Assembly: GCA_032622095.1 (NCBI GenBank)
Contig: CP136062.1
Coordinates: forward strand, 38,690,918 to 38,754,917
Source: Siphonodentalium dalli
Taxonomy: Eukaryota; Mollusca; Scaphopoda; Gadilida; Siphonodentaliidae
Reading direction: 5' to 3'
Length of the DNA stretch: 64,000 nucleotides
The notes under the pieces are model-generated. The model saw nothing but the letters and a program-made list of their open reading frames with translations, made no database searches and had not been told where the DNA came from. Positions 1-64,000 of the stretch are shown here, one piece after another. Position 1 is the stretch's first letter. Every line of letters starts with the position of its first letter. A program made the translations under genes and the position numbers.

Positions 1-442
1 AAGGCCCATTTAATTTTCGAGTCTCTGATTATTTTTTGTATAGTGCTTTGATATACGGTTTAAATGACAATCTATGCCATGAAATACTATTAAAATACTA
101 TTAATTCGTCACAATTTGAAACGTCTGTCTCAGAAGGTGCCCATAGAGAAATAGAGAAACAGTTGATATCATAGAAAGATTCCCCCCGTTATGGATCCCA
201 TATTGCAACATAATTCAAACTAAAAAATGTGTTTTCAATGGAAGGGGGTAACTCTATCTTTAAGATATATCCCCCTCCATTGAAAATAATACTTTGCACT
301 GCAAAACAGATGAAACTTAAGCACATAAACAGGTCGGTAACTCAACAAAAACATGTTCAGTTTATTACACCGAATAAGTTGATAATGCAATATTGTGACG
401 CTTCCTCGTTCAAATGGTATATAATATGGCATATATTTTATA
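1..442. mobile_element. Left half of a GGCCCA-type inverted-repeat element (MITE-like)
   Basis: The sequence begins with AAGGCCCATTTAATTTTCGA and runs in the same order as the reverse complement of the complete element at 4732-5187, with shared landmarks throughout (the sequence near 240-275, the stretch near 340-385, the ending near 425-440). Similarity stops at 442, where the Helitron-like terminus starts, so a second element appears to have inserted between A and T here and the right half is missing. The same junction is at 59136-59577. Non-coding; the small frames inside are not supported as genes. Confidence 0.7.
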
Positions 443-1399
443 CTAGCAGGGTTACCCGGCGTTGCCCAGGTTAACGTGGTGTGAAACCCTCTGCATATTG
501 TGGATATCTGGTGGAATAGAGGATACTTTTGTTCAAAGCGTTACACATATTGTCATAAATTATATATCCAAAATACCATCACAAAACATGATTCTTACAC
601 ACGGAATATAAGTAGTAGCTCACCTTGTCGGATCGGAGCGATTGTCATTTTGTTTATCGCGATTAATATGTCCCACCAATAAAGAACCATTTATTTATTT
701 ACAACTGCGTATACTTCAGACGTTATAACATGAACATCATAAACACATTAGTTCGCAAAAATAAAAGATGACAATTAGGTTTTACATAGAGATGTATCAA
801 TCAATCTAGTGGGTTTGACTAAGATTTTGAGGACACCTGGTTATCATATCTCCATGAAGATACAGATGTTTTAAAGAAATGTCCAGGTGCTCCTCTGTGC
901 ATTGTGCTATGTACTGACTAATTATTCTCTGCTTAAAAGAAATGTTGCTATGCAGCTATATCAGCTACATGTGCCCCGACACAGAGCGAGATTTTGAGTT
1001 GTTTATTATGTTAGGCGATGAGTCTGTTCTAAAATATGAAAGATATCCTCTGTATATTGGGCAGATATAACCTCGTCAGATGTCAGTATTGGATCCTGAT
1101 CTGTTTTCTTTCATCTCAGAAGAAATTATATTTGACGGCACACTGTGACCACTATTGTTGAACGGGCCTTCTATAAATTTCCATATCTCTTGTAATTTTT
1201 TTGTGGAAAATATATTGAATGGGCAAACTAAATTGTGTTATAATATTAACATGAGCTATTCTAATATTTTAACATGTACCATTATCTTCCTCGTAAAAGG
1301 TTACCACTATTAGAACGCCTTGGTACCACCTCGATTGTACCCCGTGAAGTTATATATAGAACAAATAGACATATATTTGCAAATATATCTAGGCACCAA

Positions 1400-3280
1400 A
1401 TGTGACGTTTTTAATACACACGATTTGATTCCTCGTATCATTTGAGAAGAACGTGTATGAATTTGATGTTAATTGGCACTAAACATATTTCTATCAGTTG
1501 TGGTGACCAGCCCGTCCCTATCTCGGACTCAAGCGGTGCCACATTTGACATCATTAAACCACAAACTTAGCTCAGTATAGAGATTAGTATATATAAAATT
1601 GTTGAAAATTGGCGAGTATACAAATTGGTATCAAATTTAGGGTCCCATAACTCTAACCCAAATGATACCAATTTGGCGTCATTAAATTACACGATTAGAT
1701 TCCTCGTATCACGAAGAAGAATATCTATCAAGTCTGGTGGAAATCGGCGCTAAACATATTGTTTATCTATTTCTGTGTCTCTCTCGCCCTCTGTGGACCC
1801 CTGTCTCGAATGTCACCACGTTTGACATCTTTAAACCACACAATTAGACTCTTGATATCATGGAGATAAATATTTATAAGTTTGGTGCTAATCGGGGACT
1901 AAACCCTTTTTTTTATCAAAGTTATGCCCATCCCACACCCACACCATCTCTCACACAAACAGCACCAATATAGCGTCTTTAAATCACATGATTGAATTCC
2001 TCGTGCCATGGATAAGAACGTGTATCAATTTGGTGGATTTTGGCGCTAAAATTATTTTTATCAATGTTGTTGCCCCTCATCCTTTCTCGAATGACGCTAC
2101 TTTTGACAGCAGTAAGCTTGTATAAGTTTTTGTATAAAATTGGCGAGTATACAAATTCGTATCAAATTTATTGCCCCCATATCTCTCATCCAAACGGCAC
2201 CAATTTGGCTTATCTAAACCACACGATTAGTCTTTCTCGTATCACGGAGAATATGTATCAATCTGGTGGAAATAAGCGCTAAACATATTGTTGATCTTTT
2301 TTGTGTTCCTCTCACCCTCTATGCATCTTGACTCGAATGGCCCCACTTGTGAGAGCTTGTGGCATCCTTAAACCACACAATTAGACTCCTGATATCATGG
2401 AGATGATTATTGATAAATCTGGTAAACCAATTTTGGTTAAATTTAGTGCCCACTAACCCTCATCTCTCACACAAACATAGCATCTTGAAATCACACGATC
2501 AGACTCTTCGTATTATGGATAAGAACGTGTATCACTTTGGTGGAAATTGACGTTAAAATTATTGCGTATCAATGCGTACCCTCTCCCATTCAGTTCAACC
2601 CTGATTCGAATAACGCCACTTTTGACAGATTTAAGCTACACCATTAGACTCCCCATACCATGGGGATGATATTGTATATGTGTGGCGGCAATCGGCGACT
2701 AAACCCATTCCTATCAAATTGAGTGCCCCTCCCACAATATTTCGTCCAAACGACAGCAATTTGGACTTGGCGTCTTTAAATAGCACACTTAAGAGCAGAC
2801 CTTAGATGCCTACAATCGCTAGAGATTTCGCATTCATACTGCAATTAGTTTCGGAGTATTCATTGTATCACGGAGAAGAATATATATAAATTGTGGAAAT
2901 CCGCGCTAAAATTAGTTTGATCAATTTACCCCCTTCGGTGTGCCCTGACGCGAAAGGCGCCACGTTTGGCATGTTTAAACAACTCCATTAGATTCATCAT
3001 ATCATGGGGATTATAATAAAAAAAAATCCGTGGCAATCGGCGGCAAAACAAATTTCTACCCCTCCCCTTTTTCTGCCCCTGACAACGGCGTCACTTTGGA
3101 AAATTCTAACCTACACCATTATCATTCTCGTAATAAGTTACCCCTAGTAGACCGTTTGGTGCAATCTAGATGGTCCCTCGGCGCTAAACTTAGTTGATCA
3201 ATTTTGGTGCCACCCCCCCCCCCCTTCTGTGCATCCCAGACTCGAATGGCGCCACTTTTGACATATTTAAACTATCTATT
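1400..3280. repeat. About ten degenerate ~150-bp tandem units inside the duplicated module
   Basis: A recurring pattern is seen starting near 1417, 1687, 1836, 1984, 2219, 2375, 2491, 2638, 2858 and 2981. Each unit has a CACACGATTAGATTCCTCGT-like segment, then TATCA(C/T)GGAGAAGAA, then a TGGTGGAAATCGGCGCTAAA-like segment, then a C-rich stretch (CCCCTCCCAC or similar) and a (G)GCGCCACTTTTGACAT-like segment. Units differ from each other far more than the two whole-module copies differ, so the array expanded long before the module was duplicated. Internal minisatellites are common in non-autonomous Helitron-like elements. Confidence 0.7.
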
Positions 3281-3306
3281 GCATATGGGTCTCTTCTGAC
3301 GTCATT

Positions 3307-4100
3307 GTTATGTTTTGTCTCACTATAACTGAGGACTAACGAGTGTATACGTTTCTATAATTTATTATACAATACTCCCTAAGCGCGACTGCTTTTATTT
3401 ATAGCAGAGAATCAGGAGCACGTGTTAGTGCAGCATGCAAACAAGTCATGAATATTAATGAGTTTGTATAATAGAAGATGGAGATGTCCCGATATATAAC
3501 ACCTCCCCGTTTTAACGAAAGATAGAGCGACAGTATGTTAAAGAGGAATGATACATAAATGGAAGGTGATACATCGAAATGTTGCCTCTTTCAATTTACT
3601 GTTTAGTAAATCCCACTTCTGACACCATGTTATGTTTTGTCTCTCTAAAAATGAGGACTAACGAGTGTATACGTTTCTATAATTTATTATACAATGTTAG
3701 TGCAGCATGAAAACGATTCATGAATATTAATGAGTTAGTATAGTAGAAGATGGAGATGTCCCGATATATAACATATCCTCGTTTTTACGAAAGATAGAGC
3801 GACAGTATCCTAAAGAGGAAAGATACAAAAATGGAAGGTGATTCATCGAAATGTTGCCTCATTCAATTTACAGTTTAGTACATCCCACTTCTGACACCAG
3901 GTTATGTTTTGTCTCTCATTAACTGAGGACTAACGAGTGTATACGTTTCTATAATTTATTATACAATGTTCCCTAAGCGCGCGACTGTTTTTATAGTAGA
4001 GAAGCTGGAGCACGTGTTAGTGCAGCATGCACACGATTCATGAATATTAATGAGTTAGTATAGTATAGAAGATGGAGATGTCCCGATATATAACAGTCAT
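3307..4100. repeat. Three direct units of about 270-320 bp
   Basis: TTATGTTTTGTCTC followed by AACTGAGGACTAACGAG starts at 3307, 3630 and 3901, each followed by GTGTTAGTGCAGCATG and GATGGAGATGTCCCGATA. The middle unit lacks the roughly 48-bp CCCTAAGCGCGC-containing segment that the middle unit of the right-hand module copy (near 62820) retains. So at least one deletion occurred after the two modules separated. Confidence 0.75.
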
Positions 4101-4731
4101 CATTGACCAAAATTTGGGTTTATACACCGCTACTATATATCGATGCTGATTGGCTATTCGCAAGAGCCGACATAATACAAAATGTTATCCGCCCCAGTGA
4201 TGGTTATATTTTCTGACATTTGCTACTGAAAGGCAAAATCCGTCGTCTATCTATATCTTTATTTGCGAATGTCTGTCTGTCTTCTATTCACGGGGGACCA
4301 TCTAGATGGCACCAAAGGGGTCTAACATGGGTAACTATTTACGAGGAAGATAATGGTGCGTGTTAGTATTTTCTAAAATGACGCTGTAACAGCGGTACTC
4401 GGTCCAAGATCAGCATCATTCAAACCGACACACCATGCTGCTGTAGTCCGAGAAGACTTGGTCTACTGGGCGACAAAAACATTCATCTGAATGAATGAAA
4501 ATAGGTTCAACTGTTTCAACCATTGCTCTGTTGTCGGCGATACCCTCCGGTCTCCGGTCGGCGACACCGAGTTAACGGGTGGTGGTGAGAACATTCAACA
4601 CTAGACGAAATGTGATGTTTTCAGATTTGGCGATTTCATGTAGTTTCCATGTATCGAATATACGTCACATTTACGATGCGTTTATTCTTATATTAGCAGT
4701 TTCTGTATTCTTCACGTTTTATTGGGTCTAA

Positions 4732-5187
4732 AGGCCCACTTAATTTTCGAACCTCCAGATTACTTTATATAAAATATATGCTATATTATATATCATTTTA
4801 AATCTCCAAGACATTGTATTATCAACTTATCCGGTGTAATAACATGTGGTCATGTTTTTGTTGAGTTGCCAACGCGTTTTGTCATAAAGATTGAAGTAAA
4901 AATCAGTATTATTTCCAATGCAGGGGGAATAACTCTATATATTAAAGATAGAGTTCTTCCCCTTTCATTGAAAAAGTTTGAATTCCCTTGCGTTATGTGT
5001 GCCAGAAAGGGGGTGGGGTCTTTAGCAGTTTTCTATTTCTCTGTGGGCATCTTCTGTGACACAGATGTTTCAAATAGTGATGAATTATAGCATTTTAATC
5101 ATATTTTATGGCATAGATTGTTATTAAAACCGAATATAAGTAACTATACAAAAAATAATCGGCGACTCAAAAATTGAGTGGGCCTTT
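4732..5187. mobile_element. Complete GGCCCA-type inverted-repeat element
   Basis: The two ends are inverted copies: AAGGCCCACTTAATTTTCGA at the left and the complement, ending in GTGGGCCTT, at the right. The element is about 455 bp with no coding capacity. It is flanked by TA on both sides if the ends are taken as AAGGCCC and GGGCCTT. It is the intact relative of the half element at 1-442 (reversed) and of the diverged one at 13193-13535. The superfamily is not assignable from this alone; no transposase is present. Confidence 0.7.
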
Positions 5188-5520
5188 AAATCCCAAGTAT
5201 TCGCCTACATCTGGATGTTATAATGGCACATCATATCTCACTATCAATGTATTAATCCTTTCAGTGCCACGGGCCGATCACGTCGGCCCTAATTTATGGT
5301 CTGTAAAAAAAACAAAAAGCAAACAAACTGGATAAAACCTTAGGGGCATGTTACAACTCAAAACTATCACCAAGAATTCATAGTAATAAGTTTGATGCCC
5401 ATGATAAACGTAAGATTCCCTGGCACTAAACCTACAAAATAAGTATGTTAAAGAATATAAGAAAAAAATATTAAAATTGTACAAAATTCTAAAAAATAAT
5501 AACTGATGAAAAATTGTTAG

Positions 5521-5583
5521 GCCAATGCATTCTCTTATATATGCGAGGCGACCTATGGTCGACTCGCATATATGAGAGAATGT
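5521..5583. repeat. Palindrome P, copy 1 (right arm decayed)
   Basis: It begins GCCAATGCATTCTCTTATAT and folds back through GGCGACCTATGGTCG. The right arm stops matching after GAGAGAATG. Six further copies of this palindrome lie at 47884, 48096, 48685, 49376, 49526 and 56115. The preceding 5200-5520 stretch contains a small GGGCCGATCACGTCGGCCC hairpin near 5270 and no gene. Confidence 0.8.
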
Positions 5584-6518
5584 AGTAACTGACGAGTTTT
5601 GTGGTAGCTCACGAGTTATGTAGCAACAATCGACGAGTTTTGTGGTAGCTCACGAGTTTTGTAGTAAAATCGACGAGTTATGTAGTAATTTGGGTTACGA
5701 GTTTTGTAGTAAAACATCGACGAGTTTTGTAGTCAAAAACAAGCTAACGAGTTTTGTAGTAATACTCGTCGAGTTCTGTAGCAACAATTTTTAGTCAGTT
5801 TCACAGGCGGGTTTGGACTTATATAATACAATCGTATATAGTAAATGCAATGTTTTTTTTGTGTAAGTGTTTGTGTGGTGGACGTTAATGACGTTGTAGC
5901 TCAACTTGATGTTGGTCCCTCGTCACTGCTGCTTCGTTTCTCATCAGATCTGAGCCAAACTTCGTACCTAGAAGTACTATGGCCATGTTATTAACTTGAA
6001 CCTGGCCCTCATTACGTCAGACGTCGCGTCCTATTTCTTAATACCATGTTGTATTTGGTGAAATAGAATAAACTATCTATCGTGGTGGAAAACAAATGTG
6101 GTTCGTCGTTTTTCTCTCAATGCATAATGGATTCGCGGCTTGTGCACTTTAAGAAATAAACGCAACCAACAGTAACCGTGAAACAAAAGAGAGCGGCGAG
6201 TCATGCATGCGTACCATACAGTTATTGTTGCCAATAATCGTTTCACTTTGTTTTTGCAATATAGACAACTCTACGCCACCTCTTGGTTCTTGGTTCGTTC
6301 TTGAGGATACCCATGTGATTTGACAAAGTAACACTCTGCATATTCAATCATAATACATGTAGTTGAAAAATCAAAGAAAAAAAAACCTCGTTAGCTTGTT
6401 TTTTTACTACAAAACTCGTCGATATTTTACTACAAAACTCGTAACCTGAAATTACTACATAACTCGTCGATTTTACTACAAAACTCGTGAGCTACCACAA
6501 AACTCGTCAGTTACTACA
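5581..6518. mobile_element. Foldback-type element with tandem-repeat arms
   Basis: The left arm (about 5581-5770) consists of spaced copies of CGAGTTTTGTAGT and variants (…TGTGGTAGCTCACGAG…). The right arm (about 6383-6518) is the inverse complement in the same order, ending …CTCGTCAGTTACTACA. The 0.6-kb spacer between them has no recognisable coding sequence. Long inverted arms made of short tandem units are the hallmark of foldback elements such as Drosophila FB; the family here is unknown. The right arm lacks some units present in the left, so the arms have begun to drift. Confidence 0.65.
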
Positions 6519-6569
6519 TAACTCGGCGTAACACAGGGTATATGGGTTGATACAAAAATCGGACTTGTG

Positions 6570-6860
6570 TTATTTCGAATATAATTTATACCTATATTGC
6601 ACGTATATGTGAAATTTAACGCATCCATAATGTGTTATATTTCGAAAATAAATGCACGTAAATTGCACGTATATTTGAAATTTAAAGCATCCATAAATGT
6701 GTTATTTGGTATATAAATTCACACAAACTGCACGCATATTTGAAATTTAACGCATTCATAAATGTGTTATTTAGAAAATAATTCATCCGTAAATAACACC
6801 TATATTTTAAATCGAACGTGCGCGTATTTTCCACGTAAATGTTGAAGAATACGTGTCCGT
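6570..6860. repeat. About four degenerate ~67-bp tandem units
   Basis: TTGCACGTATATGTGAAATT, TTGCACGTATATTTGAAATT and CTGCACGCATATTTGAAATT begin near 6595, 6662 and 6728, each followed by an AACGCAT(C/T)CATAAATGTGTTAT-like segment. A fourth, weaker unit trails to about 6860. The array lies about 140 bp upstream of the sulfotransferase exon, in what would be its last intron. Confidence 0.7.
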
Positions 6861-6980
6861 AAATACAACGTATTATTAGGTCACTTGTTTTGGAAATTGA
6901 CATGATCCGTAATTAAATTACAAATTTGGTGCAGGGCGGTTGACTAATATTCCTGAAAGTTCATGCTGCTTTGAATTTTC

Positions 6981-7002
6981 TTCTCCTGCTCACTTTCCAC
7001 AG
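6981..7002 (+). promoter_or_regulatory. Likely 3' splice acceptor of the sulfotransferase exon
   Basis: TTCTCCTGCTCACTTTCCAC followed by AG at 7001-7002 is a good pyrimidine tract and acceptor, and the next base begins a codon of the long frame. This decides against the upstream non-ATG extension of the frame as real coding sequence. Confidence 0.65.
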
Positions 7003-7935
7003 GTGACGGTGATGAAGCTGATCGAAGCCAGGTGCCGGAACTCTGACGCAATATCTGGTAGAGCGAATACCGTAATTTACTGGACTAACTTGAAATCTGC
7101 TCTGTGCGTGGTTCCAAAAGCAGCAAGCACACTACTGCGCTCGGGAATATCGGACGAGTTGGAATCAAGAGTGGGAAAGCCGATGGTGGCCAAGGTCAAG
7201 GTCTGGAGTAGCCCGGATGTGTTCCGATACATGTTTGTGCGAAATCCTTGGTCGAGGTTATGGTCTGGATATGTCGATAAATTGGTGATGCTCGGATTCA
7301 GAAATAACAAATTCCCAATCTTCAATGCATTGAATCTGGGCGATTGTAGTAGAATTCCAACATTCGCAGAATTTATTGCATATCTCGCTAACCACGAGAA
7401 CAATCCGGGAGTTATTAACCAGCATTGGGCCCCGATCACGTTGTTGTGTGATCCCTGTTACTTTAAACCTCATTTCGTTGGTAAATTGGAAACTTTCGAC
7501 GATGACCTGAAGTACATTGGACAAAAGCTTCACATTACTGACGAGATTCGTATTGCAAACGACAAAGAAGGTAAAGCTAGGAACAAATTCTTGATCCCAA
7601 ATCAACTCAATTTTTACCTCAATAACAATGCATCGTGTGGCCTGTCTATTATGGGAATTTTGCATCGGATTTGGGTTGCTAGCATACTGACAGGTCGCAT
7701 AAACAACAAAGCAGTCTTCCCCCAGGCTGAGCTCGAAGCGATCCAACCATTTACATTACAGCGATCGGATCTTATCGTTGACATATTTAAAAAGTACAGC
7801 CTTGAGGGGGAGGCTCGACGAGCGCAGAAGAATCTTCTACGAGATAATGCCTACGCGGAAATTCCAGACGACCTTAAATCGCGCATCAGACGAATGTATA
7901 ATGACGACTTTACGTTGTTTGGATACGACCCGTGA
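7003..7935 (+). CDS. Carbohydrate sulfotransferase (Sulfotransfer_2 family), terminal coding exon
   Basis: The protein would move a sulfate group from PAPS to a sugar on a glycoprotein or glycosaminoglycan in the Golgi lumen, as the HNK-1ST/CHST8-14 relatives do; the acceptor sugar cannot be told from sequence. Counting from the ATG at 7012 (307 residues), the 5'-phosphosulfate loop is VVPKAAST at 33-40, the 3'-phosphate motif is RNPWSRLWSGYVDK at 77-90, NQHWAP is at 136-141, the CDPC cysteine pair at 146-149, GKLETFDDDL at 157-166, and the end DDFTLFGYDP is typical of the family. The exon probably starts at 7003, after a pyrimidine tract and CACTTTCCACAG, in phase with the frame; the open frame upstream of that has no ATG. 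Family members are usually longer and begin with a transmembrane anchor, absent here, so the anchor should be on an upstream exon not identified. The usual Cys-Thr of the PAPS loop is Ser-Thr. The frame is intact, so probably functional. Confidence 0.9.
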   Translation: MTVMKLIEARCRNSDAISGRANTVIYWTNLKSALCVVPKAASTLLRSGISDELESRVGKPMVAKVKVWSSPDVFRYMFVRNPWSRLWSGYVDKLVMLGFRNNKFPIFNALNLGDCSRIPTFAEFIAYLANHENNPGVINQHWAPITLLCDPCYFKPHFVGKLETFDDDLKYIGQKLHITDEIRIANDKEGKARNKFLIPNQLNFYLNNNASCGLSIMGILHRIWVASILTGRINNKAVFPQAELEAIQPFTLQRSDLIVDIFKKYSLEGEARRAQKNLLRDNAYAEIPDDLKSRIRRMYNDDFTLFGYDP

Positions 7936-7976
7936 CGACTGCCATTGTACCTGAAGATTGTCCGTGAACTAGGAAG

Positions 7977-8487
7977 CCACCCCTTGCCAAGTGGTCCTGC
8001 TAATATGCTATGATGCTGGTGGTCCTGCTGAATTGCTATGATGCGAATAGGGCAAACTGATGTCGTTATGAAATAGTACCGTTATATTTTCTAAAGTTAT
8101 CATTTTCGCGGTGTTTGACTAATCAGAGCGATTTGAGAAAAAACAGGTGTTCGTATGAAACACTCAAGAACATATATATTTTTGAAAAATATCATAATGC
8201 CTGCGCTGGTGTTCCTAAAATTACGGAATAACCCATCTTGATCATAGTCAATATTCAACAATTTATACATTTAGTATTAAAAATATTTCGCAATAAATAT
8301 ATTTTTGAATGTTTGATGCGCATAATGGCTTTTCCTGGATATGTTCAGTTATCGAAACACCGCGATAAAGATAAATTAAACAAATATAACGGTACTTTTT
8401 TATAACAACATCATTTTGCCCTAACATCATCATAGCAATTCAGCAGGACCCAACCGCATCATAGCCGGAACACTTGACCAGGGGTGG
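7977..8487. mobile_element. 511-bp inverted-repeat element in the sulfotransferase 3' region
   Basis: The left end begins CCACCCCTTGCCAAGTGGTC and the right end is the inverse (…CACTTGACCAGGGGTGG). The arms are about 140 bp, also sharing CAGCAGGAC, ATAGCAATTC and GTACCGTTATATTT-like segments, with AAG on both sides as a possible 3-bp target duplication. A partial relative lies at 30153-30310. The first AATAAA downstream of the sulfotransferase stop is inside this element (8292-8297), so it may supply the polyadenylation signal. Confidence 0.75.
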
Positions 8488-9525
8488 AAGCCTGTTCTTG
8501 ATCTTGAGAGGTTTCCGGCGACCTTGTAGGACCGTGATTCGGGTTGTCTAAATGTCTGCGTTCATGCATTCTGGAAATGGTTGAATCTGAACATGCAATG
8601 ATTGTATTCAGTATGCAACGTTGTCAGCTGTTTAATTTTTGTTTTCGTTTGGACGTTAATCATTATCGTGTCATTTGTTATACATTATAGTGTTATTTGT
8701 TATACATTTGTTATTTGTTGATGTTAACATTGTTCACCCTAGCGTGGTAAGTTCTTCACAACAGAACATTACGATATAAAGGGACATAATGCATTCACAG
8801 TGGGAACACGTGTGTGGGGTGGTCATAAATTGTAAAACAGTCATCACTAAAAACATGGAGAAAGAAACCCTCTTTCTTATTTGTATTAATAACTCTCCAG
8901 ATAAAGCATTTAAAACATGTGTTATATAAATCATACTGCGTTAGTGCCAGTCATGTGATCAACATATAGCAGAGAAAATTATGATAAATTCGTAACAAAC
9001 GTTAGGTAACATATTAGATACATAGATATATTGTGTATGTATTATGTGCATATATTTCGTATATTTATCGAATTATTTGGCCACCGGATTGAAACGAGAG
9101 CGATAAATTGCATGCACTACACCCCATTCCCTGTAATTATTTGAATGCGGTTCGGTTCTACACCCGGTTCTGTAGTTATACGCCTTGCGGTGTGTTAGTT
9201 TCTACATTGTCGAATTTCAAACTAAACCGGAGCGTATTTCAAAGTAATTTTGACTATCTCTTCATTTCACATTGTTTATAAAATTCAACATAAAAAATTT
9301 AAAAAGTAGAATTGAGCATTTATATTTGTCTACCGTTGTCATCGGTACCCGATGTTGTAACGTTTGACTGAAATAAATGCTAAATTTCTTAAGGAGGCAA
9401 CCCATTCGTGAATTATTAAAAAAAATCCCAATTTCAGACAATAAATTTGAATGAAAATATCATTCTTTATAACTAACGTATTTTTTAAAATAGAAAGCAA
9501 TCATTTATTCGTGCAGATCGATAGA
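8488..9525. other. Intergenic, no gene recognised
   Basis: AT-rich sequence with short TTGTTATACATT-type repetition near 8675-8725. I see no coding exon, RNA gene or long inverted repeat here. The short open frames have no family resemblance. Confidence 0.5.
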
Positions 9526-10001
9526 CAGTTTGACGGGAAATATTAAAAAAAACAAAAACACTGCATTATCTTGACTATCTAGAATATGCTCTCAGTCTAT
9601 CATCTGAAAGCACGACTGTCTGCTAGTAAATAAATAAAATTGTTTTCACTACATATATAGTATTTGGCAGCCATTTGCTGGACTATTTATGTATCGGTGT
9701 AAAGGACCCAAACAACATAAAACAACAAATATTCAGCCCCGTTCTCAATAACCTGGCAGATATAAATACTCATTATATATTGATTCGTGCTTTCAGACAT
9801 TATGTAGTTTCATGGTAATTTTTCCAAATAAAATAGTTCTGAAAATGGCTGCGAAAAAAACTAACATATGCAACGAATTTTTTTTCTATTTTTTTCTCGC
9901 AGACAGTCATGACTTCAGATGGTAGACTGAGCGCATTCCCTGGTTGGGTTGATATTATAGATAATGCGGTCTGTTTTTTTTAAATATTTCCTGTCAAACC
10001 G
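9526..10001. mobile_element. 476-bp inverted-repeat element
   Basis: The left end CAGTTTGACGGGAAATATT and the right end (complement of CGGTTTGACAGGAAATATT) match. The arms continue inward for about 120 bp, with shared GCATTATCT, CTCAGTCTA(T/C)CATCTGAA and GACTGTCTGC segments. Non-coding; target duplication not resolved. Confidence 0.7.
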
Positions 10002-11092
10002 TTTTATAAAGCACTATTTTTCATACTTCGAACATATCTCTCACACTGTGATGGTAAAGAGTTGCTGCTATATATAGTACTACAGCTTATACACTATTTA
10101 TAAGGGATAATGATTTGTTGTCCTTCAAATTGATACATGTATAGCTAGAAATTGAGATTTTTTAGAAAATTTAGATGGGTCGCCTTCTTAAAGATAACTG
10201 TTATGTCTGGTGTTGAATTGTGCAGGCAGAAAGTCGCAGGATTAACGCCATGCAACAATCCGATAAATGAATGACATTTGTTCCAGTGTCAGAATATAAC
10301 TTTCGAGGAGGTGTGGTTTAGTGTGATGCTGTCCTCGTGACCACACACAGAATCTAAGCTATATTTCTATCGGACACTTAATGACTGAATATCAGCCTAA
10401 GTATTGTCAGGTCTACTTGGGGGGGGGGTGAAGAAATAATAGTATTACGTTGAAAGACATTCCATTTTGTTTTTGAAATTCGGCACAGCTTAGAAGAGAA
10501 TTAATATGAATCGTACGTGACGCGTAGTGGAGCAACCACACATGATGTGCCTCAAATTTGCCTTTTTTCGGCGACATATAACGCTAAGACTAATTTGTCA
10601 CATCATGCAGTGGTCACGACGGAGACGACATGCTAACTTGACAAGACGTGTCGTGGCTTGTAAAATCTTGTCTGGATTCTCGTCATGACTTCTTCATTTT
10701 TCGTTTTCATTAAGCGAACCAACAAAATTGGTCTAAATTAAATTAATAAACCTAAATCGCATCTGAATTCTTCGTAAGTTGTGAAGTAGTATAGATACTT
10801 TCATTTTTATCGCGATTCTTCATTTCCAATTCCGCGGTTTTTTTTTTGCAATCTCCACACGGTTGCTAACCGAAAGTCAAGTGACAATTTCTCCAAAATC
10901 TATGCCCGCGATCTTGAAAAATCACTGATGGATATAGAAACAAATATGACGTCATTCACCTGCCTTATGTATTTGCACCCTTGTTGGTTGCTATAACTCC
11001 ATAGAACCTAATTTGGAACCGAATCTCATTGAAATGGTCGAGAGTGTTCCGTAGATCGACTGAACTAAACAAACGAATTCTGAATCCCTTTA
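10002..11092. other. Intergenic, no gene recognised
   Basis: Nothing coding is seen. A run of nine or more G follows CTACTT at 10415-10429; similar G runs preceded by TTG or CTTG recur elsewhere in the window. Confidence 0.45.
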
Positions 11093-11516
11093 GGCTACGT
11101 TCATACGCTGGCAAGTTTGCACGGTATGTTTTTGCGGGCATTTCGTCATGGGGGGAAAACCACATGGTGCCAGAATATGAACGGAACCGTGCACATAACA
11201 TGCATCTTTACCAACGCGAAAGGCATGAGAAGTAACATTTATCTAATTCCACTTGTAACAGTGCTATTGGAATTTGCCTTCAAATACCTGCATATGTATG
11301 ATTTATTCTTGCGAGATAATTCCATGATATTTACAGGCAAATCCCGGTAGCATCGTTACTAGTGGAACTACAGAGATTTTACTTCGCACGTAGTTAGCTG
11401 TGGCACATATGCACTTTTTGTGCTTGTTTCCGTTCATATTATGGCACCATATCGTTTTCTACGACAAAATGACTGCAAACCATACCGTGCAAACTTGCCA
11501 GTGTATGAACGTACCC
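11093..11516. mobile_element. 424-bp inverted-repeat element with TTA target duplication
   Basis: The left end GGCTACGTTCATACGCTGGC and the right end (complement of GGGTACGTTCATACACTGGC) agree over more than 35 bp with few mismatches, and arms of about 130 bp can be followed inward. TTA flanks both sides (11090-11092 and 11517-11519). Ends starting GG and a three-base TTA duplication fit the PIF/Harbinger superfamily. The short frames at 11029-11350 lie across its arm and are not genes. Confidence 0.75.
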
Positions 11517-11519
11517 TTA

Positions 11520-13192
11520 AAGTACCGTGCACCCTTCCAATGTTGGTTAGTTAGATGACAGAAGGTTATGTTAATTTAAAATAGACAACACACTGATCAC
11601 CAAAGGGCTATCCAGGAAAAGATGAGACATTGGGAGCTGTTATTGAAATGTTCTCATTCATTGAAACGACTTGCTTCTATTCGCCACATGTTCAAAACAC
11701 TATTGTACACAAACACGTAACGCCTGGTCCGAATTGACCAATCATAAACATTAACATAATTACAATATATGACAAATGAAATAAATAATTGAACTCATGT
11801 TTTGCTATCGTATGTATACACTGCCGACAATATAGAGAGAGCGGTTCAAAATCGCGAAATACCGATCTGGCAAAATTTGGTAACAGATTTATACAAAATC
11901 AGATGTCATTTCAGACTTATCAGAACTAAAGAACATAATAAATATATTCGTAATGTTGTAATGCACGAAAAATCAAATTAATAACCAGACATTGGTAAAT
12001 CATGCGCACTCGTATTATGACGTACGCAATCAAAATCTGGTATAAATGTGGCTTGAAATTGTTTTATTGAGCGAGAATTGTCATTGGAAATGTTGGGGGG
12101 GGGACGTGCAACTGGCCCTGAAGATACATAATCCCCGATCTCTTTCTTTTACGAAGGCAAGCTCCACGCTGAGCAGTCTCCTGCACATGACTTATACCGC
12201 TGCCCGCACTTTCATGTAGCATACGAACGTCTCAAATAAATGTGACAACTCATTCTGCATTATTCTCAGAAACTGTCCATGTTCATTTGAAAATTATCTA
12301 GATCAAGCCAGAATGAATTGTAACTGACAAAACACTTGAATAAAAAAATTTTAGATTTAATTAAGAAAATGCACATGCCGGCAGCGTTCAGACATAGCGT
12401 AGCGAGGGGACTGAACTATGTTTTGCAGCTTGTAACGAAGGTTCTCCATTAGAGGTTACGTGGATTGCGTACCGTTTATGAAGTTCGCAACGGCTGTTTC
12501 TCGCAATTTCATCCATATGCAGACACAACTTATTCGATGTATATGCTATACGCTCTTAAAGCGACATATAACATTCAAGCCTCCCATTAAAACCCATTGA
12601 TTTCACGCATTCGTCGTGCCCCATAGGTTAGTCAGGTTCTCACACACACACGTACGTGTAACGTGTGATACTAAGCTAATGCACCAGCGGTCAAAGTCAC
12701 ATGATTTCTCGGCGCGAAAAACACGTTTATTAAGGCGCAAGGTATAGTAGCAGTTGTAAAGAATAGTTGGTGGTGAGGGCAAGCTGCGACCACCCGTACG
12801 CTTAATTCACTTCCATCAACATAATATTCCTCCGAGACAAATTAATCCCATTTCTCACACTGTTTGCATAGCGTTGGTCGCGTCGGCCTTTTGGTTAATA
12901 GCATATTTGATAAATCTTCTTTGTCACACGTTTCGTAAGATACAGATTGAATTAAAATAAACTTCTGAACGGAATTGTCGTGTACGTGTTAGGCGAACTG
13001 GTCATGTAAGCCAGGTGAATTGTAATGGTAAAATAAGTTACAAGTTAAGTTTGTGTGGCTGCACATGGCTATTGAAATATATACATAGATAGTGTAACTA
13101 CATGAACTATACATGTAATATAGACGACTGATTACGCCCGATACTTGGGGGAATGCTCACTTGACGCAACACTGTCTACGTTTTTCACTTTA
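11520..13192. other. Intergenic, no gene recognised
   Basis: AT-rich with a G9 run near 12096 and a short CA/GT palindromic patch near 12640-12670 (CACACACACGTACGTGTAACG). No exon, RNA gene or long repeat is apparent on either strand by reading. Confidence 0.45.
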
Positions 13193-13535
13193 AGGCCCAA
13201 TTAACTATCGAATGCCCAGATCACATTATACACAACATATTCCATTTGATATACCACTTGAAAGAGGCACTAAACATTTTCATTCCACCAAAATACGGAA
13301 CAGCTGTGGCCCAGGAGAGTCAATCGAGCGATAGTCTCATATTCAACCCCAAGACTTTTCCGGTTATTTACCCCAGAATGCATAATAATTCATAACCCAG
13401 ATCGTTATCTTCCATTAGAAATAATAATTATTCGACGTGATAAGTTGATAATACAATGTTGGAGCATCCTCCTCCAAATAATGTAACATTTGGAGTATGC
13501 TGTATATAATGTGAAACTTAAGTGGTCCTTTAATT
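13193..13535. mobile_element. Diverged GGCCCA-type inverted-repeat element
   Basis: It begins AAGGCCCAATTAACTATCGA and ends in a TAAGTGGTCCTTTAA stretch. Internal landmarks shared with 4732-5187 include GATAAGTTGATAATACAATG near 13439. It is older than the other copies, judging from mismatches. Confidence 0.6.
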
Positions 13536-13662
13536 ATAAAAGGCAAACGAGATATACCCACGCTTGGCGTTCGCGGATATGTTTGAAACTTCGCGGAAAT
13601 CAATACGCGTCAACCACAAACATATGAACAGTGAGAGATTTGTCTCATAATCCTCTTGATTA

Positions 13663-14151
13663 CCTTACTCGTATTTAAATTCATGCAGTACTATTTTTCG
13701 CGCATCCATCGGTGCGCGAATTTAAAACTGAGCGAAAAATAGTACGACTCCCCAAGTTTTGTCTAAGCCACAGTCCATAGAAAGTACAAGAGGGCCATGC
13801 TGCTGAATTTAGCTAGATTAAGAACCGATGAATATGCATATATATATTTACATTCGACCAACCGCTATCAAGACCATTGCTCGCAATGCCAAGAGGCAAA
13901 CCATGACAACTTAGTCTACACGATGTAAATCCACCGCGAATGTGTTTAATATACATGTACACATATACTATCTCGGCAATGGCCAAGAACCGAAACTTTC
14001 ATCGACTTCAAGATATACGAAAATATCACGAAAATAATACGAAATCATTTTTGTCAGTTTTGAATTCGCGCAGCTAGGTGCGCGAATTTAAAGTACGCGA
14101 ATTCAAAACTGAGCGAAAACTAATACTACGCGAATTTAAATACGAGTAAGG
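13663..14151. mobile_element. 489-bp inverted-repeat element with TA target duplication
   Basis: The left end CCTTACTCGTATTTAAATTC is matched by its complement at the right end, and TA is on both sides (13661-13662, 14152-14153). Inside each arm are repeated GCGCGAATTTAAA and AAAACTGAGCGAAAA segments that form further hairpins. TA duplications are typical of Tc1/mariner-type non-autonomous elements, but no transposase is present. Confidence 0.75.
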
Positions 14152-14345
14152 TAGCTAACGATTTAACAGGTATCAAGATTCACGTCGCGACATTAGTTAA
14201 AATATAGCTTCATTTTTTTTTATATTTGATTCGCGCTTGTCACATATTTGAAGTTTCCTATGGACCTTGAATGACCTAAACCAGTTCTTCAAAACCGGAA
14301 CGTCAGAGTCCGTAACAGTTTTCTGTTAACCGTGGGTAGCATTAA

Positions 14346-14420
14346 CGGTACTCAATCCGATTCGATGGTCCCCAAATCATCATATTCCAACAACATTTTT
14401 TGAAATGCCGCTTCAGTTAT
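14346..14420. mobile_element. Fragment of the GGTACTCAATCCGA element family
   Basis: GGTACTCAATCCGATTCGAT followed by GGTCCCCAAATC and ATTCCAACAACATT matches one arm of the complete element at 34578-35047. Only one arm is visible here. Confidence 0.5.
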
Positions 14421-14540
14421 CAGAATCGATTAGTAAACTATATATAAACTCATCAAAAAAGTAAGTTCCCCCTCATATAATGGCCTTAATCACCTATGTT
14501 ATTTGAAGGGATCCCTGTCCCATATGACGGCCCAATCCGG

Positions 14541-15659
14541 TGTTACCGCCATCGATTTACTGAAGACAAACAAGCCTATGATGCATGTAGCTCGAAGAAT
14601 GTATTTACCTTGGTCATCCTATAATCCCCGCTGCGGGCAGTAAACCCCGGTACGGGCGTCAGCAAACCGCATATCGGGCTATAACAGTTAAGAGTATTCC
14701 ACACTTGGGCTAGTCTAATATCGGCTCTAGAGAAAAACAATTAGTAGAGCGCATTCGAAATTTCGGGGTAAATTTAAGTTTAATTCAGCAAAACTTTCAC
14801 CGCAGACACTTCTCGAATTTAAAAAAAAAGAAAGGAAAAACATGGATCAGTCTATATCATGGGACACTCTACCCGTGGCGTTTTTTATACTAAAAACCCA
14901 ATTCCCCATCCAGTAACCCGAATAGAGACATCGATAAAGTATAACGTAATGCGGGCATGCAGGAGTAAACTCGGATGCGGGTAAAAATCTTGCCCGCGTC
15001 GGGGTTTACTCCGACAGTTTGGAGTGCCACATGCAATTGTCAATATTTTCCTAATTGCAGCAAATTCTAATGTGAATGTAGATTTATTTCCTAAACTATC
15101 TATATCAATGGAACGTTGTACAAATTTATCACCACGCACTCCTATATTGAAGCTGAAAACACACAACATTGAAACATGGAAGCTACTCTCGCACTTCATC
15201 GCTACTCTCGCACTTCATCGCTACTCTCGCACTTCATCGACCATTTCGTCACTTTGTTGAGCTTTATTCGTCGAAATGTTAACATTTGGTTGAAGCTGGG
15301 TTCATATCGCACCTCGTGGATCCGAAATTGAAAAATAGAAAAACAATAAAAAAAATATCCCTCAAAACAAAACTACCTGTACTTTTCACTTGTGCTCGCA
15401 ACGGGGTTTACTCAATATTTGCTCGCAGCGGGTATTATAGGATGACCAGCGTGGTATTTCACCGAATGCAACAAGAAAACACGCCACATTTCAAGATGCT
15501 GGCTGTGCAAAAGAATGCTTCAGAACGGGACCATCTTCACATGGGCAAGTTTCTTGAAAATGATTTTTCTTATCGCATGCATTCGGTGAAAAAATACTAT
15601 TTTTCGAGCGGCCTGCATTACGGGTTGTTTGTCTTCATTAAATCGATGGCGATAACACA
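14541..15659. mobile_element. 1.1-kb inverted-repeat element with nested inverted segment
   Basis: Outer arms: TGTTACCGCCATCGATTTA and GAAGACAAACAA near 14541-14580 match the complement of 15617-15659. Further in, TGGTCATCCTATAATCCCCG near 14611 matches the complement of the sequence at 15425-15450. GGGTTTACTC and TGCCCGC/GCGGG segments repeat between. A 19-bp unit GCTACTCTCGCACTTCATC is repeated exactly three times at 15182-15238. The open frames of 104 and 140 codons here are explained by these repeats and have no recognised family. Confidence 0.6.
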
Positions 15660-15671
15660 TTTTTTGTCTGT

Positions 15672-15716
15672 TCTGGAAATTCCCAATTATAGCTACAGCT
15701 GTGTGTAGCTATTGTA
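15672..15716. repeat. Left inverted arm flanking the 15-bp array
   Basis: TCTGGAAATTCCCAATTATA then GCTACA … TGTAGCTATTGTA. It is the inverse complement, with few mismatches, of 29830-29879 on the other side of the array, about 80 bp outside its start. Confidence 0.6.
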
Positions 15717-16679
15717 TCCACATTTGACTTTCGTAAAACAATATTTTACCAATTTGCATTGCATGCATTACCCCGAGCTGTTGCAACTCAGGTTGAGGTG
15801 TATTGTGTTGAGGTGTATTGTGTTGTGGTGTATTGTGTTGAGGTGTATTATGTTGAGGTGTATTATGTTGTGGTGTATTGTGTTGAGGTGTATTATGTTG
15901 TGGTGTATTATGTTGAGGTGTATTGTGTTGAGGTGTATTATGTTGAGGTGTATTATGTTGTGGTGTATTGTGTTGTGGTGTATTGTGTTGAGGTGTATTA
16001 TGTTGTGGTGTATTGTGTTGAGGTGTATTATGTTGTGGTGTATTATGTTGAGGTGTATTATGTTGAGGTGTATTGTGTTGAGGTGTTTTATGTTGTGGTG
16101 TATTATGTTGAGGTGTATTATGTTGAGGTGTATTGTGTTGTGGTGTATTATGTTGAGGTGTATTGTGTTGAGGTGTATTATGTTGTGGTGTATTATGTTG
16201 AGGTGTATTGTGTTGAGGTGTATTATGTTGAGGTGTATTGTGTTGAGGTGTATTATGTTGTGGTGTATTGTGTTGAGGTGTATTATGTTGTGGTGTATTA
16301 TGTTGAGGTGTATTATGTTGAGGTGTATTGTGTTGAGGTGTATTGTGTTGAGGTGTATTATGTTGAGGTGTATTATGTTGTGGTGTATTGTGTTGTGGTG
16401 TATTATGTTGAGGTGTATTATGTTGTGGTGTATTGTGTTGTGGTGTATTGTGTTGTGGTGTATTGTGTTGTGGTGTATTGTGTTGTGGTGTATTGTGTTG
16501 AGGTGTATTATGTTGAGGTGTATTATGTTGTGGTGTATTATGTTGAGGTGTATTATGTTGAGGTGTATTATGTTGTGGTGTATTGTGTTGTGGTGTATTA
16601 TGTTGTGGTGTATTGTGTTGTGGTGTATTGTGTTGAGGTGTATTATGTTGAGGTGTATTGTGTTGAGGTGTATTGTGTT

Positions 16680-17084
16680 GAGGTGTATTATGTTGAGGTG
16701 TATTATGTTGAGGTGTATTATGTTGAGGTGTATTATGTTGAGGTGTATTATGTTGAGGTGTATTATGTTGAGGTGTATTATGTTGAGGTGTATTATGTTG
16801 AGGTGTATTATGTTGAGGTGTATTATGTTGAGGTGTATTATGTTGAGGTGTATTATGTTGAGGTGTATTATGTTGAGGTGTATTATGTTGAGGTGTATTA
16901 TGTTGAGGTGTATTATGTTGAGGTGTATTATGTTGAGGTGTATTATGTTGAGGTGTATTATGTTGAGGTGTATTATGTTGAGGTGTATTATGTTGAGGTG
17001 TATTATGTTGAGGTGTATTATGTTGAGGTGTATTATGTTGAGGTGTATTATGTTGAGGTGTATTATGTTGAGGTGTATTATGTT
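16680..17084. repeat. Homogeneous run of 27 identical 15-bp units
   Basis: All units here are GAGGTGTATTATGTT. A sister run of 23 units, one with a substitution, lies at 26041-26385, and the three units before each run are the same types in the same order, so the two runs descend from one block now about 9.36 kb apart. Confidence 0.85.
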
Positions 17085-20000
17085 GAGGTGTATTGTGTTG
17101 AGGTGTATTGTGTTGTGGTGTATTATGTTGAGGTGTATTATGTTGAGGTGTATTATGTTGAGGTGTATTATGTTGAGGTGTATTATGTTGAGGTGTATTA
17201 TGTTGAGGTGTATTATGTTGTGGTGTATTATGTTGAGGTGTATTATGTTGTGGTGTATTATGTTGAGGTGTATTATGTTGAGGTGTATTATGTTGAGGTG
17301 TATTATGTTGTGGTGTATTGTGTTGTGGTGTATTATGTTGTGGTGTATTATGTTGTGGTGTATTGTGTTGTGGTGTATTGTGTTGTGGTGTATTATGTTG
17401 TGGTGTATTGTGTTGAGGTGTATTGTGTTGAGGTGTATTGTGTTGAGGTGTATTGTGTTGTGGTGTATTATGTTGTGGTGTATTATGTTGTGGTGTATTG
17501 TGTTGTGGTGTATTGTGTTGTGGTGTATTATGTTGTGGTGTATTGTGTTGAGGTGTATTATGTTGAGGTGTATTATGTTGTGGTGTATTGTGTTGAGGTG
17601 TATTATGTTGTGGTGTATTATGTTGTGGTGTATTATGTTGTGGTGTATTGTGTTGAGGTGTATTATGTTGAGGTGTATTATGTTGAGGTGTATTATGTTG
17701 AGGTGTATTGTGTTGAGGTGTATTGTGTTGTGGTGTATTGTGTTGTGGTGTATTGTGTTGTGGTGTATTATGTTGTGGTGTATTGTGTTGTGGTGTATTG
17801 TGTTGTGGTGTATTATGTTGAGGTGTATTGTGTTGAGGTGTATTGTGTTGTGGTGTATTGTGTTGTGGTGTATTGTGTTGTGGTGTATTGAGTTGTGGTG
17901 TATTGTGTTGAGGTGTATTGTGTTGTGGTGTATTGTGTTGTGGTGTATTGTGTTGAGGTGTATTGTGTTGAGGTGTATTATGTTGAGGTGTATTGTGTTG
18001 AGGTGTATTATGTTGTGGTGTATTATGTTGAGGTGTATTATGTTGAGGTGTATTATGTTGAGGTGTATTGTGTTGAGGTGTATTGTGTTGAGGTGTATTA
18101 TGTTGAGGTGTATTATGTTGTGGTGTATTGTGTTGTGGTGTATTATGTTGTGGTGTATTGTGTTGTGGTGTATTATGTTGAGGTGTATTATGTTGAGGTG
18201 TATTGTGTTGTGGTGTAGTATGTTGTGGTGTATTGTGTTGAGGTGTATTATGTTGAGGTGTATTATGTTGTGGTGTATTATGTTGAGGTGTATTATGTTG
18301 AGGTGTATTATGTTGTGGTGTATTGTGTTGTGGTGTATTGTGTTGTGGTGTATTATGTTGAGGTGTATTATGTTGTGGTGTATTGTGTTGTGGTGTATTA
18401 TGTTGTGGTGTATTGTGTTGTGGTGTATTATGTTGAGGTGTATTATGTTGAGGTGTATTGTGTTGTGGTGTATTATGTTGTGGTGTATTGTGTTGAGGAG
18501 TATTATGTTGAGGTGTATTATGTTGTGGTGTATTATGTTGAGGTGTATTATGTTGAGGTGTATTATGTTGTGGTGTATTGTGTTGTGGTGTATTGTGTTG
18601 AGGTGTATTATGTTGAGGTGTATTATGTTGAGGTGTATTGTGTTGAGGTGTATTATGTTGAGGTGTATTATGTTGTGGTGTATTGTGTTGTGGGTGTATT
18701 ATGTTGTGGTGTATTGTGTTGTGGTGTATTATGTTGAGGTGTATTATGTTGAGGTGTATTGTGTTGTGGTGTATTATGTTGTGGTGTATTGTGTTGAGGT
18801 GTATTATGTTGAGGTGTATTATGTTGTGGTGTATTATGTTGAGGTGTATTATGTTGAGGTGTATTATGTTGTGGTGTATTGTGTTGTGGTGTATTGTGTT
18901 GTGGTGTATTATGTTGAGGTGTATTATGTTGTGGTGTATTGTGTTGTGGTGTATTGTGTTGAGGTGTATTGTGTTGAGGTGTATTATGTTGAGGTGTATT
19001 GTGTTGAGGTGTATTGTGTTGAGGTGTATTATGTTGAGGTGTATTATGTTGAGGTGTATTGTGTTGAGGTGTATTGTGTTGAGGTGTATTATGTTGAGGT
19101 GTATTATGTTGAGGTGTATTATGTTGAGGTGTATTATGTTGAGGTGTATTATGTTGTGGTGTATTATGTTGTGGTGTATTGTGTTGTGGTGTATTATGTT
19201 GTGGTGTATTATGTTGTGGTGTATTATGTTGTGGTGTATTGTGTTGTGGTGTATTGTGTTGAGGTGTATTGTGTTGAGGTGTATTGTGTTGAGGTGTATT
19301 ATGTTGAGGTGTATTGTGTTGTGGTGTATTGTGTTGAGGTGTATTATGTTGAGGTGTATTATGTTGAGGTGTATTATGTTGAGGTGTATTATGTTGAGGT
19401 GTATTATGTTGAGGTGTATTATGTTGAGGTGTATTATGTTGAGGTGTATTATGTTGAGGTGTATTATGTTGAGGTGTATTATGTTGAGGTGTATTATGTT
19501 GTGGTGTATTATGTTGAGGTGTATTATGTTGAGGTGTATTATGTTGAGGTGTATTATGTTGAGGTGTATTATGTTGAGGTGTATTATGTTGAGGTGTATT
19601 ATGTTGAGGTGTATTATGTTGAGGTGTATTATGTTGTGGTGTATTATGTTGAGGTGTATTATGTTGAGGTGTATTATGTTGAGGTGTATTATGTTGAGGT
19701 GTATTATGTTGAGGTGTATTATGTTGAGGTGTATTATGTTGAGGTGTATTATGTTGAGGTGTATTATGTTGAGGTGTATTATGTTGAGGTGTATTATGTT
19801 GTGGTGTATTATGTTGAGGTGTATTATGTTGAGGTGTATTATGTTGAGGTGTATTATGTTGTGGTGTATTGTGTTGAGGTGTATTGTGTTGAGGTGTATT
19901 ATGTTGAGGTGTATTATGTTGAGGTGTATTATGTTGAGGTGTATTGTGTTGAGGTGTATTATGTTGAGGTGTATTGTGTTGTGGTGTATTATGTTGAGGT

Positions 20001-20160
20001 GTATTATGTTGAGGTGTATTATGTTGAGGTGTATTATGTTGTGGTGTATTATGTTGTGGTGTATTGTGTTGTGGTGTATTATGTTGTGGTGTATTATGTT
20101 GAGGTGTATTATGTTGAGGTGTATTATGTTGAGGTGTATTATGTTGAGGTGTATTATGTT

Positions 20161-23100
20161 GTGGTGTATTGTGTTGAGGTGTATTATGTTGTGGTGTATT
20201 GTGTTGAGGTGTATTATGTTGTGGTGTATTATGTTGAGGTGTATTATGTTGTGGTGTATTATGTTGTGGTGTATTATGTTGTGGTGTATTATGTTGAGGT
20301 GTATTGTGTTGAGGTGTATTGTGTTGAGGTGTATTATGTTGTGGTGTATTATGTTGAGGTGTGTTATGTTGAGGTGTATTGTGTTGAGGTGTATTATGTT
20401 GAGGTGTATTATGTTGAGGTGTATTGTGTTGAGGTGTATTATGTTGAGGTGTATTATGTTGAGGTGTATTGTGTTGAGGTGTATTGTGTTGTGGTGTATT
20501 ATGTTGTGGTGTATTGTGTTGAGGTGTATTATGTTGTGGTGTATTATGTTGAGGTGTATTATGTCGTGGTGTATTATGTCGTGGTGTATTGTGTCGAGGT
20601 GTATTATGTCGAGGTGTATTATGTCGAGGTGTATTGTGTCGAGGTGTATTGTGTTGAGGTGTATTATGTTGTGGTGTATTGTGTTGAGGTGTATTATGTT
20701 GTGGTGTATTATGTTGTGGTGTATTATGTTGTGGTGTATTATGTTGAGGTGTATTGTGTTGTGGTGTATTATGTTGTGGTGTATTGTGTTGAGGTGTATT
20801 ATGTTGTGGTGTATTGTGTTGAGGTGTATTATGTTGAGGTGTATTATGTTGTGGTGTATTATGTTGTGGTGTATTGTGTTGAGGTGTATTATGTTGAGGT
20901 GTATTGTGTCGAGGTGTTTTGTGTCGAGGTGTATTGTGTCGAGGTGTATTGTGTCGTGGTGTATTATGTTGTGGTGTATTGTGTTGTGGTGTATTGTGTT
21001 GAGGTGTATTATGTTGAGGTGTATTATGTTGTGGTGTATTATGTTGTGGTGTATTATGTTGTGGTGTATTGTGTTGTGGTGTATTATGTTGTGGTGTATT
21101 ATGTTGTGGTGTATTATGTTGTGGTGTATTGTGTTGAGGTGTATTGTGTTGAGGTGTATTGTGTTGAGGTGTATTGTGTTGAGGTGTATTGTGTTGTGGT
21201 GTATTGTGTTGAGGTGTATTATGTTGAGGTGTATTATGTTGAGGTGTATTATGTTGAGGTGTATTATGTTGAGGTGTATTATGTTGAGGTGTATTATGTT
21301 GAGGTGTATTATGTTGAGGTGTATTATGTTGAGGTGTATTATGTTGTGGTGTATTATGTTGTGGTGTATTATGTTGAGGTGTATTATGTTGAGGTGTATT
21401 ATGTTGAGGTGTATTATGTTGAGGTGTATTATGTTGAGGTGTATTATGTTGAGGTGTATTATGTTGAGGTGTATTATGTTGAGGTGTATTATGTTGTGGT
21501 GTATTATGTTGAGGTGTATTATGTTGAGGTGTATTATGTTGAGGTGTATTATGTTGAGGTGTATTATGTTGAGGTGTATTATGTTGAGGTGTATTATGTT
21601 GAGGTGTGTTATGTTGAGGTGTGTTATGTTGAGGTGTATTATGTTGAGGTGTATTATGTTGAGGTGTATTATGTTGTGGTGTATTATGTTGAGGTGTATT
21701 ATGTTGAGGTGTATTATGTTGAGGTGTATTGTGTTGTGGTGTATTGTGTTGAGGTGTATTGTGTTGAGGTGTATTATGTTGAGGTGTATTGTGTTGAGGT
21801 GTATTGTGTTGAGGTGTATTGTGTTGAGGTGTATTGTGTTGTGGTGTATTATGTTGAGGTGTATTATGTTGAGGTGTATTATGTTGAGGTGTATTATGTT
21901 GTGGTGTATTGTGTTGAGGTGTATTATGTTGTGGTGTATTGTGTTGAGGTGTATTATGGTGTGGTGTATTATGTTGAGGTGTATTATGTTGTGGTGTATT
22001 ATGTTGTGGTGTATTATGTTGTGGTGTATTATGTTGAGGTGTATTGTGTTGAGGTGTATTGTGTTGAGGTGTATTATGTTGTGGTGTGTTATGTTGAGGT
22101 GTGTTATGTTGAGGTGTATTGTGTTGAGGTGTATTATGTTGAGGTGTATTATGTTGAGGTGTATTGTGTTGAGGTGTATTATGTTGAGGTGTATTATGTT
22201 GAGGTGTATTGTGTTGAGGTGTATTGTGTTGTGGTGTATTATGTTGTGGTGTATTGTGTTGAGGTGTATTATGTTGTGGTGTATTATGTTGAGGTGTATT
22301 ATGTTGTGGTGTATTATGTTGTGGTGTATTGTGTCGAGGTGTATTATGTCGAGGTGTATTGTGTCGAGGTGTATTGTGTCGAGGTGTATTGTGTCGAGGT
22401 GTATTATGTTGTGGTGTATTGTGTTGAGGTGTATTATGTTGTGGTGTATTATGTTGTGGTGTATTATGTTGTGGTGTATTATGTTGAGGTGTATTGTGTT
22501 GTGGTGTATTATGTTGTGGTGTATTGTGTTGAGGTGTATTATGTTGTGGTGTATTGTGTTGAGGTGTATTATGTTGAGGTGTATTATGTTGTGGTGTATT
22601 ATGTTGTGGTGTATTGTTTTGAGGTGTATTATGTTGAGGTGTATTGTGTTGTGGTGTATTATGTTGTGGTGTATTGTGTTGAGGTGTATTCTGTTGTGGT
22701 GTATTGTGTTGAGGTGTATTATGTTGTGGTGTATTATGTTGTGGTGTATTGTGTTGTGGTGTATTATGTTGTGGTGTATTATGTTGTGGTGTATTATGTT
22801 GTGGTGTATTGTGTTGAGGTGTATTATGTTGAGGTGTATTGTGTTGTGGTGTATTATGTTGTGGTGTATTGTGTTGAGGTGTATTATGTTGAGGTGTATT
22901 ATGTTGAGGTGTATTATGTTGTGGTGTATTGTGTTGAGGTGTATTATGTTGTGGTGTATTGTGTTGAGGTGTATTATGTTGTGGTGTATTATGTTGAGGT
23001 GTATTATGTTGTGGTGTATTATGTTGTGGTGTATTATGTTGTGGTGTATTGTGTTGAGGTGTATTGTGTTGAGGTGTATTGTGTTGAGGTGTATTATGTT

Positions 23101-23460
23101 GTGGTGTATTATGTTGAGGTGTGTTATGTTGAGGTGTATTGTGTTGAGGTGTATTATGTTGAGGTGTATTATGTTGAGGTGTATTATGTTGAGGTGTATT
23201 GTGTTGAGGTGTATTATGTTGAGGTGTATTGTGTTGAGGTGTATTGTGTTGTGGTGTATTATGTTGTGGTGTATTGTGTTGAGGTGTATTATGTTGTGGT
23301 GTATTATGTTGAGGTGTATTATGTTGTGGTGTATTATGTTGTGGTGTATTGTGTCGAGGTGTATTATGTCGAGGTGTATTATGTCGAGGTGTATTGTGTC
23401 GAGGTGTATTGTGTTGAGGTGTATTATGTTGTGGTGTATTGTGTTGAGGTGTATTATGTT
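20161..23460. repeat. Higher-order duplicated blocks within the 15-bp array
   Basis: The order of unit types at 20161-20910 is repeated at 21901-22650 (offset 1740 bp, 116 units) and in part at 22921-23460 (a further 1020 bp, 68 units). The copies share rare markers: the GTGTTATG (position 8) variant near 20360, 22100 and 23115, and the TGTCG clusters. A few single-unit differences distinguish the copies. Confidence 0.85.
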
Positions 23461-26400
23461 GTGTTGTATTATGTTGTGGTGTATTATGTTGAGGTGTATT
23501 GTGTTGTGGTGTATTGTGTTGAGGTGTATTATGTTGAGGTGTATTGTGTTGAGGTGTATTATGTTGAGGTGTATTATGTTGAGGTGTATTATGTTGAGGT
23601 GTATTATGTTGAGGTGTATTATGTTGTGGTGTATTATGTTGTGGTGTATTGTGTTGAGGTGTATTATGTTGAGGTGTATTATGTTGAGGTGTATTATGTT
23701 GAGGTGTATTGTGTTGAGGTGTATTGTGTTGAGGTGTATTATGTTGTGGTGTATTGTGTTGAGGTGTATTGTGTTGAGGTGTATTGTGTTGAGGTGTATT
23801 ATGTTGAGGTGTATTGTGTTGAGGTGTATTGTGTTGAGGTGTATTATGTTGAGGTGTATTATGTTGTGGTGTATTATGTTGTGGTGTATTATGTTGAGGT
23901 GTATTATGTTGAGGTGTATTATGTTGAGGTGTATTATGTTGAGGTGTATTATGTTGAGGTGTATTGTGTTGAGGTGTATTGTGTTGAGGTGTATTGTGTT
24001 GAGGTGTATTATGTTGAGGTGTATTATGTTGTGGTGTATTGTGTTGAGGTGTATTGTGTTGAGGTGTATTATGTTGAGGTGTATTATGTTGAGGTGTATT
24101 ATGTTGATGTGTATTATGTTGAGGTGTATTGTGTTGAGGTGTATTGTGTTGAGGTGTATTATATTGAGGTGTATTATGTTGTGGTGTATTATGTTGTGGT
24201 GTATTGTGTTGAGGTGTATTGTGTTGAGGTGTATTATGTTGTGGTGTATTATGTTGAGGTGTATTGTGTTGAGGTGTATTGTGTTATGGTGTATTATGTT
24301 GTGGTGTATTATGTTGAGGTGTATTATGTTGTGGTGTTTTGTGTTGAGGTGTATTATGTTGAGGTGTATTATGTTGAGGTGTATTATGTTGAGGTGTATT
24401 ATGTTGTGGTGTATTGTGTTGAGGTGTATTATGTTGAGGTGTATTATGTTGTGGTGTATTGTGTTGAGGTGTATTATGTTGTGGTGTATTGTGTTGAGGT
24501 GTATTATGTTGAGGTGTATTGTGTTGAGGTGTATTATGTTGTGGTGTATTATGTTGTGGTGTATTGTGTTGAGGTGTATTATGTTGAGGTGTATTGTGTT
24601 GAGGTGTATTATGTTGAGGTGTATTGTGTTGAGGTGTATTGTGTTGTGGTGTATTGTGTTGAGGTGTATTATGTTGAGGTGTATTGTGTTGAGGTGTATT
24701 GTGTTGAGGTGTATTATGTTGAGGTGTATTGTGTTGAGGTGTATTATGTTGTGGTGTATTATGTTGAGGTGTATTATGTTGTGGTGTATTATGTTGTGGT
24801 GTATTGTGTTGAGGTGTATTATGTTGAGGTGTATTATGTTGAGGTGTATTATGTTGTGGTGTATTGTGTTGAGGTGTATTATGTTGAGGTGTATTATGTT
24901 GAGGTGTATTATGTTGAGGTGTATTATGTTGTGGTGTATTGTGTTGAGGTGTATTATGTTGAGGTGTATTATGTTGTGATGTATTGTGTTGAGGTGTATT
25001 ATGTTGAGGTGTATTATGTTGTGGTGTATTGTGTTGAGGTGTATTATGTTGAGGTGTATTATGTTGTGATGTATTGTGTTGAGGTGTATTATGTTGTGGT
25101 GTATTGTGTTGAGGTGTATTATGTTGAGGTGTATTATGTTGTGGTGTATTATGTTGAGGTGTATTATGTTGTGGTGTATTGTGTTGAGGTGTATTATGTT
25201 GAGGTGTATTATGTTGTGGTGTATTGTGTTGAGGTGTATTATGTTGAGGTGTATTATGTTGAGGTGTATTAAGTTGTGGTGTATTGTGTTGAGGTGTATT
25301 ATGTTGAGGTGTATTATGTTGAGGTGTATTATGTTGAGGTGTATTATGTTGTGGTGTATTGTGTTGAGGTGTATTATGTTGTGGTGTATTGTGTTGTGGT
25401 GTATTATGTTGTGGTGTATTGTGTTGAGGTGTATTATGTTGAGGTGTATTATGTTGAGGTGTATTATGTTGAGGTGTATTATGTTGAGGTGTATTATGTT
25501 GAGGTGTATTATGTTGTGGTGTATTATGTTGAGGTGTATTATGTTGAGGTGTATTATGTTGTGGTGTATTATGTTGTGGTGTATTGTGTTGTGGTGTATT
25601 GTGTTGAGGTGTATTATGTTGAGGTGTATTGTGTTGAGGTGTATTATGTTGTGGTGTATTGTGTTGAGGTGTATTATGTTGTGGTGTATTGTGTTGAGGT
25701 GTATTATGTTGTGGTGTATTATGTTGAGGTGTATTATGTTGAGGTGTATTGTGTTGTGGTGTATTGTGTTGTGGTGTATTGTGTTGTGGTGTATTGTGTT
25801 GTGGTGTATTATGTTGAGGTGTATTGTGTTGAGGTGTATTGTGTTGTGGTGTATTATGTTGTGGTGTATTGTGTTGAGGTGTATTATGTTGAGGTGTATT
25901 ATGTTGTGGTGTATTATGTTGAGGTGTATTATGTTGAGGTGTATTGTGTTGTGGTGTATTGTGTTGTGGTGTATTGTGTTGTGGTGTATTGTGTTGAGGT
26001 GTATTATGTTGAGGTGTATTGTGTTGAGGTGTATTGTGTTGAGGTGTATTATGTTGAGGTGTATTATGTTGAGGTGTATTATGTTGAGGTGTATTATGTT
26101 GAGGTGTATTATGTTGAGGTGTATTATGTTGAGGTGTATTATGTTGAGGTGTATTATGTTGAGGTGTATTATGTTGAGGTGTATTATGTTGAGGTGTATT
26201 ATGTTGAGGTGTATTATGTTGAGGTGTATTATGTTGAGGTGTATTATGTTGAGGTGTATTATGTTGAGGTGTATTATGTTGAGGTGTATTATGTTGAGGT
26301 GTATTATGTTGAGGTGTATTATGTTGAGGTGTATTATGTTGAGGTGTATTATGTTGAGGTGTATTATATTGAGGTGTATTATGTTGAGGTGTATTGTGTT

Positions 26401-29400
26401 GAGGTGTATTGTGTTGACGTGTATTGTGTTGAGGTGTATTGTGTTGTGGTGTATTGTGTTTAGGTGTATTGTGTTGTGGTGTATTGTGTTGAGGTGTATT
26501 GTGTTGAGGTGTATTGTGTTGAGGTGTATTATGTTGTGGTGTATTATGTTGAGGTGTATTATGTTGTGGTGTATTATGTTGTGGTGTATTGTGTTGTGGT
26601 GTATTGTGTTGAGGTGTATTATGTTGAGGTGTATTATGTTGTGGTGTATTATGTTGAGGTGTATTATGTTGTGGTGTATTATGTTGAGGTGTATTATGTT
26701 GAGGTGTATTGTGTTGTGGTGTATTGTGTTGTGGTGTATTGTGTTGTGGTGTATTGTGTTGTGGTGTATTGTGTTGTGGTGTATTATGTTGTGGTGTATT
26801 GTGTTGTGGTGTATTGTGTTGTGGTGTATTGTGTTGAGGTGTATTGTGTTGTGGTGTATTGTGTTGTGGTGTATTATGTTGTGGTGTATTCTGTTGAGGT
26901 GTATTGTGTTGTGGTGTATTATGTTGTGTTGTATTGTGTTGTGGTGTATTGTGTTGTGGTGTATTATGTTGTGGTGTATTGTGTTGAGGTGTATTGTGTT
27001 GTGGTGTATTATGTTGTGGTGTATTGTGTTGTGGTGTATTATGTTGTGGTGTATTATGTTGTGGTGTATTATGTTGTGGTGTATTTTGTTGAGGTGTATT
27101 GTGTTGTGGTGTATTATGTTGAGGTGTATTATGTTGTGGTGTATTATGTTGAGGTGTATTATGTTGTGGTGTATTGTGTTGAGGTGTATTGTGTTGAGGT
27201 GTATTATGTTGAGGTGTATTATGTTGAGGTGTATTATGTTGAGGTGTATTATGTTGTGGTGTATTATGTTGAGGTGTATTATGTTGTGGTGTATTATGTT
27301 GAGGTGTATTGTGTTGAGGTGTATTGTGTTGTGGTGTATTGTGTTGTGGTGTATTGTGTTGTGGTGTATTATGTTGTGGTGTATTGTGTTGTGGTGTATT
27401 GTGTTGTGGTGTATTATGTTGAGGTGTTTTGTGTTGAGGTGTATTGTGTTGTGGTGTATTGTGTTGTGGTGTATTGTGTTGTGGTGTATTGTGTTGTGGT
27501 GTATTATGTTGAGGTGTATTGTGTTGTGGTGTATTATGTTGAGGTGTATTGTGTTGAGGTGTATTGTGTTGTGGTGTATTGTGTTGAGGTGTATTATGTT
27601 GAGGTGTATTATGTTGAGGTGTATTCTGTTGAGGTGTATTGTGTTGTGGTGTATTATGTTGAGGTGTATTGTGTTGAGGTGTATTGTGTTGTGGTGTATT
27701 GTGTTGAGGTGTATTATGTTGTGGTGTATTGTGTTGAGGTGTATTATGTTGTGGTGTATTATGTTGAGGTGTATTATGTTGTGGTGTATTGTGTTGTGGT
27801 GTATTATGTTGTGGTGTATTGTGTTGTGGTGTATTATGTTGAGGTGTATTATGTTGAGGTGTATTGTGTTGTGGTGTATTATGTTGTGGTGTATTGTTTT
27901 GAGGTGTATTATGTTGAGGTGTATTATGTTGTGGTGTATTATGTTGAGGTGTATTATGTTGAGGTGTATTATGTTGTGGTGTATTGTGTTGTGGTGTATT
28001 GTGTTGTGGTGTATTATGTTGTGGTGTATTGTGTTGAGGTGTATTATGTTGAGGTGTATTATGTTGAGGTGTATTGTGTTGAGGTGTATTATGTTGAGGT
28101 GTATTATGTTGAGGTGTATTGTGTTGAGGTGTATTATGTTGAGGTGTATTATGTTGTGGTGTATTGTGTTGTGGTGTATTATGTTGTGGTGTATTATGTT
28201 GTGGTGTATTATGTTGTGGTGTATTATGTTGAGGTGTATTATGTTGAGGTGTATTGTGTTGAGGTGTATTATGTTGAGGTGTATTGTGTTGTGGTGTATT
28301 GTGTTGAGGTGTATTGTGTTGTGGTGTATTATGTTGAGGTGTATTATGTTGTGGTGTATTATGTTGAGGTGTATTATGTTGAGGTGTATTATGTTGAGGT
28401 GTATTATGTTGAGGTGTATTATGTTGTGGTGTATTATGTTGAGGTGTATTATGTTGAGGTGTATTATGTTGAGGTGTATTATGTTGTGGTGTATTATGTT
28501 GAGGTGTATTATGTTGTGGTGTATTATGTTGAGGTGTATTATGTTGAGGTGTATTGTGTTGAGGTGTATTGTGTTGAGGTGTATTGTGTTGTGGTGTATT
28601 ATGTTGAGGTGTATTATGTTGTGGTGTATTGTGTTGAGGTGTATTGTGTTGAGGTGTATTGTGTTGAGGTGTATTGTGTTATGGTGTATTGTGTTGAGGT
28701 GTATTATGTTGAGGTGTATTGTGTTGAGGTGTATTGTGTTGAGGTGTATTATGTTGTGGTGTATTATGTTGAGGTGTATTATGTTGAGGTGTATTATGTT
28801 GAGGTGTATTGTGTTGAGGTGTATTGTGTTGTGGTGTATTATGTTGAGGTGTATTATGTTGTGGTGTATTATGTTGAGGTGTATTGTGTTGAGGTGTATT
28901 GTGTTATGGTGTATTGTGTTGAGGTGTATTATGTTGAGGTGTATTATGTTGAGGTGTATTATGTTGAGGTGTATTATGTTGTGGTGTATTATGTTGAGGT
29001 GTATTATGTTGAGGTGTATTATGTTGAGGTGTATTATGTTGAGGTGTATTATGTTGTGGTGTATTGTGTTGAGGTGTATTGTGTTGTGGTGTATTGTGTT
29101 GAGGTGTATTCTGTTGTGGTGTATTGTGTTGTGGTGTATTGTGTTGTGGTGTATTATGTTGAGGTGTATTATGTTGTGGTGTATTGTGTTGAGGTGTATT
29201 GTGTTGAGGTGTATTATGTTGAGGTGTATTATGTTGAGGTGTATTGTGTTGTGGTGTATTGTGTTGAGGTGTATTATGTTGAGGTGTATTATGTTGAGGT
29301 GTATTATGTTGAGGTGTATTATGTTGAGGTGTATTATGTTGAGGTGTATTATGTTGTGGTGTATTATGTTCAGGTGTATTGTGTTGAGGTGTATTGTGTT

Positions 29401-29535
29401 GAGGTGTATTATGTTGAGGTGTATTATGTTGAGGTGTATTATGTTGTGGTGTATTGTGTTGAGGTGTATTATGTTGAGGTGTATTGTGTTGAGGTGTATT
29501 ATGTTGAGGTGTATTGTGTTGAGGTGTATTGTGTT

Positions 29536-30152
29536 GTTACAATTTATGAACTCACATCCGAAGACATTTCGGTTGCACCAGCTTGTGGAATATCGGAGAA
29601 GCACAGCTAAGTGACATGGGACTCGGATTCTTCTTTTATTTAGGTGCAGTTGTCAGGAAAAAGTAACAGTATTGGAATATGTTATTAATTATACATGGAC
29701 ATGGCAAACAATATTAATTTACTAAGAGTATAATCAAATCTTGTTCTTGTATATTTAAATGATTGTTTGTTGGATTGGGTTATCTCTCTCTTCAACCATA
29801 TTCATCCATCACCAATAGCCATATGTAGCTACAATAGCTACATATATGGCAATTGTAGCTATAATTGGGAATTGCCAGACCTGGTCGTATGGGGCAGGGA
29901 TCTTCAAGTGCATGTAGTGAACCATTATATGGGGGCGAATAAATTCCGTTATAGGAGAGTAATGGAGCAGATTTCCGACGTAAACCGGCGTATGTAACAA
30001 CCGATATCGCAAGTTCGTTTATGTCCAAGGATGTGGTCGAGCAATAAGAGGGGCGGCTGAACCAGGAATGAGTCCACAACCGGCCAAGTAGGCGGGAGCC
30101 AGTGCAATGTCTCTACCCCGTCACCACAATGTCTCTACCCCCGGCATCATAA
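29536..30152. other. Right flank of the array, no gene recognised
   Basis: Unique-looking sequence with the inverted arm at 29830-29879 (TCTGGCAATTCCCAATTATA and GCTACA on the minus strand) matching 15672-15716. Short open frames across 29767-30079 overlap this palindromic arm and have no family resemblance. Confidence 0.5.
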
Positions 30153-30310
30153 CCACCCCTGGTCAAGTGGTCCTGCTAATGCAGTTGAGTCCTGCTGAAT
30201 TGCTATGATTGTGTTAGGGCAAACTGATGCTGTTCATAAAAAGTACCGTTTTCGTTTTATAACGTCCTATTCGCGGTGTTCGATAATCTGAATGAGTATC
30301 AAACAGTCAA
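30153..30310. mobile_element. Partial copy of the CCACCCCTTG element
   Basis: CCACCCCTGGTCAAGTGGTC then CTGCTGAATTGCTATGAT, AGGGCAAACTGATG, AAGTACCGTTTTC and TTCGCGGTGTT follow the same order as 7977-8120. The opposite arm is not found downstream. Confidence 0.65.
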
Positions 30311-30885
30311 ACACATATTTATTGAGAAATATTTCTAATATCTGTCGTATTAGTTGTGTGAAGGAATAAGACTGTTCTCTGTATAAATTTTATTCATCTC
30401 TAACATCGTGTGGTAAGCAGCAAGTGTATGTAGCAATACATAATGGTGAATCATTTGGATGCCATGAAAGAAAGGCGTCGCTTATTAATTAGCGATTCCA
30501 TGTTGGCATCTGTCAGATATGTCTGAAGAGCCAGAACTAAGTAAAGAGTAGATTAATGTTGGTTTATATATACGCTAATGACTTATAGCGGTCATTAGTA
30601 TATCTCTTTGTCTGTACTGACCGATGGATGAACTGAAGTTGTTACCTAAGACTTTATATCCTTTGTGGCTAGCCTTGCATAACTCATAGGTCGTGGCCAG
30701 CAGGTCGCGCCAGGGTCAGACCATGTGGAATGTTTTGGGGCTGCTAGAGTTCAGATTATATTCCCTCTTCCCATCAATAAGTTAAGATAGATATATTTAG
30801 TATGTACCATCACGTCCCTTGAATAAGATAAGGGATAGGGTGCATTACTCTACAGTTGTTGAACATCGATTAAAACTATATATAC
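30311..30885. other. Intergenic, no gene recognised
   Basis: Nothing coding is visible. A modest inverted pair (GGATGCCATGAA… / …TTCCATGTTGGCATC) lies near 30458-30511. Confidence 0.4.
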
Positions 30886-31645
30886 ACGAACACCACATAC
30901 ATTAACATATGTTACCACTACTATATAGCCACACATGGGTATACCCATACACACAACACATGGCCATATAGCCGTGAGTAACCATGCAGGCACAGGCACA
31001 AGTATACTCCTACACTTCACCCATGAACATAGTCACAACCTGTATACCCATTCACTACATTAATGAACATACAGCAACCTCGTGCATACCTAATCGTCGC
31101 ACCATTGGTCATAGTGTATATGTATATATATTTGCCACATGCATGGCCATTTATGCACTCATGATATACATATACACCCCAACGAGGACAATATAGTCAC
31201 TCCCGGTATACATTTTCTCCACGTTCATGACCATACATCAATTATTGTTTACACATTTGCCTCATCAGTGGACATAGTCACTCTCTGTATATACATATAT
31301 ATAAATATTTGCGACACCCATGGCCATATAGCCACTCAAGATATACATATACACCCAACCCAAAACCACAGAGTCACTACATGTCTATATAGTATACAAA
31401 TAAACCGCACCAATTGCATTATAGTCCTTCTTGATATACCAATGTCCCGCACCGCGCAAACGGACATTTCACACACCCCAAACGTGCATATGCACCTCAC
31501 CATGACAATTCAGCCTCTCTGTGTATACTCATGAACCACACTCGTGACCATACAATCACTCCTTGTATAACAATTTAACCACCATTAATGTTGCCAAACT
31601 GGCACTCCCTATATAAATATTGGCCACAGCATGGCCACACAGCCA
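30886..31645. repeat. Highly degenerate ~43-bp minisatellite, block 1
   Basis: Units have the pattern CCATG(G/A)CCATA(T/C)AG(C/T)CACTC followed by a TATACATATACACCCCA-like segment, each heavily mutated. The open frames of 70 and 131 codons come from this repeat. Block 2 is at 32280-33040. Confidence 0.65.
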
Positions 31646-32279
31646 CTCAAGATATGCAAGTGCTCTCGTCTTGTAGATAATGAGTCGAAACGTAATGTGA
31701 CACTTGCTTAGTATGACACATAGTTATCGATCTACAAATGATGATGATCTAATTCATTTTGGCATCTTTTCAACTCATTTGGGAGTAATTTCCAAAAATG
31801 TCTAAACGCTACTTTTGGGCATGAAATAAAATCTTGTTATTGTGGGGTACGTTCTAAAGCTATTTTCAAAATTCCATTAAACCGCTCCAGGGCCCAGCTT
31901 CCACCTCAACATTCGTGTCATTAGAACGGGGAACAATTTGTCTGCGAAAAATGGTGACCTTGGTCATCATATATTTAGCCTCAAATATATCCTGCCCTTT
32001 CTTTTGACATACATACATTTATGTACCACCTTCATTGTGCAAGGACATTATATGACGTATGGGAGGTAAGTCATTATTTATTTCCCTATACTTATGTTGA
32101 CAAACGGAAAGGCCGCATTACCCGTCAGTCAGTGCTCCATTCTGACTTGTTATTGTCATTCCCGAGGGCTAGGTGTGATTTTCGTTGACCAGGACAGATG
32201 TGTCACCTTGTCATACAACAACGTACGTGTATTTTTTAGCCTATACTTACCTGTATTGGTTGGTTGTAGTATTGGTTAA
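31646..32279. other. Non-repetitive spacer between minisatellite blocks
   Basis: Separates the two blocks of the ~43-bp minisatellite. No coding or RNA feature is recognised. Confidence 0.4.
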
Positions 32280-33040
32280 TTCATGACCACAGGGTCACTC
32301 CAGGTGTATATACCTCATCAATCACCATAGCGTTCGTCTAGATGTACCTATACCCCGCACACACGATCATTCGCACACTTCAGACTGGCCAATACAGCTC
32401 AACCATGACAATGCATCCACTCGCTGTATTATTACACACCCCATCCATGAGCATTCAGTTATTCACTGTTTACCGGTACACACACCAATGGCAATACAAC
32501 CACAATGGATAAACATATATATCCCACCATGACCACGATGTCACTATATATATATACACAAGCCCACCAATGACCATCAAACTACTCCACTGTACTCCAG
32601 GTATGCATATACACTTCAACAACATTGACCGTGCAGTCATTCCATGTACACATATACACATTGTCCATTGCCATACAGTCAACGCATGTATACATATACA
32701 CCCACCCATCACAATACAACCACCCAATGTACGCATGTACACCCCACCCATGACCACACAGTCACGCCATATATACATAAACAACACAAAGATGGACAAT
32801 GCAGCTAATATCGCTATACACATACACCACTGCCATGGCCAGACAGCCACGCCCTGTTTTCATGTTCACCTCACACATGACCATAAGCTACTCATTATAT
32901 ACATATACATCTCAACGTGACCACCCCATATATGACTATATAGTCACACATTGTATAACTATTCACATGATTCATGGATACAATAACTCCCCGTATACAT
33001 ACTCACATCACCTATCACCATGCAGTCAAAAGACATACAC
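32280..33040. repeat. Highly degenerate ~43-bp minisatellite, block 2
   Basis: Same unit pattern as block 1 (CACCCATGACCACACAGTCAC then TATATACAT and ACACCCCA-like segments). Open frames of 83, 116 and 126 codons on both strands lie entirely within the repeat, show His/Ile-rich repetition, and are not called genes. Confidence 0.65.
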
Positions 33041-34573
33041 AAGGTATTAAGTTGATCAATGTTGATTATAATGGGCCAGAGTAGCCACATACTATGATCA
33101 CTCTCAGTTCTGTTTCAACATTCTGCCCATTTCAGTTAAAGTGATGTGAAATACTCATGCTAAAAGTTGTTATATTTTAAGAATATTGTATCCAAATTGA
33201 CATGACACACCACCATTCTTATATATTAATTAAATGTAGCGACTCTCGATTTTCGATGATGTTATTAGAATGCTACATTCCACTAGTTGGTACAGCGCCT
33301 GTATACTGACTTATCAGTTTCATGCACCCGAATAAGTCCATAATATGTCATTAAAACAAACATGGACAGAATCCCAAGAAAGTTTTCGGCAAAATCCACT
33401 GCATCCCTTAGAACGAACTGTCCATGCCTCTTAAGGTACTGGGTTAACACGAATAGAACTTTTAGTTGACAAACTAACATGTTGAATAACCAAGTGAGTC
33501 ACAATAAGCTGCCTTTTCGGAACAGCAGAGAATAATGTTGACAAGTCAACATTTTACCAAATTTGGTTGCCATTTTGCAAGCCATCTTGAGCAAAATTGT
33601 GTAAATCACCTCAGTATAACACAGTTAGCACATATCAAAAACAATAAATACATTTGATACCACAGATAGTTCCATTTTACTTTTTAGAAATGGTTCAAAC
33701 CTTAACAGTGATTTTTTGCCGATTTTGATGTCAAGTTTGTGAGATAAATGTTCGATTAATTCTGGCTATTTCAGTGGTTAAGATAGTAACAATTAAACAA
33801 TAATCCAATATGCATCAGAAATGTTAGTATTCAATATATACAAGACAGAATAGTCAATCAACCACAACTTGTAAGCAGTTGCACGGTACGCTGTGGCAAT
33901 ATTTGCCATTTTTTATATATTGGTCGCCATTTTGAGCCAAAGCGACAATTTTGGTACAATTGAGGTAGAAGATCAATACAAAATAGAAAGCATCACTAAC
34001 GTTGACACAGTTCTTCCAATTTCTTGATGAAATATAACTAGAATCCCAATAGTGATATTTTGTGATATGTTAAACCGCGTTCTGTAAAATCGAATTTTTG
34101 AGTGATCGGATTGGGTTGGGGCCCCATGAATGGCATCTTTCATTTCTTCAAAGGTCAGTTAACATACTTAATTCAAATATTAAGTCACAGTTCCAAACAG
34201 CAGAAACTTATCTTAAAGATACTAGTAAACAAGAAATTCAATTAATTGAGGAAAAACACCCACTGTCCTGAGTGGTATTGATAAGCTATTTGGGGGGGTC
34301 TACCACTTCGCATGCAAAATAACACGAATGACACCAACAGCTTGGATGTGAGAATAATCCACCATATATGGTAGATATTCAACCAGACTGTGCTTAAGTT
34401 TCTCAATTGGTGACTGATGTACATATACAGTACACACAAATAGTAATAACAATTAACGTTGTGATTTTGAAATTAACCATGCTAGAATATTGACGGTAAG
34501 GTGGTATTAACTACTACGAGCATAATACTAGTATATTCTTTTATAATATATGTGGGCATGATGTATGGAAATA
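33041..34573. other. Intergenic, no gene recognised
   Basis: AT-rich. Phrases of the GCCATTTTG(A/C) type recur (33570, 33590, 33905, 33930) but without a clear unit. No exon is supported. Confidence 0.4.
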
Positions 34574-34577
34574 TTAA

Positions 34578-35047
34578 AGGTACTCAATCCGATAAAACTC
34601 ATCTCAATTACTATTTCAATGGCTTCGGGGGTCAAAAATATTTGATTCGAGTCGAGGAAGTCACCCATCAAAGCTCAGATTTGTTAGATATCGATTTTAG
34701 AAATCTATTATTTTTCATTATCGGGAATTCTTTCTGGCCCAGAAGACATTCAAAATTGCGTACCCTGATTATAGAGTTATCCATCCTTGTCTGTTTGAAT
34801 AGAGTTTTGGCGTAAAATCTCGAGCAGGTTACCAAATTGACGGCAGTTATTAGTACTCATCTCGAGCAATTAACAAATTTCAAAAATCAATATCTAATAA
34901 CTCTGAGCTTTGTTTGGTGGTTTCCTCGACTCGAATCAAATATGTTTTACCCCCAAAGCCAAAGAAATAGTAATATAGGACCCTCTGATCGGAATGTTGT
35001 TGTTGGAATCTGTTGAGATGGGGACCCTCTTTTCGGATTGAGTACCT
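34578..35047. mobile_element. 470-bp inverted-repeat element with TTAA target site
   Basis: Left end AGGTACTCAATCCGA, right end TCGGATTGAGTACCT. Arms extend inward through TTCGAGTCGAGGAA/TTCCTCGACTCGAA and AAAGCTCAGA/TCTGAGCTTT. TTAA is on both sides (34574-34577 and 35048-35051), as for piggyBac-type elements. The 104-codon open frame lies across the left arm and is not a gene. Confidence 0.8.
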
Positions 35048-35099
35048 TTAAAGGACAAACCAATAGTTACAATACAATTATAACTGTTTTTTTTTAATT

Positions 35100-35500
35100 A
35101 AGAGCAAGAAGAGCTAATTGTGCTTAAGCACAATAAGGGATATTCCTTATTGCGCTTATAAGCTCAATAAGGGAATCTCTATTGTGCTTAAGCGCAATAA
35201 GGGAATATTTAATTGCGCTTATTAAAGAACAATATATTATATATAGTACATAAACTCCTTATAATACAGATGGTGTAGTCCATCTCCATTCTCCATGGCA
35301 CAATGGGTGGAACAAATATAGGATTATTCTACTATTTGCAGAAGGGTGATCTAATGAGAGATATTAATTGTGTTTAAGTGGAATGGGAAGTAATTGCGGT
35401 TAAGCATAATAAGGAATGTCTTATTGCATTCTCATTGGGCTTAAGCGCAATTAGAGATTCCTTAAGTTATTGCGGTTAATCGAAATTGTCTATTAAATGT
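35100..35500. repeat. Cluster of short AAGCGCAATAAGGGAAT-type palindromic repeats
   Basis: TTGTGCTTAAGC(A/G)CAATAAGGG and relatives recur at least five times on both orientations, forming small hairpins around CTTAAG. No gene. Confidence 0.6.
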
Positions 35501-35857
35501 CAATTTTGATTCCCATAGAGATCATCAATGATGTCTATGCGCAAGGGCGACGTGCCAATCTTCTCTATTGGGATTCCAATTGTTGGCTCATTAAATATGC
35601 ACATATGCTTAAGATACAGTCGCGCATGAAGCGCGCTCCCGTAAGTCGGGTTTTGGATCACAGTTAATGAAAATATTATTGAAATAATCGGTTTTCCCCA
35701 ATAAACAACCATATATTCAATATACATGTTTTGGAGCAGAATTAGGCAGTCCATATTGGACGCCATCATGGAATTTATTTTTTTTGGTTTAATTTTCACA
35801 CATATTTATTAGTTATGTGGATGGAGTTCTCATTAAACCTCACATCCTTATATTGGT

Positions 35858-35990
35858 TACAGTAATGCCCAAAGTAATTGACCACTTAACCACATCATAA
35901 TTATTGGTAATTTTTCAGGATTTAAAATCCTGAAAAATTACCAATAATTATGCTGTGGTTAAGTGGTCAATTACTTTGGTCATTACTGTA
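35858..35990. mobile_element. 133-bp palindromic element, copy 1
   Basis: Nearly complete palindrome: it starts TACAGTAATGCCCAAAGTAA and ends with the complement, and the centre is CAGGATTTAAAATCCTG. It is the first of three with an exact 175-bp spacing. Confidence 0.85.
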
Positions 35991-36032
35991 TGAGGATTGA
36001 GTTATCATTACACCTCAAATCCTTATATTGGT

Positions 36033-36165
36033 TACAGTAATGCCCAAAGTAATTGACCACTTAACCACAGCAGAATTATGGGTATTTGTTCAGCATTTAA
36101 AATCCTGACAAATTACCCATTATTATGCTGTGGTTAAGTGGTCAATTACTTTGTGCATTACTGTA
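36033..36165. mobile_element. 133-bp palindromic element, copy 2
   Basis: Same ends and same length as copy 1, starting exactly 175 bp later. The centre is more mismatched (CAGCATTTAAAATCCTG). Confidence 0.85.
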
Positions 36166-36207
36166 TGAGGATTGAGTTATCATTACACCTCAAATCCTTA
36201 TATTGGT

Positions 36208-36340
36208 TACAGTAATGCTCAAAGTAATTGACCACTTAACCACAGCAGAATTATGGGTATTTTTTCAGCATTTAAAATCCTGACAAATTGCCAATAATTA
36301 TGCTGTGGTTAAGTGGTCAATTACTTTGGACATTACTGTA
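36208..36340. mobile_element. 133-bp palindromic element, copy 3
   Basis: Starts exactly 175 bp after copy 2 with the same length. A half copy is at about 56854-56920. The spacers carry the shared TGAGGATTGAGTTATCATTA and CCTTATATTGGT sequence, so whole 175-bp units were duplicated in tandem. Confidence 0.85.
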
Positions 36341-36890
36341 TGAGGATGGAGTTAAACCTCACATGAGTGTGTTGGGGATTTGGACCTTGACTTGGGACCT
36401 TTTGTTTTTAACGCGACAAATGCGCATACACCTTATACACAAATTTCTTATGTAACCAGAGTTTTTCTTGGATAAGATGAGTTTGAAGCCTGCTTACATT
36501 TCAAAATGTCGTCAGTTTTATATTGTCTGCAGCGGAACTCAACGCGTTGAAGCAAAAGTTACAAAAGATAAAATGTGTATGTAACGAGACTATAATACAA
36601 CTGAAAAAATAAATTGAGGGAGGGGTGGGCGATACAGGGAACTAAGGGTTGAACCGATATAAATTTGTAGAGCAATAACGACCAATGTTGACACATTATG
36701 CATCTGAACTCAGAGATCGACTCTACTGTTGCAACAAGGCTTTAAAATAGGGGGGTGTCAGAATCTTAGTCATCTCTATATAGTGCCAGAATAGTCATTT
36801 ATGGACTTCTATAAGATGTTGGATTGGTTATATGGACACGGAGAAAAAGTGGTTTGTACCGATGAACTGACATAAATTAGTGGAGCGATG

Positions 36891-37969
36891 TTGCATCGCG
36901 ACTGTACTAAAGCAGCAATGATATCAAATTGGGGGGGGGTCTGAAATTATCTATCTCTATAGATGGCACCAGGATTATATAGAAAGGAATAGCAATTGAT
37001 ATACGTATACGGTATACTATAGTAATACCATAGACATATAAGTGCAAGTATCACATGATAAAATATTACGTAACGTGACTATACCGATGAAAGAAATAAA
37101 TAAATTGGACCGGGATTAGAGGTTGGGTTGGTTATAAGTTGATAATTGGATATGGAATTCATACCGATGAAACGATACAAATTAGTGGAGCGATAAAGAC
37201 CAATGTTGACATTTATTCAGGCTACGCGGGAGAAAATAGGGGTTTATACGATAGACCGAAATAAATTTGTTGGGTGATAATGACCAATGTTGACATATAA
37301 AGTAATGCGACTGTACTGTCGGATAATTATCAGGTGTAACCGGTCAAATATGGACTCTTGTGACCAATATAGAACAGCTTAGAAAACATTCGCAGGGCCC
37401 TAAAATTTATTTAACACTGCATTTGCCATTAAAATCGATTTATGTCAATCAAACTGTCATTTTTCAAAATTTTAAGCTGAGACTTGGAGTGTGTGGGTGG
37501 GATACCTACATATTCCTAAAATGACAGAGTACAGCACGTAATTATGTTTTAGATGGAAGAAATGAATTTTTTTCAATGATAAAATTTAACATGGAATTTA
37601 CCATTAAAATCGATTTATGTCGATAAAACTGTCTTTTTTTCAAACTTTTAGGCTGAGACTTGGTGCATGTGCGTGGGATACATATATGTTCCTAAAATGA
37701 CAGAGTCCAGCGCGTAATTATGTTTTAGATGGAAGAAATTGAATTTTGTCGATGATAAATTTTAACATGGAATTGTCCCATTCAAATCTATTTATGTCGA
37801 TAAAACTGTTATTTTTCAAAAATTTAAGCTGAGACTCGGTGTTTCTGCGTGGAATACCTATATATTCCGAAAACGGCAGGGTTAAGCACGTAATTATCTT
37901 TTAGATGGAAGAAATTGATTTGTTTCGATGATAAAAATCCAGCGTAAAATAATCGCCAATGGAGGCTTC
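36891..37969. repeat. 1.08-kb tandem duplication, unit 1
   Basis: Begins TTGCATCGCGACTGTACTAA. The last 550 bp are three sub-units of about 180 bp (AAGCTGAGACTTGG, ATTCCTAAAATGACAG, TTTTAGATGGAAGAAAT). The next copy follows directly with no gap. Confidence 0.9.
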
Positions 37970-39083
37970 TTGCATCGCGACTGTACTAAAGCAGCAATGA
38001 TATCAAATTGGGGGGGGGGGGGTCTGAAATTATCTATCTCTATAGATGGCACCAGGATTATATAGAAAGGAATAGCAATTGATATACGTATACGGTATAC
38101 TATAGTAATACCAAATTACCATAGACAAATAAGTACAAGTATCACATGATAAAATATTACGCAACGTGACTATACCGATGAAAGAAATAAATAAATTGGA
38201 CCGGGATTAGAGGTTGGGTTGGTTATATGTTGATAATTGGATATGGAATTCATACCGATGAAACGATACAAATTAGTGGAGCGATAAAGACCAATGTTGA
38301 CATTTAGTCAGGCTACACGGGAGAAAATAGGGGTTGATACGATTGACCGAAATAAATTTGTCGGGTGATTATTAAATGACCAATGTTGACCTATAAAGTA
38401 ACGCGACTGTACTGTCGGATAATTATCAGGTGTAACCGGTCAAATATGGACTCTAGTGACCAATATAGAACAGCTCAGAAAACATTCGCAGGGCCCTAAA
38501 AATTAGTAAAATTTATTTAACACCGCATTTGCCATTAAAATCGGTTTATATCGATAAAACTGTCATTTTTTTTAAAATTTTAAGCTGAGACTTGGAGTGT
38601 GTGGGTGGGATACCTACATATTCCTAAAATGACAGAGTACAGCACGTAATTATGTTTTAGATGGAAGAAATGAATTTTTTTCAATGATAAAATTTAACAT
38701 GGAATTTACCATTAACATCGATTTATGTCGATAAAACTGTCTTTTTTCAAACCTTTAGGCTGAGACTTGGTGCATGTGCGTGGGATACATATATGTTCCT
38801 AAAATGACAGAGTCCATCGCGTAATTATGTTTTAGATGGAAGAAATTGAAGTTTTTTCGATGATAAATTTGAACATGGAATTGTCCCATTCAATTTCAAA
38901 TCTATTTATGTCGATAAAACTATTATTTTTCAAAGATTTAAGCTGAGACTCGGTGTTTCTGCGTGGAATACCTATATATTCCGAAAACGGCAGGGTTAAG
39001 CACGTAATTATCTTTTAGATGGAAGAAATTGATTTGTTTCGATGATAAAAATCCAGCGTAAAATAATCGCCAATGGAGGCTTC
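37970..39083. repeat. 1.08-kb tandem duplication, unit 2
   Basis: Starts with the same TTGCATCGCG and ends at the same GGAGGCTTC. It differs by scattered substitutions, a longer G run near 38010 and small insertions (for example near 38110, 38365 and 38500). Non-coding. Confidence 0.9.
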
Positions 39084-41149
39084 GCTTCGCATGGTTGGCA
39101 ATTATCACGATACACAGGGAACACTTTGACGTTCGTACTCATATTTCACCAATTTTTGTACCTGGCTTTCCAATCCTAAGTTTCAAGGGGAAATGTCTAA
39201 TTTTACTCTATTTGTCGTTATATACATATTATACATATTTATCACACCATTTATTATTCATTTTCATAAAAATAAAAAAAAAAAGCCGAAGATGACATGT
39301 TTAAACTGTTTGAAGCACGAATTTGGCGATAACTTATCAGAGTACGTTATACTTGTGATAGTTACGTTACGCACACGTGTTCCAATATCCTATTGCGATA
39401 ATCGCTTAACCCTTCAGTTTTCAACGGCATTTCAATTGGTTGAAATTAAAATTTCTCAAGTTCCAGCTCAACACGAATCTAGTGACCTAATTGGTAGAAA
39501 TACTTTAGCAGTAATTCTTAGTTTTATAAGTCATAACTCTAATTTTATTGACGATACGAGCTCAACATCATAATATGTCACTGTTTATGGCGGTGTTATC
39601 CAAACGTGTGCTTTGATAATGGTTATAATTTTATTTTGCGATCAAACGTCAGTGCAGCCCAGCAGAAACGCATAGGCACTAGTTCAATTCAGCAGAAACG
39701 CATAAGTCCTACGATTATAGTACACCCACTGAACGCGCTTCGCGCGTTGGTCAGTGGGTGAAAAAGGTAACAAATCACTTCCGGCCGCCATTTTGGCTGC
39801 CATCTTTAACGAGGAGTTCCAATTGTGGCACAGAAAAGTGGCGTTATATCTTAGCTTTACAAAAATGTATACATGTGTATATATATGGGAAGATTGCATC
39901 AAACTAATTTAACGGAAATGACAGCCATCTTGGACGCCATCTTGAATTACAAATAAATGCTCAAAGCGAATGCTAGCGGAATTTGGATATGTTATAGAGG
40001 ATATATTCCTCTTCAATATGGTATACAAACTAACTTTTTCTAGGTCAAACAGGGTCAAACCGTTCATCGACCAATCTACACTCGCAGATGTGTTTCGATA
40101 GTCAAATGTGACAGTCGCATGATTGTGTCTTACTATTATATTATATACATTGTATAAGTGGATCATGAATTCCGAAGAAGTCTGTCTGCCAGCATGATAA
40201 TAAGGAATTTGGACATGAAACCAACAACCAACTTGCTTTTTACCAAAGGTACGGCTGCAAATCATTAGTATGTGACAAACGTGTCGCATTTACACGCACA
40301 CTTTTCGAAATTACTACTAATAGTCCATTGGTTCCTCCAGATTCTCCAGATACAAGTTCTGTTGTTAGTTATATCGGATATGTGGAGCGCTATATAGTGA
40401 AGTGGTTATTATGTTGGATTATTGGATATATCACTATTTAGTGGTTCTAAAAGTAAATGTTAATTCGTTTAGTTTCATCGTTGGATTAGTGGTCCTGAGT
40501 ACCTGTGAATATTTTCGGAACTGGATTAGCTTTGTGGAATAATCATATAAATGTAAGTATTCTATAGTAGTTAATAAATAATTCAACCAATGTATGTGTT
40601 ACTAATGCCACCGCCTTCCGTTCGCCCTGTTGGTGTATATATATTGTATGTTTGGTAAATCACCCTAATTCCCAAGGCTGGCAAACTTCAGTGATATCCC
40701 GTTGTTCGACACGCGCCCCTCATAACAAACAAATCGCGCGGTCGTTTCAATGCAGCTTCAATTATTATACCAGATGACATGCCCCCTACCCGCTCTCCCC
40801 TTATACACCGTCCTTATAAATGTGCCTGCTTAGTATATCAGAAGTGCGCAAATAGTAACGGCGTATAATTAACGCCCCCGGTGTATACTGTTCTACAAAT
40901 TTTAGAAAGCTGTGGTCAGCTGGGCATTTTATAAATAGATAATGGGTTTTTCCTGTTATTTTTGGACGCATTAAAGTTGTACTGCGATCCCGAGCCCGGT
41001 AAAAGCTGTAGATGGAATTTCAATTTCGTTTATTTATTATCGTTGATTTTGGTTTATGATAAGCTATGCCAATTACAAATAGAAGTAATGAAAAATATAA
41101 TTTGTAAAATGCGTATGTCAATTGATACATGTTGTCTGAGTGTAGTGTG
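39084..41149. other. Intergenic, no gene recognised
   Basis: Contains a strong hairpin at 39724-39761 (CACCCACTGA … TCAGTGGGTG around GCGCTTCGCGC) and a short direct repeat TCAGCAGAAACGCATA near 39660 and 39690. The 126-codon frames at 39193 and 39909 show no family resemblance and are left out. Confidence 0.4.
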
Positions 41150-41520
41150 AGACAGCCGAGTCAGCCACCGGTTCGTTAATTATGTGCTGATCGGCGTGAA
41201 AGTTTGCAGTAGGTCCCCTATTTGCGGAGTTGTTTGCGAAAGTCCCCAAATTCGCGGAGATTCCTAAAATGGTCGAAATATGTTGATTTTAATGAGGGAA
41301 CGGTGCATATATCTCAATTTATACGTATTTTAAAGAGGTTAATCGGATACAGCTGAGTCCGCCACGGTTCGTTAATTGGTGCTGATCAGTGTGACAATTT
41401 GCAGTAGGTCCCTATTTGCGGAGATCCCCGAATTCGCGGAGTTCTCATAAAATGGTCGAAATATGTTGATTTTAATTAGGGAATAGGTGCGTATATGTCA
41501 ATTGATACGTATTTTAAACA
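41150..41520. repeat. Tandem duplication of a ~190-bp unit
   Basis: The first unit runs about 41150-41335 and the second about 41346-41520. Shared blocks in order are GGTTCGTTAATT, TTTGCAGTAGGTCCC, TATTTGCGGAG, AATTCGCGGAG, AAAATGGTCGAAATATGTTG and ACGTATTTTAAA. Confidence 0.85.
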
Positions 41521-41564
41521 AATAACGACACGGTCATCATAATAGTGGTTTGTGTTCTATAAAT

Positions 41565-41658
41565 CATATCATCGTCATCATCATCATCATCATCATCGTC
41601 ATCATCATCATCATCATCATCATCATCGTCATCATCATCATCATCGTCATCATCATCA
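41565..41658 (-). repeat. (GAT/GAC)n microsatellite, probable LINE 3' tail
   Basis: On the plus strand this is a run of ATC/GTC trinucleotides. On the minus strand it begins right at the stop codon of the reverse-transcriptase remnant, which fits the simple-repeat 3' tails of CR1/L2-type LINEs. Confidence 0.7.
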
Positions 41659-42290
41659 AAATACGGAACAAGTCTTGCGACTTTTCGTCCAATAACATAA
41701 TATGCAATGTTTTTTTACAAATATATGTATCGTCATTCGATATTTACTTGTGCGTAACTTGAACATATTACTAACTAATTCTTGTAAGAATGAGTCCATG
41801 TATATTTTGAATTGGTCGCGTGTTTGGGCCTCAACAGCGAAGTCTGGCAGAGAGTTCCAGCTATATACCACCCTCTGTGTGAAGATATATTTTCCTATGG
41901 CCTTGTTAACAATTGGCATCTGTAGCTTGTTATTATGTCCTCTTGTTCTTCCTAATGAATGTCTTTCTAAAAGGTCACAGGCATTGATATTGTAATGACC
42001 ATTCACCAGTGTATATACCTCGATTAGATCCTCTCTAAATCTTCGATATTTTAAAAAACATCAGATTGAGTCTTATCATTCGGTCTCGGTAGCATATAAT
42101 TTTGATTTGACGAACTAGTTTCGTTGCTTTTCTTTGTATTTCTCTAACACAATGGTTTGATATTTGTGATGTGGGCTCCATGCAGAGTTACAGTGTTCGA
42201 TGATAGGTCTCACCATGCTTATGTAGAGCGATTATAAATTGTCGATGTCCAAGTTCGTGAAAGTTCTATATTGACTATGCCGATGATTTG
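41656..42290 (-). pseudogene. Non-LTR retrotransposon (CR1/Jockey-like) reverse transcriptase, C-terminal remnant
   Basis: Reading the minus strand, the order of motifs is that of the C-terminal end of a LINE ORF2 protein: LYISMVRPIIEHCNSAW, then IQRKATKLVRQIK, then FREDLIEVYTLVNG, DLLERHSLGRTRGH and QRVVYSWNSLPDF. These sit in different frames with at least two frameshifts and an in-frame TAA before LYIS, so the gene is dead. Only the last 200 or so residues are left (5'-truncated, as is usual for LINEs). The intact last part, 116 codons, ends at TGA 41656-41658, directly followed by the trinucleotide tail. The clade (CR1, Jockey or relative) is inferred from wording and tail type, not from a search. 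Confidence 0.8.
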
Positions 42291-43044
42291 AGAAGCTTTA
42301 TTGTTTTAGGATATTGTAGGAAGGCTAACCTGGCCGTGTCAAATTGAGCTATGGCGATGGAATATCTCGCAGGACAACACATTTCGGGTTTTCGTGGGGT
42401 GTGTATTCGCTGGATGTCTTATAGTTGCAGTATGTAACTATTATGGCCGCGTTAATTGCGTTCGATGTTTAGGTATGAATAATGGCGTGAACACAATTTT
42501 TGATCCGTATTTAGAAGCTTTCTGGTTTGTTGATTGAGAAACCTGCAGTAATAAGCCGTAGTTTTTTGTAATAATTTGAAGGATTAGTTGTTTTAACGGA
42601 ATTCTGAGGCGGTGCATTCAGGTAACCAATATATTTTATATTATAATTTATATTTATGGCTAATAATATGATCTTGAGGGCGTTACCATTTCTGACTATG
42701 GTTTTCTTGTGGCAGTGTGGTGGGGGAAAGCAGAGCGCTGTTCGTGCCCCTGTGGCCTCTGGCAATTGAAGCTGCTTCGAAGCGCCAGTGTGATTTGTGT
42801 GTTGTGAGGTGCGTGTGCCTAACAATGGGCGCTTTAAAGAGGGAACAGTCCGCGTTGTCTCGGACATATCCATTCACATTCAACGGCGATAGGAACATTA
42901 TAATCACGTTGTTGGGCGTAACTAACCGGCTATTATGTCTAATCGCGGCCATCGCACGGATTGTGCGTCGTGGTCAAACACGTTCAATGGCACATTTTCA
43001 TTTGATTGCAGTATGTGGGATCAATTGTGCTCTAAGTCGGTCAC
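42291..43044. other. Intergenic, no gene recognised
   Basis: Overlapping open frames of 118, 120 and 89 codons on both strands at 42511-43073 show no recognised motif. The sequence is less AT-rich than its surroundings. An upstream exon or regulatory region for the candidate at 43292 cannot be excluded. Confidence 0.35.
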
Positions 43045-43123
43045 AGCACGCGAATAGTTCTTTACCAGAATAAATCTCTTGTCTTCGACTCGATTTAATC
43101 TGGTAAAGAACTATTCGCGTGCT
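43045..43123. repeat. Near-perfect hairpin, ~32-bp arms
   Basis: AGCACGCGAATAGTTCTTTA then CCAGA at the left, and its complement TCTGGTAAAGAACTATTCGC then GTGCT at the right, with a short loop of about 15 bases. It could be a small inverted-repeat element or a structured RNA. It lies just upstream of the promoter-like stretch. Confidence 0.8.
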
Positions 43124-43139
43124 CTAACTATTACGGATA

Positions 43140-43291
43140 ATCTCGATTTAGCCCCGCCCCGCAATCAGAAAGAGGATCGAGCGCATGTGGAATTTCAAAT
43201 TCTCGGTGATTGGTGAACCATCATTTTGACACGACGCGGTCTCTTCGTTTACCCAGTCGAACGCGGACGACCCACCAGTGACACACCAGGT
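43140..43291 (+). promoter_or_regulatory. Promoter-like stretch before a possible first exon
   Basis: It has a GC box (GCCCCGCCCC, 43151-43160) and an inverted CCAAT box (GATTGG, 43208-43213) about 130 and 80 bp before the candidate start codon, with no TATA box. These are weak, short motifs; they gain weight only from the exon-like sequence right after them. Confidence 0.3.
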
Positions 43292-43334
43292 ATGGCGTTC
43301 AGAGTAATACTGTTTGCGTCCACAGTTCTAACCG
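43292..43334 (+). CDS. Possible signal-peptide first coding exon of a secreted or membrane protein
   Basis: ATG at 43292 (context CAGGTATGG) starts 14 codons, MAFRVILFASTVLT plus one base, then GTAAGT, a consensus 5' splice donor. A short hydrophobic run after one Arg is what the first exon of many secreted animal proteins looks like, and the phase-1 end is common after signal peptides. Downstream exons are not recognised in the window. The putative intron soon enters the inverted-repeat arm at 43375. The chance of such a short match is not negligible. Confidence 0.35.
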
Positions 43335-43773
43335 GTAAGTCTGGGTAAGGACACAGGTACATGTAACAAATATTTAATTACTCAAGAGGGAGGTCAAGTG
43401 ATCAATTTTTAATGGGGATTTCCATGCAAATCTGAGGAGCAAAAGTTACAGAGTTGCACATACTTCTGAGTGTGACTTGATGTGGTATTGAAAATAACAT
43501 GGACTGGAACATTGTGTATTTATCTGGCGGGTACGCTTGGAACTTGTTCCATTATAATCACACTGAGATCCGCGAACTCGAACAACGGTTGAAAACTCGG
43601 AACAACCGTTAACATTGACGGACGGAAAGTGTAATTTTTATGATATATACCCATGCAATGTGCCATAATTCAAATATTTTCCGAGTTCATTGTGTGTGTA
43701 TATAATTGTTCTATTGCATGATCGTCAAATCTCCAGTGTTTAATCAAATTTGTTTGTATATATGGGCTGTTAA

Positions 43774-44750
43774 GGGCTTTGTGGACCCAATTTTTTCAAA
43801 ATTTCCCAAAATTTTATAGAGTCCAAATAAAGAATTCTGTTCATGTATATTAGTAATAATAGAAACCATGCCCATTGATGAAACATTTTGAGAGTATACT
43901 TCATGGTGGATTATGTTAGAAATACAAAATGTGAACTTTATTGAGATTTGAAAAAATAACATTTACAGGCAATGGTCCAAGAAAAACAAAGTCCATATCT
44001 AAGAATCAAATATGGGAGTATGTACTGACCACTGTGATGAATGATGTAATACAAAACAATATTATATTTCTTGAGTGTTCTTTGTTAAAATTACTTTGAA
44101 CCGGTTGTTGACAAATGATATACTATCTTCATAATATGGTTGACTGGGTGGCAGCAGTTCATGGGACAACCTTTCATGGCTGATGTCCAGTCTAGTGTGA
44201 ATGGCTTTTACCAGTTTCAACTTCCACATGAGTGATTACCCTGAGTGAGTGGTGACCTACTTACTAGAATTAGTGTGGTGATCTGGTAGGGGTTTGGTTG
44301 AGGATTAGCAGTATATTGTCAACAGAGTCCAGAGCAGTTACAATGGTCAGTTGTTAACCAGTGCCTGCTACCACCCACATAGCTAATATTTAAGCAAGTA
44401 TATATCATTTGTCAACAACAGGTTCAAAGTAATTTTATAAAAAAACACTCAAGAAATTTTATTTGTTTGTGTATTACATCATTCATCACAGTGGTCAGTA
44501 CATATTCCCATATTTGATTCTCAGATATGGACTTTGTTTTTATTGGGCCATTGCCTGTAAATTTTATTTTTTTAAATCTCAATAAAGTTCACATTTTGTA
44601 TTTCTAACATAATCCACCATGAAGTATACTCTCAAAATGTTGCATCAATGGGCATGGTTTCTATTATTACTAATATACATGAACATAATCCTTTGTTTGG
44701 ACTCTATAAACTTTTTAGGAAATTTTGGAAAAATTGAGTCCACAAAGCCC
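43774..44750. mobile_element. 977-bp long-armed element with TTAA target site
   Basis: Left end GGGCTTTGTGGAC, right end GTCCACAAAGCCC, TTAA on both sides (43770-43773, 44751-44754). The arms are about 370 bp each with high similarity; the 240-bp centre is unique. The 72- and 60-codon open frames are the two arms read from opposite strands. Confidence 0.85.
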
Positions 44751-44754
44751 TTAA

Positions 44755-45010
44755 GGACTTTGCTATCCCAATTTTCCCCAAATTTGATGGAGTCACAATA
44801 AAGGTTTATGTTCACTTGTATTAGTAATCACAGTAACCAAACCCATGAATGCAACATTTTAAGAGTATAATTCATGGTGAAATATGTTAGAAATACTAAA
44901 TGTGAAATTTATAGAGGTTTTTTAAATCAATTTTTGCGAACCCAAGATCAATAAACACAAAGTCCATATCGGAGAAATAAAATATGGCAATGTGTACTGA
45001 ATATTGCGAA
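44755..45010. mobile_element. Single arm of an older related TTAA element
   Basis: It starts GGACTTTGCTATCCC directly after the TTAA that ends the 977-bp element, and follows the same order of landmarks as its left arm (TTAGTAATCACAGTAACCAA, ATTCATGGTG, ATGTTAGAAATAC). The younger element seems to have used this one's terminal TTAA as its target. Confidence 0.65.
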
Positions 45011-45689
45011 GTAAATCCTGCTGATGAAATTTGATGGCTAAATGGCCCATGTTAGTTGAAACCCCATCTATAACATATTGCATGCATTATAGTATGCCAT
45101 CAACCGACTATTGTGGTTATATAGCACATAGTTTTATTTCCCCAAATGAACAACCATATACAAATTGTGATATTTTGAGGCAGTATTCTGCATCCTTCCT
45201 TTAGTATAAACATGTGTAGAATGAAACCCACGAATAGAATCGTATAAATTGTTACAAGCTCAATGTGATTATACTAGGTACCACACTATTATATATGGAC
45301 ACAAACAAGTATATGCACACTTTATATAGCTTAGCACTCTTATACCATAGCGCGAATACAGCGCGGAACGGATGCGCCTGTCTTATTTATTAAGCTGCGT
45401 TCACGTACATGTACATGCGTTTAACACATGCGTTTAAGCTATGCATGTTGCGTACACCTTTCACATAAGTGCGTTGAACTATCCGTTAGCTTTGCGCATA
45501 ACGCAAGCGTTTCACACCCATGTAAAGCATTTAGCTCCATTCGCTTGTTCAAAATGGATTCATTTAGAGTCAATATCCCGAGCAACAGTTGTGGACCGAG
45601 AATACTTGGTCTAATTATATTGTAGAATAATCTAGTCTAATATGACAAAAGACACTTTACAACGGCATCAACAGTTTTCTGTAACATTG

Positions 45690-46110
45690 TAGTTTACCCT
45701 AGTACGTACTTTCCATGGTACCATGGTAGTACAATGGTAGTTATCACTTTACCGTGGTAATACCACGCGGGGTAGTATACCATACTACAATGCATGGTAG
45801 TACCAACTGTAACCAAAAGCATGGTGAAGTACTTTAGTACAATGCCATGGTATAGTACATGGTATATATAAATTTAACGTGGTTGTACCATGGTAGAATA
45901 CCGTGGTAGTACTATACTGACATGGTAGTACAAAAATGCCATTGTAGTATCATGATAAGTAGGCCCCTACCCTAGTAGAGTTCCAATGAATCATGGCAGT
46001 ACCATGGGAAATATAACTTATAGTACCATGTTAGTACGACACTACCATGATATTACCACGGTATAGTGCCATGATAGTACCATTGTAGTAACATGGTATT
46101 ACGATTGTGC
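45690..46110. repeat. Degenerate ACCATGGTAGTAC short-repeat region
   Basis: CATGGTA, GGTAGTAC and TACCATG occur dozens of times in both orientations at irregular 10-20-bp intervals. Many are self-complementary (GGTACCATGG). No coding sequence. Confidence 0.75.
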
Positions 46111-47239
46111 TTTTATATGGGAGTCTTGATCTCGTCACATAAATTTGTGCATTTCTGGGCATCGCGCAATGCGTTCACACAACAATTTACTGATTGTTTA
46201 GTAAAGGTGTCTACTAAAATGAACGGACGTCTTTTTATGCAGTTATGTGAAAGGCCCAGTGCTGACTCTTTTGTTTAAAGGTACGGTTGGCCTTGGCGGT
46301 GGGTATCCTGTGAAATTATTTCCACTCGTCAAAAAACGCCACAAACAGAAAGAACAACAAAATGTAGACAGACTTTGTCCGTATACAAATAAGAAATATC
46401 GCATAAACAGTATGTTATTGTCATATCTTTGACCATTGTTATGTAAACAAAAGCATAAAAAGTTACTTTTCTGGTGTTTGTTTATATTATGATGGTAAAC
46501 ATAAAGAGCGTTCTATGTTGATGAATTCCCGAATAAAGAGCGTTTATGCCATTTTATGCAGCATTTTGCTGTCTTCTGTAACACAATCAGGCTCTTGATT
46601 ATGTAAAATATAGTAAATCATTATGATAACATGCTGTTTACGCGATGGTCCTGGTATATATGAACGAAACTGTATGCATTTTAATGTTTTTTCTGTTTAC
46701 GGTGATTGGAACAAATATAAATATTTTCGACAACTAAGGCCTCACGTGCCTTTAAACCAATGCGCCTTTCTAATATTGAAAACCGGTGTGCGTGTTATTA
46801 AACATGTTTGCTTAATTAACCTAAGTGCGTGTTCGAAATTCGTTGTAAGAGTTCTTGCAGAAATAATACTGGATTTCAAAATGCATACCGTATACATGCC
46901 TTTCATCTTGTTATAACATCTGGGTTCAACATATAAGTATGCTGAGATGCTAGCCTATTTGGAGACAAATAACATACATTCAGAGAACAGCCGACAGGGT
47001 CTCGCCTAACGATTGAAATCGTAAATTTGGAAATTATTCAAGAAATAAGGTAATAAATTTCTTTTGTGACACGATTAATACATTGTTTCGACAATGGATT
47101 ACTTCTTCCCATTGATGGTTCATACTCACACCTGTTTTATTTAATCTGATATGGATATTATCATTGTTTTGTTTCATACTCACCGATTTTGTGCAGTAGC
47201 TTCGACGTGAAAATAAAAAAAAATGACCGCTGTACTTAG
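46111..47239. other. Intergenic, no gene recognised
   Basis: AT-rich. The 61- and 97-codon open frames at 46093-46916 have no recognised motif or splice-site support. Confidence 0.4.
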
Positions 47240-47883
47240 TTCGCGTAACCGTAGATCGAGTTCACGGATCTCCAGTGTGATAATGTTGGTGTATTTATTT
47301 TTGAATTTTATAATGATTTTTTAAATGTAGGTCAAGTGATGTAATTCCAGAAAAAAAATCTAATATATATATTTATTGCAAAATTTTATAATTTACCAAG
47401 CGGACCCGCCAGATAAATACCTGTTTCCAATACCATATCAATTCACACCCAAACGTATGTGCAACTCTGTAACTTTTGCTCCGCAGATTGTCGTGGAAAT
47501 CGCCATTCAAAATTGTTCACTTGACCTCCCTCTTAATTTAAAAGAAAGGTATTGTCAGCCTCTCACATCTATGTTAAAATACATTGCTGTCGATTAATAA
47601 TTTCTGAAATTCTACATACAATGAAGACGGTGATCTGATAAAATCAAGGTCTTTTGCCAGATCCAGAGAAATTCTTTATTGAAAATCTCTGCCATTTTGG
47701 CTGGATTTATGCAAAACGTGCATCTCCCCTTAACCCTTTACCCAACAAAACGGGCCAAAAACGCCCAAATAAAGCTTCAACAACCTAAAATATCTTGGGT
47801 ATGTCTCAATAGAACCATAAAAATATGGATATCATTGGAACCGGTTCATTGACCACATTGTGATGGTTACAGTTATGCCCTGT

Positions 47884-47952
47884 GCCAATGCATTCTCTTA
47901 TATATGCGAGTCGACCATATGTCGCCTCGCATATATAAGAGAATGCATTGGC
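47884..47952. repeat. Palindrome P, copy 2
   Basis: GCCAATGCATTCTCTTATAT at the left and its complement at the right, 69 bp, with the centre GTCGACCATATGTCGCC. Confidence 0.9.
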
Positions 47953-48095
47953 CTAAAAAATTCTTTTTTTTAACACTTTTTACCATTTTTTCTTACATTC
48001 TTTAACAATTTTATAAATTTTTTTTACATTTTTTAACAATTTTTATAATATTTTCTACATTCTTTGACAATTTTATCATTTTTAATATGTGTTAA

Positions 48096-48164
48096 GCCAA
48101 TGCATTCTCTTATATATGCGAGGCGACCTATGGTCGACTCGCATATATAATAGAATGCACTGGC
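48096..48164. repeat. Palindrome P, copy 3
   Basis: 69 bp, same arms as the other copies, with a few mismatches in the right arm (TAATAGAATGCACTGGC). Confidence 0.9.
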
Positions 48165-48684
48165 ACAGGGCCGTTCTGTTGGGTAAAGGGTTAATATCTC
48201 TGTGGAACATCACGCTCTCGCTGTAGGGGGGGGGGGGGGTATAAAATGATTCCCAGAAATGACGCAGAATAAGCCTCCACGAAAGTAAACGCATTACATA
48301 TGCTTTTTCTTGCATTTTCGTGATCAACTGGTGTCAATCTAGCTGGGTAAACATGATTGGAGTGACCTGTAGGCTTCAATTCATTGAATTTGACCAAAAC
48401 GTTAACACTGTCGCCTATGGGAAACCATTTAGTTCAGTGATTCCTATAAGAAAAATTTGAATTTTACGAAATTTCACGTTTCGCCATGTTAAGTTGTTAA
48501 TTTCATATTTTTTTATATTCAAATGATAATGGCGAAATGTTCGACAGATTTAAAGAACACAAAAACAGTAGATAGTAAAGACAGTGATAAATCTGGGAAT
48601 TTTGTATGGGCAGTAAGTACCATGAGAGGGGTCTGGGGTCTAAGAAAGGGCAAAGGTTAGCAGCACGCCAATTTTTTACCCTGT

Positions 48685-48753
48685 GCCAATGCATTCTCTT
48701 ATATATGCGAGTCGACCATAGGTCGCCTCGTATATATAAGAGAATGCATTGGC
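48685..48753. repeat. Palindrome P, copy 4
   Basis: 69 bp, preceded by CCCTGT as in the piggyBac-type elements, but their TTAA ends are not found around it. Confidence 0.9.
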
Positions 48754-49375
48754 CTAAGAATGTTTTATCATTTTTTTATTATAAATTTTTCAGAAAATCC
48801 TCCTGTCGTGATCATGTTTATCAACTTGGGGGGGGGGTCTTAGAATGAAAATAGGTACAAAAAAGGGGAACATCGCCGAGCACGCATACATTTTTAGCTC
48901 CTTTTAAAGGTTTTGAATTGTTAAGAGCTTTGCTAACCCATTTTCAACCCAAATTTGAAGGAGTGAAAATAAGGATTCTGTTCAATTTTATTAGTAATCA
49001 CAGCAACCAAACCCATAGATGCACCATTTTAACAGTTAAAGTCATGATGGATTATCTTAGAATTACAAAATGTGAACTTTATAGATGTTTTAAAAAATAT
49101 TTGTTTGAGCCCAAATCCAACAAACACAAAATCAATTTCTAAGAACAAAATATGGAAATGTGTACTAAATACTGTGAAGAACGATGAACAATAAAGTTAT
49201 ATTCATATTTACCAAGTGTTCTTTGACAAACTTAATTAAAACCAGCTGTTTACAAATGATAGATTCACTTCCCAAACTTGGCTGACTGGGGAGCTGGAAG
49301 CAGTCGGTTAATTATTGACAGTGGTGACTTGATAATATAACTTATTAACCCTTTACCCAAACAGAAGGGCCCTGT

Positions 49376-49444
49376 GCCAATGCATTCTCTTATATATGCG
49401 AGTCGACCATAGGTCGCCTCGCATATATAAGAGAATGCATTGGC
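49376..49444. repeat. Palindrome P, copy 5
   Basis: 69 bp, intact arms GCCAATGCATTCTCTTATAT and complement; centre GTCGACCATAGGTCGCC. Confidence 0.9.
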
Positions 49445-49525
49445 TTAACACATTAAAAATTATAAAATTGTTAAAGAATGTAAGAAAAAATGGTAAAAAG
49501 TGTTAAAAAAAGATTATTTTTTTAG

Positions 49526-49594
49526 GCCAATGCATTCTCTTATATATGCGAGGCGACCTATGGTCGACTCGCATATATAAGAGAATGCATTGGC
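49526..49594. repeat. Palindrome P, copy 6
   Basis: 69 bp, 81 bp after copy 5, centre read from the opposite strand (GGCGACCTATGGTCGAC). Confidence 0.9.
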
Positions 49595-50379
49595 ACAGGG
49601 CATAACTATAACCATCACAATGTGGTCAATGAGCCGGTTCCAATGATATCCATATTTGTATGGTTTTATTGAGACGGACCCAAGATATTTTAGGCTGTTG
49701 AAGCTTTATTTGGCCTGTTTTGGCCGGTTTGTTGGGTAAAGGGTTAAGCTTCAATTTTTCACACCACCCTGTAGCCACTAAATAGGTCACCAATCATGGA
49801 ATAATCCCTTACAGTCCAGTGGCCACACAGGCTGATAACAATCCCAGCGACACTGGACACAAGGTGACCCGTAATCCACCCATCAAGTGTCACCTTCTGG
49901 ACATAATTACTGAGAAAGTAAATCTACCATTTGTAAATAAGTGGTTCTGAGTAACTTTTTCAAAGAGCGTTTGGTAAATATGAATATATTTTTATTGTTC
50001 ATCATTCTTCAGTGTTCAGTACACATTCCCATATTATTTTCTTAGATATGGACTTTGTGTTTGTTGGATTTGGGTTCGAAAAAATAGATTTTAAAAACCT
50101 CTATAAATTTCACATATAGTCTTTCCAACATAATCCATCGTGGTATTCTACATCAATGGGTTTGGTTACTGTGTAATAAAAGTGAACATAATCGTTTATT
50201 TTGACTCCATCAAAATTTTGGGAAATTGGGGTAGCAATGTCCTTAAAAGGGGATAATGATCTAGTTTGTTTTCATTTGATATGAATGATCTTCAACTCGT
50301 CATGTTGGATAAGATTTCCTGAAACTCGTTTGATAAGTTTGATTCACAACTCGTCTACGAATCGTTGTGAATCAAATTT

Positions 50380-50720
50380 ATCCAACACTGCATGAAAACT
50401 GGAATTTATTCATTGCATAAATTCCGGATAAATGTGCATAAATCTGGATAAATCAGAAATTTATTCACTGAATAAATGTGCATAAATCCGGAAATTTATG
50501 CACATTTATTCACAATTTATTCATGAATAAAGGCCGACATTTATACACAATTTATTCACTGAATAAACCCACGTTTATTCAGCAGAATAAACTCGGCATT
50601 TATTCGTACGTTTATGCACATTTATTATCGACCTGTTTATGCATAAATGCGAAATTTATTCACTGAATAAAGCTGCATAAATATATAGGGCTACATTTAT
50701 TCTGGTTATATACTCCAGTG
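50380..50720. repeat. Cluster of TTTATTCACTGAATAAA-type short palindromes
   Basis: AAATTTATTCACTGAATAAA, GCATAAATCCGG and TGTGCATAAAT variants recur many times. A smaller patch of ATGCATAAATGCATGCAT type is at 52470-52530. Non-coding. Confidence 0.65.
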
Positions 50721-51125
50721 TATGCACATTTATACCCCGTATAAATTATTTGGATTTGAACATATATATCCATATATATTTGTTAAATCTACTTTATGGT
50801 GACATTTGGCTTGTAACCAGCATATAAGGCGAAACGGGTGTGTATATCTAACTATACATATACACATGTGTCGCCCTGATTCTGGTATCTCCATGTGTAG
50901 TAATTTGCCAACAAAATGCTTCCCTATTGTTGGTTATACCAGTCACAAATATAATATGAACTACTTGGACATGGCACTTTGTGTCATAGTTGTATCTTGC
51001 CGTCATCAATTTTCGTAGTCTCGGTAATAAAGAATAAAAATTAAATAATTAAGTGATCGCATGGGAAATAAGTATAAACGATAAAATATTAAAACTAAAA
51101 TAAGAATTTTTTTTTCTGCTGAAGA

Positions 51126-51690
51126 GTGATATCGCCCTTCAAGGAACAAATTTTTTTACGGGATTCAAAATTGTGTAACATCATGGATTTATTGTACATT
51201 GAATTTTTATGCGATATGACAAAGCGTGATATCACCCTTTCATCGCCACAATTTTACTCGATTCAAACTTCAAAACGGGATTACATCATGGACTTACTGT
51301 ACAATGGATTTATATGTGATATGGCAAAGGGTGATATTACCCTTCCATTACCATAATTTTACGCGATTCTAACTTCAAGACCGGATTACATCACGGATAT
51401 ATTGTACAATGAATTTATATGTGAACTGGCAAAGGGTGATATCACCCTTCCATGATCACTATTTTACGCGATTCTAACTTCAAAACGGGATTACATCATG
51501 AATATATTGTACAATGAATTTATATGTGAACTGGCAAAGGGTGATATGACCCTTCCATGATCACTATTTTGCGCGATTAAAACTTCAAAACGGGATTACA
51601 TCATGGATATATTGTACAATGGATGTATATGTGATGCTAGCAAATGATGATATCACCCTAACATGACCACAATTGCAATTTTACGCGATT
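51126..51690. repeat. Five ~105-bp tandem units
   Basis: Units start at 51126, 51226, 51331, 51436, 51541 and a partial sixth near 51647, each with GTGATAT(C)ACCCTTCCAT, TTTTACGCGATT, TTCAAAACGGGATTACATCA and ATATTGTACAATG(A/G)AT. Three units are exactly 105 bp apart. The 76-codon frame here is a by-product. Confidence 0.9.
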
Positions 51691-52689
51691 AAACTGATGC
51701 GAATTGATGAAAGAATGAATCTGCAACTTAAATTGTAAAATAGCTTTATTTCATATTCACATATATGTTAACTTACCCTTGGTAAAATTTATAATTAGAA
51801 AAGGAATTTAAAAACTGAAATGATGTGGAGATCATTTTCTAACCCAAGCATTTACCCCCATTGCAGACGATGCCTTAGTTTAGACAGAACATGCGAAAAC
51901 AAACGTATTCGTATATACAGAATCCATATAAATACTTGCCTCATGCAGCTAATAGTTCGCATTTCTCGTGGAACACGTCTGCGCTGTAGCAGTGTTGAGA
52001 GGAAAAGAAAGCTATCTCAAACGCTTGCTTCTGTTATCTGATACAGTTCTCGCATATGTATGCTTGCTGGCGACATATGGTAATAATTAAATTATGGGCT
52101 CAGAATGAAACCGGCGGCCAGTTGCAGAAATAAGCAAAATTAATGCACGACATCTATAAGTTATTCGTTATATGTACATCGCCGGGCCAACATTAAGATT
52201 CTCGATTTATCTAGTATGATACCTGATTTGGTATAACTGAATGCCTGCATTATGAGAGCGGTACATTATCTGTAGGGCGTTTTGTCAGGATACCTGATGT
52301 AAAATATATTCAGCCATGGGCCTTTTGTGGGTAAATGTTGTCAGAATGTCATTTGACTCAATGGTGTTAAAATGACATCAAATGTTTACCACATTGCTAT
52401 AAATGTTCACTGGCGACATAATAGCTCTACCGACCCCGGCACTGTTCCAAGAAAGGCGAATTTAATATGCATAAATGCATGCATACATTCAGGGTCCTAA
52501 ATTTATGCAACATTTATATTTTATAAATCTCCATGCAGTGCAACTAGTTTCATAAAATATTATATCCCAACATAACGAGTTGGAGATCCTCTATGTATAA
52601 TATATCAATCAAAGACATATTATGGACTTGTTCGGGTGCATGCAACTGTAAGTTAGTACTCAGGCGCTATGCCAACTGGAGGAATGCGT
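51691..52689. other. Intergenic, no gene recognised
   Basis: The 73-codon frame at 51820-52041 is Arg/Ser-rich without a recognised motif and is not called. No RNA gene seen. Confidence 0.4.
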
Positions 52690-52777
52690 CATTCTACTAA
52701 CATCACCGAAAATGTCAAGCAAATCGACCTCACGACTCCATGGAAAACATCGTCTCAAATACGTTCAATTGTAAATA
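52690..52777. repeat. Left part of an older repeat split by a 2.3-kb insertion
   Basis: ATTCTACTAACATC then GAAAAT and AAGCAAATCGACC match the uninterrupted copy at 56960-57128. The continuation is at 55112-55200. Confidence 0.6.
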
Positions 52778-55111
52778 CACAGTTAGAAAAAATACCGTCG
52801 TTTCAACGGTCTGAGACCGCGCACTATCGCTGCCAACATTTGACCGTTAAACATACGGTCAGACCGTAGCATGTTCCACGGTATAAAACCGTTTAAGTAA
52901 CGGGCAGACCGTAACCAATAACTGTCAGACCAATGGTATTTTTCATGGGTCAACACCAATTGTTTGCTCTTAATTTGCTAATTTACCATATAATTAGCCA
53001 GGTTCCCATGATGATAATATGATTCCCCGGTAGGCATTACGATTCATGTTTTTGAATGGTCGAAACTTGTATTATTCGTAACTAAAAAATACATCTTAGT
53101 TCTTATGTTACGATCATATTTTTGATGAAATGTAAATCCTCAATGCATAAAGTGATAGACAATACTTATGAAACTTTGCAGTTTGCAGAGGATAAAGCTT
53201 GTTATCTGCCTCGTAGAATTTAATCCGGAAAAGGCTGCGCACGCGTAATGTGTTCGCCTTTCACTAACTACTGTTTAAATATGGCTGTAAATAAAAAACG
53301 TTACTAGTAATAGCTGATAAGCCAACCCATCACTATTCAGTTATGAGAAATACTAATTTCGACCATTCTAAAACATGAATTGGCATGCCCTTTTAAGCCA
53401 TAAAAAGAACAAAGCTACATGTTTCACATTTAAAACTCAAATGTATGTACATGTAAAAGTCATATATCTTAATGGCATACTTTTTGGTAACTTGTAAGGC
53501 GTGAAATTGTCCAGTCACTTGTAAACAGTTTTTGTTTTAGCAGGTGAATCCGTACATCATGGCAGTACGGTACGAGTCTGAAGAAGTGGTATTTTTAGGC
53601 GCACCTTTATTGCGATATTGAGTGTGCTTAATTTAGAAAATGCGTGATTATAGCACACTACCAAAAATCTGCCGCGCTTATTATTGCAATATTGAACGCA
53701 AAATATTGCGATACTAAGCGCGCTAAATTTCATACAAACCCGATAGTGTTATATTTATATTAGATAAATAATGTGCATATATTGTACATATAGTGTACAT
53801 ACCATATCGCATTTGCAACTATAATTATATACATATCTAAAACATTGTCTCTATTTAGACAATAAACAATATAGAAGAAACAATAATTTGATTTAAATGT
53901 CGCAATTTTGAGCTCAAGATGTCGCAATATTAAGCGCAAAATATTGAGATATTAAGCGCAAACTATTGCAGTAATATCACAATCGACATGCTTATAAGCG
54001 GTTCCACTTGCTATATTTCGATATTGGGCGCGAAAATAGCGCGCTTAATATACCACTTCTTTTGACTGGTACTGTATATCAATAACGGCTAGATGTGATT
54101 GGAACCTACAAGACAACAGCAGATCCCATAATAACTGTGCGCAATGACTTGGCGACAATGTTCTCCTGTTGTCGCGCATTTTCCATGACATTTTGGTATC
54201 ACAACCACTTAGTATCAATGTCAGCCAAAGATGAACATGCAACCAATAATGTACTGCCGGTAAATTGTCGTAATAACTTGACGTTAACATGGCGAATGAT
54301 GACAATGTCTCATGTCCACACGTTTCAATGAAAATTCAGAACACTGTCAACATAATTGTCAACATTATAATAGTAATACTGTAGCTGCTCGTTGAGTCGT
54401 TGTTATTATTGTCACTATTGGTTGACATCGAAGCTATTGTTAATTGTATCTGTATCCTCTTGTGTCAGTAAATGTGAGTGTTTTGATACTAAGTCACACA
54501 CTGTCAATTTCAACATCACTCAGTCGAATGAAGTCAGACCCCCGATCGTGCCATGAATCGATTGCCAGAATGAATCCCTGCGCTCTAATTTAGTGGAAAT
54601 TGTCAATGATTAAGCCGATTTTCGCAGAACTGAAATTTGTCCGGTTATCAAAGGAACCGAAATCAGACCGTCTTAACTGTCCACAGTGGAAAAGGTAACA
54701 GTTTCCCAAAAACAATAATTTGCGATTAAATATGCAACGCCAAATACAAAATGGCGAAAAAAAGATCTTAAGGTAGTGCTAAAGCGGGAACTTAACCCCG
54801 GTGTGAATTACTTGCTCATCAATATACGTACCGACCCGATTCACAGTGTGAATGCCGATAGTATATACATATTAAATAACAGTAGAGTAAGATTCAGTCA
54901 TACGCATGGAGTCATTGTCGTATATAATATGGTCGCCGATAAATATACTATTGAATTTTGACGCAATGACTTTGAATCACGAAAATATTTAATTTAGACA
55001 ATTTTCATGGGCACATAAAATAACGGTATGGGACCGTCAAACTGACGAAACGGCATGAGGCCGTCTATTATGACGGTCCGAAACCGTCGAACCGACAGTA
55101 ATTTCTAAGTG
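52778..55111. mobile_element. 2.3-kb inverted-repeat element with TA target duplication
   Basis: It starts CACAGTTAGAAA and ends TTTCTAAGTG, flanked by TA on each side. Compared with the unbroken copy of the target at 57030, the insertion point is clear. The arms are more than 100 bp and full of ACGGTC/GACCGT motifs. No transposase frame was found; the 86- and 78-codon frames near 54045-54331 overlap on opposite strands and match nothing I know. Confidence 0.7.
53575..54065. mobile_element. Nested inverted-repeat element rich in TTAAGCGCG motifs
   Basis: Arms GAAGAAGTGGTAT and ATACCACTTCTTTT bound about 490 bp. ATTGCGATATT, TTAAGCGCAAAATATTG and GCGCGCTTAATAT recur within, forming multiple hairpins. 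It lies inside the 2.3-kb element. Edges are approximate. Confidence 0.55.
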
Positions 55112-55338
55112 TATTTACATCTCAATTCGGGGCACAACTATCGGAGATAAACAAACGAAAATATTTCGCAACCAGGAGTCATTGCATTTAATTGATATAT
55201 AAGAATGACGGTGTATATGGTCAATGTTGATATAATATTTGTAAATAATAACTAATGTTGAGCAAGATTATGCTCCATTTCTATTTGATTACCCACAGCC
55301 GAGTGTTTCGCATCACTTTAAAACTACTTGGGGGGGGT

Positions 55339-55460
55339 CTCTATTTATGGTATGGTTTGTAATAAATATGTATTCTCTATTTAGGGTATGGTGTCCAATA
55401 AATATATATGCTCTATTCAGGGTATGGTGTGTAATAAATATGTATTCTCTATTTAGTTCT
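55339..55460. repeat. Three ~42-bp tandem units
   Basis: GGTATGG(T)TTGTAATAAATA-like, TATTCTCTATTTAGGG-like blocks recur near 55350, 55386 and 55430. Confidence 0.75.
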
Positions 55461-56114
55461 TGGCGCGCCGTCACCAGACTACCTACAAGCTAAGGTGAGT
55501 AAATTATAATGCTATAATTATGATTACACGCCAGTGGGGTGGGGTCAGAAATAATGTTCAGGCACGTATGCCGATTTTTGTCCTTTCGTCGACCCTTGTT
55601 GGGACACACCCACCCCACGTCAAAATGTTTGTCTGTTTTCGGAAGTTTTTTTCCGACCAGCTGTATATGAATTTATGTGCATACTATTGTCATGGATGTT
55701 AACATTGACATGTAGATATGAACGAGTCATTTTGGAGTCATTTTGGGGTCATTTGGCCAAAAAAACATGGGGAAAAACATGCGGACAAAATTGTGCCATG
55801 ATGAGACGGCATATGCCCCACTCTATTCAGTTACACATATATTTAATGGAAAAAGTAATGTGTGTCTCTTTCAGATATCATGTTATTATCCGTGTGTATC
55901 AATTTTTTACAATTTTAATAATTTTTTCTTGTATTCTTCAACAATTTTATAATTTCACCCATACAGAGCCCCATACAGACATGAGCAGACGACACTCTTC
56001 TATATGCTTCTATATATGTGTGGGGCTCCCTGCAGGGTAATAGATGTTTTTTATTTTATGTCCTAAAAATTGTAAGAAACATTTATTTAAAAAAACATGA
56101 TAAAAAATTGTTAG
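55461..56114. other. Intergenic, no gene recognised
   Basis: The 121- and 69-codon frames at 55675-56040 overlap each other in different frames and have no recognised family. A weak inverted pair (GAGCCCCATACAGA … GTGTGGGGCTC) lies at 55966-56028. Confidence 0.4.
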
Positions 56115-56214
56115 GCCAATGCATTCTCGTATATATACGAGGCGACCTATGGTCGACTCGTATATATACGAGGCGACCTATGGTCGACTCGCATATATAA
56201 GAGAATGCATTGGC
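56115..56214. repeat. Palindrome P, copy 7, with duplicated centre
   Basis: 100 bp: the central GAGGCGACCTATGGTCGACT segment is present twice, giving a cruciform with a longer stem. The outer arms are as in the other copies. Confidence 0.85.
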
Positions 56215-56853
56215 AAATGGTAAAAAAAACCGACTTACAACTGGATTTGATATTGCGTGTCACATTTGTTGTACATAAATGAGGTCTGGGTCATGCTTAT
56301 TATATGCCAGGTTCTTTAGATGTAGGCTTCTTTGCTTGGTTCTTTGATTGTCTACACTGTTTCAGACTGATCGGTCCTTTATTAGTGACGTGACCTGTTG
56401 AGTCATCGATACATATTGTGTCTGGATGTCGAAATCCAACATTACTATCCGGTTATACTTTTTGTGGCCGCATTATTGTCAAAGTACATTTTATGTTCCA
56501 TGTTGCATCATTTCATGACACAAACCCATATTTTTACAATTGAGGGTCAAATTTATGAAAAAATATCTTGGTTGACACTGATAAGTTATAGTGTGCACGA
56601 ATTAGTCGGAGCACTACTAGACTACTAAAACATTTTTATAGCCTAATATATACATGTATAGGAGAGGTTTTTAAATGTGTAAGATACCTTTCGATGCCCT
56701 TGCAACTGAGCAAAAAAAAAGATCTGTCTATACAGTCTAATAAAAAGTTTTCGGTAGGAACCTTTTTCTTGGGTAGGTAGGGAAACCCTAAACAGTTAAT
56801 TTTTTTTTTTGGCCTTACAGATAGAACTACTGTATTGTGGGTGACAATGGTTG
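56215..56853. other. Intergenic, no gene recognised
   Basis: No exon or repeat recognised apart from homopolymer A and T tracts near 56705 and 56800. Confidence 0.4.
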
Positions 56854-56920
56854 GTACAGTAATGCTCAAAGTAATTGACCCCTCAACCACAGCAGAATTA
56901 TGGGTAACATTTCAGGATTT
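56854..56920. mobile_element. Half copy of the 133-bp palindromic element
   Basis: TACAGTAATGCTCAAAGTAA then TTGACC, ACCACAGCAGAATTATGGGT follows one arm of 36208-36340 and then stops within an AT-rich stretch. Confidence 0.7.
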
Positions 56921-57128
56921 TGTCGAAAATATGGCTTGTTGCCATTCATCGGAAAGCATTCTACTAACATCGACGAAAATCTGAAGCAAATCGACCGTAT
57001 AACACTCAACAGAAAACATCGTCAGAACTACACTCAAATGTAAATATTTACTACTCGATTCTGGACGCATCTATCGGCGATAAACTAACGAAAACGATTT
57101 CGCCATCGAGATTCACTGCATTTAATTA

Positions 57129-59035
57129 ATACTAGCAGGGTTACCCGGCGTTGCCCAGGTTAAAGTAATATGAAACCCTTTGCATATTACGGATATATGA
57201 TTGGAATAGGGGATACTCTTGTTCAAAGCGTTACACTTATTCTCATAAATTATATACCCAAATAGCATCACAAAACATGATTCTTACACACGGAATATAA
57301 GTAGTAGCTCACCTTGTTGGATCGGAGCGATTGTCATTTTGTGTATCGCGATTAATCCGTCCCACCAATAAAGAACTATTTATTTATTTACAACTGCGTA
57401 AACTTCAACGTTATAACATGAACATGAGCACATTAGTTCGCAAAAATAAAAGACAATTGAGTTTAACATATAGAGGATCTAAAGCGAGTCCCATGTTTAT
57501 AGCGAAATTTGCAAAACGAGTCCAGTAAATTAGGTCTGGATCGAGCCTTTGGCGAGGTCAAGACCTAATTTATCGGACGAGTTTTGTAAATTGCGCTATA
57601 AACTGTGGACGATTTGTAGATTCTATTTATTACATGATCTAAAAACTCTACAAAACATGCATAATAAATCAAAAAATGGGACGATAAACTAACATCTGCT
57701 TCTATGAGACATGCGATGACGTTTCACGAAAGTATGCGTTGTTTGTCCACGTAAAGAAATAGTCCCAAATAAATAAAGACTCTTTGGCGTATTTTAAGGC
57801 GTATTTTAAGGCGTATATTAAGGTGTACCACTTACACGGGGGTATTATTGCTTGTTGGAAAAATATTGGAAGCCATAGTATTTTGAGACATACCGTATGT
57901 AAAGTAAATAGACGACAAACCGGATGTCAAAGGTTACCTGGCACTATTTCTTGTTATCAAACGAACGTTTAATATCAGAATTTATAGAATGGGTTTATTG
58001 AATGGAATAAGGGTAGGATCATGTAATAAAGAGACGTATCAATCTATTGAGTTTGACTAAGATTTTGATGACACCTGGTTATCAAATCTCCAGATACAGA
58101 TACTTTAATGATACAGATACTTTAATGAAATGTCCCAGTGCTCTGTTCATTGTGCTATATACTGGCTAATAATAATCAGTTTAAACGAAATGTTGCTATG
58201 CTCTATATCAAATGCATGTGCCCGACACAGAATGATATTTTGAGTTTTTGTATGTTAGGCGATGAGTCTGTTCTAAACATGAATGATATCCTCTGTATTT
58301 TGGGCAGATATAACATTGTCAGATGTCAGTATTGGAGGATCCTGAAAAGTAATGTGCCACTGACTCCGTTTTCTTTTATCTCAGACATTATAATCGACGG
58401 CACACTGTGACCACAATTGTTGAACAGGCCTTATATGCATTTCCATATCTCTTGTAACTTTTGTGTGGAAACTATATTGAATGGGGCAGACTCAATTGTC
58501 TTATAATATTAAATTGAGCTATTCTAGTATTTTAACATGCACCATTATCTTCCTCGCAAAATGTTACCACAGTTTGAACGCATTGGTGTTACCTCGATTG
58601 TACCCGTGAAGTTATATATAGATCACATACAGACATACATATATTTGCAAATATATCTAGGCACCAAAATTAATGTGACATTTTACGTACGATTTGATTC
58701 CTCGTATTAAACATAAATATGTATAAGTTTGGTGCTAATCGGCGACTAAACAATTTTGTTTTATCAAATTGAGTGCCCACCCACAACATCTCGCACACAA
58801 ACAACACCAATATAGCGTCTTTAAATCACATGATTTGATTCCTCATATATCGTGTATAAGAATGTGTATCAATTTGGTGCAAATTGGCGCTAAAATGATA
58901 TCAATGTTGGTGCCGCTCTCCCTTTCAGTACACCCCTGTACAACAAATTACTACTTTCAACAAGGTTATTCTACATTTGTGTTTGATCACCCTACTGGAG
59001 TGTTTCACATCGTTTTACGTGAAGATCTGCTATAG
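57129..59035 (-). mobile_element. Diverged partial third copy of the Helitron-like module
   Basis: It starts with ACTAGCAGGGTTACCCGGCG, as at 442 and 59578, but in a different flank, which marks a true element end. It follows the order of 443-1470 with many more mismatches, then jumps to sequence resembling the ~150-bp units near 1840-2100. A ~560-bp segment at about 57468-58028 is absent from the other copies. Confidence 0.65.
57468..58028. mobile_element. ~560-bp insertion in the third module copy, with a 42-bp-arm hairpin
   Basis: This stretch interrupts sequence that is continuous at about 795 and 59930. It contains an inverted pair at 57496-57602 (TTTATAGCG … AAAACGAGTCC … AAATTAGGTCT and its complement). 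Ends of the insertion itself are not clean. Confidence 0.55.
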
Positions 59036-59135
59036 ATGAGGCCCACAACCTGGCTGCCGAAAGTCAAATACATGGAACACATCTAGTTTTAGGTTGATAC
59101 TTGTGTAACTATTCCCCAGGTCATGTCAAACGTTG

Positions 59136-62100
59136 AAGGCCCATTTAATTTTCGAGTCTCTGATTATTTTTTGTATAGTGCTTTGATATACGGTTTAAAT
59201 GACAATCTATGCCATGAAATACTATTAAAATACTATTAATTCGTCACAATTTGAAACGTCTGTCTCAGAAGGTGCCCATAGAGAAATAGAGAAACAGTTG
59301 ATATCATAGAAAGATTCCCCCCGTTATGGATCCCATATTGCAACATAATTCAAACTAAAAAATGTGTTTTCAATGGAAGGGGGTAACTCTATCTTTAAGA
59401 TATATCCCCCTCCATTGAAAATAATACTTTGCACTGCAAAACAGATGAAACTTAAGCACATAAACAGGTCGGTAACTCAACAAAAACATGTTCAGTTTAT
59501 TACACCGAATAAGTTGATAATGCAATATTGTGACGCTTCCTCGTTCAAATGGTATATAATATGGCATATATTTTATACTAGCAGGGTTACCCTGCGTTGC
59601 CCAGGTTAACGTGGTGTGAAACCCTTTGCATATTGTGGATATCTGGTGGAATAGAGGATACTTTTGTTCAAAGCGTTACACATATTGTCATAAATTATAT
59701 ATCCAAAATACCATCACAAAACATGATTCTTACACACGGAATATAAGTAGTAGCTCACCTTGTCGGATCGGAGCGATTGTCATTTTGTTTATCGCGATTA
59801 ATATGTCCCACCAATAAAGAACCATTTATTTATTTACAACTGCGTATACTTCAGACGTTATAACATGAACATCATAAACACATTAGTTCGCAAAAATAAA
59901 AGATGACAATTAGGTTTTACATAGAGATGTATCAATCAATCTAGTGGGTTTGACTAAGATTTTGAGGACACCTGGTTATCATATCTCCATGAAGATACAG
60001 ATGTTTTAAAGAAATGTCCAGGTGCTCCTCTGTGCATTGTGCTATGTACTGACTAATTATTCTCTGCTTAAAAGAAATGTTTCTATGCAGCTATATCAGC
60101 TACATGTGCCCCGACACAGAGCGAGATTTTGAGTTGTTTATTATGTTAGGCGATGAGTCTTCTAAAATATGAAAGATATCCTCTGTATATTGGGCAGATA
60201 TAACCTTGTCAGATGTCAGTATTGGATCCTGATCTGTTTTCTTTCATCTCAGAAGAAATTATATTTGACGGCACACTGTGACCACTATTGTTGAACGGGC
60301 CTTCTATAAATTTCCATATCTCTTGTAATTTTTTTGTGGAAAATATATTGAATGGGCAAACTAAATTGTGTTATAATATTAACATGAGCTATTCTAATAT
60401 TTTAACATGTACCATTATCTTCCTCGTAAAAGGTTACCACTATTAGAACGCCTTGGTACCACCTCGATTGTACCCCGTGAAGTTATATATAGAACAAATA
60501 GACATATATTTGCAAATATATCTAGGCCCCAAATGTGACGTTTTTAATACACACGATTTGATTCCTCGTATCATTTGAGAAGAACGTGTATGAATTTGAT
60601 GTTAATTGGCACTAAACATATTTCTATCAGTTGTGGTGACCAGCCCGTCCCTATCTCGGCTCAAGCGGTGCCACATTTGACATCATTAAACCACAAACTT
60701 AGCTCAGTATAGAGATTAGTATATATAAAATTGTTGAAAATTGGCGAGTATACAAATTGGTATCAAATTTAGGGTCCCATAACTCTAACCCAAATGATAC
60801 CAATTTGGCGTCATTAAATTACACGATTAGATTCCTCGTATCACGAAGAAGAATATCTATCAAGTCTGGTGGAAATCGGCGCTAAACATATTGTTTATCT
60901 ATTTCTGTGTCTCTCGCCCTCTGTGGACCCCTGTCTCGAATGTCACCACGTTTGACATCTTTAAACCACACAATTAGACTCTTGATATCATGGAGATAAA
61001 TATTTATAAGTTTGGTGCTAATCGGGGACTAAACCCTTTTTTTTATCAAAGTTATGCCCATCCCACACCCACACCATCTCTCACACAAACAGCACCAATA
61101 TAGCGTCTTTAAATCACATGATTGAATTCCTCGTGCCATGGATAAGAACGTGTATCAATTTGGTGGATTTTGGCGCTAAAATTATTTTTATCAATGTTGT
61201 TGCCCCTCATCCTTTCTCGAATGACGCTACTTTTGACAGCAGTAAGCTTGTATAAGTTTTTGTATAAAATTGGCGAGTATACAAATTCGTATCAAATTTA
61301 TTGCCCCCATATCTCTCATCCAAACGGCACCAATTTGGCTTATCGAAACCACACGATTAGTCTTTCTCGTATCACGGAGAATATGTATCAATCTGGTGGA
61401 AATAAGCGCTAAACATATTGTTGATCTTTTTTGTGTTCCTCTCACCCTCTATGCATCCTGACTCGAATGGCCCCACTTGTGAGAGCTTGTGGCATCCTTA
61501 AACCACACAATTAGACTCCTGATATCATGGAGATGATTATTGATAAATCTGGTAAACCAATTTTGGTTAAATTTAGTGCCCACTAACCCTCATCTCTCAC
61601 ACAAACATAGCATCTTGAAATCACACGATCAGACTCTTCGTATTATGGATAAGAACGTGTATCACTTTGGTGGAAATTGACGTTAAAATTATTGCGTATC
61701 AATGCGTACCCTCTCCCATTCAGTTCAACCCTGATTCGAATAACGCCACTATTGACAGATTTAAGCTACACCATTAGACTCCCCATACCATGGGGATGAT
61801 ATTGTATATGTGTGGCGGCAATCGGCGACTAAACCCATTCCTATCAAATTGAGTGCCCCTCCCACAATATTTCGTCCAAACGACAGCAATTTGGACTTGG
61901 CGTCTTTAAATAGCACACTTAAGAGCTGACCTTAGATGCCTACAATCGCTAGAGATTTCGCATTCATACTGCAATTAGTTTCGGAGTATTCATTGTATCA
62001 CGGAGAAGAATATATATAAATTGTGGACATCCGCGCTAAAATTAGTTTTATCAATTTACCCCCTTCGGTGTGCCCTGACGCGAAAGGCGCCACGTTTGGC

Positions 62101-64000
62101 ATGTTTAAACAACTCCATTAGATTCATCATATCATGGGAATTATAATAAAAAAATTCCGTGGCAATCGGCGGCAAAACAAATTTCTACCCCTCCCCTTTT
62201 TCTGCCCCTGACAACGGCGTCACTTTGGAAAATTCTAACCTACACCATTATCTTTCTCGTAATAAGTTACCCCTAGTAGACCGTTTGGTGCAATCTAGAT
62301 GGTCCCTCGGCGCTAAACTTAGTTGATAAATTTTGGTGCCACTCCCCCCTTCTGTGCATCCCAGACTCGAATGGCGCCACTTTTGATGTATTTAAACTAT
62401 CTATTGCATATGGGTCTCTTCTGACGTCATTGTTATGTTTTGTCTCACTATAACTGAGGACTAACGAGTGTATACGTTTCTATAATTTATTATACAATAC
62501 TCCCTAAGCGCGACTGCTTTTATATATAGCAGAGAACCAGGAGCACGTGTTAGTGCAGCATGCTAACAAGTCATGAATATTAATGAGGTTGTATAGTAGA
62601 AGATGGAGATGTCCCGATAAATAACACCTCCCCGTTTTAACGAAAGATAGAGCGACAGTATGTCAAAGAGGAAAGATACATACATGGAAGGTGATACATC
62701 GAGATGTTGCCTCATTCAATTTACAGTTTAGTACATCCCACTTCTGACACCATGTTTTGTTTTGTCTCTCTATAACTGAGGACTAACGAGCGTATACGTT
62801 TCTATAATTTATTATACAATGTTCCCTAAGCGCGCGCCACTGGTTTTATAGCAGAGAAGCTGGAGCACGTGTTAGTGCAGCATGAAAACGATTCATGAAT
62901 ATTAATGAGTTAGTATAGTAGAAGATGGAGATGTCCCGATATACATGTATAACATATCCTCGTTTTTACGAAAGATAGAGCGACAGTATCCTAAAGAGGA
63001 AAGATACAAAAATGGAAGGTGATTCATCGAAATGTTGCCTCATTCAATTTACAGTTTAGTACATCCCACTTCTGACACCAGGTTATGTTTTGTCTCTCAA
63101 TAACTGAGGACTAACGAGTGTATACGTTTCTATAATTTATTATACAATGTTCCCTAAGCGCGCGACTGTTTTTATAGCAGAGATGCTGGAGCACGTGTTA
63201 GTGCAGCATGCAAACGATTCATGAATATTAATGAGTTAGTGTAGTATAGAAGATGGAGATGTCCCGATATATAACAGTCATCATTGACCAAAATTTGGGT
63301 TTATACACCGTTACTATATATCGATGCTGATTGGCTATTCGCAAGAGCTGACATAATACAAAATGTTATCGCCCCAGTGAGTTATATTTTCTGACATTTG
63401 CTACTGAAAGGCAAAATCCGCCGTCTATCTATATCTTTGTTTGCGAATGTCTGTCTGTCTTCTATTCACGGGGGACCATCTAGATGTCACCAAAGGGGTC
63501 TAACATGGGTAACTATTTACGAGGAAGATAATGGTGCGGGTTAGAATTTTCTAAAATGACGCTGTAACAGCGGTACTCGGTCCAAGATCAGCATCATTCA
63601 AACCGATATACCATGCTGCTGTAGTCCGAGAAGACTTGGTCTACTGGGCGACAAAAACATTCATCTGAATGAATGAAAATAGGTTCAACTGTTTCAACCA
63701 TTGCTCTGTTGTCGGCGATACCCTCCGGTCGGCGATACCGAGTTAACGGGTGGTGGTGAGAACATTCAACACTAGACGAAATGTGATGTTTTCAGATTTG
63801 GCGATTTCATGTAGTTTCCATGTATCGAATATACGTCACATTTACGATGCGTTTATTCTTTTATTAGCAGTTTCTGTATTCTTCACGTTTTATTGGGTCT
63901 AAAGGCCCACTTAATTTTCGAACCTCCAGATTACTTTATATAAAATATATGCTATATTATATATCATTTTAAAACTCCAAGACATTGTATTATCAACTTA
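59136..64000. repeat. Second near-identical copy of the 1-4829 module
   Basis: Base 59136 corresponds to base 1 and 64000 to 4829. The order is complete and most lines match exactly, with scattered substitutions and small indels (near 60158, 60659, 60914, 62320) and a ~48-bp segment near 62820 absent from the left copy. It continues past the window. It contains the same GGCCCA half element (59136-59577), Helitron-like 3' end (59578), degenerate ~150-bp units and ~320-bp units. In this copy the terminal motif reads TTACCCTGCGTTG instead of TTACCCGGCGTTG. Confidence 0.97.

Follow-up and report, generated by a model that had tools for sequence, protein, structure and literature searches.

A 916-unit minisatellite of Siphonodentalium dalli, probably born inside a dispersed inverted-repeat element and grown by in-register copying

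The initiation and the runaway growth of a tandem array are usually reconstructed from the end product. The DNA analyzed here (the window, a stretch of 64,000 nucleotides from Siphonodentalium dalli) contains a 15-bp array that has stayed in register over 13.7 kb, and an earlier note had asked whether something preserves the unit length, such as an in-frame requirement, a binding protein or nucleosome phase, or copying only by whole units, or whether the assembly had been smoothed. The assembly (2.2 Gb, nine contigs) holds a dispersed element with a single unit, sister copies with one unit or with four to six units and flanks about 99% alike, and the 916-unit outcome, the rare-change load of which is comparable with that of its own flanks, so that the timing and the copying step become testable. 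The assembled length of 13.7 kb rests on this one assembly, and the analysis covers one genome. The array is probably a non-coding variant-repeat minisatellite that was born inside a dispersed inverted-repeat element and grew in a burst by in-register copying.

Wrap-around alignment of 15795-29536 resolved 916 head-to-tail units of GWGGTGTATTRTGTT, 915 of them of 15 bp and one of 16 bp, with no deletion and one insertion; the trailing G at 29536 belongs to the right flank. TRF independently reported the same array at 15792-29536 with 916.3 copies. The length of 916 x 15 + 1 bp claimed beforehand is exact, and the extra G, previously placed at 18693, is the same event as the one located here. 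A chance origin of the array is ruled out.

15795 to 29535, forward strand: array of 916 units of GWGGTGTATTRTGTT, from wrap-around alignment and TRF
18692, forward strand: single inserted G, changing GTGG to GTGGG inside GG to GGG

Minisatellites, or VNTRs, are built of units of about 10-60 bp placed head to tail. The present locus has a 15-bp head-to-tail unit in 916 copies, and its copy number takes the values 1, 4, 5, 6 and 916 among 23 paralogous copies. Among the 915 units of 15 bp, position 2 is A in 583 and T in 332, and position 11 is A in 576 and G in 334, with five odd letters; the four main states that had been noticed earlier are confirmed, with counts of 398 for a (A2, A11), 151 for b (A2, G11), 155 for c (T2, A11) and 158 for d (T2, G11). 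The remaining 13 positions hold 49 changes, 19 of which are T to C at position 15. Together with the five odd letters at position 11, this gives 54 rare changes touching 53 of the 916 units. The units of human variant-repeat (MVR) minisatellites occur in a small number of sequence states, the order of which can be read off. The four states are likewise interspersed along the present array in non-random order and can be read as a string, but here the string is transposon-borne and lies in a duplicated locus.

Without the array, the sequence from about 15667 to 29884 is an element of ~0.5 kb with inverted ends, interrupted at a slot that holds the repeat.

15667 to 15794, forward strand: left part of the element with the terminal inverted repeat (approximate start; alignments of dispersed copies begin at about 15663-15672)
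29536 to 29884, forward strand: right part of the element, closed by the terminal repeat in inverted orientation (approximate end; alignments of dispersed copies extend to about 29855-29889)
15792 to 15795, forward strand: GTTG across the left array edge, recurring at 15-bp steps and also flanking the lone unit in single-unit sisters

The size of ~0.5 kb, the inverted repeats at both ends and the many dispersed copies are those of a MITE; no clean target-site duplication was seen by eye in the seven element copies printed. A 41-base pattern for the single-unit slot (up to three mismatches) gave 146 matches in the assembly, compared with none for the reversed control, and matches to the element lie on all nine contigs, whereas dimers of the dispersed 15-bp form numbered zero in the assembly at up to two mismatches. 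Of 17 dispersed matches listed, seven were fetched; the slot was read in five, and in L031 from the pattern listing, with L029 excluded. Four of the six slots thus read contain a single unit, as a repeat born within a transposon would require of its monomer, and two carry duplications of their own. L030 (C2:29533207-29536329) has the slot in three copies with a period of about 28 bp, the last unit of which makes up at least one of the 146 matches, and L033 (C1:14370754-14373877) has it in two copies with a period of about 30 bp. The slot may be prone to duplicate, because these two copies carry independent duplications there.

The window spans one period of a tandem segment of about 45 kb (without the array), since its two ends are 97.4% identical.

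1 to 4829, forward strand: part of the macrosatellite segment that matches 59136-64000 at 97.4% identity
59136 to 64000, forward strand: matching stretch of the next segment copy, 97.4% identical to 1-4829

A search with a 231-base query from the left flank found 23 near-identical copies of the locus (93-100% identity) on two chromosomes, namely eight on C2 (38.37-38.71 Mb), the last of which is the copy in the window, and 15 on C5 (263.03-263.65 Mb). Weaker matches (85-88%) are dispersed element copies; 40 of 567 candidates were scored, and more weak matches exist. L001-L003 fall at the place of L022 and L004 at that of L009, and none of these were counted as separate copies. The slot holds one unit in five of the 22 sisters (L023-L027), four in 13, five in three and six in one. 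Over about 2.7 kb of flank, substitution differences from the window amount to 0.59-1.12% in the 20 sisters other than the inverted L023 and L024. In this macrosatellite form, GTTG stands on both sides of the 15-mer at a spacing of exactly 15 bp, through a T in place of the dispersed G; the dispersed form reads GGTG to the left of the 15-mer, and T was found there in none of the 100 slots listed.

The earlier note had suggested looking for the unit elsewhere in the genome. The exact dimer occurs 872 times in the whole 2.2-Gb assembly, with 824 occurrences in the array and 48 in the sisters (the latter summed by hand from the sister tracts). All 872 are therefore placed, and the assembly contains no further array with exact dimers. 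Many sister tracts of four or five units consist of an a unit followed by b units (e.g. abbb), so A at position 11 is already present there, and the A/G choice at this position probably predates the expansion. None of the 22 sisters has T at position 2, which was seen only in the 916-unit array. The array opens with bb and closes with babb, and these outermost units resemble those of the sisters. A 13-bp unit with a 2-bp deletion occurs once each in L007 and L009, one of which is a C5 copy and the other a C2 copy; its presence in both points either to exchange between the C2 and C5 clusters or to common descent from a single copy.

The order of the states bears on how the array grew. Ten block copies of 16-54 units each were found at offsets of 17 to 644 units (a block was counted if more than 35% of its units differ from the commonest unit), compared with 0-1 in each of eight second-order Markov controls. 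The longest run of one state is 27 units; in 500 shuffles the longest run averaged 8.1 units and never exceeded 14.

20101 to 20910, forward strand: 54-unit block, matching a block 116 units downstream at 83% of units
21841 to 22650, forward strand: second copy of the 54-unit block, from the block comparison
22846 to 23460, forward strand: 41-unit block, matching the block that starts at 20086 at 85% of units

Positions 2 and 11 of one unit, 9 bp apart, show a linkage of 0.23, whereas position 11 and the following unit's position 2, only 6 bp apart, show 0.005; at other spacings linkage is irregular (0.04-0.14 at several lags), as expected from block copies. The difference has block-bootstrap ranges of 0.06-0.40 (100-unit blocks) and 0.12-0.33 (20-unit blocks), and both halves of the array agree. 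Together, the block duplications and the confinement of linkage to units support in-register copying, which agrees with one of the earlier proposals. All four state combinations are common, and therefore some within-unit exchange or recurrent change did occur.

Two growth models were run. The first was uninformative, as recurrent mutation swamped the linkage and most settings had too few accepted runs. The second is a toy model with seeds and rates chosen by hand and with seeds that differ between settings; its accepted runs numbered 38-65 of 1500 for uniform breakpoints and 9-80 for the other settings, two of which had only 9 and 11. A combination of within-unit linkage at 0.2 or more and cross-boundary linkage below 0.1 arose in 0-3% of accepted runs with uniform breakpoints and in 9-60% with breakpoints rarely or never inside units; by a looser measure (a difference of at least 0.22) the values were 4-15% and 15-68%. 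In the setting that bars breakpoints from units altogether, within-unit linkage averaged slightly below zero, so that its sign is not predicted there. A more specific scheme, in which about four units became about 900 in one fast burst, with exchange breakpoints mostly in the 6-bp zone from position 11 to the next position 2 that holds GTTG, and with units acting as whole modules, as the earlier note had guessed, is held only tentatively and is rather doubtful, because the within-unit coupling could instead date from a single origin of T2 on a G11 unit. If the scheme were true, module-wise copying would also help to exclude indels.

The age of the array was estimated from the rare changes, which were grouped by eye into about 34 independent events, or 0.25% over 13.7 kb. 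The flank of the window copy carries seven private substitutions in 2700 bp (0.26%) relative to the 20 alignable sisters; relative to all 22 sisters, including the two rearranged ones, it carries six and no private gap, the latter because both rearranged copies lack those bases too. From the similarity of the two loads, the array looks about as old as the private history of the copy, although this is rough, with only seven events on the flank side. Growth would mostly have preceded the rare variants, because the two dimorphisms stand at 36%, whereas the variant ranked next, at 2%, is confined to 19 units, which form four clusters at distances roughly matching the block offsets, and almost every other variant occurs once.

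Whether one indel in such an array is few depends on the yardstick. The flanks of 21 alignable copies (the inverted L023 and L024 being omitted from these counts, as their flanks are rearranged) contain 142 variable columns and 27 gap patterns, of which six by eye, or eight by the rule that the gap string is not a copy of its neighbour, lie outside simple runs. The outside-run yardstick was applied because runs within the unit do not exceed two bases, and it predicts 34 x 6/142 = 1.4 or 34 x 8/142 = 1.9 array indels, compared with the one observed. All 27 patterns predict 6.5, against which one is low (P about 0.01). The flank of the window copy has two private gaps of 1 bp, of which one falls in a run of A and the other outside runs, and two gaps to seven private substitutions predict about 10 array indels, or five outside runs, from very small numbers. 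The count is low by two of the four yardsticks used; the single indel thus ranges from unremarkable to clearly low, and 2.7 kb of flank cannot decide. A strict length constraint, as considered in the earlier note, is not needed by the outside-run estimate, and the other two comparisons leave room for some protection. Two sisters carry a 13-bp unit, and strict protection of the length therefore does not hold.

The most direct form of protection would be selection on the unit length, either because a repetitive protein is encoded or because a protein binds each 15-bp unit, and we regard this as very unlikely. It would account for the low indel count relative to all flank indels and to the two private gaps of the copy, and the minus strand gives a fair hint of coding: HNTPQ is the only frame in which both dimorphisms are silent, and a minus-strand open frame of 4647 aa crosses the array. 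However, the HNTPQ frame is interrupted by stops in units 566, 859 and 874, where shorter minus-strand open frames end, and is shifted by the inserted base, and the 4647-aa frame is a different one (NIIHL) in which both dimorphisms change the residue. Furthermore, only four of about 34 rare changes are silent in HNTPQ, compared with 20% of all possible changes. The unit sits in a mobile element, and the 13-bp sister units also count against protection. An open frame kept by selection was not found, and the in-frame requirement that had been proposed is not supported, given the stops and frameshift of the silent frame and the 13-bp units. A coding array was therefore judged unlikely. Slippage driven by hairpins was likewise rejected, as two 120-base pieces of the array gave no stable single-strand fold on either strand.

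It is also unlikely, though less so than selection on length, that the length or regularity was made or smoothed by an assembler or polisher. The array length is near that of one accurate long read, and the remaining 22 copies are all short. On the other hand, the state string is far from periodic and has block copies at several offsets, the array is joined to this copy's own flanks with their private changes, and tandem T2 units occur nowhere else among the exact dimers of the assembly. We give a similarly low probability to the reading that the array is old and owes its register to continual homogenisation, with no recent burst. Copying did continue after some rare changes had arisen, as is seen in the clusters of position-15 C in block copies; against great age stand the equal loads of array and flank, the absence of any variant between 2% and 36%, and the sisters with nearly the same flanks and only one to six units.

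A birth in the element followed by a recent burst thus appears the probable course. The first duplicates would have arisen by slippage or unequal exchange at the GTTG pair, which is the proposed microhomology. One copy would then have expanded in a burst through in-register copying of units and blocks, most of this growth taking place while only the two early dimorphisms existed, and mostly point changes would have gathered afterwards. Three things would have kept the unit length: in-register copying, a unit without runs of three or more bases, and the short time elapsed. Several points count against this course. The burst itself was not seen, as none of the 23 locus copies has 7 to 915 units, and the array indels are low by the two comparisons given above. 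The flanks may have been refreshed by gene conversion between copies, and the five single-unit sisters could reflect loss from four units to one. The earlier interpretation is therefore supported in part: in-register copying stands, the in-frame requirement finds no support, and a length constraint stands or falls with the yardstick.

Transposon-born tandem repeats, those of MITEs included, are already well documented in the accounts drawn on here (PMC6947457, PMC9659126, PMC4596501). Minisatellites have been proposed to be born at short flanking direct repeats of 5-10 bp (Haber and Louis 1998, as described in PMC6947457), and the present locus may be comparable, as the lone 15-mer of the single-unit sisters has a short direct repeat, GTTG, on both sides at exact unit spacing. 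Unlike in that description, the repeat is 4 bp and below the quoted 5-10 bp, the array has 916 units, and states of 1, 4 to 6 and 916 units occur in one assembly. Taken alone, a four-base repeat would be weak evidence of such an origin. Xstir and miDNA4 of Xenopus and HindIII and BIV160 of bivalves are tandem repeats borne by MITEs (PMC9659126, PMC6947457), and as described there they resemble the present array in arising inside a small non-autonomous inverted-repeat element; they differ in that here a single genomic copy underwent the large expansion, and nothing indicates that it spread by transposition. A minisatellite within a MITE has also been described in Porphyromonas gingivalis (PMC4596501), which according to that account is the same arrangement in a bacterium. 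What is distinctive here is that the states of one, four to six and 916 units survive side by side.

In the window, a search at Rfam gathering scores and a scan for tRNA and tmRNA genes found nothing, and the macrosatellite segment carries a protein-coding candidate.

6913 to 7935, forward strand: sulfotransferase (PF03567) open frame, carried by the macrosatellite segment

The segment that carries this frame is repeated in the C2 and C5 clusters, and a 501-bp part of the frame occurs in 28 places, in 27 of them at 97-100% identity, a pattern suggestive of recent duplication or of interchromosomal exchange. The window also has other tandem repeats at 35814-39050, 51178-51674 and 62432-63271, the periods of which range from 105 to 328 bp.
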